Shown: in pieces, positions 1 through 64,000 of the stretch | Layout: each line of letters opens with the position of its first letter | How positions within the stretch are numbered: position 1 is the first letter of the stretch | DNA from: Sternotherus odoratus | Taxonomy: Eukaryota; Chordata; Testudines; Kinosternidae | NCBI GenBank assembly: GCA_032164245.1 | Contig: JAVMKO010000006.1 | Location: forward strand, 103,433,310 to 103,497,309 | Length of the DNA stretch: 64,000 nucleotides | Reading direction: 5' to 3' | The notes under the pieces: model-generated | What the model was told of the DNA's origin: nothing | Seen by the model: only the letters and a program-made list of their open reading frames with translations | Databases searched by the model: none | Position numbers and translations under genes: made by a program

Positions 1-349
1 TGAAGGGCGTGAGGGAGGGGAAGGAGCTCACTGGGGCTGGCAGGGCGGGGGGTGGGGTTTCTGGGGGGGGAGGAGAGGCGGGGGGGGGGGTGTTTCTGGG
101 GCGGGGGAGGAGAAGTGGGCGGGGGGAGGGGGGGGGCGCAGACAGGCCTCCTCTTGGCTCCGGCCCAGTCCCCGCTGGCTCTGGTCCAGCCACTCCATTA
201 GGAGGTTCCCTATAAATAGCTGCTCCACCCCGCCCTGCCTCCCCAGTGCTCCCCGGGCCGGGCGGGAGCCAGCTCCTCCCTGCCGGGCGGCTGGGGGAGG
301 GGGCTGCTCCCTGCACTCGGCTCACCCTCTGCTCCCCCCCGCCCCCCAG

Positions 350-3300
350 CACGGTCTGCAAGCCCCGCTCGCCCCGGCCCAAGGACCCGGCCGCGCCCCC
401 CTTCTCCTCCTCCAGCGGGGTGCTGGGCGCCGGGCTCTGCGAGCTGGACCGGCTGCTGCAGGAGCTCAACGCCACGCAGTTCAATATCACAGGTAGGGCG
501 CTGCCCCCCCCTCCCCAGGCACCGCGGCCTCGGGGCACCGCCGCCCCCTGCTGGGCCGGGACCCGGGCTCCGGGCTCCCCTCCGGGGCACCGCCGCCCCC
601 TGCTGGGCCGGGACCCGGGCTCCCCTCCGGGGCACCGCCGCCCCCTGCTGGTCCGGGACCCGGGCTCCCCTCCGGGGCACCGCCGCCCCCTGCTGGACTG
701 GGATGGGGGCTCCCCTCCGGGGCACCGCCGCCCCCTGCTGGACTGGGATGGGGGCTCCCCTCCGGGGCACCGCCGCCCCCTGCTGGGCCGGGACCCGGGC
801 TCCCCTCCGGGGCACCGCCGCCCCCTGCTGGGCCGGGCTCCGGGCTCCCCTCCGGGGCACCGCCGCCCCCTGCTGGGCCGGGACCCGGGCTCCCCTCCGG
901 GGCACCGCCGCCCCCTGCTGGACTGGGATGGGGGCTCCCCTCTGGGGCACCGCCGCCCCCTGCTGGACTGGGATGGGGGCTCCCCTCCGGGGCACCGCCG
1001 CCCCCTGCTGGGCCGGGACCCGGGCTCCCCTCCGGGGCACCGCCGCCCCCTGCTGGACTGGGATGGGGGCTCCCCTCCGGGGCACCGCCGCCCCCTGCTG
1101 GACTGGGATGGGGGCTCCGGGCTCCCCTCCGGGGCACTGCCGCCCCCTGCTGGGCCGGGACCCGGGCTCCCCTCCGGGGCACCACCGCCCCCTGCTGGGC
1201 CGGGACCCGGGCTCTTCACCATGGCCCTGGCGTGCTCTGTTGGCCTGGGATTGGGGGCACTCCATGCCCTGGCATCGCTGCCTGTGATTGAGAAATACAC
1301 CCTCCCCCCCGCGCCCGGTGGATCCACTTGGTCACTGCAGGCAACTAATGGAGACCTCCGTGTGTGTTTGTCTGTCTGCCTTTCCCCAGACGAGATCATG
1401 TCCCAGTTCCCATCCAACAAGGGCCCGGAGGGGGAGAAGCGGAAGGAGAAGCCGGAGGATCCTGGGGAAGCGGGGTCCCCAAGCCGGTGAGTGAATCTGG
1501 CCGTTGTTCCGTGGGGTTAAATGTCCCGCTGGCTGGGAGTCCAGGCTCAGTGCTGAATGGGGAACACCCCAGAGGTGGCTGCATCTCAGTGCCAGGCCAA
1601 GGATCCCTGTATAATCAGCCCCTGCGCCTCACCCCAGAGGCAGCTGCATTTCAGGCGGGGTGAGGGATTCCTGTATAAAGAGCACTGGGAATCTTTGGGG
1701 GGCCCAATGACCATGCCGTGTCCTTTCCCTCCTAGCTCCTCCGGCTCCACCCCCCCTCCCGTGAAGCCATCAGCCACATCCGCTACCCTGGAGCTAGACA
1801 AGCTCATGGCCTCCTTGTCGGACTTCAGAGTCCAGAGCAACGTGAGTCTGGCACACAGGCACTGGGGGGGGTGAGGCTCAGTCCGGGGTGGGGATTCCTG
1901 GCCCCCGATGGGATCCGATAAGTGTGGGGGTAAACGAGCCAATGAGCGGGGGATGTGTGCAAGAGGAGGGACGTGTGGGGGGGTGAGAGAGAGAGCAGAG
2001 GCTGGTGTGCGGACAGGGGAGAATGTGTGCGCAAATGTGTGCAAGAAGCAGTGAGTGTGCACGCAAATGTGTGTGCATAAATGGGGGTAGAAAAGCGTGT
2101 GTGAGAAGTGTGTGCAAATGGATGTCCACACGAGGGTTCAATTTGTGTCTGAGCACGAGTGTGCAAGCCGCAGTGCAGGCAAACGAGCATGGGAGAGTGT
2201 GTGTGCAAGGGGCAGTGTGTGCAAATGAGTGAGCAAGGGGCACATAAGTGTGCCCGATAATGAGTGGGCGAGTCAGTGTGCAAGGGATCATGGATCCAGG
2301 TGGGCGTGGAAATGCACATGCAAGAGAGCACGCGGGGGAATCCGTTCCTGAGCCCCCAGGGGTGCACACAGTATGTGTGTGCAAGCAAGTGCAAAGGTGC
2401 ATTGGTGGGTGTGCAAATGGGGGTGCAAGAAAGAGCGACCCAGAAGGTGGGCCCGCGAATGTGGAAGGGCCCGCGGCGCCATGGAGCACTGGTACAAGTA
2501 TCTGGGCATGGGTGAGAAACCACAGATGTGGGTGCCAACGGGGGCGATGGGGGCTGTGATCCTGAGTGGCGCACAAGCGGGTGCCCTTCCACGGGGGAGC
2601 CGGTAGGTGTGAGTCTGGGGGAGAGCTGGCAGCCGGCTGGGATCAGAAGTGGCCTGGCAAGATCACCCATGGGGTGGGCAGCTGACTCTGCCTGTCCCCT
2701 GCTTAGAGCTGCCCTACGGGAGCCCCAGCCCTGGGCCCATCCCTGCCCTTGCACCAGCCCACACTCTGGTATGTGGTTCGGCCTGGCCTGCCGTGTGGTG
2801 CCGGGGTGGTGGCATTGGTCTGGGCGTGGTGATGCACAAGGCAGCGTAAGGCTGTGTAGCTGGCGGGGGCGGCGCTGCCTGGCGTTAGGTATTGGATCGC
2901 ATGGCATGGTGCAGCCTGGCGCGGCCCGTTTGGCCTGGTGAACAGGTGAACATGGCAAGTGCCCGGTGGAACCGGAATGGGTGCGGCGCTGTACGCCGAG
3001 GTGTTAACAGATGACCTGGCGTGGTGCCTCGTATCCCAGCGGCTGGGTACAGCCTAGTGCAGAAACCTGTATTAGCCTGGCATGGCATCCCCTGGCGCGG
3101 CCTGTGGCATGGAGTGGATTGGGGTGGCATGCTCTGATCGGCCCTGGCGTGGCGGAGGCTGTGGCCAGGTCTGCGGTGGTTGGCATCACGCCAGGCACAG
3201 AGAGTGGGGGGCAGGGAGTTAGTTGTGGCCATGGGGCAGGGACGGGCACAAGTTGGTGTTCTGGGTCATTCCTCGGGCGGGGGGAATGAATGGGTGCGAC

Positions 3301-6300
3301 TGGTGCTTTGTGGGACAGTTTGGTGTCGTGTGTGGTTGTGGCTCCCGCAGGGCCGTACAACCCTGCCCGGTGCCCATACCAATGCCCGTGTGGCGGGCGC
3401 TGCATCGCTCTCCACCCTGGGGCACGGCGTGGCGCTATCTCGCCCGGTCGCCGTTTGGGGTGCGTCTCGGCACCTCCCATCACAGCCGGTTCCCTTCTAG
3501 CTCCCGGGGGTCTCGGTGGCGCCGCCCCCGGCCCCCGCCCGGGTCTCCCTGGCGCAGCAGCCGGTGGTGTCGTCCGTCTGCCCCAGCCCCTCCGGGCCGC
3601 CCCCCGCAGCAGCGCCGGCCCCGCAGGGGGGCAACTTGGACAGCATGCTGGTGATGCTGCAGTCGGATCTGAGCCGCCAGGGGATCTCCACCAGCACCAA
3701 GGGGCTGTGCGCCTCCTGCCAAAAACCCATCGTGGGGCAGGTGGGTACAGGACGGGGGGCACCCGGGGTGGGGGAAGGGAAATCAGGGAGGTGGGTACAG
3801 GACTCAGGAGCTGCGGGCGGGGGGTGGAACAGGGCACTTTGAGAGCAATGAGGGGCAGGACTGGGGAGCGGGCAGAAGTGGATTAGGGGAGGGATTGATT
3901 GGGGAGGGGGCGGGAATCGTTTTGGTAGGGGGAGGGGCAGATTAGGAGAGCAGGTGGGAGATGCGGGCACAGCGTGGGGGGGACAGTGCAGCATGGGGGG
4001 GGAGAGAGGAGGAGCACCGGGTGTAGGGTGGGAGGGGGAGGGGAGGCAGGTCAGGGGAGGCGAGGCAGGTTGGGGAAAATGGGGGGGGGGAGGAAGGGGC
4101 CTGTGAGGGGGGGGGGTCTAGGACTGGAGAGAGGAAAGGGAGGGGCCAGTGTGGGAAGGGGGAAAAGGGAGGATCTGGGTCTTTTCTCATCTGGGTAATG
4201 GGTGTGCGTTCCTCCACCTATCTGTCCATCTGTCTCCCCCTGCCCCCCGCGCCCTGCCCAGGTGGTGACAGCGCTGGGCAACACCTGGCACCCCGAGCAC
4301 TTCGTCTGCACCCACTGCCAGAAGGAGATGGGGGGCAGCAACTTCTTTGAGAAGGATGGCGCCCCCTACTGCGAGCGGGACTACTTCCAGCTTTTCTCGC
4401 CCCGCTGCGGCCTCTGCAACGAGCCCATCCTGGATGTGAGTTGGCCACGCAGTGCCCATCTGGTGCCCTTCCCTCAGAGCACAGTGCAGTGCAGGAGAAT
4501 GCCGTGACACACAGTGCAGTGTGAGAGAGCGCAGTGCCACGCAGTGTTATGGAATGTGAGAGCATAGTGCCACACAATGCAGTGTAGTGTAAGAAAGCAC
4601 AGTGCCATGCAGTGTTATGAAGTGTGAGAGCACAGTGCCACACAATGCAGTGCAGGGGAAGAAAGCACAGTGCCATGCAGTGTTATGAAGTGTGAGATTA
4701 CAGTGTCACACAACGTGATGCAGTGTTACAGTGCTGTGCAGTACCTTGTAGTGTGAGAGTACAGCGCAGTGTTAGAGCACGCCATGACATTTAGTGTGAG
4801 AGTGCAGTTCAACACAATTCAGTGCAGTGTTAGTCTAGTGCCACACAAGGCAGCACATTGCAAAAGTGCACCCTTGGTGTGAGACAGCACAATGCCACAT
4901 AATGCAGTGAATGCAGTGATACACAATGTGACAGAGCACTGTGCCACATGCTGCAATGCAGCACTGTAGAGTGCAGTGCTATATTCTGTGGTATAGCACT
5001 ATAGAGGGTAGTGTGAGCAATGCAGTGACTGAGTGCAGTGAAACACAATGCAATGCAGTGCTGCATGTAGTGACTGCATGAAGTAAGACCCAACAGTGTG
5101 TGCGGTGGGGTTATAGAATGCAATGCACTACCTGCACTGTTATGACATGCAGTGTAGGGCTGCAGATTGCAGTGCAATAGAATACAATGCACCAACATAA
5201 AACAGACCAGTACAGATTGCCAGTGCAGTGCTAGAGAATGCAGGGCAGTGCCTCAGAAAGCAGTGTGAAGCTATGGGATGCAGTGTGCTATGATGCAGGG
5301 TGACACAACAGTACGTGGGACAGTGCAGGGCAGTGCAAGGTAACCTAAGGCAGTGCAGTGCCACCAAGGGAACGAAAGCTGCAGACGGCAGAGCAGGGCT
5401 GCCCAGCGCAGTGTACTGCAGTGTCACGCAGTGTTAGGTCCCTCCAATCCTCGATCTGGGAGCCAGCCTGACCCCGCTCTGCTGTGAGAACCCCCACTCC
5501 TGGGCTGTTCACGCACGGCCTCTGGCATTAAGCTGCTCCTTGGATTGTGGACCCGAATGACACTAGCCAGTATCTCCGGTCACAGACACAACCCCGGGAA
5601 CCTCTGTCTTGCCGTGTCTAGTTCTGCCCGCCGGAGGCTGCAAGCTTAGATGAGTTCGTCAGTTTAACAAAGAAATTGAGACGTACCAAGCCTGCTATCC
5701 CCAGGGGAGTCTCTGACACCCCCCAAACCAAATGCACGGCTTCAGGTCGAATCAACCAACTGATTTATGAACTGTAAAGATAGATTTCAAGTGAGTATAA
5801 GTCAAAACATAACAAGTCAGATTTGGTCAAATGAAATAAAAGCAAAACGCATTCTAGGCTGATCTTAACACTTCCGGTGCCCTTACGAACTTGGAGGCTT
5901 CTCACCACAGACTGGCTGGTTGCCCTTCAGCCGGACTCTCCCCTTTGATCAGCCCTTCAGTGGCTTGGGGGTGATGTCTGTAGATGATGGTGGGAGAGAG
6001 AGAGAGAGAGCATAGCAAACCTCTCTCCCTTTTATCATGTTCTTTCTTCCCTCTTGGCTTTGCTCCCCTCCCCCTTCAGAGTCAGGTGAGCATGACCTCA
6101 TCGCAGTCCCAGACTGACCAAGGCAAGGGGGGTGACTCACTTGAGAGTCCAATTGATCCTGTGTTGCTGCCTAGGTCAGTGTCCTTTGTTCCTGTGAGCT
6201 GGGCTGGGTTTGTCCCATAGGTGCCCTGATGAGGTGTGAACTGCTCCTCTGCTCTTGGAGAGTTTTTGCCTGAGCTCATTTTAAGCCACGAAGACCCATT

Positions 6301-8531
6301 TTGAGCCTCGTGACCATATACATGAAATTATAATTTATATCATGATTACTCTAACAACAATGACTTTAACATCACAATGACAACAATGCTCAGTGGATCG
6401 TGAGCCTTCTGAAGACACCCCATCATGACACGGGGGTGTAGGGTGTTCCCACGAGGTCCAGACCGTCAGCCTCACCCGAGATGGTACAGGCAACTCACAG
6501 TTCTCAATACACCGGCTGGATTCCCTTTCCAGCTTGGGACCAATCTCCCCGGTTCAAAGTCTTTGTCTTCCAGATGCTCTTGCAGGTGTTGAGATGGGGG
6601 AGGAGAGAGGCCAAGTGATGATGTCACGGCCTCCTTTAGACTTTCCTCCAGCTGCCAGAATGATCCTTGCTTTGATGTGGGTTCGGCGCCTCTCTGAGGA
6701 GCCTCTGGGATGGCCCCTGGAAGAGCGGATTCCCCATAATGGGCCATCAACACATGTCTGGCTGGTCCCGATGTAAACCTGTACTAGGCCCCTCTTTGTT
6801 GCCACTGACCGGCGGGCTGTGGACGATTCCCAACCTCGCCACGATTTCCACTAACCCACCCGTGGCAAAGCTTCCTCCCTTCAGATCCAAGGATAACACG
6901 TCCAATCCAACGGGAGATCAACGTTCAATGGCCCAAGACGTCTTCAGTGATCCCTCACATGCGTTGTACAAAACACTGCACCATCCTATCGCAGTGGTGA
7001 ATGGGGGGAGGCGGGGCGGGGAGGGGGTGTTATTTTGCGGTACAGAGTGTCACACCCTGAGTTTGTCCCTTCCAGAAAATGGTGACGGCTCTGGACAAGA
7101 ACTGGCACCCGGAGCATTTCTGCTGTGTGAAGTGCGGGAGGCCCTTCGGGGAGGAAGGTGAGTGAGCGCCCCTGCCCCACTGCACCCCACATCTGAGGGG
7201 ACCCAGGCTGCACCCCAGTAACACTCTCCAGGAGACCAGTCCCCCAACTAGCACTGCCCCCCACTGCCGGACAGAGAACAGCACCCCCAACAAGCACTGC
7301 CCCCCACTGCATCCTCTCTGTGGGGGCACCCAGACCCCCAGCGTGCAGTGACCCGCCCCGCCCTGCTGCAGTGCGGCCGGTCACTGAGGCGCTCACTGGA
7401 CCCTGCTCTCTGTCCCCCCCCACAGGCTTCCACGAGAAGGACGGGCAGCAGTACTGCCGCCAGGACTTCTACGAGCTCTTCTCCACCCGCTGCCAGGGCT
7501 GCGGCCAGGCCATCCTGGAGAACTACATCTCGGCCCTCAGCGCCCTCTGGCACCCCGAGTGCTTCGTCTGCAGGGTGAGCCGCCCCGCCCGGGCACAGCG
7601 CCGCGGGGCGGGAGGGGAGGGGACAGTGGGGGGAGGGGGCGGGGCCGTGTTGGGGGAGGAGGGACTGTGTTGGGAATGGGGGAGGGGCACTCTGGGGGAT
7701 GGGGGGAGTGTCGGGAGTAGGGGCAATGTGCAGTGTGGGGGAGGGGCAGTGCAGAGGGAAGGTGCAGTGGGGAGAGGTGGGGGATGGGGAGGAGCAATGG
7801 GGGGAAGGTGGCAATGCATGGGGGTGGGAGGTTGGGGGACAGTTCTGGGGGATGAGGGGAGGGGAGAAGGGGAGGGGCGGTTTGGGGGATGAGGGCAGGG
7901 GCTGGGTGGAAGGAGGAGGGGCAGTTTGGGGGGATGGGGGAGAGGGCCGAGGGGGAGTGAGAGGGGGAGGGGCAATGGGGGGGATGAGGCAGTGGAGGGG
8001 GGTGGAAGGGGAGGGGCAGTTTGGGGGGATGGGGGAGAGGGCCGTGGGGGAGTGAGAGGGGGAGGGGCAATGGGGGGGATGAGGCAGTGGAGGGGGGTGT
8101 AAGGGGAGGGGCAGTTTGGGGGGATGGGGGAGAGGGCCGTGGGGGAGTGAGAGGGGGAGGGGCAATGGGGGGGATGAGGCAGTGGAGGGGGGTGGAAGGG
8201 GCAGTTTGGGGGCAGCGTGTGGGCGGTGCTCGCGCGCACTCACCCCCCCCGCCCCTCCCCCCAGGAGTGCTACGCCCCCTTCCTGCAGGGCAGTTTCTTC
8301 GAGCACGCGGGCCGGCCCTTCTGCGAGACGCACTACCACAAGCAGCGGGGCTCGCTGTGCTGGGGCTGCGAGAAGCCCATCGCCGGGCGCTGCATCACCG
8401 CCATGGCCCGCAAGTTCCACCCCGAGCACTTCGTCTGCGCCTTCTGCCTCAAGCAGCTCAACAAGGGCACCTTCAAGGAGCAGAACGACAAGCCCTACTG
8501 CCACCCCTGCTTCCTCAAGCTCTTTGGTTGA
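350..8531 (+). CDS. TGFB1I1: TGFB1I1 (Hic-5), LIM-domain focal adhesion adaptor, 3' eight exons
   Basis: Paxillin-family scaffold of focal adhesions that also acts as a nuclear receptor coactivator. Exons read from splice sites: 350-492, 1390-1486, 1736-1841, 3501-3740, 4262-4435, 7076-7157, 7426-7574, 8265-8531 (stop TGA 8529-8531); all phases agree. LD motifs are visible: ELDRLLQEL in the first exon, [12 protein letters not shown] in the third, [13 protein letters not shown] in the fourth. Four LIM domains follow with the expected Cys/His pairs ([32 protein letters not shown]) and the chain ends FLKLFG as in Hic-5. The N-terminal part (TVCKPRSP, then SSSSGVLG, then [12 protein letters not shown] across the first junction) identifies TGFB1I1 rather than PXN, although the last LIM domain is very paxillin-like. 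The first exons with the initiator Met lie upstream of the window. No canonical AATAAA was seen close after the stop. Introns hold minisatellites and a retroelement, described separately. Confidence 0.95.
531..1213 (-). repeat. 45-bp minisatellite with a CTCF core motif in every unit
   Basis: About 15 tandem 45-bp units fill the intron after the first visible TGFB1I1 exon. Two unit types alternate, differing after the motif (GGCCGGGACCCGGG or GACTGGGATGGGG). The + strand reads GCCGCCCCCTGCTGG in each unit, which on the minus strand is CCAGCAGGGGGCGGC, matching all 15 positions of the general CTCF core CCASYAGRKGGCRSY; the last unit has T for the final C and still matches. 45 is a multiple of 3, so all frames stay open, but this is not coding. 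Whether CTCF binds is inference. Confidence 0.9.
1556..1690 (+). repeat. Dispersed repeat with AGAGGTGGCTGCAT motif, copy 1
   Basis: Two roughly 60-bp units built around CACCCCAGAGGTGGCTGCAT followed by a CCTGTATAA segment. The same unit occurs at 9540-9660 and 18590-18735, so it is an interspersed repeat family of this genome. Lies in a TGFB1I1 intron just before the exon at 1736. Class unknown. Confidence 0.6.
1884..2560 (+). repeat. Degenerate GTGTGCAA-rich tandem repeat in TGFB1I1 intron
   Basis: Diverged tandem copies of short words such as GTGTGCAAATG and TGTGTGCAAG run through this stretch. The rest of the intron to 3480 is rich in GGCGTGGCATGG-type words without clear units. No gene seen apart from the candidate exon at 2709-2768. 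Confidence 0.6.
2709..2768 (+). other. Candidate cassette exon of TGFB1I1 (60 nt, phase 0)
   Basis: A pyrimidine-rich tract and AG precede 2709, and CTG|GTATGT follows 2768. The 60 nt read without stops as 20 codons ([10 protein letters not shown] then [10 protein letters not shown]) in the phase 0 required by the flanking exons ending at 1841 and starting at 3501. The proline/serine-rich composition suits the spacer between LD motifs. The AG two bases earlier would give a frameshifting 62-nt exon, and I know no such exon in mammalian TGFB1I1, so this is a prediction only. Confidence 0.35.
4440..5430 (+). repeat. Diverged CAGTGCAGTG tandem satellite in TGFB1I1 intron
   Basis: Nearly 1 kb made of variable units of about 40-60 bp with words such as GAGAGCACAGTGCCA, CACACAATGCAGTG and GCAGTGTTATGAAGTGTGAG. 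Units are most alike at 4500-4700 and decay to the right. It starts straight after the donor of the exon ending at 4435. Confidence 0.7.
5450..7000. mobile_element. LTR-retroelement-like insertion (degenerate), in TGFB1I1 intron
   Basis: A stretch of different composition (AT-richer, no tandem structure) separates the satellite from the exon at 7076. Blocks around 5650-5960 and 6370-6640 resemble an interspersed element I recall as common in turtle genomes and of LTR type. No gag, pol or env reading frame is intact, and I could not place LTR ends or a target-site duplication. Class assignment is from memory and uncertain. Confidence 0.4.
7600..8215 (+). repeat. G-rich repeat array with 95-bp units in TGFB1I1 intron
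   Basis: The intron between the exons ending 7574 and starting 8265 is almost entirely G-rich. From about 7920 a 95-bp unit repeats at least three times with near identity (units beginning near 7920, 8015 and 8110). Long runs of G separated by one to three bases make G-quadruplex formation plausible on the + strand. Confidence 0.8.
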
Positions 8532-9540
8532 GCCCCGCCCCTGTCCGGACAGGCCCCGCCTCCCCGGCCCAGCCACACCCCCAAGAGGCCCCGCCCCGCC
8601 CAGCCACACCCCAAGAGGTCACGCCCCCCGGCCCGGCCACACCCCCAACAGGCCACGCCCCCAGACCAGTCACACCCCCAAAAGGCCACGCCCCTGCCAA
8701 GCCACATCCCAACAGGCCACACCCCTGGCCCAGCCACACCCCAACAAGCCCCGCCCCTAGCCTAGCCATGGCGGGCAAGCCCCACCCCACCCCAAAGCCA
8801 TGTCTCAGCAGGCCCTGCCCTGGGCACATTCACGCCCCGGGACGTGGCGCCCCACGGCAAGGCCACTCCCCGGCAGGCTCCTTACCTGGCATAGCCACAC
8901 CCGCCATCTCTGAGTGGGGGGGGGGGGGTGGAAAGGCCGTGGCCCCCCGCACAGCCATGTCAATCAGTGCCAAAGGCTGGGGAAGCCACGGCTCCCATGC
9001 CGACCTAGGAAGCCCCGCCTCTTTCAGAGCCACACCCACAACGGGCAGGGGGCACCTTTCTGCCATTCCTCCCCTGCTGCTGATAGGTCCTGCCCCACCA
9101 AGCCGCCTGGAGGCCCCGCCCCCCTGCTAAGCAGAATTTGAACACAGGGGACGGGCACTGGCCATGGATCACCTGGTCCAACAGGAAGACATGGCCGGGG
9201 GGCGGGGGGGGGGACAGAGAGGAAGGGCCACCAGGCTAAGGCCTGACCTCAATGGGGTGGGGCTGTCTGGGCTAAACCCTGACCCTGGGCACAGGAAAAG
9301 GGGGCGTGGCTTAATCTTCCAAAACTCAGGTTGAAATGCCATAGGATCACAAAGTGTCTTCAGCTCTGGGGGGTGGGGAGTGGGGCAGGTGGGAGATAAT
9401 TGGGGGGGGGGGGAAGGGGAGAAAGGGGTTTATTACAAGCACAATTTATATTCATGCTATTTGTTGCTGTTGAAACACAGTGCGGGGCGGGGGGTCTCTC
9501 CAGACCATCACCACCAATCCTCATCTCCAACGCTACATGG
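8532..9540. other. TGFB1I1 3' flank with CCACACCCC/CCCCGCCCC tandem words
   Basis: From 8532 to about 9130 the sequence is a string of degenerate ~20-bp words (CCCGCCC, CAGCCACACCCC, AACAGGCCACGCCCC), which may form the 3' UTR. No AATAAA found here. From 9130 to 9540 there is no recognisable gene. Confidence 0.6.
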
Positions 9541-9660
9541 CTGTTAAACAGCCCCTGCGCCCCACCCCAGAGGTGGCTGCATTGCAGTGCCAGGGTGAGG
9601 GCTCCCTGTATAACCAGCCCCGGTGCCCCGCCCCAGAGACAATGGGGTGGGGAATAGGCT
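9540..9660 (+). repeat. Dispersed repeat with AGAGGTGGCTGCAT motif, copy 2
   Basis: Same family as 1556-1690: CCCCAGAGGTGGCTGCAT, then a CCCTGTATAACCAGCCCC segment, then the start of a second unit. 9660-10297 after it holds three short CCTTTCCC(C/T)...AGGGG words typical of another dispersed family (9668, 9955, 10030) and no gene. Confidence 0.6.
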
Positions 9661-10297
9661 CGGAGGCCTTTCCCCTCTAGGGGGTGTTGGTGTGGGGAGG
9701 GGTGATCGCCTGCTTACGGGGCCCCCCGCTGTGTTTTATTTTGCTTTTTAGACACTCAGTTACGCCGGCGCGTGGAGTATTTATTGTCACGTCTGGGCTC
9801 TTTGAAGGAGCGTTCACGGCAGCACTCCGGGCGCGGTTCCAGCTTGGAGGCAGGAGCGGGAAGAGGGACGAGCCGGAGCGTCTGGGGGCCGGGAGTAATG
9901 GGTCCTGGGGTGGGGGGAGGGATTGCAGGCAGAGCTTGTAATGAGACGCAGGCCTCTCCCCTTTAAGGGGCACCAGCTCTGATCCATTCCAAGCGCTGGC
10001 TGGCGCAACCCGTGGGCAACGGGCCGGGGGCCTTTCCCTCCTAAGGGGCGCTGGTCCCAGGTTACTTGCTGGGGGAGCAGCCCGGGGTGGGGGTGGGAGG
10101 GGGGCTATTCTTGCTGAGTTAGGATTGTATCAGGGTCACAGATTTTTTTGTTTCCTTTTACTGTATCAGCCCAAAATGCTTCTTCACTCTCACTGCTGGC
10201 AGGTGCCCAGCGGGCGTTGGCACTCGCGGGTCATTTCTACCCGGCGCGCGCTCACTGCTGTATCCCTGGGTATTGCCGAATTAAAGCCACGTTTGAA

Positions 10298-10580
10298 TAA
10301 CACTGTGTGTGTGTGTCTGTGCATACGTGTGTGTGTATCTCTGTGTTGTGTGTGTGTGTGTGTGTGTATCTCTCTGTGTGTGTGTGTATCTCTGTGTTGT
10401 GTGTGTGTGTGTGTGTGTGTGTATGTATCTCTGTGTGTGTGTGTGTGTGTATCTCTGTGTGTGTATCTCTGTGTGTATCTCTGTGTGTGTGTGTGTGTGT
10501 GTGTGTATCTCGGTGTGTGTGTGTGTGTGTATGTATCTCTGTGTGTGTGTGTGTGTATCTCTGTGTGTGTGTGTGTGTGC
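10298..10580 (+). repeat. (TG)n / TGTGTATCTC microsatellite
   Basis: Long TG dinucleotide runs interrupted at intervals by TATCTC. The long open frames of alternating Cys/Val on one strand and His/Thr on the other are artefacts of this repeat. 10590-11230 after it holds no gene I recognise. Confidence 0.95.
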
Positions 10581-11247
10581 GCGAGGGGGTGAGGGGTATC
10601 AGAGATCGGCCTTTCCAGCCACATTCCCCTTGTTACTTGTTCCAGCTCCTTAGTCTTCCCTGGAGCCTCGCGGGACAATGTTCTCCTCCAGGGCAATCCA
10701 TGGGGGGAGATTCGGAGTCCGAGGCCAGAAGAGGCCGTTGTGAGCCTCTCATCTGAGCGCCTGCACAGAGCAGGCCAGAAGCGCCCCCGAATAATCCCCA
10801 GAGCAGGGCTGTTCCGAATGGGGACGCCTGGATAGACAGAGGGGCCTGCGTGGGGATGGAGAGCAAAGTCAGGGTGGTTTGGTGGCTTGTAATTGGGGTT
10901 CCCGAGGCCACGATACTGAGGAGATCGAAACCAGCAGCCAATCACCCGGGGACTAGAGGAGGCAGAATCTCACCAGCCCTAGATCCGGATCAGAGCCAGC
11001 ACCCCCCTCGATTCCTAGCGGGGAGGCCAGCTTCCCCGCAAACCAGCCTGGCTTTCCTTTTGGGGGTGTGTGTGTGTGGGGGGGCTACATCTCCCCTAAG
11101 CCTCCCCTCCCCGTGCCCTTACAGAGGGGAAGTGCCGAGCCAGAGAGCTCAGGTGGAAGCGGGGGCACGTCCTCCTGCCCTGCCCGACTCTCCGAATATA
11201 GAGCTGGCTGCCGCAGCCCCCCGTACCCCACATGGGCTTCTCCATGC

Positions 11248-11455
11248 AGCTCTCGGACTCTCCTTCGGGGTCTGGGACACCGGCTCTCGGACTCTCCTTC
11301 GGGGTCTGGGACACCGGCTCTCGGACTCTCCTTCGGGGTCTGGGACACCGGCTCTCGGACTCTCCTTCGGGGTCCGGGACACCGGCTCTCGGACTCTCCT
11401 TCGGGGTCTGGGACACCGGCTCTCGGACTCTCCTTCGGGGTCTGGGACACAGGGC
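11248..11455 (+). repeat. 34-bp minisatellite
   Basis: Six tandem copies of a 34-bp unit containing GGCTCTCGGACTCTCC and GGGGTCTGGGACACC. Because 34 is not a multiple of three the unit passes through every frame, which explains overlapping open frames on both strands. 11460-12060 beyond it is unique-looking sequence with no gene I can support. Confidence 0.95.
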
Positions 11456-12059
11456 GGACGTTCCCCGAGCGACTTTGGTCCGGGTCGCAGCGGGTTGTGA
11501 GCAGGGTCGGCAGACGTTGAGTTTGGTTTCGATGATATTGAGGGATAACATCCACCCTTATTTTTACGCCTTTGTCTTTATGTGCTTTTGATTTGCACGG
11601 ATTCCGTGTTCACAATGACCGACCGAGGGCGGAGGGTCGGGCTAACTCTTTAATGGTGGCAAACCCTGCGATTCACCGCGTTACAGCTTTAGACCGGGCG
11701 AAAGACAAACTGTCCCCATCGCGTGTCAAAATCTGCCAAGTCATTCGCCTTAAATCAAACTCTAAGACGTTCTCCAGCCGCATTTTTCTTATGTTGCCTG
11801 TAAATTCTCATTATTATTGGTGGAAACATGTTTTTGCCAGTTTTCGAGTATGCGGAGCAATCGACATTTACTGATAAAAATCGACTGCGCCCAAACCTAG
11901 ATTTCTCTGCTAGGGTGGAGCAGCTGCAGGTACTCACCCTGCTGTCTAAAGCACAGGGCTGGGCATTAGGACTCCTGGGTTCTATCCCCAGCTCTGGGAG
12001 GGGAATGGGGTCTATTGGGTTAAAGCAGGAGCCAGCCTCTCACCCAGCTGTTATCTGGG

Positions 12060-12513
12060 GGCTCAACTGTGGGGCAGACCCAACCCCTCCTCTCCTCACT
12101 GGGGAAGGGTTTGGGGGATTTGCTTCCTGGCCAATTTTGTCCCTGCCTCTCTGCCTGGCACAGGGAACGGGGCCTGGCTGAATTCTCTTTCCCCCGGCAG
12201 ATGCCAGGGTGGAGAAAGAGACTCGCCAGTGGGAAGGGCCCATGGGAGCGGAACCACATGGGACATCCTGGAGCAGGGAGAGGCTTGGGGGGGGGGGCAG
12301 TGTGGAGACCCCTCAGGGGAAAGGCCCATGGGGGAGGAGGTAGATTTGAGGTATTCCCCTGGGCAAAGGGGAGAGAACTCTGCTGCCTAGCGTGTGCGGA
12401 GAGCCCCGGCCGGAGCGCAGACCTTGTCCGGTGAGATCCCGCACCGGGGAGCGCCCCTACAATGCCCCGTCTGTGGGAAACGCTTCAGCCAGGCCTCCCA
12501 CCGCACCCAGCAC
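12060..12513 (+). pseudogene. Decayed zinc-finger final exon (paralogue of genes C-F)
   Basis: The segment follows the layout of the last intron and final exon of gene E: a GGGGAAGGGTTTGGGGGATTTGCTTCCTG block (compare 53277-53309), a CGGCAG acceptor-like site near 12199, then linker sequence with GGGAAGGGCCCATGGGAGCG and CACATGGGACATCC (compare 53435-53475). At 12433-12515 one finger remains: RTGERPY, a one-base deletion, then CPVCGKRFSQASHRTQH and an immediate TAA. The array was lost apart from this finger. No promoter or upstream exons seen. It shows that the cluster once reached further left. Confidence 0.75.
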
Positions 12514-13039
12514 TAAGGATCACCAGATGACACCACTAAGGATCCCAAGGGGACAGCAACGAGGACCAGGACAACACAGGAACAGGATCGGTCTCAGGAG
12601 CAGGCAGGTACCGGCTGCTTCTTCCAAGGTGCCCCGGAGCAGCCACGGCTGACACTGGGGTGACAGCACCTCCTACAGGGCACACAGTCGCTATATAATC
12701 TGCTGTTGCTGGGTGGATTTCACCGAGTCAGGTGACTTTTCCCACTTCTACTTTCCCGCCATTATTCAAAAAGCGTGTCAACTTGGCGACAAAGAAGGGC
12801 TCCGACACGGAGGGCAAACACCAATCAGGAACAAAAATGGCGAACCCAGCCCAACATGACGATCAAAAAGCACGACACTGACATCACTTGTGTCTGGCCG
12901 CACTACGCTCCTCTTGTCGGCGGAACACGTCCACACTCGGTGCTGTAGCACCGACAGTGGGAGCAGTGCACTGCACTAGTTATCCCAGTGAGCTACTTGC
13001 CACTAGGAGTTGTGGGAAGGCAGAATGGATCATCGTGGG

Positions 13040-13893
13040 CAGGGCTGGATTACCCCATAGGCAGACTAAGCACGTGCTTAGGGCATTTTTAAAAAATTGA
13101 TATATTTCAAAAAAAGCATTGAAGTAGTCATCATGGGAAAAATCAGAACTTTGTTAGACTTCATTATACTCCATTCCACACTCTTCCCCCATTTTTCTGT
13201 TCTCTTTTTATTACTTATCCCAACTTAAACCAGGGGGGCGTCCTACTAACATAGATCGAAATAATGCAAGGAAATCAGATCCGGTCATGTATTGCAATAG
13301 TTGACTCATACCCTGTTGACTTGAACATGAATCTCTGTGGAGAAGTATGGCAGTTCCACTGTTATAGGCGGGCAAAGTTTAATGAAACAGGAAAGATGAA
13401 ATTCAGTCACATTGATCTTCATGACACAATATGGAAAGACGGAATCCAATGTGTATTTCCAAATGTAGAGATCGCACTACGTATTTTTCTAAAATTGATG
13501 CTTACTAACTGCGCCGCAGAACGCTCTGTTTCTAAGCTGAAAAGAATAAAAAACCCTCCGAGAACAACGTGTCAGGACAGACTTGATTCATTTTCCCTGT
13601 CATGTATGGACATGGACATTCTTTGTCGAGTCAGCTTCGATGAACTTATCCAGAATTTTGCAATCTGAAAATCTAGAAAGAAGTCATTTTAAATTTCAGC
13701 AGACAGGTAAGTTTTGTGTCATTTCAAAAAATAAAATTTTCTTTTCCGGTATAGTATTTTCCGGTATAGTATTTTCCGGTATAGTATTTTCCGGTATAGT
13801 ATTGTTTTTATTTTGAATTACATGTCGGGGGGGGGGGGGGGCACTATAATCCTTTCAGTGCTTAGGGCCTCTAAAGGTCTTAATCCGGCCCTG
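13040..13893 (+). mobile_element. Internally deleted hAT DNA transposon with transposase C-terminus
   Basis: Terminal inverted repeats CAGGGCTGGATTA (13040) and TAATCCGGCCCTG (ends 13893) differ at one base. Flanking 8-mers ATCGTGGG (13032-13039) and ATCACGGG (13894-13901) match at 6 of 8, both differences being transitions, as expected for an old hAT 8-bp target-site duplication. Inside, 13264-13668 reads as the hAT C-terminal dimerisation domain: FPNVEIALRIFLKL, TNCAAERSVSKLKRIKN, then DRLDSFSLSCMDMDIL. The catalytic N-terminal part is missing, so it is non-autonomous. A 15-bp TTTTCCGGTATAGTA repeat (four copies, 13742-13803) lies near the 3' end. The element sits inside another dispersed repeat (about 12880-14080). 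Confidence 0.85.
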
Positions 13894-14335
13894 ATCACGG
13901 GTGCAGGTTCAACATCTCACAATGCAGTTCTTTCCATCCCAGCATCCCATGCGCTTCCGACTGTGTTTCATGGCGTTTTTCAACGGTGCAATGGCGAAGT
14001 GAAACGGCACAATTTCACCAGTGGTATCCCAGAGCTTTTTAGTGGCTTACGGACGGTAAATTAACATCCTTGCCCCTAAGGGGAGCCACTGTGTCACTAG
14101 CTGGCTGTAGACTAGTTATTGTGCAATTCACACATTCCGGGCTCTGGGTCCTGGCGTTTAAGCATCCAGGCCAAAGTGATGCTACCTACCAACCTCTCCT
14201 TGCGCCCAGGCCCCTGCCGGAGCAGGGATGTTCAGCATTTTACTACAAAGGAAAGGGACGTTTGTCAAGATAAACAAAAATGTTATGGGCCCATCTAGCC
14301 AGATATCCCCACTCCCTGAGGTTCCAGGTCAGACT

Positions 14336-14450
14336 CGGGCGACCAGACAGCACTTGTGAAAAATCGGGACGGCGGGTACTAGGAGCCTATAGAAGGAAAA
14401 AACCCCAAATCGGGATTGTTCCTATAAAATCATGACATCTGGTCACCCTA
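14336..14450. mobile_element. Short MITE with GGTGACCAGA-type ends, copy 1
   Basis: Ends GGGCGACCAGAC and TCTGGTCACCCT are inverted; the inside has AAAATCGGGAC and CAAATCGGGATTGTTCC, an internal inverted pair. Two relatives are at 47807-47935 and 56886-57014. Non-coding. 14450-14933 after it holds a dispersed repeat with GGGCCCATCTAGCC (also at 14287) and no gene. Confidence 0.7.
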
Positions 14451-14932
14451 GAGCCGAGCCCTGCATCCGTCTGCCCGGATCACAACCATGGGCCCATCTA
14501 GCCTGGTATCCCGTCTCCAGCAGTGGCTTCCGAGGAGCCTGTAAGGAGACCCTTAGTGGACAGTTCCAGAACAGCCGGCCTGTGTCACTTCCTCACTCGT
14601 GTCCTTTCAGCTCCTTCCAATGACAGAAATGGAAAAAATTCCAGGCTGAGTTTTTCCCAGCTCCCCGCCGGGTTTGGATGTTTGATCCCCACCACAAAGG
14701 CAGCTGCAAAAACCCCTTTCTTTCAAATAATAATTTCCCTGACTCGCTGGTTTTTGCCAAGTGTTCTGCCCTTCTCCCAGCAATCAATGGGGATTGGATG
14801 GCCCTGGGGTTAGTTACAGTCCTAAGATGTGGGAGTCTTGCATTCATTCCCCATTCGACCACAGCCTCTCTGGGTGGCCTGGAGTATATCACATCACGCT
14901 CACAGCTCTGCATTATGACAATAAATATACAC

Positions 14933-15225
14933 TAATCATAGACTATCAGAGTGGGAAGGGAACTCAGGAGGCATCTAGTCCAACCCCCTGCTCAAAGCAG
15001 GACCAATCCCCAATTTAACCCTCCCAGCCAGGGCTTTGCCAAGCCTGACCTTAAAAACCTCTAAGGAAGGAGATTCTACCACCTCCCTAGGTAACCCATT
15101 CCAGTGCTTCACCACCCTGCTAGTGGAAAAGTTTTTCCTAATATCCAACCTAAACTGTCTCCACTGCAATTTGAGACCATTCCTCCTTGTTCTGTAATCC
15201 CATGCTTCAGAGCTTCAGCCCTGCA
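14933..15225 (-). mobile_element. CR1 LINE 3' end
   Basis: Read on the minus strand it encodes the end of the CR1 reverse-transcriptase [23 protein letters not shown] then [18 protein letters not shown], followed by the CR1 3' tail. Truncated at the 5' side as usual. 15225-15890 to its right is unique-looking sequence without a supported gene. Confidence 0.9.
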
Positions 15226-15889
15226 GCTGTCAGGAAGGATTTGGGTTTTTGTTTTGCTTTTCACCTTCCTCTGCAGTGTAGGACACGGGTCACCTGACAA
15301 CATCATCTGGGCGCATCTCACTAATCAGTCGCCTGGGGAGCTGGGAGCTGAGCGGGAAGCTCTTCCCGCATGCAGTGCATTTGTAGGGTTGATCCACCAT
15401 GGTGGACATCAGTGGTGGGCTGGGCTGGGATCTCCTCCTCCCTGCTCAGGACTCTGCGAGGTCCTGCCCAGCTCCGCTACTGCAGTCCCTTCCCGCTGGG
15501 GCGTCTCTTCCGTCCCAGGAGAGAGGGTTTGTCTACACGGCCCACTAAATCTGGGGTTGTGGACTCTTTTTCCAAGCCCATGTGGGAGCCTCCACCCTGC
15601 GTGGTGAACAGACTCTCCCGGGGCACAAAGGTGCTATGGAGTCTCTACTTCTCTCTCTGGGGGTGGGAGGTTTCCACACAGCCCCTTTCCTGGGTTTCTC
15701 TCTGCTGTAAGCCAGGCCCTCGGACATTCAATTCCCAGAACAACTTGGGGGGTTATAAACGTGCTCAACAAACACAGCTACTATGTGAGCAAGGGGTCAA
15801 TGAGGAGGAGGGTTCCTTTGGGCTGAACTCCCACATTGGGCTCAAGGCCACCTGAGTCCTACACCTGCCTGGGTGGGGAGTGGGGTCTA

Positions 15890-16330
15890 ATGGTTAGAGC
15901 ACCAGTGCCTGGGAGCCAGGACTCCTGGGTTCTGTCCCCTGCTCGGGGAGTTGAGTTTAGTGGGTTAGAGGAGGCGAGAGGGGGTGCTGGGAGTCAGGAC
16001 TCCTGGGTTCTGTCCCCTGCTCGGGGAGTTGAGTTTAGTGGGCGAGAGGGGGTGCTGGGAGCCAGGACTCCTGGGTTCTGTCCCCTGCTCGGGGAGTTGA
16101 GTTTAGTGGGTGAGAGGAGGCGAGAGGGGGTGCTGGGAGCCAGGACTCCTGGGTTCTGTCCCCTGCTCGGGGAGTTGAGTTTAGTGGGTTAAGAGGAGGC
16201 GAGAGGGGGTGCTGGGAGCCAGGACTCCTGGGTTCTGTCCCCTGCTCGGGGAGTTGAGTTTAGTGGGTGAGAGGAGGCGAGAGGGGGTGCTGGGAGCCAG
16301 GACTCCTGGGTTCCATTCTGGGCTAGGGAG
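15890..16330 (+). repeat. Minisatellite derived from a MIR-like SINE head, array 1
   Basis: About six copies of a roughly 60-78-bp unit carrying GGAGCCAGGACTCCTGGG, TTCTGTCCCCTGCTC and GAGTTTAGTGGGTGAGAGG. Each unit matches the 5' part of MIR-like SINEs (tRNA-like head plus GGTTCTATCCC box) seen singly elsewhere, for example at 43783 and 18895. Confidence 0.85.
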
Positions 16331-16529
16331 TGGCCTCTAAGGCAGCAGTGGCTAGTGGCCAGGACTCCTGGGTTCTATTCTTGGCTGCGGCGGGGACTGA
16401 GGTCTAGCGGGTTAAAGCAGCGTGTGGGGGTGGGGCCTGAGGTCTAGCGGCTGAGAGCAGCGTGTGGGGGCGGAGAGCCAGGACTCCTGGGTTCCCTCCC
16501 GGGTGGGGGCGGGAGGTGAGGCGCTGGCT

Positions 16530-16826
16530 GCTGGAGGGGGGGGGGGGTCTCGCTCCACTCCCAATCCACTCGGTCTGCGGCGGCTCTCCCGGCCAATGGC
16601 AGCCGGGCTGAATGGGGGGGGTGGCCTGTCCCAGCCAATCACTATGGAGATTCTCCCGGGTTCCCCCCCCCGCATCCCCTCTCCCCCCCCCCACTCCTCC
16701 CCATAACGTCGTCTCCTCTCCGCTCCCGAGTCCCTCCCCGCGGGGACCGCAGCCCGGGGCGAGCTGGAGCCGGGGGCGCACCCTAGGGCGGGGAGCCCAG
16801 CTGGGGAGCCCGCCCCCGCCCCCGCG
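16530..16826 (+). promoter_or_regulatory. CpG-rich promoter and 5' non-coding exon of gene A
   Basis: Two CCAAT boxes (GGCCAATGG at 16591 and GCCAATCAC at 16634) about 40 bp apart precede a CpG-rich tract. A donor CCCGCG|GTGAGTGG closes a probable non-coding exon at 16826. No TATA box. The next acceptor is at 17543, so the first intron is about 0.7 kb. Start site not determined. Confidence 0.6.
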
Positions 16827-17179
16827 GTGAGTGGGTGGCGATGGGGGGGGCCACAGGAAGCAGTCAGCACCGGCCCCAACTTCCTCCGGAGTCCCTGGGA
16901 GGGGGGGTCCCCGGAGCCAGCGGGGTAACGTGGCGGGGGACTGGCAGCAGCACGTGTGGGGGGATGGGCGGGGGAACAGCTGATTGTTGGGGGCAGGGCT
17001 CCGGAGGGTGGGGAGGGGCCGATCCTGGCCGGGGTGGGCCCTGATGGGGCGGCCCCAGCGCTACTGGGGGAGGGGGGGGGCAGAGGGGGGGAATCGCCCG
17101 GGGCTCCGTGAGCGAGGCGGGTCCCTGCCCTGGGGGAGAAGGGCCTGGATGTCAGGAACCTTGGTTCTCTTGGAGGGGG

Positions 17180-17490
17180 GGGGCAGGACTCCTGGGTTCC
17201 ACCCCTGGCTCTGGGAGTGGGGTCTAGAGGGGATCTAGTGCGTGGGGCTGGGGGACAGGACTCCTGGGTTCCACCCCTGGCTCTGGGAGTGGGGTCTAGA
17301 GGGGATCTAGTGGGGGGGGGGGCAGGACTCCTGGGTTCCACCCCTGGCTCTGGGAGTGGGGTCTAGAGGGGATCTAGTGGGGGGGGGGCAGGACTCCTGG
17401 GTTCCACCCCTGGCTCTGGGAGTGGGGTCTAGAGGGGATCTAGTGGGTGGGACTGGGGGGTGCAGGACTCCTGGGTTCTACCCCTGGCTC
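17180..17490 (+). repeat. Minisatellite derived from a MIR-like SINE head, array 2
   Basis: Five copies of a 63-74-bp unit with CAGGACTCCTGGGTTCCACC, CTGGCTCTGGGAGTGG and GGTCTAGAGGGGATCTAGTG, inside the first intron of gene A and ending about 50 bp before its first coding exon. Confidence 0.85.
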
Positions 17491-17570
17491 TGGTACTTGG
17501 TGCATGCGGCTGGTTTTGACCGTGTATCTTTTCTCCCCCAAAGCTGCCCTTGGCCCGGTCTCCAGCCCCG

Positions 17571-20500
17571 ATGGAGGAGGAGGAGGACGAGATGGAGGAG
17601 CGGGAGGGGAGCTCTCCCTCTGGGGGACTGGTGATCTCCACGGATGGGGATTCAGTGAGTGCCTGGTGCTCCGGGACTGTCCACGGGGATTCCCCTTCTG
17701 CTCTCTAGGCCAACGTGCCTCCAGCGGGCCCCATGCGGGAAGCGGGGGGCTGATCTGGGGGGAGAAATGGGAGCTGTCCCTAGTCCAGGGTGAGGAATGG
17801 GGGTGGATGATTGGGTTGAGGATTTGGGTCAAAGGAGGAGATATGAGGGGTGGGGTGGCCAGGTCTAGGGGGAAGGGGGCTGGCTGGGCTGAGACCTATT
17901 CGAACCTCGTTCCTGCCTTTTGTACCTATGCAGCCAGCTCTGGGGTGCAGCCCGCTGCCCTGCCTGCAGGGCTGGTTGAATACGTGCAGTGGATCCTGGG
18001 CCCTGCTGAGCCCAGAGGGGATTTGGTGTGGGGCTAGGGTGGGAGCTTGTCGTGCTGAGTCCCCCTTCCCCTCCGATGCTCCCCCTTTAGTCGCAATCCC
18101 CTTCTCCGCCCAAGTGGGGCTCTCCCGGCCCTCTGGACGGGCGGCCCGAGTTGCAGCAGGAGGAAGAGGCCGAGGAAGAGGAGGACCAAGAGTTCCAGGT
18201 GCAGACGTTGAAGATCCCAGCAGATGGGGACTCTGTGAGTAACTAACCTGCTGATAAATGCCCCCCCCCCATGCTGTGCTGCAGGGAATGGGGCGGGGGA
18301 GGGGAGCCTTTCCCAGAGCTGACCCCAGTGCACTGCTAAAGGGTGATGTGCACCAGATGGGGGGGGGGGGGTGTCTCAGTATGGGGTGCTCTCCCCTCAC
18401 AGTCTGTGCAGACCCCAATGCCCCCATGTGTGCTGGGGGGGCTGTGCTGTGTGGAGTGGGGTGGGTGGAATTCTTACCCTCTCCCCAGAGACAGGGTCTT
18501 CTATAGGTGCGTGGGAACGTCCCCTCCCACTGTGCTTCCTACGTCCCCCTGTGGTTTCAGGTAGATACACGTCCCACGTTAAACTGCTTAGTGACTGAGA
18601 ACCGGCCTCTGTGTCGTAACACAGAGGTGGCTGCATCACTGCACCAGGTGAGGGACCCCTGTAGAAACCGTTCCTGTGCCCCACCCCAGAGGTGGCTGCA
18701 TCACATATAAACAGCCCCTCCATGCCGCCCCAGAGCAGGTAAAACTCTTGGGCCTGTGCAAAGCTTGGGATGAATGTTAACCTGGAAATAGCTGAGCAGT
18801 TTTTGTACTGGGGGGGGGGGGGGGAAATGCCGCAAGAGCAGGGAAATTACTGCAGTGTATTAAAGGAGAGCTAGCAGAGTCCAGATGGCTTAACCCACGG
18901 GGTACGGTGTCTGGGGGTCAAGACTAGGTTCTATCCCTGGTCCTGGAAGGGCAGCGGGGTCTAATGGGTTATAGCAGAGGTGACTGGAAATCAGGACTCC
19001 TGGGTTCTGTCCCCAGCACTGGAACCTTAAGTCATTAATTCTCCCCATCTTGTGCCTCAGTTTCCCCCTGAGGGCTAACCACTTATCAGCCTGTCAGTGA
19101 GAGGGGTTTCAGCCTCTCCCCCAGCCCAGCCCCATCTGGGATCAGGAAGCTGGGGTTTGAACTATGCCTTGTGGCTGGATCCAGTTTGTGCCGAGGGACC
19201 AGGCTGGGGTGCCCCTCCCACACTGTTTAACCATCTCCCCACTTGCCTTTCCCTTAGCTGGACTCGGCCACTTTCCCGGAGGAGCTGTCTGAGGAGGAGG
19301 AGGGAGATGAGGAGGAAGAGGAGCTGGTAATCAGAAGGGTGAAGGCAGAGGAGGAAGAGGACCAAGAGTTTGAGGTACAGAACTTGGGGGTGTCCATGGA
19401 TGGAAGATCAGTGAGTGGGGCCAACCGGGGGAGGACGGAGGTGGCTGGGTCAGTGCAGAGGGGAGGTTTGCTGGGCTGAATTGTGGGGCGAGATGTCTAT
19501 AGGCCAAGGGGTCCCAGAGCCAACCCGGAGGGTGAGAGAGGAAGGGGGCTGGGCGGGTTGGGGTGATTGAGGTGGGGGATGACTGGCCCAGGGGCCGATC
19601 TGAGGGGAGGCAGGGGGTTAGGCTGGCTGGGCCAATGTGGGGCAGCAATTCCTTTGCTCTAACCCTGCCCCCCCAGCTGGAGTCAGAGGCACACCGGGGC
19701 TCGCTGCCCACGGAGGAGCCAGTGGGGGATTCGGAAGTGCGGGTGGAGCCCAAACTTGAGGGGCAGAAGCCGAGGATCCCAGCGGAGGGGAATTCGGTGA
19801 GTAACCAATAGAGGGTGATGGTGGGGGGGGACACAGCTCCTCCCTCACCACCTGAATCCCAGTGAGGACCATGGCGAAGGGACTGGATGTGGGTTGGGGG
19901 CTGGTGCCCTAGAGATTGTTTGCTCAGCTGTTGGGGAGTGAAGGGTTAAATTGGGGTTCCCTGGGGCCGGGCAGGGCTGGACGGGGTGGGGGGAATCTGT
20001 GGTTACAGGGATGGGGGGATTCTGGGGATCCCCTTATCAGGATAATCCCCCTTAGTGGCACTATCTTACCCCTGACCAGCCACTGTAAATAAGGAGCGGA
20101 ATGTTATGTAGGGGCGAGGGTTCCGGGGGCGGAATGATGTGTGGGGCGAGGATTCCGGGGACAGAATGTTGTGTGGGGTGAGGATTCCAGGGGTGGAATT
20201 TTGGGATTGCAGTTAGTGAGGCAGAAAAGGAGAATTAGCAGAATGGGGGAGGGCTGGAGTGGGGCGGCAGCGCCAGGAGAAGCGGTTAGCGAGTTCAAGT
20301 GATGGTGGGGTTGGGGGCAGGCACTCAGGATGCCTGGGTTCTATCCCTGGCTATGGGATGGGGGTAGGGACAGGGGCGCTATTGTTGGCTCTGTGGAAGT
20401 GAATTAATGCCCTGGTGCATCTCCCCCCACAGTCCATTCTGCAGCTGGTGGCACGCCGGGGCTCACTGCCCGTGGAGGAGCCAGTGGGGGATTCGGAAGT

Positions 20501-22016
20501 GCGGATGGAGCCCAAACTTGAGGGGCAGAAGCTGAGGATCCCAGCAGAGGGGAATTCAGTGAGTAACCAATAGAGGGTGACCGGGGGGGACACAGCTCCT
20601 CCCTCACCCCCTGAATCCCAGTGATGACCATGGCGAAGGGACTGGATGTGGGTGTGGGCTGGTGCCTTAGAGATTGTTTGCTCAGCTGCTGGGGAGTGAA
20701 GGGTTAAATTGGGGTTCCCTGGGGCCGGGCAGGGCTGGACGGGGTGGGGGGAATCCTGTGGTTACAGGGATGGGGGGATTCTGGGGATCCCCTTATCAGG
20801 ATAATCCCCCTTAGTGGCACTAGCTTACCCCCAACCAGCCACTGTAAATGAGGGGCAGAATGTTGGGGGCGGGGGAGGGTTCAGTGGGCGGAATGTTGGG
20901 TGGTCCGAGGGTTCCGTGGGCGGAATGTTGGGATTGCAGCTAGTGAGGGAGGAAAGGAGAACTAGCAGAATGGGATGGGGGAGGACCGGGGTGGGACGGC
21001 AGTGCCAGGAGAAGGTTCATTGGGGGGTAAGAGATGTATGGAGGACGTGGGGGGGTGGGCGTGGGAGGGGGGGCTTTATCCTTAGCCCCATGGAAATGAA
21101 TTAATGCCTTGGTGCCTCTCCCCCACAGACTGTCCTGCAGCTGAGGGCGTCCCCGGGGGGTGGGGGCCGGGCGAGGACCCCGATGCCGGAGCGCTCCAAC
21201 ACCTGTGTGGAGTGCGGCAAGAGCTTCAGCCGCCGCTCCAACCTGGTGAAGCACCAGATCATCCACACCGGCGAGAAGCCCTTCTCGTGCGGGGAGTGCG
21301 GCCGCAGCTTCACCCAGAGCTCGGCCCTTACCAAGCACCAGCGCACCCACACCGGGGAGCGCCCCTACGTCTGCGGGGAGTGCGGCAAGGCCTTCACCGC
21401 CAGCTCCAACCTGCTGCAGCACCAGCGTTTCCACACCGGGGAGCGCCCCTACGTCTGCGGCGAGTGCGGCAAGGCCTTCAGCCAGAGCTCCAACTACAAC
21501 CTGCACCGGCGCACCCACACCGGCGTCACCCCCTACCAGTGCGGCGTCTGCGGCAAGCGCTTCACGGGCAGCTCCTGCCTGGCTCGCCACCGGCGCACCC
21601 ACACCGGCGAGAAGCCCTACCAGTGCTCCGAGTGCGGCAAGCGCTTCTCCGGCAGCTCCACCCTGGTCAACCACCGGCGCACCCACACCGGCGAGAAGCC
21701 CTACGGCTGCGCCGAGTGCGGCAAGGCCTTCACCCACCATTCCAACCTGGTGGACCACTGGCGCGTCCACACCGGCGAGAAGCCCTACATCTGCGCCGAG
21801 TGCGGCAAGAGCTTCCGGCTCAGCTCTCACATCATCCGGCACCGGCGCACCCACGCCAACGCCGGCGCGGCCAACGCCAACGGGGCTGACCACCTGTACA
21901 TCTGCAGCCAGTGTGGCAAGGGCTTCCAGGTCGGACCCAGCCACCTGCAGCAGGAAGCCCACCAGGAAGAGGGACCCTATAGCTGTACCGAGTGCGGCAA
22001 TAGCTGCTGGACGTAG
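17571..22016 (+). CDS. Gene A: acidic-repeat C2H2 zinc-finger protein, 8 intact fingers
   Basis: Probable nuclear DNA-binding regulator of 504 aa; no orthologue recognised. Coding exons: 17571-17654, 18091-18234, 19258-19410, 19677-19796, 20433-20558, 21129-22016, all symmetric phase 0. ATG 17571 is the first in its exon and opens [13 protein letters not shown]. The five upstream exons are Glu-rich modules that each end in a like sequence ([35 protein letters not shown]), pointing to serial exon duplication. The last exon encodes eight canonical C2H2 fingers with TGE(K/R)P linkers from CVECGKSF on, then a ninth finger lacking the first His and a truncated tenth ([10 protein letters not shown], stop). 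No KRAB or SCAN. Promoter at 16530-16826. No canonical poly(A) signal was found nearby. Confidence 0.88.
18590..18735 (+). repeat. Dispersed repeat with AGAGGTGGCTGCAT motif, copy 3
   Basis: Two units: CACAGAGGTGGCTGCATCAC then CCCCTGTAGAAACC, and CCCCAGAGGTGGCTGCATCA. In an intron of gene A. See 1556-1690 and 9540-9660. A G homopolymer follows at 18810-18823. Confidence 0.6.
18895..19080 (+). mobile_element. MIR-like SINE in gene A intron
   Basis: Contains a head with GGGGTCTAATGGGTTATAGC, then GGACTCCTGGGTTCTGTCCC and a core ending TGTGCCTCAGTTTCCCCCTG, the hallmark words of MIR-type SINEs. Confidence 0.7.
19677..21020 (+). repeat. Tandem duplication of an exon plus its flanking introns in gene A
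   Basis: The exon 19677-19796 with about 400 bp of downstream intron recurs at 20433-20558 with its intron (GTGAGTAACCAATAGAGGG, then ATGGCGAAGGGACTGGATGT, then GGTTCCCTGGGGCCGG) about 760 bp later. The acceptor region of the second copy (GAATTAATGCCCTGGTGC) recurs before the final exon (GAATTAATGCCTTGGTGC, near 21095). A roughly 36-bp GGCGGAATGTTG repeat sits in both introns. Confidence 0.85.
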
Positions 22017-22184
22017 AGGGGCGGAGCCTGTTGCAGGGGAGGGGCTTGGCATGTCCGTCCCCCGTCCTCCCTCACTCCAGGCACTTTGTACACCCACTGG
22101 CTGTGTGATCGGTTCCTGTGTGGGGGCGGGGCTTGGATCCTGCCGGGGGCGGGGCTTGGAGCACCGCTTTTGGTCCTGCCCCTT

Positions 22185-22310
22185 GCTCCAGGAACCCCTT
22201 TGTGTGCAGGGAGTGTGGTGACAGCTGCTGGAGGGGGCGGGACTTGGGCGGGAATAAGCTAGTTGCCACGCCCCCACACCGGGGAGCACCCCTCCTATGG
22301 GATCAGCTCC
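22185..22310 (+). pseudogene. Relic zinc fingers beyond the stop of gene A
   Basis: After the stop at 22016 the sequence still reads NPFVCRECGDSCWRG (about 22190-22235) and CACACCGGGGAGCACCCCTC (22275-22294, the HTGEHP linker) in the midst of GGGGCGGGGCTTGG spacers. The first matches the truncated last finger of gene A. They look like former fingers cut off by a premature stop and pulled apart by repeats. From 22310 to 23750 no gene is recognised. Confidence 0.6.
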
Positions 22311-23754
22311 CATGGGGGTGGGGCTTGGTTCCCACAAGGGGGTGCAGCAGCAGAAGGACCTTCTGTGTGGCAGAGATGTCCGGATGCAGAGAGGGGGGCA
22401 GGGTCCTACCGAGTAGGAGTAATGTGGATCCAGCAGGGGGCGGAGCCCAGCCCTTCCCCTCCCCCCAATGCCAGGGAGCCCCCTGGCTCTCTCGGTTCTG
22501 TGGCATTGCTCCTGCTATGGTGAAGCAACAGAGCCATGGAGGGAATTGTGTGGGGTGAGCATCTGAGTCCCTCCAGAGGACTGAGTTGTAAGGGGGAGTC
22601 CCCTGTGGTCCATCTCTACTGGAAGGAGCAAACTGGGAGGGCAGGGAGCTGGATTATGGGGGTGAGTGGGTTGGGGCTAGTGGAGGGGGGAAAGCAGGGT
22701 GCCTCAAAGCGGGGGGGGGGTACAGATCCCCCTCCCTTCTGAGCCCGGCCCCCACTCCAGTGGGGCTACGCCACTGTGGCTGAGAATCAGTGGAAGAGGC
22801 TGACTAGGAGGCAGGGACCTTGGAGCTGGTTGTGAGCAGGTACTGGGGACTTCAATCCTGTTTCCTCGCCCTTGTGCTGATTCCCCTGCACTGGGGGTCA
22901 CAAGGGAGCCCAGAAATTGGGGCCCCGTGTAGCATGGTGGATTTCCCAGCAGGACGATTCCCGCAAGGCTGGGTCTGTGGCGGAAGAGCAGAGGGGGGAA
23001 TGGAGAGTTGGTGTTGCCCATAGGGCAGTGTGGGTATGAAGCTCCCCCCGACCGGCCTGGGGGGGAATCCTGGTGCTGGGTGGAGAACAGATGGTACTTC
23101 TCTGTTTGAGGGGGCAAAAAAAACCCCATAGCCGGACTCCGCTTTGTCTGAGTGGTCTCTGCAGCGCTGACCGTGGGAATGCCCTCTGTGCAAAGTGCCC
23201 TGCGATCGGTCGTCTCCCCCTCCACCCAGCAGCCACCCTTAACCCTGGCAGGCCCCATCCCAGCCGGAGGTTGCTGGTTCTGGACCTTCCTCTCTGCTCC
23301 TTCCCCTCTCCTGGGAGCTGGGTGGGGAGTGGGAGGATGCTGCGAACTGGGGGGGCTGCAAAGACATGCTTTCACACAGGGAGGGGCAGCCCGGCTCCTC
23401 TCTCTATGGCGCACGGCTGCTGGCTCAGGAGCCCGGTGCCAGCCAGGGAATGTCCCCTCCTGGGACCAGAGCAGCCAGCGAGGATTCCCAGAGCCCAGCT
23501 CGTCCTGCCCCGTTCCCAGCAGGCACCTGGCCATGCTCTGGTTCTGGGCTGGGTGATCAGTATCGGCCCCTAGGGATAAACCCTCTTCCCCATCCCCAGA
23601 GCCTCCCCTGCAGGGAGTAGGAACAGCTCCATCTGGCCTGTGTCTAAAGGATTTGAGGTAGTAGCAGAGAGAATCAATCCTTAGTCCAGACACAGACCTG
23701 AAGGGAAAATCAGGGTCTGGAGGAATCTAGTAGAGCTTCCGCTTGCCTTGTTGT

Positions 23755-24000
23755 TAGGTATATTACAGTGGCAGCTGCCTCTCTGTGCTGGGAGCTGTAC
23801 AATATGTATGTCAGATGCTGCACAGGCCCAGGGTGAGGGACAGCCCCTGTCCCAGAGAGCTCCCAGTCCCACCAAGTGGGGAAACTGAGGCATAAAGAGG
23901 GAAGTGACTTACCCCAGGTCACATAGCAGGTGAGTGGTCGAGCTGAGGATAGAACCCAGGAGTCCTGACTCCCGGCTCCTCTGCTTCCACACCCCACATC
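23755..24000 (-). mobile_element. MIR-like SINE, minus strand
   Basis: GGGGAAACTGAGGCATAAAG and GTCACATAGCAGGTGAGTGG then GATAGAACCCAGGAGTCCTG are the reverse complement of the MIR-type core and head. To its left, 23640-23740 contains CTAAAGGATTTGAG and CAATCCTTAGTCCAGACAC, a dispersed word also at 25040-25100. Confidence 0.75.
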
Positions 24001-24119
24001 CTTCTGCCAGTAAAGGGCTTCCTAGGGTGGGGTCTTCCTCTGTGTGGTTGTCTGTACAGCTCCTTGCACCCTGGGGTCCCGGTACTCGATCTGGGTTAGC
24101 AGGCACTGCCTCAATAGAG

Positions 24120-25612
24120 ATAATCAATAGTAATTAACCAGATGGCTGGGGCATGAATCCTGACCGATTCATACTGGCCTCACGTACAATCAGTTGCACA
24201 CACGCAGAGCCGCACACACACATATGGGGAGTAAGGAAGCTGCCTGTTCCCGGCAGTTCTAAACTCTCGGGAAAAATTGGTTTTGGATTGAGCTAATACC
24301 AAAATGTTTGATGTTTTCAACAAATCAAAAGGTTAGAAGGGCGGAAAAAACATTTGGGGTCAAATAAAATGGTTTGTTTTAATTTTAAGCATTTGACAGC
24401 GTTCTTGATTTTTATTTTAAACGTAAAATTAAAGGAAACTTTGAACCACAACATCATTTTGAACCCATGACTTGAAACACTTTAAAAACATCCCCAAAAG
24501 TTTGTTATTTTTTCTACCCCACCAAGTGAGCGAAACTGACATGAAACGGTTTCGAGCTGCTGCATTGGCCTATTTATCGTGGAAGAAAAGTTGTGTGTGT
24601 GGAAAACTTCCCCCAGCTCTGCGCACGTACACACACGTATGCACCCTCACGCGCACACGCTCTGACAGAAAGTTAGAAGGCACGGATGAATCCAGGGGCA
24701 ATCACGGGCTGCAGATGTTCCTTGCCTGTTTCCGGATTTTCAGGCACCCCCAGATTGCAGTATCCATGCCCCTGTTACTACAGTCAGAATTGCCCCAGGG
24801 CCCTGCACTGAGTGGTGGGGGATTGGACCCTGTGAGGGAATTAAAGTCTGTTTTCTCCTGCGATGACCTTCCAGGGAGGCCTGGGACAGGCTGTAGTCTT
24901 ACTCGGACTCTACTTCAGGTGCTGAAAGGAAAACAGCCTGCGATTCTCCTTCCATGCACAGGAACGTAGTGCAGTGTGGGGCATGAATGCACGCCCCGAT
25001 CTCACTCGGGGTCTGTCCGGCATCTGGCACCAGAGGGGCCTTCATTCCAGCTAAAGGATTTGAGTGATGGGGTAGAACCGATCCTTAGTCCAGATACCGC
25101 TCTAAAGATGCAGCAAAAGAAGGAAGAGCAGTGAAAACGTTTGAAATGGAAGGTGTGAAATTGGGCTTTCATTTTAATAACTCCCCCTGTCCCTTTGACT
25201 GGCAAAGGTCAGGCCAAAGGAAAAAGCCCATGTCTGACAGCAAAGCTGGTGTCAAAGCTGGCAATAACCGTCCATGGGCACGGGGGGGGAGAAGTTAGTG
25301 GCGATGGGCTGGAGCCGGCATTGAAGTCCAAGTCTGTGTCCTAAACAGAACAAACCCAAGAGTGAAGAGAAGAGCAAAGAGAAAACGCAGCATCTGTCTC
25401 TAGTGTCGATTCTCATGTGCAACCTCCGTGCTGGAGAAACACGGACCCAGCCCAGGGTCTGAGCGGTCGCTCTGAGACCTGGCAAACTTGTGCCAATGTT
25501 GGGCTGTTGAGGGATTGCGTTTAGCTTTCTTTCTGGTCACAGGCTTGCAGTGGTGCTGCAAACTATACAGCCTTGGCTATAGCCTGCTAGACCCCACTCC
25601 TCTCCCACAGCC
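24120..25612. other. Intergenic, no gene supported
   Basis: 24240-24480 is AT-rich with GGAAAAATTGGTTTTGG-type words shared with 28090-28230, 44060-44560 and 45940-46340, probably one dispersed repeat family. 25040-25100 repeats a word from 23650. Open frames here are short and lack homology I recognise. Confidence 0.5.
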
Positions 25613-26115
25613 ACGATAGACCCAGAAGATTAGGGTTGGAAGAGACCTCAGGAGGTATCTAGTCCTGCTCAAAGCAGGACCAATCCCCAACTAAATCATC
25701 CCAGCCAGGGCTTTGTCAAACTGGGCCTTAAAAACCTCTAAGGATGGAGATTCTACCATCTCCCTAGGGAACCCATTCCAGTGCTTCACCACCCTCCTAG
25801 TGAAATAGTGTTTCCTCGTGTCCAACTTAGACCTCCCCCACTGCAACTTGAGACCATTGCTCCTTGTTCTGTCATCTGGTGCCACTGAGAACAGTCTAGA
25901 TCCATCCTCTTTGGAACCCCCTTTCAGGTAGTTGAAAGCTGCTATCAAATCCCCCCTCAGTCTTCTCTTTTGCAGACTAAATAACCCCAGTTCCTTCAGC
26001 GTCTCCTTGTAAATCATGGGCCCCAGGCTCCTGATCATTTTCATTGCCCTCCACGGGACTCTCTCCAATCTGTCCACATCCTTTCTGAAGTGGGGCCCCC
26101 AAACCTGGGTGCAAT
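25613..26115 (-). mobile_element. CR1 LINE 3' end, longer copy
   Basis: The minus strand reads through the CR1 RT C-terminus: RVPWRAMKMIRSLGPMIYKE, KELGLFSLQKRRLRGDLIAA, then [20 protein letters not shown]. 5' truncated at about 26115, 3' tail near 25613. The frame is open to about 26120, suggesting a fairly young insertion. Confidence 0.93.
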
Positions 26116-26289
26116 AGAAGGGACTCCCAGCCCCCCCCCCCCCCGGAGTTAGGACTCCATCCCCAGTTTGGGGAGGGCTGCAGGACTCCTGGGTTCTATC
26201 CCTGGCTCTGGAGGGCGTGGGGGCTCCTGGGCTCTCAGCAATAGGGTGGTGGTGGTGGTGGTGGGGGGCTAGGGTGAAGCTGACATCTC

Positions 26290-26517
26290 CCCCCCCTCCC
26301 CATTTGGAGCTCAGGAAGGGCGGGCTGGCTCTGGGGCCAGCGCCAATGAGCGCGGGCGGGGCGGGCGCAGCCGGGCTGTGCCCTTGACGGACATGCAGCT
26401 TCTCCAATGGCAGCAGCCCCGTCCCGCACTGAGTGGCAGGCGGCTGGGCCACTCCCGGAGCCCGTGGACCTGCTGCGCCGGAGCCAGGCAGCGCTTCCTG
26501 GGCTGGGACCCGGGGCG
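26290..26517 (+). promoter_or_regulatory. Promoter and 5' non-coding exon of gene B
   Basis: GCGCCAATGAGCGCG (CCAAT, about 26340), a GC box GGGCGGGGCGGGC, and a second CCAAT (CTCCAATGGC, about 26401) lie upstream of a donor GGGGCG|GTGAGTGAG closing an exon at 26517. No TATA. An ATG at 26407 opens a frame (MAAAPSRTEW) but the next exon starts with untranslated-looking sequence, so I treat this exon as 5' UTR. Confidence 0.55.
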
Positions 26518-26554
26518 GTGAGTGAGACCCGCCACCCCGGGGTGGGCACCCCTT

Positions 26555-27175
26555 GTCCAGAGAGCCGGGACTCCTGGGTTCTATCCCTGGCTGGGGGTGG
26601 GGGCTGGGAGCCGGGACTCCTGGGTTCTATCCCTGGCTGGGGCTGGGAGCCGGGACGCCTGGGTTCTATCCCTGGCTGGGGGCGGGGGCTGGGAGCCGGG
26701 ACTCCTGGGTTCTATCCCTGGCTGGGGGCGGGGGCTGGGAGCCGGGACTCCTGGGTTCTATCCCTGGCTGGGGGCGGGGGCTGGGAGCCGGGACTCCTGG
26801 GTTCTATCCCTGGCTGGGAGCCGGGACGCCTGGGTTCTATCCCTGGCTGGGGCTGGGAGCCGGGACTCCTGGGTTCTATCCCTGGCTGGGAGCCGGGACT
26901 CCTGGGTTCTATCCCTGGCTGGGAGCCGGGACTCCTGGGTTCTATCCCTGGCTGGGGGCGGGGGCTGGGACTCCTGGGTTCTATCCCTGGCTGGGGCTGG
27001 GAGCCGGGACTCCTGGGTTCTATCCCTGGCTGGGGGTGGGGGCTGGGAGCCGGGACTCCTGGGTTCTATCCCTGGCTGGGGGTGGGGGCTGGGAGCCGGG
27101 ACTCCTGGGTTCTATCCCTGGCTGGGGGTGGGGGCTGGGAGCCGGGACTCCTGGGTTCTATCCCTGGCTCTGGGA
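26555..27175 (+). repeat. Minisatellite derived from a MIR-like SINE head, array 3
   Basis: About 15 copies of a 32-46-bp unit: GGGAGCCGGGACTCCTGG, GTTCTATCCCTGGCTGGG and a variable GGGGCGGGGGCT spacer. Two copies share GACGCCTGGG instead of GACTCCTGGG. Located in the first intron of gene B, just after its donor. Confidence 0.9.
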
Positions 27176-27530
27176 GGCGGTGAAGCCTGGGAGGTTAGAG
27201 TGGGGGAGGGATGCGGTGGGGGTTGGATCTGGGAGTCAGGAGTCCTGGGATCATTAAGTGGGTAGAAATTCCTTGGAGACCAGGAGCTACCCACCTTGGG
27301 GTCACCTGCTCTGAGTCTGTGTCTCTCCACAGCACTGGGGCTGTGGGGGGCGGTTCCTGTGTGTCTCATTAATTCTGCGGCTCTAATTTCTCTCCCCTCT
27401 CCCTAGAGGTGAACATCCCCAGGCTGGTCTCAGCCTCCCTCCCCTGTACAGATGGTGCTGCAGGGGGCCCATTGCTGACGCCAGCCGACCCCCAGGGAGA
27501 TACGGCTGGGCTCTGGCTCCGAGACGGGCC

Positions 27531-30500
27531 ATGGCTGCCCAGGTGTCTCCCCCGGCCGCTCTGAGGCTCCACTTCCAGCCCCCGCCGGGGTGCGGCCTGG
27601 TTCCCAAAGAGGAAGCGGAGGAGCCGGATGCCCGCGGACCCGTCGCCATGGAGATGCATCGTCTGTGCTTCCGGGGGTTCCGCTACCAGGAGGCTGAGGG
27701 GCCCCGGGAGGCGTTTGGCCACCTCTGCCGCCTCTCCCGGGCGTGGCTGAGGCCGGAGCAGCGCTCCAAGGAGCAGATGCTGGAGCTGCTGGTGCTGGAG
27801 CAGTTCCTGAGCATCCTGCCCCAGGAGATCCAGAGCTGGGTGGGGGGGTGTCACCCCCAGACCGGGGAGCAGGCCGTGGCTCTGGCAGAGGGTTTCCAGT
27901 TAGCCAAGCAAGAGCCTGGAAAATGGCCGCAGCAGGAGGTAATTTACGGCTGTGAAATCATTAGGGAGTGGGGCACCGGGCCTTTCCCCGCTAGGGGGTG
28001 CCAGATCCGATCCAATCCCAGTGCGGGTATTGATTGGCTGGGCGAGGGGGGGATGGGGACACGGGACCTTTCTTCTCTGTTAGTAGAGCTACTGGGGGAA
28101 AATATTAGTGGAGATGATTTTTTTGATGAAAAATGCCCATTTTGCCCAACCAAAATTGTCCTTGGGGGGAAAAAATTTCAGTTTCATGGGAAAATTTTGA
28201 TTTTTTTCCTGTTGGGAAAAATCTCAGTGTAGGCTCCTCCACCCCCTGCCCGCAAGTCTCTCCTCATGGTCACTTTCCGCCAGTGAAATTGACAAAAAAC
28301 TTTCTGGGAGGGCTGCCTGGATGAAAACCCCTCACTCCACACACCTCGCTCTGGGACTGGAGAGGAAGAGAACCCAGGCGATCGATCCCCCACTTCCTGG
28401 AGCGGAGCAGGAGGCGGAGAGTCGTGGCTGCCAGCCGGGAGCTGTGGGCAGAGGCCGTGAGGTGGTCTGGCTGGTGGCTGGGAAGCTGAAAAACTTCCTC
28501 TCGGTTCTCCCTGAATAGGTGTTTCTTTTAAAAACCCTTCCTCAGAAAAAAGCTGCTTTAAAAAAAAAATTAACCCCCAAAAGCCGCAACATTTTTGCCA
28601 GGCAGGGATTTCCCTTGTCTGGCCAGCTGTGTTCGCTGATGGGGAGCGAGGGGTCTGTGGTTATCAGCACTGATAGGGGCGCCTTTGTTGTTCCAGGAGC
28701 CGGTGACGTGGGAGAAAGAGGCTGCGTGTTCCTCCGGGACAGAGCGGGCAGTGCCGGCCCCAGAACATGGCAAGATCTGCAGGGAGATTAAGGAGGAGGA
28801 GGAAGAGACTCTGATCTCACCAGGTGGGGAGCTGCTTCCCCACAGGGTCAGGAGCTCGGGGGCTGTGATGCGCCTGGGCTTTGGGTCAGGGCTCTTTCTG
28901 GGGGATCAGCCCCTGGATTCTTTCCCGTGATGACGGGGGGTTAACTCCTGTCAGCCACTCAAGTGCCCCCCCTCCAGGCTATGCCAGCCCCTGGCTCTGC
29001 CTTGCAGGTTAACAAGAGGTGCCCTCCAGTCCCTCTGGATTGTTCTCCCGCAAGATCCAATCCCTGACGCTGGCTACTCACTGAAATCCCAGATCCTCTG
29101 CCCTAGAGGAGCAGGGTGCCCCACGTTGCTAAATTTACCTTCTGTTGCTGCTGCTCTGAAGTCCCCCAGTCCTTGCGAGGGCTTCTAATAAAACAAAGCA
29201 GGGTTATTGAAGAAACGGTAACGATGGAGCTAGAAATGAAGGAGTGGGAAGGAAACGGGGATACAACACAACAAAATCAGGACATGTGCCCCAGTGTACA
29301 CTTGTGGGCGCCCCCTTTCCCCCCATTAAGTCTGTTGCAGAGCTGGCGTGTTTCACAAGAACCAGGATCCAGATGTTTGTGAAAACACACCTGCTCCACA
29401 AGGGGCTTCCTTGTGAATGGATCCAGGCGACCTCTCCCTCCTCTGTGTTATGCTGAGCCGGTCTTTTGTTTCTGTTTATAGCACGAACCCCTGTCATGTC
29501 ATCCGCTCCTGTCGGGGGGCAGGATAGCTCAGTGGTTTGAGCGTTGGCCTGCTAAAGCCAGGGTTGTGAGTTCAATCCTTGAGGGGGCCACTTAGGGAGA
29601 TGGGGCAAAAATCTGTTGGATAATTTAATTGGGGATTGGTCCTGTTTTGAGCAGGGGGCACTAGATGATCTCCTGAGGTCCCTTCCCACTCTGATATTCT
29701 ATGTTTTAACGTTCCTTTGTTTACCTTCCGGTGCTTTTGATTGTTTGCAGTTGCTTCTGGTGGCTTTCCATGGATGGTCTAAGCCTGATCTCCACTAGAC
29801 AATTAGGTCCATTTAACTATGTCGGAGAGGGTGTGAAACACCCCCCCCCCCCCCCGATAGACATAGTTCAGCTGATCTAAATCCCTGTGTAGCCAGTGCT
29901 AGGCTGACACAAGAATTCTGCCATTGATCCAGCTACCACCCGGAGAACCTCTCCCACCGGCGTAGGGAGTGTCTACACTGAAACGCAGCTATGCGGCTGC
30001 AGCATTTGAAGTGTTGACAAGACCTCAGGGTTGCACAAGGCTAAACAGTTGAGCTGGCTAGGCCGGGCAGGGGAGCAACAGCCACTTGCCTGAACGGGCC
30101 ATCCCCAAGACTTATCCCCTGGTGACTAAGGGTAGGTCTTCACCGTAGCCATCGATCTTCTGGCGATCGATTTCTCGCGTCTTATGAAGACGCGAGAAAT
30201 CGATCGCTCGCGGCACCCCTGTCGACTCCGGAACTCCAGCTTGCCAGGAGGCGCAAGCTGGAGTCGACGGGGGAGCGCGCCGCCGACTGCCCCCACCATG
30301 AGGACGAGCGGTAAGTCGGCTGCGGATACGCAAACTTCAGCTACGTGAATCGCGTAGCTGAATTTGCGTATCTGCAGTCGACCCCCCCCGTAGTGGAGAC
30401 CAGCCCTAATTTCTAATCAAAGTCCTATAGTGTCCTGTGAGTGGAAAGATGTTCTTCCTTAAATCTTACCTGTATGTACATCTCACAATGGTTATGACTC

Positions 30501-31998
30501 ATGACACGTTGTGAGCTTTCTGTCAATACCTTACACGTTACCCTTGGTGGGCGATTACCATGCCAGGCAATGCCTTTGGTATTGTGAGTTTGATGGGTCT
30601 CAGGTGAGATTTGTTTGCAAAGAAAGGGAGGATCCTTTGCTAAGGGGTCAGCGTGTCACACCGGCTCAGAGACCATCCAGGAGTGAAGGGGAACAGCTGG
30701 GATCTCAGCAAAGCCGCCGGGAGCCCCCCAGTTCTGTCTCACCTCACACAGTGTCATTCGTGGATCCCACCCCCGGCAGGAGCCCTCCCCTCCCCCAGCT
30801 TTTCTCTGAGGGCTCTGCTGGGATGTTGGGCCAGCCCCGGCCCCTCCTCTCTCCTCAGGGAAGAGTTTGCAGGATTTATTTCCTGCCCATCAGGTTTTCT
30901 GCTCCGCAACAAACCCCTTTGCTTCCCCCTGCCCGGCGCAGGGAAAGACCCCCAACTGGAGTCTCTCTCCCAGCAGGGGCCAGGACAGAGGCGGGGAATC
31001 CCCATCCGGAGGGGTCTGTGGGAGCGAAGACCCGTGGAACGTCCCTGAGGCCCAAGCAGGGAGATACTGGTGGAGCGGGACAGCAGCAGGGAGTCCCCCT
31101 GGGTAATGGACTGAACTCATCCGCTGAGCATGAAATGGGTTTCTCCGGCCTGGAGACTCCAACGGAGGGGAGAGTCGATCGGTCCGACGGCGGGGCCGGG
31201 GCGTGCCGGCCCCGGGGGGACCCCCCGGCTCAGCCCCCCAAGGCCAGGCGCCCCACCGCCTGCGCCGTGTGCGGCAAGACCTTCAGCAACAGCTCCAACC
31301 TGAAGAAGCACCAGACCACCCACACCGGGGAGAAGCCCCACGGCTGCCCCCAGTGCGGCAAGCGCTTCAGCCACAGCTCCAACCTGCGCAAGCACGAGCG
31401 CACCCACACCGGCGAGCGCCCCTTCCGCTGCCCCGAGTGCGGCAAGAGTTTCCGCGAGAGCTCCAAGCTGCTCCGCCACCAGGACACCCATGGCCGCGAG
31501 CGCCCCTTCCGCTGCGCCGAGTGCGGCAAGGCCTTCGGCGACGTGGCCCGGTGGCGCCGGCACCAGGCCCGGCACACGGCGCGGGCCTACGCCTGCGGGG
31601 AGTGCGGCAAGAGCTTCCGCCAGAGCTCCACCCTGCTGCTGCACCAGCGCGTCCACACCGGCGAGAAGCCCTTCGCCTGCCCCGACTGCGGCAAGGCCTT
31701 CAGCGTCAACGCCAACCTGGCCCAGCACCGGCGCACCCACACCGGCGAGCGCCCCTTCCCCTGCGCCCAGTGCGGGAAGCGCTTCACCCAGAAGGCCACC
31801 CTGGTCAAGCACCAGCGCACCCACCGGCGCGGCGGCGGCGAGGGGGCCGGCGGCCCCAGGCTGGGGCAGCACCTGCGGTTCCTCCCGGAGCAGGGCCCTT
31901 CGCCCGGCCAGATGTGGGAGTTGCTGCGGTTGCAGCTGGGCACCCGCTCGCCCGCCCCGGGGCCGCAGTGGAGGACCGGGGACGTGCCTGTGGGCTGA
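27531..31998 (+). CDS. Gene B: SCAN-domain C2H2 zinc-finger protein, 7 fingers
   Basis: Probable nuclear transcription regulator of 518 aa that can dimerise through SCAN; no orthologue named. Coding exons: 27531-27938, 28697-28823, 30977-31998, with phases 0 and 1 matching; the exon with the ATG begins at 27407. ATG 27531 opens [12 protein letters not shown] complete SCAN domain lies at about residues 45-122 ([20 protein letters not shown] to [15 protein letters not shown]). The second coding exon is a short acidic linker ([11 protein letters not shown] to EETLISPG). The last exon begins [13 protein letters not shown], then has seven C2H2 fingers from CAVCGKTF to KHQRTHRRG; linker 3-4 and 4-5 are atypical (HGRERP, HTARA). 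Tail lacks the DPFVQ motif of C-F. A first intron minisatellite, a SINE and a Harbinger MITE lie in the introns. Poly(A) signal at 32692. Confidence 0.9.
29515..29705 (+). mobile_element. tRNA-derived SINE (turtle type) in gene B intron
   Basis: Head GGATAGCTCAGTGGTTTGAG has a Pol III A box, and GGTTGTGAGTTCAATCC holds the B box. The body GGGGGCCACTTAGGG and the tail CCTGTTTTGAGCAGGGGG then CCTGAGGTCCCTTCC matches CR1 3' sequence, consistent with retrotransposition by CR1 machinery. This SINE family is known from cryptodiran turtles. Confidence 0.88.
29776..30030. mobile_element. Degenerate MITE in gene B intron
   Basis: Starts GATCTCCACTAGACAATTAG and ends near GTTGACAAGACCTC with an inside GTCTACACTGAAACGCAGC segment; similar short elements with GTCTACAC ends are common in reptile genomes as I recall. 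Interrupted by a C homopolymer at 29840. Ends not placed exactly. Confidence 0.4.
30130..30406. mobile_element. PIF/Harbinger-type MITE with nested hairpins
   Basis: 277 bp bounded by inverted ends GGGTAGGTCTTCACCGTAG and CGTAGTGGAGACCAGCCC, flanked on both sides by TAA (30127-30129, 30407-30409), the 3-bp target site of Harbinger elements. Inside are three hairpins: TTTCTCGCGTCTT/AAGACGCGAGAAA (30171), CTCCAGCTTGC/GCAAGCTGGAG (about 30234), and TTCAGCTACG/CGTAGCTGAA (about 30334). No transposase. Confidence 0.8.
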
Positions 31999-32290
31999 GG
32001 AAGGAGGGGGACGTTGGCACGGGGCGGGAACGGAGGCTCCTGTGGAGAGGCCCCCTCCCCGCCAGGGGGGACCCTCACAGGACTTCGGGGGAACCACCGT
32101 CCCGGAGAGCAATATCGAGGCCTGGGTGTGGGAGAGCGACAGGGAGACGCTCGCCGGAGAGGAAGCGGGGAAGAGGCTGAAGGCTCCGCCTCTCTTCTAT
32201 GGGTATTATTTGTACTTCGGTGGCACTTAGAGACTCAAGGCTGGAGGACGGGCCGCCTCGGGGGCAGGGCATGGGACATGGGGCTTTTCC

Positions 32291-32305
32291 CCTCTAGGGG
32301 GCGCC
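32291..32305 (+). promoter_or_regulatory. CTCF-like motif within a dispersed repeat
   Basis: CCTCTAGGGGGCGCC differs from the CTCF core consensus at one position. The same word family (CTTTCCCC.CTAGGGGG) is present in weaker form at 9668, 27988 and others, so a repeat has spread it. 32000-33130 otherwise holds the gene B 3' UTR and no gene. Confidence 0.4.
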
Positions 32306-32691
32306 AGCTCTGGCCCAGCCACAGGATGGAGGGACGGGCTGGCTCAGCGGTTGGAGAATGGAGCCTGGCGCCTGTCCCCCGGGCCCCTTAAAATGTCCTT
32401 TGTCGTCTTCGCAAACGTTGGAGACCTTCCGTCCCCCGGGGACCAGTTCCTTAATCGCCTTTACGGCTGGACAGACGGACGCTTCCAGGCAGGGGGAGCC
32501 CGTCTCCTTCTCCCCAGCCCTGTCTCCAGCACCCGGCTCCTCCACGGGACGTGTGGAGCTCAGTGGCAGCCGGGGACGTCCCATCCTGGCTCCCAGGCAT
32601 CGGGCCAGCCCCCCTCTGGGCTCTCGGCTCCATCTTGGCTCTGCTTTCTCCCTGGGTGATCAGGGGCTGTTGTCCCACTGCAATAAAGAAG

Positions 32692-32697
32692 CTGCCC
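32692..32697 (+). terminator. Poly(A) signal of gene B
   Basis: AATAAA in GCAATAAAGAAGC, about 0.7 kb after the gene B stop, followed by a GT-rich stretch (TGTGTCCTTTGTGTGTCC). Confidence 0.65.
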
Positions 32698-33132
32698 CAA
32701 CTCTGTGTCCTTTGTGTGTCCACCCCCCCCCCCCCAGTCCCCGTGGGCTTGGCCCTCTTGTTCTGTGCTCACCCGACCTCATTCCTTGAGAAGGGCCTGG
32801 CCTTGGGGTGTAGGGTTTCCAGGGGGGTCACGGGGGGGGGGGGAGGTTCCCTCATTGGGAACTGGGGGTGGAGTATCCACCTGTCTGCCTGCAGCGTGGG
32901 GTGATTCTGGGGTTCCCCAGCCTGTTGCCCTGTCTAGATCCTCCACTGGCCAAGTGCTATTCCCCATTTTCCCAGGTAAACACGGTGCCCCTAATCCTGC
33001 CTCTCCCTGGACCCCAGACCAGATCCATGGGGCAGCCGTTTTCTTCCACTGGGTCGCCAGAAACAAACTTTGAAACCCGCTGGACTAGAAGAGGGGTTCT
33101 CGATCCGCAGCCCTGTCAGCACCCAGCTGTGG

Positions 33133-34313
33133 CCCATGTGACATCCGCGGGGCCATACAGGTCGTATAGAGATCGCGTGGATGTGACGGCCGCGGGGCCA
33201 TACAGGTCGTATAGAGATCGCGTGGACGTGACGGCCGCGGGGCCATACAGGTCGTATAGAGATCGCGTGGATGTGGCGTCCGCGGTGCCATACAGGTCGT
33301 ATAGAGCTCGCGTGGATGTGACGGCCGCGGGGCCATACAGGTCGTATAGAGATCGCGTGGATGTGGTGTCCGCGGGGCCATACAGGTCGTATAGAGATCG
33401 CGTGGATGTGGCGGCCGCGGGGCCATACAGGTCGTATAGAGATCGCGTGGACGTGACGGCCGCGGGGCCATACGGGTCGTATAGAGATCGCGTGGACGTG
33501 ACGGCCGCGGGGCCATACGGGTCGTATAGAGATCGCGTGGACGTGACGGCCGCGGGGCCATACGGGTCGTATAGAGATCGCGTGGACGTGACGGCCGCGG
33601 GGCCATACGGGTCGTATAGAGATCGCGTGGACGTGACGGCCGCGGGGCCATACGGGTCGTATAGAGATCGCGTGGACGTGACGGCCGCGGGGCCATACGG
33701 GTCGTATAGAGATCGCGTGGACGTGACGGCCGCGGGGCCATACGGGTCGTATAGAGATCGCGTGGACGTGACGGCCGCGGGGCCATACGGGTCGTATAGA
33801 GATCGCGTGGACGTGACGGCCGCGGGGCCATACGGGTCGTATAGAGATCGCGTGGACGTGACGGCCGCGGGGCCATACGGGTCGTATAGAGATCGCGTGG
33901 ACGTGACGGCCGCGGGGCCATACGGGTCGTATAGAGCTCGCGTGGACGTGACGGCCGCGGGGCCATACGGGTCGTATAGAGCTCGCGTGGACGTGACGGC
34001 CGCGGGGCCATACGGGTCGTATAGAGCTCGCGTGGACGTGACGGCCGCGGGGCCATACGGGTCGTATAGAGGTCGCGTGGACGTGACGGCCGCGGGGCCA
34101 TACGGGTCGGATAGAGATCGCGTGGATGTGACGGCCGCGGGGCCATGCAGGTCGTATAGAGATCGCGTGGACGTGACGGCCGCGGGGCCATACAGGTCGT
34201 ATAGAGATCGCGTGGACGTGACGGCCGCGGGGCCATACGGGTCGTATAGAGATCGCGTGGATGTGACGGCCGCGGGGCCATACAGGTCGTATAGAGCTCG
34301 CGTGGATGTGGCC
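33133..34313 (+). repeat. 45-bp CpG-dense minisatellite, about 26 units
   Basis: Unit: GACGGCCGCGGGGCCATACG then GGTCGTATAGAGATCGCGTG then GACGT. Outer units have ATACAGGTCGTAT; the core (about 33470-34110) has ATACGGGTCGTAT, whose ATACG/CGTAT arms are a perfect inverted repeat. Since 45 is a multiple of three, open frames of over 400 codons occur on both strands (for example GPYGSYRDRVDVTAA repeats); these are artefacts. The array interrupts a dispersed repeat whose two halves (GTGGCCCATGTGACATCC at 33130 and GTGGCCCACATGACACC at 34308) abut it. At least six CpG per unit. Confidence 0.95.
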
Positions 34314-34319
34314 CACATG

Positions 34320-35500
34320 ACACCTCAAGAGCCGCAGACAGTAACTAGGTTGAAAACCACAGTGCTAGAGTCCGGCGTTGTCAGACACAACCCCAGTCTG
34401 ATGTTCGCATGAGCCTCAGCCAGGGACTTTTGCTCTTTCTGTCTCTCCGTGCCAACCTTTATCTCCCTTGAGTTGTTAACACACCCCAGCCCCTGCCCCG
34501 GGGAGGAGCTGGATGGGACAGGAAGGCAATGTGTAATGACTGCGTTGGGTCTCAGCCCTCCTGAGCCCCACAGATTTGCTCACGTGCGCTGAGCAGCCTG
34601 AGTGATTCTCAGTCAGGAGTGCGCAGAGTCTTCCCGGGGGTCCAGCAACTCCTCTAGATATTTGCCTCATTTCACGACAGGCTACATAAAAAGCACCAGC
34701 GCAGTCAGTACAAACGCACATTTCATCCAGCCTTGTTTCTACTCCTCTCTCCACTCAGATGTAAGCACAACGTTTATATCCCCCTTGATTTATTTGATAA
34801 TGACATGGTAAAAATGAGGCCGTCCGCAATTGTTCGGGACTTCTGGGGCTGGGATGCGTTTGTATTTTTATGTCTGGTTTTGTAAACAAGTGAGTTTTAA
34901 AGGAGGTGAAACTTGGGGGAACGCAAGACACATCAGACTCCTGAAAGTCCGTCAGTCTGGAAAGGGTGAGAGGAGAACCAGATGACGAATCTAGCACACA
35001 GCAGATAAAGAAGAGCCCACTATGGGAAAGGGGCAGCTGAAACGCCTCCACCGGCCCCATAACAGCATCGAGCCCAAAGTCCTTGCTGGAGCGAAGTCCC
35101 GAGGCCCCAAGCTGGGTCAGTGGGGGAGTTGAACCTGTGGCCGTGGGATCAAACAGCGCCAGGGTCCAGTGTGGGCTTCCCAACGCTTCAGGATTGACCT
35201 GGAGCCTCCAGGATGTGAAGATGAATCTTGAGTGAAGGATGGTGTCAGGGGAAGGGTGTCCCGGGTCTGTGTGGGTCAGAGGGGGGTGAGGGGTGGCGGG
35301 AGAGAGATCACTGGATCATTCCCTGTTAGGGTCTCTCGCTCCGGGGCACCTGGCATTGGCCACTGTCGGTAGACAGGATATGGGGCTGGATGGACCTTTG
35401 ATCTCACCCAGTGGGGCCGGTTCTTATGGGGGGAAATCTCCAGGAACAGGTGCACCCACAACTGGCAACCCGGCCCAAGCAAAGTGACCGGCTGCCATAG
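34320..35500. other. Intergenic between genes B and C
   Basis: No gene supported. 35330-35440 (CTCCGGGGCACCTGGCATTG, then GGACCTTTGATCTCACCCAG) looks like a dispersed repeat tail. A CTCF-like word CCACCGGGGGGCGCC (one mismatch) lies at 35513-35527. Confidence 0.5.
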
Positions 35501-36100
35501 TGGCCTCATCAGCCACCGGGGGGCGCCCCAGAGCCCCCCCGCAGTAACATGGGGCACAGATTCAAGTAGCCCCCAGAGTTTTCCCCAATCCCCCCCCCGG
35601 GGGGGCCTTTCCCTCCCTGCTGCCTGCGGGGGGCTGGCGCTAAACAACGGGGCCCGGGCTGCGGACGGGGGCGGCGCTGGATGCAGCCACCTCTGGGGCG
35701 CGGCGCGGGGGCTGTTTTTGGGGGGTCCCTCCAGCCCCCCCCCCGGTCGGATCTAGCGGGTTAAAACCATAGAGCCGCCCGCCGGGGGAAGGGGAGGAGG
35801 CAGCGGAGGGAGCCACTTCCTGCTGCAAACCCCCCCCCCCCGTCCCGGAGCTCGGCCGCCGCAGGGCGGAGCGCCCCGGGCCGGCACGTGGGGCACCGGA
35901 TCCGGGTAGAGCCCCCCCCCCCCCGCCGCTCCCCCTCCGCCCCGGCAGCCCCGACCCCCCCCCCCGCCCCGCAGCCCGGACCCCCCCCCCCCCCCCCTCC
36001 AGGCGCAGGGGAGAGGCGGCCCCGGGATTGAAACAGCGACAGAGGCAGCAAATCGCTGCCTGGAGCCAGCAACCAGGGCGAGGAGGCTGGGCTGGCAGGG
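35500..36100 (+). promoter_or_regulatory. CpG island, likely promoter of gene C
   Basis: Dense CpG and C/G homopolymers at 35560-36030, with an E-box CACGTG at 35885 followed by GGGGCACCGG. The block GAGGCAGCAAATCGCTGCCT (36042) recurs as GAGGCAGGAAATCGCTGCCT upstream of gene F (57381), so the two genes have related 5' regions. Exact first exon not determined. Confidence 0.55.
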
Positions 36101-36532
36101 AGCTGGGGGGAGGGAGGGAGGGAGGGGCACCGGCAGGGCTGGGGGGGGGGGAGCCGAGGGCTGGGATAATAGGGTCCCTGGGGGGCGGGAGTGAGGGGCA
36201 CCATCAGGGCTGGGGGGGTCGGAGATCCCAGGGCTGGGGGGGGGGAGCTGTGGGCTGGGATAACAGGGGCTGTGGGTCGGGCATTGGGGGGAGACGGGTT
36301 GCATTGGGGGGCAGTTGGCAGCCCCCCCGCTGTGTTCCCTTCCACTGCTGGCTCCTGAGAGCCGGGCCCCTCCAGCCCGCCGGGCCCCTGGGGTGGGCGA
36401 GGGGCTGAATATTTCTTCCTGGCTATTTGTGCCCCTTCATGAAGCCCCCCCCTCCCCCCCCCCCCCCCGGTTCCGCTCGGTCCTGCTCTGCGGTGACAGG
36501 CGTCTTCGGGTGTTTGCAGGGCCCAAGATTCG

Positions 36533-38423
36533 ATGGCGCAGCCGGGCAGCCCGTCCCCGGGTGAGATGGAGCAAAATACACCCCTGGCCGGGGAGAACCA
36601 GCCGCCGGCTGAGCATCCAGAGGATCCCGAAGCACCGCAGGAGACGGGTAACGAGCTCGGGGGCAGAACGGCTGCTCTCGGGGCTGGCAGCTCTCCCCCC
36701 CGAGGGCCCGAGCTAAGCTTCGCTGGCTGGCGGGTGGCAGACAATTCCTTTCTGGGGTGGCGGGGTGCAGAGAGCCACTCGGGGTTACGCTGGGCCATTG
36801 GGGCAGACCTGGCTCCCCCTCTCCCCACTGTGGAGGAGTTTGGGGGGGGGGGGGGTTTCTCTTCCTGCCCATCAGGTTCTCCGCTCCCTTTTCTCTCTCT
36901 GGCTGGATTCTCTCTCTCTCCCGGCAGGTACCGGGACGGAGGAGGAAATTCCCCTGTGGGAAGGGCCTGCGGGAGCAGAGCCGCACGGGCCGTCCCGGAG
37001 CCCCAAGCAGGGGGAGGCCGGTGAATTGGGCCGGCAGAGGCGGGCCAAGCGGGATGGCGAAGTGGCCCCCCCAGGCCGCTCCTCCCGCGAGGGGCCCATC
37101 ATCTGCGGGGACTGCGGGAAGAGCTTCGCCAAGGACTCGGAGTTCGTCAAGCACGAACGGACCCACACGGGGGAGCGCCCCTACCGGTGCCCCGACTGCG
37201 GGAAGGGCTTCACCAACAGCTCCAACCTCCTGCGCCACCAGCGCATCCACAGCGGCGCCAAGCCCTACCCCTGCGCCGTGTGCGGGAAGAGCTTCCGCCA
37301 CAAGGAGCACCTGACCCGCCACGGCCGCGTCCACGCCACGGAGAAGCCCCACGTCTGCGCCCACTGCGGGGCGGCCTACAGCACCCGCCCCAACCTGCTG
37401 CGGCACCAGAGCAGCCACGTGGGGGAGCTGCCCTACAAGTGCCCCGAGTGCGGGCGGCGCTTCGGGGAGGCGGCGGCGCTGGCGGGCCACGCGGCCAGCC
37501 ACAGCGGGAAGCCCCACGTCTGCGCCGAGTGCGGGAAGGGCTTCCGGCGCGGCTCGTCGCTGCGGGAGCACCAGCGGGTCCACACGGGGGAGCGGCCCTA
37601 CGGCTGCCCGCAGTGCGGGAAGGGCTTCAGCCAGCGCTCCTCCCTGGTGCTGCACCGGCGCACCCACACCGGCGAGCGGCCCTACGTCTGCGGCGACTGC
37701 GGGCGCAGCTTCAGCGTCAGCTCGGCGCTCATCACCCACCAGCGGCTGCACACCGGGGAGCGCCCCTTCCCCTGCCCGGAGTGCCAGAAGCGCTTCAGCG
37801 ACCGCAAGGCCCTCAAGCGGCACCAGCGGGTCCACACCGGCGAGCGGCCCTACCGCTGCGCCGACTGCGGCAAGGGCTTCAGCCAGAGCTCGGCGCTGGC
37901 CACCCACCAGCGCATCCACACCGGGGAGACCCCGTACGGCTGCGGGGCCTGCGGCAAGCGCTTCGGGGACCTCTCGGCCCTCAAGCGGCACGAACGCATC
38001 CACACCGGGGAGCGACCCTACCGCTGCGGCCAGTGCGGGAAAGCGTTCAAGCACAGCTCGGCCCTGGCCCAGCACGGCCGCACCCACACCGGAGAGAAAC
38101 CCTACGTCTGCTCCCAGTGCGGCAAAGCCTTCTCCCAGGGCTCCACCCTCATCCAGCACCAGCGGGTGCACACCGGCGAGCGCCCCTACCCTTGCCCCCA
38201 GTGCGGGCGGAGCTTCTCCCAGGGCTCCGCCCTCACCCAGCACCAGCGCACCCACACCAAGGAGAGCGACCCGCTGACGGGGCCCGGCGGGGCCCGGATC
38301 TACCGGGACCCCTTCGTCCAGCCGCGGGACGAGGACGAGGATGGGGTGGGGGAGGTGCTGGTGCTGCCTCCCGGGACGTGGGATGCGGACCTGGACGTGC
38401 AGATCAAAGAGGAGCCAGAGTGA
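36533..38423 (+). CDS. Gene C: C2H2 zinc-finger protein, 14 fingers, no KRAB
   Basis: Probable DNA-binding transcription factor of 536 aa. Coding exons 36533-36647 and 36928-38423, joined in phase 1; the first exon begins at 36520. ATG 36533 opens MAQPGSPSPGEMEQ, and the first exon encodes only a proline/glutamate-rich leader ending APQETG, so there is no KRAB or SCAN. The last exon starts GTGTEEEIPLWEGP and carries 14 C2H2 fingers ([14 protein letters not shown] to HQRTHTKE). Finger 5 is followed by a shortened linker (HSGKP). The tail has IYRDPFVQPRD and ends LPPGTWDADLDVQIKEEPE, with an IKEE SUMO-type site. Fingers 3, 4 and 6 resemble those of E and F. Poly(A) signal at 38877. Confidence 0.92.
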
Positions 38424-38876
38424 TGGGGTGGGGGCAGAGTGTTCCCGCCCCCCCCTGCTGGTTCAGTGTGGCTGGATTCGGGTGTCACGGGGAGCAGCCG
38501 TCTCTGCGTCAGGAATCCCCTCGGTACTGGAGCTGGGGGCAAAGTGCCCGCGGTGGGGGCGTCTCCCCCTTTACCACCCCCCACTCAGCAGGGATTATTA
38601 ACCCCCATAGGCCCAGCCAGTTCCAGTGGGACCTGTCCTGGATCTCGCCCTCTCTGTGCCTTGGTCTAAGCTCCTTTCCCGGGGCCAGTGAGGAGTGAAG
38701 GGGGTTGGGAGCTCTAGGTGGAGGGCAGCCCATCTCCTTAGTGCCAGTAGCTGCCCCCACCGTGAGCTAGTCCCCAAGGGCTGATAATGTCCCCAGGACT
38801 CCCCGGCCTATGTGGCGTGATTGGCACAAGGACGCTTTTTTATCCATTGTCTCTGTTTCTACTTCTGTCTGAAAAC

Positions 38877-38882
38877 AATAAA
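38877..38882 (+). terminator. Poly(A) signal of gene C
   Basis: AATAAA in GAAAACAATAAACCCCC, about 450 bp after the stop of gene C, preceded by a T-rich stretch. Confidence 0.65.
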
Positions 38883-39059
38883 CCCCCAGTACCTGCCTCA
38901 CATGCGGTGACATGCAAAGTGCTGCAGATGGGAGTGGTTAGATCAGTGAGGGGGTGGGGCTTGGTGTGTATTTAGTGAGCCAGGTCCTGGGTCCAGACTC
39001 CTGGGTTCTATCCCTGGGCTGGGAGGGGAGGGAGTTTGAGAAGGGCGAGGGGCCAAAGC

Positions 39060-39310
39060 AGGGAGGTGGGACTCTTGGGTTCTAAGCTCTGCTGCTGACT
39101 TGCTGTGCGATCAGAGGAAAGTCACTTCCCCCTCTGTGCCTTGGTTTCCCCGTCTGTATGGCCAGGATGATGCTAATTAGCTCTGGTGCATGGCACTCAG
39201 ATCGAGGGGTGAATGATGCTCTGTAAGAGCCAGGAGCTGTTACTCTCTGTATTATAGTAGCACCCACAGGCCTCAGTCAGGGAGCAGGACCCCAGGGTGC
39301 TGCTCACACA
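39060..39310 (+). mobile_element. MIR-like SINE
   Basis: GGGACTCTTGGGTTCTAAGC, TGCTGACTTGCTGTGCGATC, TGTGCCTTGGTTTCCCCGTC and the 3' part TATTATAGTAGCACCCACAG are in the MIR-type order. A second, shorter head lies just left at 38985. Confidence 0.75.
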
Positions 39311-39367
39311 TAGATTCAGTGCCAGGGCTGAGACTTGAGTCCGTCTCTATTGTGCTGTGAGTATCCT

Positions 39368-39550
39368 GGAACCCTCAGGCTCCCAGCATTCTGCCTCCAG
39401 CTGCCATGGAACCCTCAGGCTCCCAGCATTCTGCCCCCAGCTGCCACGGAACCCTCAGGCTCCCAGCATTCCGCCCCCAGCTGCCACGGAACCCTCGGGT
39501 TCCCAGCATTCCGCCCCCAGCTGCCACGGAACCCTCGGGCTCCCAACATT
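39368..39550 (+). repeat. 40-bp minisatellite
   Basis: Five units starting GGAACCCTC at 39368, 39408, 39448, 39488 and 39528, with TCCCAGCATT and CCCCCAGCTGCCAC. 39560-40060 after it holds no gene. Confidence 0.95.
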
Positions 39551-40069
39551 CCACTCTACTGCCATTTTCAACCACCCTTTCATCCCTGCCACCCCCATCC
39601 TGCTGCTGCAGCCAGGTTGGTGCTACCCCAAGATACCCGTCTCCCAGGCCTGCGCTCTGGCTGCTGCCGCCCAGGACCAGGGAGGGGAAGGGGCACCCGG
39701 GCAGCAGCCATTTTACTATCTCTTGGGCCTTTTCCAACTGGGGAGGGAATTTGGAACAGGCAGGGGAGGGGCATCCATGAGCGGGGAAAACCTCAGGACA
39801 GGGGGAGAGGCCGGCAATGCGGGTTCACCAGAGTCAGGGCTCGGCCCGAGCGCCCAGGGCCGCCTCCAGACGTCTGTGATGGACGGGAGAGGCCCGGCCT
39901 TTGGTTTAGATGCCGGCCGGGCCCCCCCATGGGGTAGGTAGATTGCAACCCCATTAGCGTAGCACGTGGGGCACTGACCTAAAACACTGACCCACAGGGG
40001 AGCGGGCCCCCCACTGACCCCCCCCATCCCGCCCCCTGCAGGCAGCACCCTCCAGCACCGACAGGGGAG

Positions 40070-40185
40070 AGCGCCCCCTTCTGGCCCCCTGCCGCACACC
40101 CTGGGGAGCGGTGGGGCGGGGCAGGGGCGGGGCTCATTCATTCCCCGCTGTAACGGGATTGGCTCCGGGTGACACACGTGGGGAG
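40070..40185 (+). promoter_or_regulatory. Promoter of gene D with a CTCF-like site
   Basis: On the minus strand, 40070-40084 reads CCAGAAGGGGGCGCT, one mismatch from the CTCF core. Then come two GC boxes (GGGGCGGGGCAGGGGCGGGG, about 40112-40131), an inverted CCAAT (GATTGGCTCC, about 40155) and an E-box CACGTG at 40175, only 6 bp before the ATG at 40186. The 5' UTR must therefore be short or begin further upstream. No TATA box. Confidence 0.6.
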
Positions 40186-43665
<3,480 letters not shown>

Positions 43666-43782
43666 TGGGATCCGCACTTGGGTCGTGGGGCTGGGCAGGA
43701 GACGGTGGAGTGAGAAGAGAGCAGCTGTAAGGAATGCAGGGATTGAACCTGTGATCTCTGGATCTCACATCTAGAGCTGGGC

Positions 43783-44060
43783 TGTGAGGCAGTGTGGTCT
43801 AATGCAGGGGTTCTCAACCGGGGGTAAACGTCTGGGAAAGTTGAGAAGCGCTAGTCTAGGGGACAGAGCACTACATTAGGACTTTTGGGTTCTCTTCCTG
43901 GCTCAGCCTTTGGCCTGCTGGCTGATCTTAGGCAAGTCACAGCCACCTCTGTGCCTCAGTTTCCCCATCTGCAAAATGGGGATAATGATCCTGTAAAGTT
44001 CTTTGAGATCTCCTAATGGAAATCACCAGATGAGAGCCGGGCATAATTATAATGGCTGAA
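43783..44060 (+). mobile_element. MIR-like SINE
   Basis: Head TGTGGTCTAATGCAG, GGACTTTTGGGTTCTC, core CTTAGGCAAGTCACAGCC, CTCAGTTTCCCCATCTGCAA and AATGGGGATAATGATCC: the best preserved MIR-type copy in the window. Confidence 0.88.
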
Positions 44061-44600
44061 AAATGTTCTTTTAAACTTTATTTTGATGGAATATTGGATT
44101 TTGGTTTAAATGAAGTTTTTCCATGAAAAGCGTTTGCATTCCATGGAAAATGTTGAATTTCTTTTGTTAAAGAAACAGATGCCCCCAAACAAAAATTTAA
44201 GCCAGGAACTGAAATGTTTCAGTTGGTGTATGTGCCCTAGTGCTTCCTGAGAGTTGTGGGTTGATTGTACTCTGTGGACTACATCTCCCATGATGCACTA
44301 CCTCCCATCTCTAAGGGAGACCATAGGACATCCTGAGAGATGTAGTCCACTGCCAGCCTATGGAAGAGAATGGGAGCACGAGGCACCAAAACTACAACTC
44401 CCATGAAGCATTTCCAAATGTGTGTTTTGTTTTGGGCTGAAATTTTCCAATTTTTGCTGAAAAAAACAATTTTTTTCTTGAAAAATACAGGCAAGAGATT
44501 TTTCCTTCTTGTCAAAAACTTTGGGGCAGGGGGCAGGAAGGGGAGAAAAAACCCAGAAACATTTTCCACAGTCCCCTTTGGCCTGAGCTAATGGACCAGG
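44060..44600. repeat. AT-rich dispersed repeat with an inverted pair
   Basis: AT-rich sequence with TTTTCCATGAAAA-like words flanks TGGACTACATCTC (44275-44287) and its inverse GAGATGTAGTCCA (44338-44350), then ACTACAACTCCCATGAAGC. The inverted pair suggests a short DNA-transposon remnant. No gene. Confidence 0.45.
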
Positions 44601-44941
44601 CCTGTTAGCAGGAAGACAGTAGCGTCACCCACTGGTGATGTGTGTCATAGCTTCCCCCTCTGCCCTGATCCACAAAGGATACGAGTCTGTTACAGCCCTG
44701 GTTAAAGGGGTTTTGTCTTTGTTATACTGTTATATTTTGAGGTCACTGGTGGATGGTCTGACTGACATGAACAGCCGTGTTACATGAATAAGCCACAAAG
44801 CAGTGGATGGAGGAAAAAATGAGGCTGATTGTTTTGTCTCACAACAAACGCCTCTAGGAATTACTGCAGCCCTCAAGGTGCCAACTGCCCCAGAATGGGG
44901 TTTGTTTCCCCCTGGCTCAGTGGGAATCATTAACCATCTCA

Positions 44942-45256
44942 CACACTGATTCCTGGCTCTGCCACCAACTTGCTATGTGACCTTCAGCAAGTCATTTTGC
45001 CAGTCTCCCCTCCTAGTCCTTGTCTTATTAAAATGGGGAGCGTTTTGGGGCAGGGACTGTGTCTGTGCGGCACCTGGCGCGATGGGGGGGCCTGATCTTG
45101 GTCAGGCCTATGCAGTGCTTGGCATGATGGAGACCTGATCTCAGTGGGGGGGAAGGGGGGGGAACCTGATCTCAGTTGGGGGTCTGTGCAACACAGGCAC
45201 AGTGGGAGCCCTGATCTCGGTGATGACCCTTTGCACTGGTAATATAAATAATAAAT
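44942..45256 (+). mobile_element. MIR-like SINE with 3' tail
   Basis: CCTGGCTCTGCCACCAACTT, GTGACCTTCAGCAAGTC, AAAATGGGGAGCG, GGGGCAGGGACTGTGTCTGT and a tail ending AATATAAATAATAAA. The CCTGATCTCAGT-type segment of the tail is repeated four times (45087-45220). Confidence 0.75.
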
Positions 45257-47235
45257 TACAAATCCATCCTGATCCCTAATGTTAGAGCCTTCATGAGTCA
45301 CATCCCCAGCCTGGCTTTGCATTGTCTATAACTAGAGGGGAAGCTTTATTTATTTTACTGTTTCTGTTTGTCTGTTCTTCTCTTCCGTCATTTAAGAGTA
45401 TCTGGGTCAATTGGAGATTGGCCCAGGATTTGACCGTGCCGGATCTGGAGAGGAGCGGTTACCGACTCTTTGGTTGAGAGATGCGAGTTTTCTACCTTGT
45501 TACAGAGACAAAAAGAATATGTTAAGCCTGGAAGGCACTGGAGAGATCAGGACTCCTGGGTTCTATCCTCAGCTCTTGCAACGGCGCATGCTCTAGTTGA
45601 TTAGAGCAGGATAGGGAGTCAGGACTTGGAGGTATTCTGGCTGTGAGATGTGTTAAACTTTAAAAGTCACTTCTACCAGTGCCTCACTTTCCTCACCTTA
45701 ACTGAGGGTGATAAGACCAACCTTCTTCCATGCGGCAGTTTGAGAGCTATGGCTGAAATGTTCTGTATCTGTGTAAAATAAATGCTCTGTATTTAAGTAT
45801 TACGTGGTTCTAGGTTTAAAACACCGTGGCTCTTTACATCACCGTGTTGGTGATGAATACAGTATACTTATTAATGTTATGTAAATTAAATCTACTCCTC
45901 CTGTTTGTCAGATCTAGCTTTCTGTTATCTGAAGAACACTAGGGATGGTTGGAAATATGTTGATAAAATGTTTCCATCAAAAATGCCTTTTTGCCAAAAC
46001 CAAAACTACAGGGAATTTTTGACAAATTTCTTGACTGAAACCCCCCCAACCCAATAGTCTTCACATTGTTCAAATTACCTGTTTTGACTTTTTTAAATTA
46101 ATTTTTTTTAATTTTTCCAAATTTTTCAAAGCAACTTTCATTTGGAAATTTAAGCTAATTATGTGGATTTTTTTTTTTAAATGGTCAAAGTTAAAATGAA
46201 ACATCATGAAATTATCAAAATGAAACCTGAACCTTGATTATTTTTGCCAGATTTTCAGTTCACCAAAGATTTCAAAAATTTGACTTTGTATCCCAATTCA
46301 GGATGGGAAAAATTTCTAAATTTTTTTCATGGGATGGAAAATGAGTTCCTGCCTGGCTCTGTGTATGATCGAATAGATTTTCTCCTTCTCCTTTCTGATC
46401 GCTGCTCGTATGTGCCCATCCCATAGCATGGGTAGGCAGGCTGAAGCTGGGATCTTTGGCCTCTAAATATGGCATAGGCCTCTATCCCTATGAGCTAAAA
46501 GATGGGCTTAATTAGCAGGTAGGAGTAGTAGGTTATTCTCCATGCAACTCAGGCACTGGAGGGACAGATGGCGCACACTTTGCTGGTGGACACATTCCCC
46601 CTGTCAGTTCCTGAGCATCTCAATTCAAGTCTTTGCTCAGGGTCTACAAGGCCAGGTGGCCCCGTAGCTAGGGCTGCTCTTTCTAGTGTGTCTGGCCTTT
46701 CTGTCACACTCCACTTGTATTTCTAAGGGCAGCTGCTACCACCCTAAAGGAGGCATGTGAAGTACGGTGGACATGGATGCCTGGTATGGCTCTTTCCCTG
46801 CTGACTCTGAGCGTGCCCAGGAGAAGCCTGTCTGACCTTCCCAAGACAGCTGTGGCATCTGGCCTAATCCAGAGCCTACTCACCCAACTGTGGGCTAATC
46901 TAGTACCCATCTAGTAACACTGGGTTCCTACAACAAGTCTAACTGCTCCTAATTTAGCAATAACTAAGGATCTCTTCCACAACAGCTGATCAAGGAAAGG
47001 GGGTTACAGCAAATGTCTCCTGCAACTGCCATGGAACCGTCCTCCTGCCATTTCCAACTGTCATCGAAGGCCACTCCACAGGGCTATCCCGTATTGTCTC
47101 CTCTTGGACAAGGGTGGCCAGTTGCTGCTACGAGCGGCTGTGGAAGGGGCATGGAAGTGGTTTAGGTGTTTTAGGGTTAGGTTTTGGTTAAGACCAAAGT
47201 TTAGATATTTCGGTCAAAGCAGCCTGTGAAGAGTT
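45256..47235. other. Intergenic, no gene supported
   Basis: 45590-45800 has weak MIR-type words and AAATAAATG. 45940-46340 is AT-rich with the GAAAATTTTT-type dispersed repeat. 46500-47235 looks unique; the short open frames have no recognised homology. Confidence 0.5.
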
Positions 47236-47515
47236 ATAAAGGGATCTCAAAACCTGGGGGATTGACGGAGGCAGCAAAGCTGCAGATGAAATTCAGTGTT
47301 GATGAATGCAAAGTAGGGGATAGGGGAAAATATTATCCTAACTAGACATCTAAAATGAGGAGTCTGAGTTCGCTGTTACCACTCATGAGAGGGATCTTGG
47401 TGCTATGGGGGATAGTTCTTTGAAAACATCCACTCAGTGTGCAGTGGCTGTCAGAAAAGTAAACAGAACATTAGGAACCATTAGCAAAGGGACTTGGGGT
47501 GTCAAAAAAGTTTCA
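47235..47515 (+). mobile_element. CR1 LINE internal ORF2 fragment
   Basis: GCAAAGCTGCAGATGAAATT reads KLQMKFSVDECKV, the conserved motif after the RT palm domain of CR1, and ACATCCACTCAGTGTGCAG continues in the CR1 pattern. Frames are broken by stops, so an old fragment. Confidence 0.8.
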
Positions 47516-47806
47516 GCCGGCCCTGCCCCCCCGTCCTCCAAACCCCTCAATCCCCAGGTCTGTACCCCCAGCCGGGTAGCCCCATCTGGAGCCCTCATCC
47601 CCTCCTGCACCCCAACCCCCAGAGCCAGCTGAAAATGAGCAAGGGGGGGGATGGAGTGAGCCCCCCTCCACCCCAAACTGGGTCAGCAATGGCCAAGCGG
47701 GTTCCTCTGCCCCCAGCCAGCAGGAAACCCCCCATTGCAGCCTGGGCATTTCATGGGGGATTTGGGACCCTGCAAGGTGCCTGCCCAGATGGGTCCCCCC
47801 AGGAAT

Positions 47807-47935
47807 GAGGGTGACCATATGTCCTGATGTTATAGGGACAGTCCCGATTTTTGGGGGGGCTTTTTCTTCTACAGGCTCCTATTACCCCTCCACCCCCCTG
47901 TCCTGATTGCTGGCCACCACCAGAACTGCTCATCA
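47807..47935. mobile_element. Short MITE with GGTGACCA-type end, copy 2
   Basis: GAGGGTGACCATATGTCC, TATAGGGACAGTCCCG, GGCTTTTTCTTCTACAGGC and CTCCTATTACCCC match the family at 14336 and 56886 (reverse orientation). The right end has decayed. Confidence 0.65.
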
Positions 47936-47999
47936 CTCGGGCTAGTCCCGGGTGGATTTTTACCCCCCCCCCCCCGATGTTTCACCCGGGTCCCGTGTG

Positions 48000-48268
48000 T
48001 GTGAAGCGGATCTCGTGGGTGTGAGTTTGGGGGGGACTCGTGCTCGCGGCTGACACGGCGGGGGACACGCGGGGTTCATCCCCCGACTTCCCAGCCGGCC
48101 CGGGCGGAGCAGGAAGTGATCCGAAGTGGGGACGCGATAACCCAGGGACCTTCCTGCGCCGGCCCCCCCGGGCTGGCCCCGGCCTCCCTCCCCGCCCCCG
48201 GTGTGCAAAGGGGCGGAACCCCCGGCTGCAGCCCCGGGGCCCCGCAGGGGATCGCCCCGGCCGGAGCG
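48000..48268 (+). promoter_or_regulatory. CpG island, promoter and 5' exon of gene E
   Basis: CpG-rich from about 48000. GGGACCTTCCTGCGCCGGCC (48147) has a counterpart GGGACCTTCCTGTCCAGCCC at 57190 before gene F, so the promoters are duplicates. A donor GGAGCG|GTGAGTGG ends the probable non-coding exon at 48268. GGAAGTG (48113) is an ETS-type site. Confidence 0.6.
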
Positions 48269-48334
48269 GTGAGTGGGGCGGGGAGTCCCGGCCGGAGGGG
48301 CAGGCAGGGGGTGCAAGCAGCCGAGGAAAGGGCT

Positions 48335-50212
48335 GTGGGGCAGGATGGAGGGGACCGGCAGAGCTGTGGGGCAGCAGGGAGCCCAGGGCTGGGATAGCAG
48401 GGGGCTGTGGGGCGGGATGGAGGGGACCGGCAGAGCCAGGGGGCAGCAGGGAGCCCAGGGCTGGGATAGCAGGGGGCTGTGGGGCAGGATGGAGGGGACC
48501 GGCAGAGCTGTGGGGCAGCAGGGAGCCCAGGGCTGGGATAGCAGGGGGCTGTGGGGCAGGATGGAGGGGACCGGCAGAGCCAGGGGGCAGCCCAGGGCTG
48601 GGATAGCAGGGGGCTGTGGGGCGGGATGGAGCCCAGGGCTGGGATGGCAGGGGGCTGTGGGGCGGGATGGAGGGGACCGGCAGAGCCAGGGGGCAGCAGG
48701 GAGCCCAGGGCTGGGATAGCAGGGGGCTGTGGGGCGGGATGGAGGGGCTCTGGCAGAGCCATGGGGCAGCATGGAGCCCAGGGCTGGGATGGCAGGGGGC
48801 TGTGGGGCGGGATGGAGGGGACCGGCAGAGCCATGGGGCAGCAGGGAGCGCAGGGCTGGGATAGCAGGGGGCTGTGGGGCGGGATGGAGGGGACCGGCAG
48901 AGCCAGGGGGCAGCAGGGAGCCCAGGGCTGGGATAGCAGGGGGCTGTGGGGCGGGATGGAGGGGCTCTGGCAGAGCCGTGGGGCAGCAGGGAGCCCAGGG
49001 CTGGGATAGCAGGGGGCTGTGGGGCGGGATGGAGGGGCTCTGGCAGAGCTGTGGGGCAGCAGGGAGCCCAGGGCTGGGATAGCAGGGGGCTGTGGGGCGG
49101 GATGGAGGGGACCGGCAGAGCCGTGGGGCTGCAGGGAGCCCAGGGCTGGGATAGCAGGGGGCTGTGGGTCGGGATGGAGGGGCTCTGGCAGAGCTGTGGG
49201 GCAGCAGGGAGCCCAGGGCTGGGATAGCAGGGGGCTGTGGGGTGGGATGGAGGGGACCGGCAGAGCCGTGGGGCTGCAGGGAGCCCAGGGCTGGGATAGC
49301 AGGGGGCTGTGGGTCGGGATGGAGGGGCTCTGGCAGAGCTGTGGGGCAGCAGGGAGCCCAGGGCTGGGATAGCAGGGGGCTGTGGGGCGGGATGGAGGGG
49401 ACCGGCAGAGCCAGGGGGCAGCAGGGAGCCCAGGGCTGGGATGGCAGGGGGCTGTGGGGCAGGATGGAGGGGACCGGCAGAGCCGTGGGGCAGCAGGGAG
49501 CCCAGGGCTGGGATGGCAGGGGGCTGTGGGGCGGGATGGAGGGGACCGGCAGAGCCAGGGGGCAGCAGGGAGCCCAGGGCTGGGATAGCAGGGGGCTGTG
49601 GGGCGGGATGGAGGGGACCGGCAGAGCCGTGGGGCAGCAGGGAGCCCAGGGCTGGGATAGCAGGGGGCTGTGGGGCGGGATGGAGGGGCTCTGGCAGAGC
49701 CATGGGGCAGCAGGGAGCCCAGGGCTGGGATAGCAGGGGGCTGTGGGTCGGGATGGAGGGGACCGGCAGAGCCGTGGGGCAGCAGGGAGCCCAGGGCTGG
49801 GATAGCAGGGGGCTGTGGGGCGGGATGGAGGGGCTCTGGCAGAGCTGTGGGGCAGCAGGGAGCCCAGGGCTGGCATGGCAGGGGGCTGTGGGGTGGGATG
49901 GAGGGGCTCTGGCAGAGCCAGGGGGCAGCAGGGAGCCCAGGGCTGGGATGGCAGGGGGCTGTGGGGCGGGATGGAGGGGACCGGCAGAGCCATGGGGCAG
50001 CATGGAGCCCAGGGCTGGGATAGCAGGGGGCTGTGGGGCGGGATGGAGGGGACCGGCAGAGCCATGGGGCAGCAGGGAGCCCAGGGCTGGGATGGCAGGG
50101 GGCTGTGGGACGGGATGGAGGGGACCGGCAGAGCCAGGGGGCAGCAGGGAGCCCAGGGCTGGGATAGCAGGGGGCTGTGGGGCGGGATGGAGGGGCTCTG
50201 GCAGAGCTGTGG
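48335..50212 (+). repeat. 72/73-bp minisatellite, about 26 units
   Basis: Unit: GGGCTGTGGGGCGGGATGGA then GGGGACCGGCAGAGCC then a variable 5 bases then GGCAGCAGGGAGCCCAGG then GCTGGGATAGCAGG. Units with GGGGACCGG are 72 bp and those with GGGGCTCTGG are 73 bp. It fills the first intron of gene E. Mixed 72/73 spacing opens long frames on both strands (one of 701 codons on the minus strand), none coding. Confidence 0.95.
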
Positions 50213-50299
50213 GGTAGCTACCAGCAGCTGCCGGCTGTACAGTGACTACACTGTTTCCCAGTCCCAGTTCAGGTGGTCTGAGGACAGAGGAGCTCCAGA

Positions 50300-50532
50300 A
50301 TGAGGAGAGGGAGCCGCTCCCCAGGTGGATGGAGCTTGGGGGCTGCTAATGGGGGTGATTGGGTTCCTCGTGGGAGCGGCCATGGGCTCTAGCAGAGGGG
50401 TTTGATCCCTAAGATGCCCTGAACAGATTGGGACCAGTCCCTGACCCTGTTTCCCTTCCAGATTTGCACCGGCTGTCCGGCCCGCATGAGGAGGGGAGTG
50501 ATGGAGGGCAGAATCTCCTGCCCTGGCTCCAG
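50300..50532 (+). other. Predicted 5' exons of gene E
   Basis: Exon 50462-50532 (DLHRLSGPHEEG to LLPWLQ) has the same length (71 nt), phase (1 to 0) and type as the second exon of gene D. Before it, an acceptor TTTCCCAG near 50261 and donor CCCCAG|GTGGAT at 50325 define an exon with ATG 50300 (MRRGSRSP) that joins in phase 1. These exons once led to the KRAB-A exon at 52401, which is now broken, so their protein cannot continue into the fingers in frame: joining 50532 to 52911 meets a stop after eight codons. They may now be 5' UTR. Confidence 0.5.
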
Positions 50533-50539
50533 GTGAGCT

Positions 50540-51815
50540 TCTGCCGAGCCCTCCAAATGCTCCCCTCCCTTCTCCTCCGTTTCTACCCCATCTGTCCCTT
50601 TATGCCCAGTCTGCAGGGTTTCTCACCCCCGGGGGATGGTGGCGATTTGGCAGACCCTTCTCATGGGCGCAGGGGTCGCAGGAGGTCACGCACGGGCACT
50701 CTTCCCTGGGGGGCCACTGATTCCCCCCTCCCGCCTCACTGAACACCATTGGTGATTGTCCGTCACAGATCTCCTCTCTGTGCCTGACCCACAGAGGACA
50801 GGAGTCGGTTCCAGCCCCTTTTGCGGAGCCTGGTTCTTCAGCTCAAGCTGTAGCAGCGTGCGCTCTTACTTCTACAGGTCCCTGGTGGTTTGGCTAAGAT
50901 GGCGGCCATCACAGCATGTTGCGTGGAGGTGAGGCCTCTCTGTTCAGCAGCATAGCACGAGCCAGAGGCAGGAATCCCAGCTCCCTCCACCTGCCAGGGA
51001 ACGTGCTGGCTTCTCCATGGGCCGGGGGGTGAAGTTGTGGGGAGGATGTGGGGAGGCGCAGTTGGTTCGGGGGAGCAAAGGTAGCGCAGTGAAAGGACGA
51101 GAGGAACCATCTCTTGGAGAGAGGGGTACCCTGGAGGAGACAGACTTCAGGGATGGGCAGACAGATTGAAGTACACACACCTGTTTTGCCCAAATCCCAC
51201 AATCCTTTGCCCTCAGAGGATCGCGGGAGCGGGGGCGGGAGTTTAGCCGTTTTACGGCACGCGGCCCAAAATGGAGGCTGAGCAGCTGCGAAGCATTGTG
51301 GAGGAGCAGAGCTGTAGTCCGGTGGCTACCAACTTCTCCGTCCTGGGCCCGCCGAAGCGCTTGTGAAACCACAGCTCGAGGCTACAAGTGGAGATGGCTA
51401 CAGCACGGATTGTCCTGGCCAGGACTACGGGGGGGCAGCCTCCATCTTAGCCACTCACAGCGAGGAGACGGTTTGGAAGCCATAGCTAATCGGAGTGCGA
51501 AGCCCAAAAGGCCGTAGAGGGGAGGTACTTTGGTTGGGGTTAGCTCTTCAAAATCTCTCCCTTTGCCAGGCCAACCCCATCTCCCTGGCTGGGAAGGGTA
51601 CAGAAGGTGTAGCTGGACTTGTCTATTTCTTTATCCACCCCACTTAGAGAGGGCAGGTTTGGTACCAGGAGCCAGCTAGCCAGGACCAGATACAGGCTGC
51701 ACCGGCGTCTCTCGCCACTTCCTCTCAGGTTTCTCTCCCACTTCCATGCCTTGGAAAGGTCTGGGTCGTCCACCATGTTCCCACAGAACCGCCCTGGCTC
51801 ACTAACAAGATTGAT
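50540..51815. other. Gene E intron, no further exon found
   Basis: I looked here for an alternative KRAB-A exon and found none. ATG 51271 (MEAEQLRSIVEEQ...) opens 33 codons only. 51170-51320 contains AATCCCACAATCCTTTG and AGCATTGTGGAG, possibly a DNA-transposon remnant. Confidence 0.45.
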
Positions 51816-52190
51816 TGAGCTCACTGAAGAGAAGGGGAAAAGGTGACTCGATCACCGTCTATAACCCCCTTCACGGGGAGGAGACCTTGAGGACAGAGGA
51901 CTCCGTTAACCTCGCAAGCAAAGTAGCAGCAGATCCAAAGGCTTGAAGTGGAAGCTCGATTACTTCAGCCTGGAAATAAGGCGCATGTTTTAAGCAGGGA
52001 GCGCGATTAACCAGCTTCTCAAAGGGCGGAGTCTCGAAATCCAGAGGGGACCTCTCCTGAAATGTATACTCTAGTTCAAGCACACGCTATGGGGCTGGAT
52101 ACAGGAATTGCTGAGTGAAATCCTCTCACCTGAGTTACACAGGGGGTCAGAACAGTCCCTCTTGGCTTCAATATGTGGATCTTTTGACTC
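51815..52190 (+). mobile_element. CR1 LINE 3' end, + strand, degenerate
   Basis: ACGGGGAGGAGACCTTGAGG, CTTGAAGTGGAAGCTCGATT, CTGGAAATAAGGCGC, GCGCGATTAACCAG and TTACACAGGGGGTCAGA follow the order of the CR1 RT C-terminus and 3' end. Frame is broken. Confidence 0.8.
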
Positions 52191-52400
52191 TGTTGTAGGA
52201 GCTCTTCTCTTCCTTTCATACCCCAGCCCACTTCTTACTGATCTCTCTCTTCCAAAACCCACCCCAAAGAAATCTCTCGCTGCTCCCTTGGGGTTTCACC
52301 ACATGCTTCCTGTGTGGCCCCGTGTGGTCCGAGCACTGATTTTGTGGAGGGAAGGGAATCGGTGCCGGAGGTTCTGCTGGGGGATCTCTCGTGGTTCCAG

Positions 52401-52517
52401 GGGCCGGTGATGTTCAAGGGGGTTCCGCACGGAAAAGTGGGGTGACCCGGCCGAAGGGCAGAGGCAGCGCTACAGGGCGTCTGCCACGAGCATTAGGAGA
52501 CTGTGACTTCAGTGGGG
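52401..52517 (+). pseudogene. Decayed KRAB-A exon of gene E
   Basis: The acceptor GTGGTTCCAG is kept and the exon starts GGGCCGGTGATGTTCAAGG, then ends in GGGCAGAGGCAGCGCTACAG and GAGACTGTGACTTC, aligning with the KRAB-A exons at 41190 and 58524 (GGGCAGAGGCAGCTCTACAG). It has indels and in-frame stops (TGA, TAG), is about 117 nt instead of 127, and the donor CTGG|GTGAGG has become GTGGGGGAGG, losing the GT. The intron after it still resembles the D and F introns (GAGGATTAGGAGCTG compared with GAGATCAGGAGCTG). Confidence 0.85.
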
Positions 52518-52933
52518 GAGGAGTTGCTTCTCCTCGAGGATTAGGAGCTGGGGGGGTGCGTGTGCCCACTGGACTGCCCAGGGCAACTGCTCCGGGATTG
52601 TCTCCAGTCTCGGAAGGGACGCCAGTCGATGAGCAAGTTTTAAAATGGCGGAATAATTTCCATTTGCTTGAGCCCCCGCCCTCAGCCTCTTTGTGTGTGT
52701 ATCTTGACTCCCCTATAGGGGAGCAGCCCATCTCTCCCCACTGGCTTCTCAGTGCCCCACTGGGTCCCCATGAACTTGCCCCCTCTTGGATACTGATTTC
52801 TCCCAGCAGAGAACATGGCCACGGTTAAAATCTGGGAGCGTTCCCTGTAGCAAGCCCCCCCGGGAGATTTCACCAAGCGCCGTCTTGCCTGTTTCCTTCC
52901 CTGTCAGCAGGATTCCCCAGCCCTGACCCGGCC

Positions 52934-55042
52934 ATGACCTCCCAGATGGAGCGAGGGGAAGAGCCGAGGGTCCCGCATCTCCCAGGCTCCGAGGAAGAGG
53001 AGACCCCGAGAGGCGCCTGCGCAGGTGAGGAATGAGCGACACCGGCTCAGAGACCGTCCGGGAGTGAAGGGGGAAAGCTGGGATCCCAGCAAAGCCGCCG
53101 GGAGCCCCCCAGGTCTGGCTCCTCTCACTCAGTATCATCCCAGCAGGTGCCCTGTCCTCACGGCAGGTGTCATGGCTGGATCCCATCTGGCCTGCCTGAC
53201 TCTTAGGAGCCCTCACCTCTCCCAGCCTTTCTCTGAGGACTCAGCCGGGCTGTTGGGGCAGAACCTCCTCTCCTCTGGGAAGGGTTTGGGGGATTTGCTT
53301 CCTGCCCATCAGATTTTCTGCTGTGACAAACCCCTTTGCTGCCCCCTCTGTCCCCGGCGCCTCGGCTGGATTCTCTCTCTCTCCCAGCAGGTGCCGGGAC
53401 ACTGAGTGAGAACGAGGAGGAGAATCCCCGGAGAGAAGGGCCTGTGGGAACGAAGCCACACGGGACGTCCCAGAGCCTTGAGCGGGGAGAGGCCGTGGAG
53501 AGCCGGGCTGGGGCGGGGCAGGCCCAGGCTAAATCCGCACCCCAGGCACGGCACAGGCGGGTGGGCCGGGTCATCTGTGGCGACTGCGGGAAGAGCTTTG
53601 TGAAGAACTACGACCTCTTCAAGCACCAGCGGGTCCACACAGGGGAGAAACCGTACAGCTGCCCTGACTGCGGGAGGAGCTTCGCCTTCCACTCCACCCT
53701 CAGCAAGCACCAGCGCATCCACACCGGCGCCAGGCCCTTCCAGTGCGCCGAGTGCGGGAAGAGCTTCCGCCAGAAAGGCCACCTGACCCGCCACGGCCGC
53801 GTCCACGCCGGGCTGAAGCCCTACGCCTGCGCCCACTGCGGGGCGGCCTACAGCACCCGCCCCAACCTGCTGCGGCACCAGAGCGGCCACACGGGGGAGC
53901 TGCCCTACAAGTGCACGGAGTGCGGGCGGCGCTTCGGGGAGATCGCCGCCCTGGTGGCGCACCTGGTGGCGCACTCCGGGGAGCGGGCCCACAAGTGCCC
54001 GGAGTGCGGGAAGAGCTTCCGGCGCGGCTCGTCGCTGACGGAGCACCGGCGGGTGCACACGGGGGAGAAGCCCCACGTCTGCCCCCAGTGCGGGGAGAGC
54101 TTCATGCGCCGCGCCACCTTCAACGACCACGTGCGGGGCCACTCGGGGGCCCGGCCCAACGTCTGCGACGTCTGCGGGAAGAGCTTCACCAAGCGGCACT
54201 CGCTGCTGCAGCACCAGCGGTCCCACACCGGAGAGAAGCCCCACCAGTGCCCCGACTGCCCCAAGAGCTTCATCGCCAGCTCCGCCCTGGTGCAGCACCG
54301 CCGGATCCACACCGGCGAGACGCCCTACCGCTGCGAGGAGTGCGGGCGCAGCTTCAGCCAGCGCTCGGTGCTGACCACGCACCGGCGGCTGCACACCGGC
54401 GAGCGGCCCTACAAGTGCGGCCAGTGCGGCAAAGGCTTCAGCCAGAGCTCGGCGCTGACCCAGCACCGCCGCACCCACACGGGGGAGTCGCCCTACGGCT
54501 GCGCCCAGTGCGGGCGGAACTTCAGCGGCATGTCGGCCCTCAAGCGGCACCACCGGACCCACACCGGCGAGCGGCCCTTCCGCTGCGGCCAGTGCGGGAA
54601 GGGCTTCAAGCAGAGCTCCACCCTGGTCCAGCACACCAGGATCCACACCCAGGAGAGGCCCTTCTCCTGCACCCATTGCGGCAAGAGCTTCAGCCAGCGG
54701 TCGGCTCTCGCCAAGCACCAGCGGACTCACACCAAGGGGAGCGGCGGCTCCCACGAGGCCGTGGGGACGCGGTTCTACAAGGACCCCTTCGTTCAGCCGG
54801 GGGAGGGCGGCACCGAGCCCGAGGAGGTGGTGGTGGTGCTCCCGCCGGGGACGTGGGATTGTGAGTTGCCCCCACGGGTGAAGGAGGAGCCGGGCACACC
54901 GCTGCAGGTGAAGGAAGAGCCGGAGCCGCCTCAGCATAGTCCAGACGGGCCCTTTCAGGTTAAACAGGAGCAGCCGGAGCTGCCACGGGAAATAAAAGAG
55001 GAGCCGGCGCCCTCCCTGCAGATTAAAGAGGAGCCGGAGTGA
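52934..55042 (+). CDS. Gene E: C2H2 zinc-finger protein, 14 fingers, KRAB-A lost
   Basis: Probable DNA-binding factor. Exons: KRAB-B-like 52911-53024 and final 53391-55042, joined in phase 1. With the KRAB-A exon dead, I start at ATG 52934 inside the KRAB-B-like exon ([14 protein letters not shown]), in frame with the fingers, giving 580 aa; a second ATG is at 52946. The last exon begins [13 protein letters not shown] and has 14 C2H2 fingers ([14 protein letters not shown] to HQRTHTKG). Fingers 3-6 are nearly identical in DNA to gene F. The tail has [25 protein letters not shown], and five (V/I)K(E/Q)E sites in the last 60 residues, a cluster of SUMO consensus motifs. Loss of KRAB-A should abolish TRIM28-type repression (inference). 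Poly(A) candidates: ATTAAA near 55098 and AATAAA at 55500. Confidence 0.85.
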
Positions 55043-55499
55043 AGGGGAGATTTTGGGGAGGGGCCGGATCGAGGGTTTGGGCAGCGGGTGGCGGAATAGG
55101 AATTAAACGTGGAAGGGCGTTTTCCAGGGACACCGAGCCAGCCCTACGCAGACAGCCGGGAGCAAGACGGAGGGGTCAGAGCCGGGATTTCAGAATCAAC
55201 CACGAAACACACACTTTAAGAAGGAACAATGTAAAGGGCCGTTGTGTTCTGCTTCTCAGGGGTCCCGGGCATCCCGTTGCTCGCTGGAGTTGGCCAACAG
55301 AGTGCCCCAGGGTGGTGTAGTTTCCCCCTCCCCCACTTGGCAGGGATCATTAGCGAGGGGTTAGGAGGGTAGAGTGGTAGCATTTTCAACCTTGGTAACG
55401 GAGACCCCTGGCTCTGCCGCCCATGCCTGGATGAGTGAAAAAATGCTTTTCATCAGGGGTTTTCTCCGCTGGTTTTCTCTTTCTTATTTCTCCCCGGTC

Positions 55500-55505
55500 A
55501 ATAAA
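55500..55505 (+). terminator. Candidate poly(A) signal of gene E
   Basis: AATAAA in GGTCAATAAACAGG. A nearer ATTAAA lies about 60 bp after the stop (GGAATTAAACGTGG). Which is used is unknown. 55510-56880 then holds no supported gene; 56390-56560 has short GGTCCCGGC(C/T)G repeats. Confidence 0.4.
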
Positions 55506-56885
55506 CAGGATCTTGGTCAAGACGAACTCTCCTCTGTGGTGGGGCGGCCCCTCGGAACCCCGCTCACGGACCAGGACCCCACCGTGCCCGGCGCTGTATA
55601 AACACACACCAAAAAAACCCTTCCCGGCGCGCAGATTTGACTGTGGAGCTGGAGAGGGGCAATTGCCGATGTGCTGGCAGGGGAGACAGAGTGTTGGGGG
55701 GAGGGAAATAATAACGCCGTCCTCCTCGATACTCCGGGTCATAAAAGGCCTTGGGGAGGCTACACAGATTGGCTTCGTAGTAGATCTGTGGAGGGCACAG
55801 TACCCAGCCTATAAAGTCATTAGACTCCCTCGCTGGGATGCCTGAGACGACGACTCCACGGGACGCGCTGGTGAATAGGTCACTGTGGCTCGCCGGTCAC
55901 TGAGCTTGGCACAGAGCTTCCTTCAGCTGCCCTGGGGCCAGTAGTACCGATTCCTGCCATTTCCAACAACACGTGTTTGAATCTCCTGCCATTTGCAGCT
56001 GCCACAGACCCGTCAGGTCTGCGGCCCTCCCCAGAGTCTGCTGAGGGGAATCGGGGTGGGTTGAGGTGGGACACCAGGGTTCAAGCCCCAGGGAAGAGAT
56101 GTGTGATCGGTACCGAATGTGACGGCCCAGGACCTCCTGCAACTGGGCACCCTCTCAGCTCAGCACTCCCAGTCCAGCATTGGGGTCAGCACTGGCTGGG
56201 AGGGGAGAGCGCCCCCCTCTGTGTGGATATTGTAACCTGACAGGGGTCATTAGTGGGCCAACCCTGGGAAGCAGAACCGCATTCCCCCAAAGAAGCCCAG
56301 GCAGCCATGGGTGTGACTGTGGAGGGACATAGGCGCGGGATGTAGGAGTGCACCCCCAGGTTTTGCATCCTGACCCTGCGCCCCTCCCGCCCAGGGTCCC
56401 GGCCGCTGGCCCTGCACCCCTGTGCTGCCCGGGGTCCCAGCCGGTGGCTCCGCTGCCAGTCCCGGCTCCCACGAGGCCCCAGGGTCCCGGCTGCCGGCCC
56501 TGAGCCCCATGGCCAGGACTCCACACTTGCCCCTAGCTGTGGCCCCAGCCTCTGCCGTCTTACCCCTGTCCACATCCCCCCCCCCCCCCGAGCCAAGGCC
56601 CTTCTCCCGGCCCCAGGTCTAGGGGGGTGGTGAGGGGCACAGACAGAGGCTAACGGGGTGTAGCTCAGCACCCCCCCCCCCACTCCAAAAACTGTTCCAA
56701 CGCCCCTGTGCAGGGAGAGCTGGTGAGGGGCAATTCCCAGTGGAGTTGCTGGCTCCCCTGGGGGAGGCTATATCCCAGCGCCCCAGTTATGCCGACTCTC
56801 GGGCCCAGATCCCCAAAGATATTTAGCCTCCTAGCGTCCGTTGAAATCTCCCCCTTACAACCAGCGCTGACCCCAAGTCCCCAGA

Positions 56886-57014
56886 TAGGGTGACCAGACA
56901 GCAAGTGTGAAAAATCGGGATGGAGGTGGGGGGGGGGGTAATAGGATCCTATATTAAAAAAAGACCCCAAAATCGGGACTGTCCCTATGCAATGGGGGCA
57001 GCTGGTCACCCTAG
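56886..57014. mobile_element. Short MITE with GGGTGACCAGAC end, copy 3
   Basis: Ends AGGGTGACCAGAC and GCTGGTCACCCT form inverted repeats, flanked by T and A so that TA borders both ends. Inside: AAAATCGGGATGGAGG and AAAATCGGGACTGTCCC. Most complete of the three copies (14336, 47807). Confidence 0.75.
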
Positions 57015-57149
57015 CCCCAAATCACTGGAAGTTAGGAGCCTAAATACTTTGGCGGGCCTGGGCTGTGGGGTACAGAGCCAGCAGGGAGGGGGCCAGGCTC
57101 ACTCATCCGAAATCTGGGAAGTTAATGGGTTAAAACCACCAATCTCCCA

Positions 57150-57295
57150 AACCCGCCTGTGCCAGAAGCGGGGACAGTAATAGCGCGGGGACCTTCCTGT
57201 CCAGCCCCCTGCATCCTGGCCTCAGAGTCGCTCTTGTGCATCCCTCCAGCATCCCCAGGCCAGGGCCCAGGGGAATCACCCCGGCAGGCCAGGGG
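57150..57295 (+). promoter_or_regulatory. Promoter and 5' non-coding exon of gene F
   Basis: Related to the gene E promoter (GCGGGGACCTTCCTG at 57186). A donor AGGGG|GTGAGCGG ends a probable exon at 57295. Less CpG-rich than the E copy. The intron that follows contains AGGAAATCGCTGCC as in gene C. Confidence 0.5.
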
Positions 57296-57668
57296 GTGAG
57301 CGGGGGGCACCGGGTGCTGGGGGCGACACAGAGAGCGGCAGTCGTAGGCGGCTCCAGGGGAGGGAGAGAAACAGCAGCCGAGGCAGGAAATCGCTGCCTG
57401 GAGGCTGGGAAGAAGATGCCAGCCCTGGGGAGCAAAGGTGGGGGAGGTTGCAGGGCCCATGGCAGCTCCAGGCCAGAACTCTGACCCTGGATACCTCGCG
57501 GGGGTTGCACCGCGGAGGGGCCTGGTTTCTTAGCCGTGCTTGCGCTTTGTGGCTAGGATTCACGTGCCCCTCCACGTAATAACACTCCCTTGTTGTCTCT
57601 TTCTCCCAGGCGCTGTTCAGTCCTGGCTGCAGTTCGGTCAAGCTGGGCAGGAAGTGGTCTCAGACAAG

Positions 57669-61189
<3,521 letters not shown>

Positions 61190-61232
61190 GGACACGGTGC
61201 ACCCAGCCCGGGTGCAAGGGAAGCGGCGGTGA

Positions 61233-61890
61233 TAAAATCATAGAAATGGAGGACTCGAAGAGACCTCAGGAGGTCACTGATGCCAGCCCCCTGCGCTGAG
61301 ACAGGGCCAAGTGACCCTGTCCAGGGCAGGTGTTTGTCCCACCTGTTCTTAGAAACCTCCAGTGACGGGGATTCCACAACCTCTCTCGGGAGCCTATTAG
61401 AGCGTAACTACCCTTAACATTAGGAAGTTTTCCCTAATATATAATCTCCCTTGCTGCAGATCAAGCCCACGGCTTTTTATCCTTCCTTCAGTGGACAGGG
61501 AGAACAATTGATCTTCATCCTCTTTATAACAACCCTTAACATATTTAAAGGCTGTTAGCAGGTCTCCTCTCAGTCCTCTTTTCTCTAGACTAAACAGGCC
61601 CAGTTTTTTAAGACTTCTTCTAGGTCAGGTTTCCTAAACCTTATATCCTGTTTGTTGCTGTTCTCTGGAATCTCTTTCATTCATTCACATCTTTCTGTGG
61701 TGCCCAGGATTTGACACACTTTTCCAACTAAGGCCTCACCAGTGCCGCGTAGAACAGGACAATTACCGCCTGTGTCTTACATATGACACTCCTGTTAATC
61801 CACCCCAGAATTTTTGCAACTGCATCACACTGCTGGCTCATATCCAATCCCTGATCCCCTATAACTCTCAGATCCTTCCCAGCAGTACCA
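61233..61890 (-). mobile_element. CR1 LINE 3' region
   Basis: Minus-strand CR1 sequence: AAATCATAGAAATGGAGGAC at the 3' end, then CCACAACCTCTCTCGGGAGC, CTCTTTTCTCTAGACTAAAC and further RT-coding parts to about 61890. It begins about 45 bp after the gene F stop, so it probably supplies part of the 3' UTR. Confidence 0.85.
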
Positions 61891-62384
61891 TCACCGAGCT
61901 ATTTAGTCCCCGGGTTGTACTTGTGCATTGGATTTTTTCTTTCTAAGTCACGAACTTTGCACTCATCTTTATTGGATTTTATTGATGCAGGTGGGCAGGG
62001 TGAGGGGCTGGAGGCTGGATTTGGGAATCTGGGGAACAGGGGGAGGCATTTGAGTCATTTCTACCAGGAATCCTGTCCTTGCTGGGGGCATGTTCCCCTC
62101 CCAGACCCCTCTCATTAACACCCACAGCTCAGCCTGTCCCCTAATGCCCCGTCCCTTCACTGTCCTGGATCTCCCCAGCTCTTATCATCCTTCTCTGCTT
62201 CTTCCCCTTTCCTGGGGCCAGGGTCGGGGGTTCGCAGACTGATCCAAAGTCCATTGAAGTCAGTGGGAAGATTCCCATGGGTTTTAGACCAGCTCATTAA
62301 TTTCTCTGAGTCATAATTCAGATGGTGAGCTCTTTGGGGCAGGGACCGGCTCTCACTGTGTGTCTGTGCAGGGCCTGGCACGAT

Positions 62385-63700
62385 TCATGGATTTATAGAT
62401 TCATTGATTCCAGGATGAGAAAGGACCACTGTGATCTAGTCTGACCCTCCCATATAACACAGGCCAGAGAACTACTTTGAAATAATTCCTAGAGCAGAGC
62501 TTTTGGGAAAACATCCAGTCTTGATTTTAAAATTGCCAGTGATGGAGACTCCACTACAACCCTTGGTAAATTCTTCCAGTGATTAATTCCTCTCATTCTT
62601 AAAAATGTATGCCTTATTTGTAGTCTGAATTTGTTTAGCTTCAGCTTCCAGCCACTGGATCTTGTTAGCGCCAACTTTCCTGGCACTGGTGGGTGCTCCC
62701 CTCCCCCACCAATTTCGCCCCAACTCTACCCCTTCTTCCCATTCCAACCCCCTCCCCAAATCCCTGCCCTGGCCCCGCCTCCTCCCCTGAGACTGCCGCA
62801 TTTCCTCTCCTCCCTCGCAGGCTTGCCTTGCCAAACAGCTGTTTGTCGTGGCAAGCCTGGGAGGGAGGGAGGGGGGAGAAGCAGAGTGGCGGCCCGCTCA
62901 GGGGAGGAGGTAGAGCAGAGGTGAGCTTGGGTGGGTGGTGCGAGGCGTGAGGAGCCTGGCGGGCCACAGGAAATAACCCTGCAGCTGGGGGGACAGAGGA
63001 ACCGCTCCCTGCCCCAGCTCACCTCCTTTCCGCCTCCTCCCCCGAGCGTGCCGCCGCTCCGCTTCTCCCCCCTCCCTCCTAGGCTTGCTGCGCCAAACGC
63101 CTGTTTCGCGCCACACTGGGAGGGAGTTGGAAGAAGCAGGACATGGCAGCACGCTCAGGGAAGGAGGCAGATCAGAGGTGAGCAGGGGCGGGGAGCTGCT
63201 GGTCTCTGCACCCACCAATTTTTCCCTGTGGGTGCTCTAGCCCCGGAGCACCCCTGGAGTCGGTGCCTATGCTTGCTATACCTTTGTCTGCTAGGCTGAG
63301 CCCATTATCAATTTTTTGTTTCCCAAGTAGGTTCTCATGGACCGTAATCATGCCTTCCCTTAACCTTCTCTTTGTTAAGCTAAAGAGATTGAACTCCGTG
63401 AGTTTGTCACTGTAAGGCAGGTTTTCTAATCCTTCTTGTGGCTCTTCTCTGACTCCTTTCCAGTTTGCCCATCCCCTTCTTGAATTGTGGGCACCAGAAC
63501 AGGACACAGGATTTCAACAACAGCTGCACCAGTGCCAAATACAGAGGTAAAATAACCTCTCTCTTCCCTTCTGAGATTCCCCTGTTCATGCAACCCAGGA
63601 TCGCATTAGCCCTTTTGGTCACAACATCACACGGGGAACTCATGCTCAGCTGATGATTTATGACAGCCCCCAAAGCTTTTTCAGTCATTGCTTCTTAGGA
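62385..63700 (-). mobile_element. CR1 LINE split by a later insertion
   Basis: 62385-62668 holds a 3' end (minus strand: RLQIRHTFLRMRGINHWKNL, ESPSLAILKSRLD) and 63262-63700 continues into RT-coding sequence (NLPYSDKLTEFNLFSLTKRR, KRANAILGCMNRGISEGKRE, LKSCVLFWCPQFKKGMGKLE). The two parts abut in the CR1 order if 62669-63261 is removed, so an element has inserted in it. Sequence 63700-64000 shows no gene. Confidence 0.85.
62669..63261. mobile_element. GC-rich element with duplicated palindrome inserted in CR1
   Basis: About 590 bp. It contains two related halves (62770-62945 and 63025-63190), each with CCTCCCT...AGGCTTGC and CAAAC(A/G)(G/C)CTGTTT followed by GGGAGGGAG and ending CAGAGGTGAGC, each palindromic at its centre. 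Edges have GGTGGGTGCTCCCC and GTGGGTGCTCTAGCCC. Class unknown; no coding capacity. Confidence 0.6.
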
Positions 63701-64000
63701 GAGAGTCTCCCATCCAGTAAGTATCCCAAGGTGGAGGCCATCCAAACTATACAGCCAGAAGATTGGCCAATGTTCTACAAAACCAATAACCTACACCCTA
63801 CCTACACCACTTACCTAGCCAGGGGGTCACTTCCAGAATCTTTTGTCTTCCTTTGCTCCTGGGACAGGAAGGATCTCAGAGAAGACCACTTAGGCCAATG
63901 ATATTCATCCTGCGGTCTGCGGACCCCTTGGGGTCGATAGACTATGGCTAAGGGGACTGCGAAAGGTGACAATGAAAATAAAGTTTTAGATCTCAGAAAA

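What the first reader, a model, noticed from the sequence alone, without database searches (positions are those of the whole stretch)
531..1213. Fifteen-copy tandem array of CTCF core motifs inside a TGFB1I1 intron
Every 45-bp unit carries GCCGCCCCCTGCTGG on the + strand, so CCAGCAGGGGGCGGC on the minus strand, a full 15/15 match to the CTCF core consensus, all in one orientation with fixed 45-bp spacing. Tandem same-direction CTCF arrays are rare and known ones (for example DXZ4-type) act as strong boundaries. Here the array sits at the edge of a KRAB/SCAN zinc-finger cluster. Motif match is seen; binding and boundary role are inference. CpG dinucleotides in the motif would make binding methylation-sensitive.
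Basis: partly seen in the sequence, partly recalled or inferred. Interest (0 to 1): 0.85.

Follow-up and report, generated by a model that had tools for sequence, protein, structure and literature searches.

The report
CTCF-site minisatellite in turtle TGFB1I1 intron
A short, GC-rich stretch of repeated DNA inside a turtle gene carries fifteen same-facing copies of a strong landing site for the genome-folding protein CTCF; it is real, but it is one of many such repeats in this genome, and whether it does anything has not been shown.

Summary
Confirmed: window 540-1198 holds 15 same-direction CTCF cores on the minus strand, 14 identical and the 15th one base different. All score 18.1-20.6 of 26.1 on a recalled CTCF matrix. 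Spacing is 45 bp in 12 of 14 steps and 52 bp in 2. The array lies in an 897-bp TGFB1I1 intron, 47 bp after an exon.

Three things change the picture. (1) The window starts at a 200-N gap and its first 11.4 kb repeats the sequence before the gap (97.5%), so the second array 11.7 kb upstream is most likely the same locus assembled twice. (2) Such arrays are not rare here: the core occurs 4,901 times, with 351 same-strand pairs at 20-50 bp gaps, and at least four other core clusters lie within about 100 kb upstream. (3) Cores are not better conserved than spacers overall (7 of 14 arrays, p=0.29), so selection is unproven. The motif's CpGs are at positions 12 and 15, not at the inhibitory position 2.

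Best reading: an intronic minisatellite forming a clustered, one-way CTCF (possibly CTCFL) site, a new member of a known kind (human CTCF/BORIS-bound VNTRs). Binding and boundary function are untested.

The parts
350..492 (+). TGFB1I1 exon with the LD motif ELDRLLQELNATQFNIT
   Evidence: Translation and splice sites; Pfam Paxillin on the joined exons; turtle orthologues contain the same peptide
493..1389 (+). TGFB1I1 intron (GT...AG), 897 bp, containing the array
   Evidence: Splice junctions read directly; turtle orthologues P0121-P0127 join the two flanking exons without it
540..1198 (-). 15 CTCF core motifs (CCAGCAGGGGGCGGC; the last CCAGCAGGGGGCGGT), 45- or 52-bp period
   Evidence: positions; matrix scores 18.1-20.6 in 15 of 15
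563..1214 (.). 45-bp minisatellite as delimited by TRF, 14.3 copies
1390..1486 (+). next TGFB1I1 exon (DEIMSQFPSNK...)
1736..1841 (+). following TGFB1I1 exon (LD motif LELDKLMASLSDF)
1..11445 (.). stretch that repeats C6:103421570-103433109 across a 200-N gap ending at the base before window position 1; most likely an unmerged contig overlap
   Evidence: 97.5% identity; 95 substitutions, 68 indel events (42 in homopolymers), 200 N; boundaries flush with the gap on both sides
22427..22445 (+). single CTCF-like site, 16.8 bits, forward
32288..32306 (+). single CTCF-like site, 17.7 bits, forward
35510..35528 (+). single CTCF-like site, 18.0 bits, forward
40027..40087 (-). two CTCF-like sites 42 bp apart, 17.5 and 19.7 bits, reverse
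59628..59646 (-). best single CTCF-like site of the window, 24.4 bits, reverse
27582..27956 (+). SCAN domain open frame of the zinc-finger cluster
   Evidence: Pfam PF02023 1.1e-36
41169..41336 (+). KRAB box open frame of the zinc-finger cluster
   Evidence: Pfam PF01352 1.2e-22

Best explanation
The array is an intronic GC-rich minisatellite that grew by tandem duplication of a 45-bp unit containing a strong CTCF core. Shown: 15 same-direction cores, strong matrix scores, a locus-specific unit, and other minisatellites with mostly unrelated spacers carrying the same core in the same genome. Inferred: when open, the array is bound by several CTCF molecules at once (or by CTCFL/BORIS, which has the same sequence preference and occurs in reptiles). 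It then behaves as one clustered, one-way cohesin stop facing lower coordinates, that is, towards the TGFB1I1 5' side and away from the zinc-finger cluster. Its expansion needs no selection: mutation plus the abundance of CTCF cores is enough to explain it.
For: 15 of 15 units score 18.1-20.6 bits against 0.014 expected at 18 or more. The exact unit 23-mer occurs 23 times in the 1.76-Gb genome, all in this array (13) or its upstream copy (10). The CTCF 15-mer occurs 4,901 times against 114 for the reversed control, so it is used or spread widely in this genome. Same-strand pairs: 351 for 4,901 sites against 2 for 114 control sites (Fisher p=0.024; few control pairs). Units of 36-84 bp recur with mostly unrelated spacers. 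In human, CTCF and BORIS co-bind mostly simple tandem repeats that form clustered sites (171 repeats; PMC5007689, sections 6 and 7 and passages), and the paired sites of the TSP50 promoter lie 58 bp (human) and 33 bp (mouse) apart (PMC4562119, passages).
Against: No binding, accessibility, methylation or contact data for this species. Core columns are not reliably better conserved than spacer columns: higher in 7 of 14 arrays, combined p=0.29 (0.084 for the 13 arrays, which left out C3:880k, where the core is worse). In the window array it is 0.995 against 0.923, but that ranks only 6th of 45 rotations. In the upstream copy only 11 of 15 cores reach 15 bits, though that copy ends at an assembly gap. 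The unit also resembles ZIC, INSM1 and SP-type sites (recalled, not scored).
Confidence: 0.6

Rival explanations
1. Neutral GC-rich minisatellite: the core was in the founding sequence by chance or from a dispersed motif, and the array is methylated or nucleosome-covered and does nothing that matters.
For: Many minisatellites in the window (79 TRF rows, many overlapping); no consistent conservation of the core (7 of 14 arrays, p=0.29); GC-rich arrays without a CTCF hit of 15 bits also exist (L053, L054); array CpG observed/expected 0.53 against 0.48 for the whole window, so no clear mark of an unmethylated island.
Against: 15 of 15 cores intact in the window copy; CTCF cores are tandem about four times more often than the reversed control (weak control, two pairs only).
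Confidence: 0.3
2. Strong boundary: the leftward-facing array, with rightward-facing sites at 22-36 kb and leftward-facing sites at 40-60 kb, separates the TGFB1I1 domain from a loop that encloses the zinc-finger genes.
For: Window sites of 16 bits or more outside the array are three forward (22427, 32288, 35510) then three reverse (40027, 40069, 59628), a divergent-then-convergent order; a forward cluster lies about 36 kb to the left (-35566 to -34776; about 24 kb if the assembly overlap is collapsed); tandem CTCF sites act as insulators in Pcdh and beta-globin (PMC7087399, passages), and most clustered mouse sites co-localise with cohesin (PMC6945661, passages).
Against: The order has a 1-in-20 chance of arising at random (by hand; the threshold was chosen after seeing the sites); to the left, sites of 16 bits or more face both ways (8 forward, 3 reverse in about 50 kb); mouse minisatellite Ds-TR sits in a boundary region yet shows no CTCF along its repeats, only at its promoter (PMC4539712, passages); no Hi-C.
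Confidence: 0.3
3. Germline alternative promoter: CTCFL/BORIS binds the clustered intronic sites and starts a short TGFB1I1 transcript.
For: In mammals BORIS turns intronic clustered CTCF sites into promoters (PMC10832218, passages); BORIS exists in reptiles (PMC2515639, abstract).
Against: In the bearded dragon BORIS is widely expressed rather than gonad-limited (PMC2515639, abstract); CTCFL was not located in this genome because did not complete; no CAGE or RNA data.
Confidence: 0.12
4. Polymerase roadblock: CTCF bound 48-706 bp after the exon slows Pol II and favours inclusion of that exon.
For: CTCF within about 1 kb downstream correlates with exon inclusion (PMC8373115, passages); the first core starts 48 bp after the exon end; of 17 predicted reptile proteins printed, three (P0130, P0188, P0237) lack or alter the LD exon.
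Against: The exon peptide is intact in the other 14 of those 17, and gene predictions are not splicing data; the same review says CTCF enrichment was highest upstream of alternatively spliced exons in one study (PMC8373115, passages).
Confidence: 0.1
5. Retained-intron coding repeat: the intron is 897 bp, a multiple of three, and open in the exon's frame, so retention would add 299 residues.
For: Uninterrupted read-through translation.
Against: The intron is 79% G+C, which leaves other frames nearly open too; the 52-bp units shift the frame inside the array; none of the 120 listed homologues (of 122) covers more than 25% of the read-through query; the upstream copy has indels.
Confidence: 0.02

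Closest known systems
Human CTCF+BORIS co-bound simple tandem repeats (VNTRs), PMC5007689 (sections 6, 7 and passages)
   Same: Short-unit tandem repeats in which the units supply CTCF cores so that the array forms a clustered site; many loci in one genome
   Different: There binding was shown by ChIP in K562 cells; here only the sequence is known, in a turtle, and the cores are near-perfect 15-mers
Clustered CTCF target sites (2xCTS), PMC4562119 (passages)
   Same: Closely spaced motifs (33-58 bp in the TSP50 promoter, 45 bp here) expected to give one ChIP peak
   Different: Described there as two or more sites with variable spacing and orientation; here 15 in one orientation from a minisatellite
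DXZ4/Dxz4 macrosatellite (PMC4539712, passages)
   Same: CTCF-bound tandem repeat
   Different: Units of about 3 kb (human) or 3.8-5.7 kb (mouse), X-linked and tied to X inactivation; here 45 bp on a chromosome whose sex linkage is unknown
SVA VNTR (PMC5007689)
   Same: GC-rich VNTR with CTCF-like motifs bound by BORIS
   Different: SVA is a dispersed retroelement; the unit here is confined to one locus
Protocadherin-type tandem CTCF sites (PMC7087399, passages)
   Same: Many CTCF sites in tandem
   Different: Those belong to separate promoters and enhancers of a gene cluster, not to a minisatellite

Membership tests
Minisatellite | Tandem array of near-identical units of roughly 10-100 bp | tested here: met
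   TRF period 45, 14.3 copies, 90% match
Minisatellite | Variation between alleles or copies | tested here: inconclusive
   The two assembled copies both have 15 units but differ in unit order and sequence; whether they are alleles or one allele with errors is not known
Clustered CTCF/BORIS repeat (2xCTS-type VNTR) | Two or more CTCF motifs close enough for one peak | tested here: met
   15 motifs, 45-52 bp apart, all 18.1 bits or more
Clustered CTCF/BORIS repeat (2xCTS-type VNTR) | Occupied by CTCF and/or CTCFL in chromatin | not testable with these tools
   No ChIP data for this species in the tools
Clustered CTCF/BORIS repeat (2xCTS-type VNTR) | CTCFL gene present in the species | not tested
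   Seven genome searches with the CTCF zinc-finger domain did not complete; BORIS is reported in at least two reptiles (PMC2515639, abstract)
DXZ4-type macrosatellite boundary | Kilobase-scale repeat unit | tested here: not met
   Unit 45 bp
DXZ4-type macrosatellite boundary | CTCF motif in each unit | tested here: met
   15 of 15 units
SVA-like retroelement VNTR | Unit dispersed with a mobile element | tested here: not met
   Exact 23-mer only at this locus and its upstream copy; the DNA search gives 14 further matches, all at 64-75% identity (that search skips very common words)
Methylation-switchable CTCF site | CpG at motif position 2 on the motif strand | tested here: not met
   CpG at positions 12 and 15 only
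TAD boundary / insulator | Drop in contacts across the element | not testable with these tools
   No Hi-C

The most novel reading that the evidence does not exclude
In this turtle genome CTCF (or CTCFL) sites are repeatedly and independently converted into minisatellites, and the TGFB1I1 neighbourhood is a hotspot. At least five core arrays or clusters with unrelated spacers lie in about 134 kb (C6:103.30-103.434 Mb), four of them (the array included) facing one way, against 11 found in the other 1,029 Mb of C1-C6 listed. CTCF/cohesin binding itself, through replication stalling or germline breaks, or selection for many-copy anchors, could be driving tandem duplication and so making tunable, copy-number-variable boundary elements.
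Probability: 0.12. Interest if true: 0.75.

Novelty: new member of a known kind. Interest (0 to 1): 0.42.

Why it matters
If bound, the array and its many relatives would be natural, copy-number-graded, single-orientation CTCF anchors outside mammals. They would allow direct tests of how many CTCF sites a polar cohesin stop needs, and whether CTCF binding promotes birth of minisatellites. If not bound, they warn that perfect motif arrays in GC-rich genomes do not by themselves mean boundaries. The assembly overlap matters too: anyone counting this array in the reference would count it twice.

Tried and rejected
Rejected: a second, truly duplicated TGFB1I1 array. The duplication is flush with a 200-N gap on both sides, so contig overlap or the two haplotypes explains it better. 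A true tandem duplication with a gap inside is not strictly excluded.

Rejected: a dispersed repeat family as source of this unit. The 23-mer is locus-specific, and the two best other DNA matches (L053, L054) are GC-rich minisatellites with no CTCF hit of 15 bits or more (best 14.4 in L053).

Tried without result: a selection test on core against spacer; core higher in 4 of 9 arrays (a tenth locus, C5:28676k, gave no row); 7 of 13, p=0.084; it left out C3:880k (core 0.867, spacer 0.966) and the upstream copy (computed but not summed), and C6:103398k gave no row. One search put C3:880k back: 7 of 14, p=0.29. C4:114144k was never fetched. Two overlapping gap classes cannot show a preferred period, because multiples of short periods fall into the second. 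Quadruplex runs: 0 on the G-rich minus strand and 1 on the plus strand by a strict pattern. Rfam found nothing at gathering score in the window. PMC8282625 was read in passages as a possible precedent; the passages seen concern ordinary CTCF sites and the INS VNTR. Genes to the left of TGFB1I1 were not identified; ORFs were listed only. The ZIC/INSM1/SP resemblance was not scored.

Full report
What is there. The window is G000:C6:103433310-103497309 of a 1.76-Gb genome. An exon at 350-492, an intron at 493-1389 and exons at 1390-1486 and 1736-1841 encode the LD-motif part of TGFB1I1 (translation; Pfam Paxillin 3.5e-11). The top seven of 120 listed homologues are turtle proteins (Caretta, Malaclemys, Chrysemys twice, Pangshura, Chelonoidis, Chelydra), so 'turtle' stands. 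Some residues (KDPAAPP, GPEGE) differ from the hidden-necked turtles printed, which may point to a side-necked turtle; that is inference.

The array. Fifteen cores lie at 540-1198. Fourteen of 15 are identical over 15 bases and the last differs by one base that the degenerate core allows. Twelve of 14 steps are 45 bp and two are 52 bp. Two main unit types alternate irregularly (GGCCGGGACCC... and GACTGGGATGG...). Outside the array the window has six sites of 16 bits or more; a first-order Markov model gives 1.3 per 64 kb (30 simulations). Inside, the model gives 0.014 sites of 18 or more per 683 bp (500 simulations). The units are copies, so the surprise counts once: about 1e-4 per random 45-bp unit of that composition.

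Assembly. The base before the window is the last of 200 N. The 11.54 kb before the gap (C6:103421570-103433109) match window 1-11445 at 97.5%, with 95 substitutions and 68 indel events, 42 of them in homopolymers. Both ends of the duplication are flush with the gap, which fits two contig ends that were not merged, or two haplotypes. The upstream copy of the array also has 15 units, with a different order of unit types and with small indels or a substitution in four cores (units 6, 10, 14, 15); 11 of 15 score 15 bits or more. If the two are alleles, unit order varies between them; if not, part of this is sequencing error.

How unusual. The unit's 23-mer occurs 23 times in the genome, 13 here and 10 in the upstream copy. 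The core itself is common: CCASYAGRKGGCRSY occurs 4,901 times, its reversed control 114 times. Same-strand pairs 20-50 bp apart number 351, control 2; uniform placement would give 0.2. Per site that is 7.2% against 1.8% (Fisher p=0.024), so CTCF cores are tandem more often than the control motif, but the control has only two pairs and pairs within one array are not independent. The tool lists only the first places: to C6:103.42 Mb and C6:103.434 Mb, so the rest of C6 and C7 onward are counted but not seen. Within the listed part, arrays or clusters of three or more cores, counted by eye, are at C1:3.414, C1:4.306, C1:294.647, C2:0.725, C3:0.880, C4:114.144, C5:0.829, C5:105.428, C5:106.399, C5:107.417 and C6:100.238 Mb (43 copies of a 40-bp unit), and near this locus at C6:103.337, 103.351, 103.365 and 103.398 Mb. 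Their spacers are mostly unrelated, although several share a TCCCAGCAGGGGGCGCTGTGGGG-like context, so not all are independent of an older dispersed sequence. A separate dispersed repeat carries two cores about 55 bp apart at five places on C1-C5.

Hotspot. Five arrays or clusters in 134 kb against 11 in 1,029 Mb gives a Poisson tail of 5e-17. That figure is post hoc, rests on counts by eye, and ignores that GC-rich chromosome ends are rich in minisatellites, so it shows strong clustering but not its cause. In that stretch the arrays at 103.337, 103.351 and 103.365 Mb face the same way as the TGFB1I1 array, and the 103.398 Mb cluster faces the other way.

Is the core under selection? Aligning each array to its unit gave core/spacer identities of 0.995/0.923 here and 1.000/0.920 at C6:103.337 Mb, but lower core than spacer identity in seven of 14 arrays; combined p=0.29 by rotation. 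My earlier run without C3:880k gave 7 of 13 and p=0.084. GC-rich minisatellites without any CTCF hit of 15 bits also exist (L053, L054). So conservation gives no support for function. A mispredicted Pelodiscus TGFB1I1 protein contains GGPLRGSAGPCSAG at this intron, alike to one unit read in one frame (30.8 bits; 0 of 60 shuffled-unit controls reach it, maximum 25.0). A unit-like sequence may thus be older than the split from softshells. Its peptide (...PCSAG) would not encode the intact core (inference).

Mechanism. Motif direction is the minus strand, so by the convergent rule (recalled) the array would stop cohesin arriving from lower coordinates. Window sites of 16 bits or more to the right run forward, forward, forward, reverse, reverse, reverse (22427, 32288, 35510; 40027, 40069, 59628), which would let the zinc-finger region (zinc-finger runs from 21.2 to 61 kb, SCAN 27.6, KRAB 41.2; five of seven open frames sent carry C2H2 fingers) form its own loop; the chance of this order is 1 in 20, by hand and with a threshold chosen afterwards. 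To the left, eight sites of 16 bits or more are forward and three reverse. In mammals, tandem sites insulate (PMC7087399, passages), clustered sites hold cohesin more often (PMC6945661, passages), and simple tandem repeats with CTCF cores are co-bound by CTCF and BORIS (PMC5007689, sections 6 and 7 and passages); BORIS can turn intronic clustered sites into promoters (PMC10832218, passages). BORIS is reported in reptiles (PMC2515639, abstract). CTCFL could not be looked up here because the searches did not complete.

Methylation. The core has CpGs at positions 12 and 15. Motif-strand methylation at C2 is the dominant inhibitory mark; full methylation of a site with CpGs at C2 and C12 gave about 7-fold weaker binding (PMC10325916, passages).

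Literature. The listings (20 of 649 papers; 7 of 7; 15 of 50; 10 of 1,679; 10 of 110) showed no paper on CTCF-core minisatellites in turtles or other reptiles; only titles and abstract starts were seen, most matching papers were not listed, and only open-licence papers are held. DXZ4, the tRNA VNTR of 1q23.3 (PMC4041453, listing only) and SVA are the nearest published repeats that I met, and the human CTCF/BORIS VNTR class already covers the kind.

Verdict. A real, high-scoring CTCF-core minisatellite and a new member of a known kind. It is duplicated in the assembly, is not rare in its genome, and is not shown to be bound or selected. The unexpected part is how often minisatellites with unrelated spacers in this genome carry the same core, and how many lie beside this one.

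Noticed in passing
window 1-11445 and C6:103421570-103433109: Unmerged assembly overlap across a 200-N gap; gene counts and repeat counts here are doubled.
   Followed up: yes
C6:103.300-103.434 Mb (L049, L055, L056, L015): Cluster of CTCF-core minisatellites with unrelated spacers (45-, 42- and 69-bp units and a forward four-site cluster) upstream of TGFB1I1.
   Followed up: partly
C6:100237300-100240500 (L050): Largest CTCF-core array seen: about 43 copies of a 40-bp unit, 42 hits of 15 bits or more, one orientation.
   Followed up: partly
C1:136.17, C2:203.28, C3:145.35, C4:42.99, C5:69.59 Mb: Dispersed repeat with two CTCF cores about 55 bp apart (CCAGCAGAGGGCGCT or similar), not near contig ends.
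   Followed up: no
window 493-1389: The intron is a multiple of three long and open in the exon's reading frame; probably chance in 79% G+C DNA.
   Followed up: partly
window 33138-34310: A second 45-bp minisatellite, 26 copies at 96% match, with no CTCF-like site of 10 bits or more.
   Followed up: no
window 53381-55042 and 59825-61189: Two zinc-finger open frames share identical CTCF-like matches and a 12-bp repeat at nearly the same relative places, so they look like duplicates.
   Followed up: no
window 26880-27037: ARAGORN calls two overlapping tRNA-Pyl genes inside a GC-rich minisatellite; surely spurious.
   Followed up: no
P0130 (Pelodiscus sinensis TGFB1I1): The predicted protein lacks the LD motif and contains translated intron, including a peptide like one repeat unit.
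   Followed up: partly
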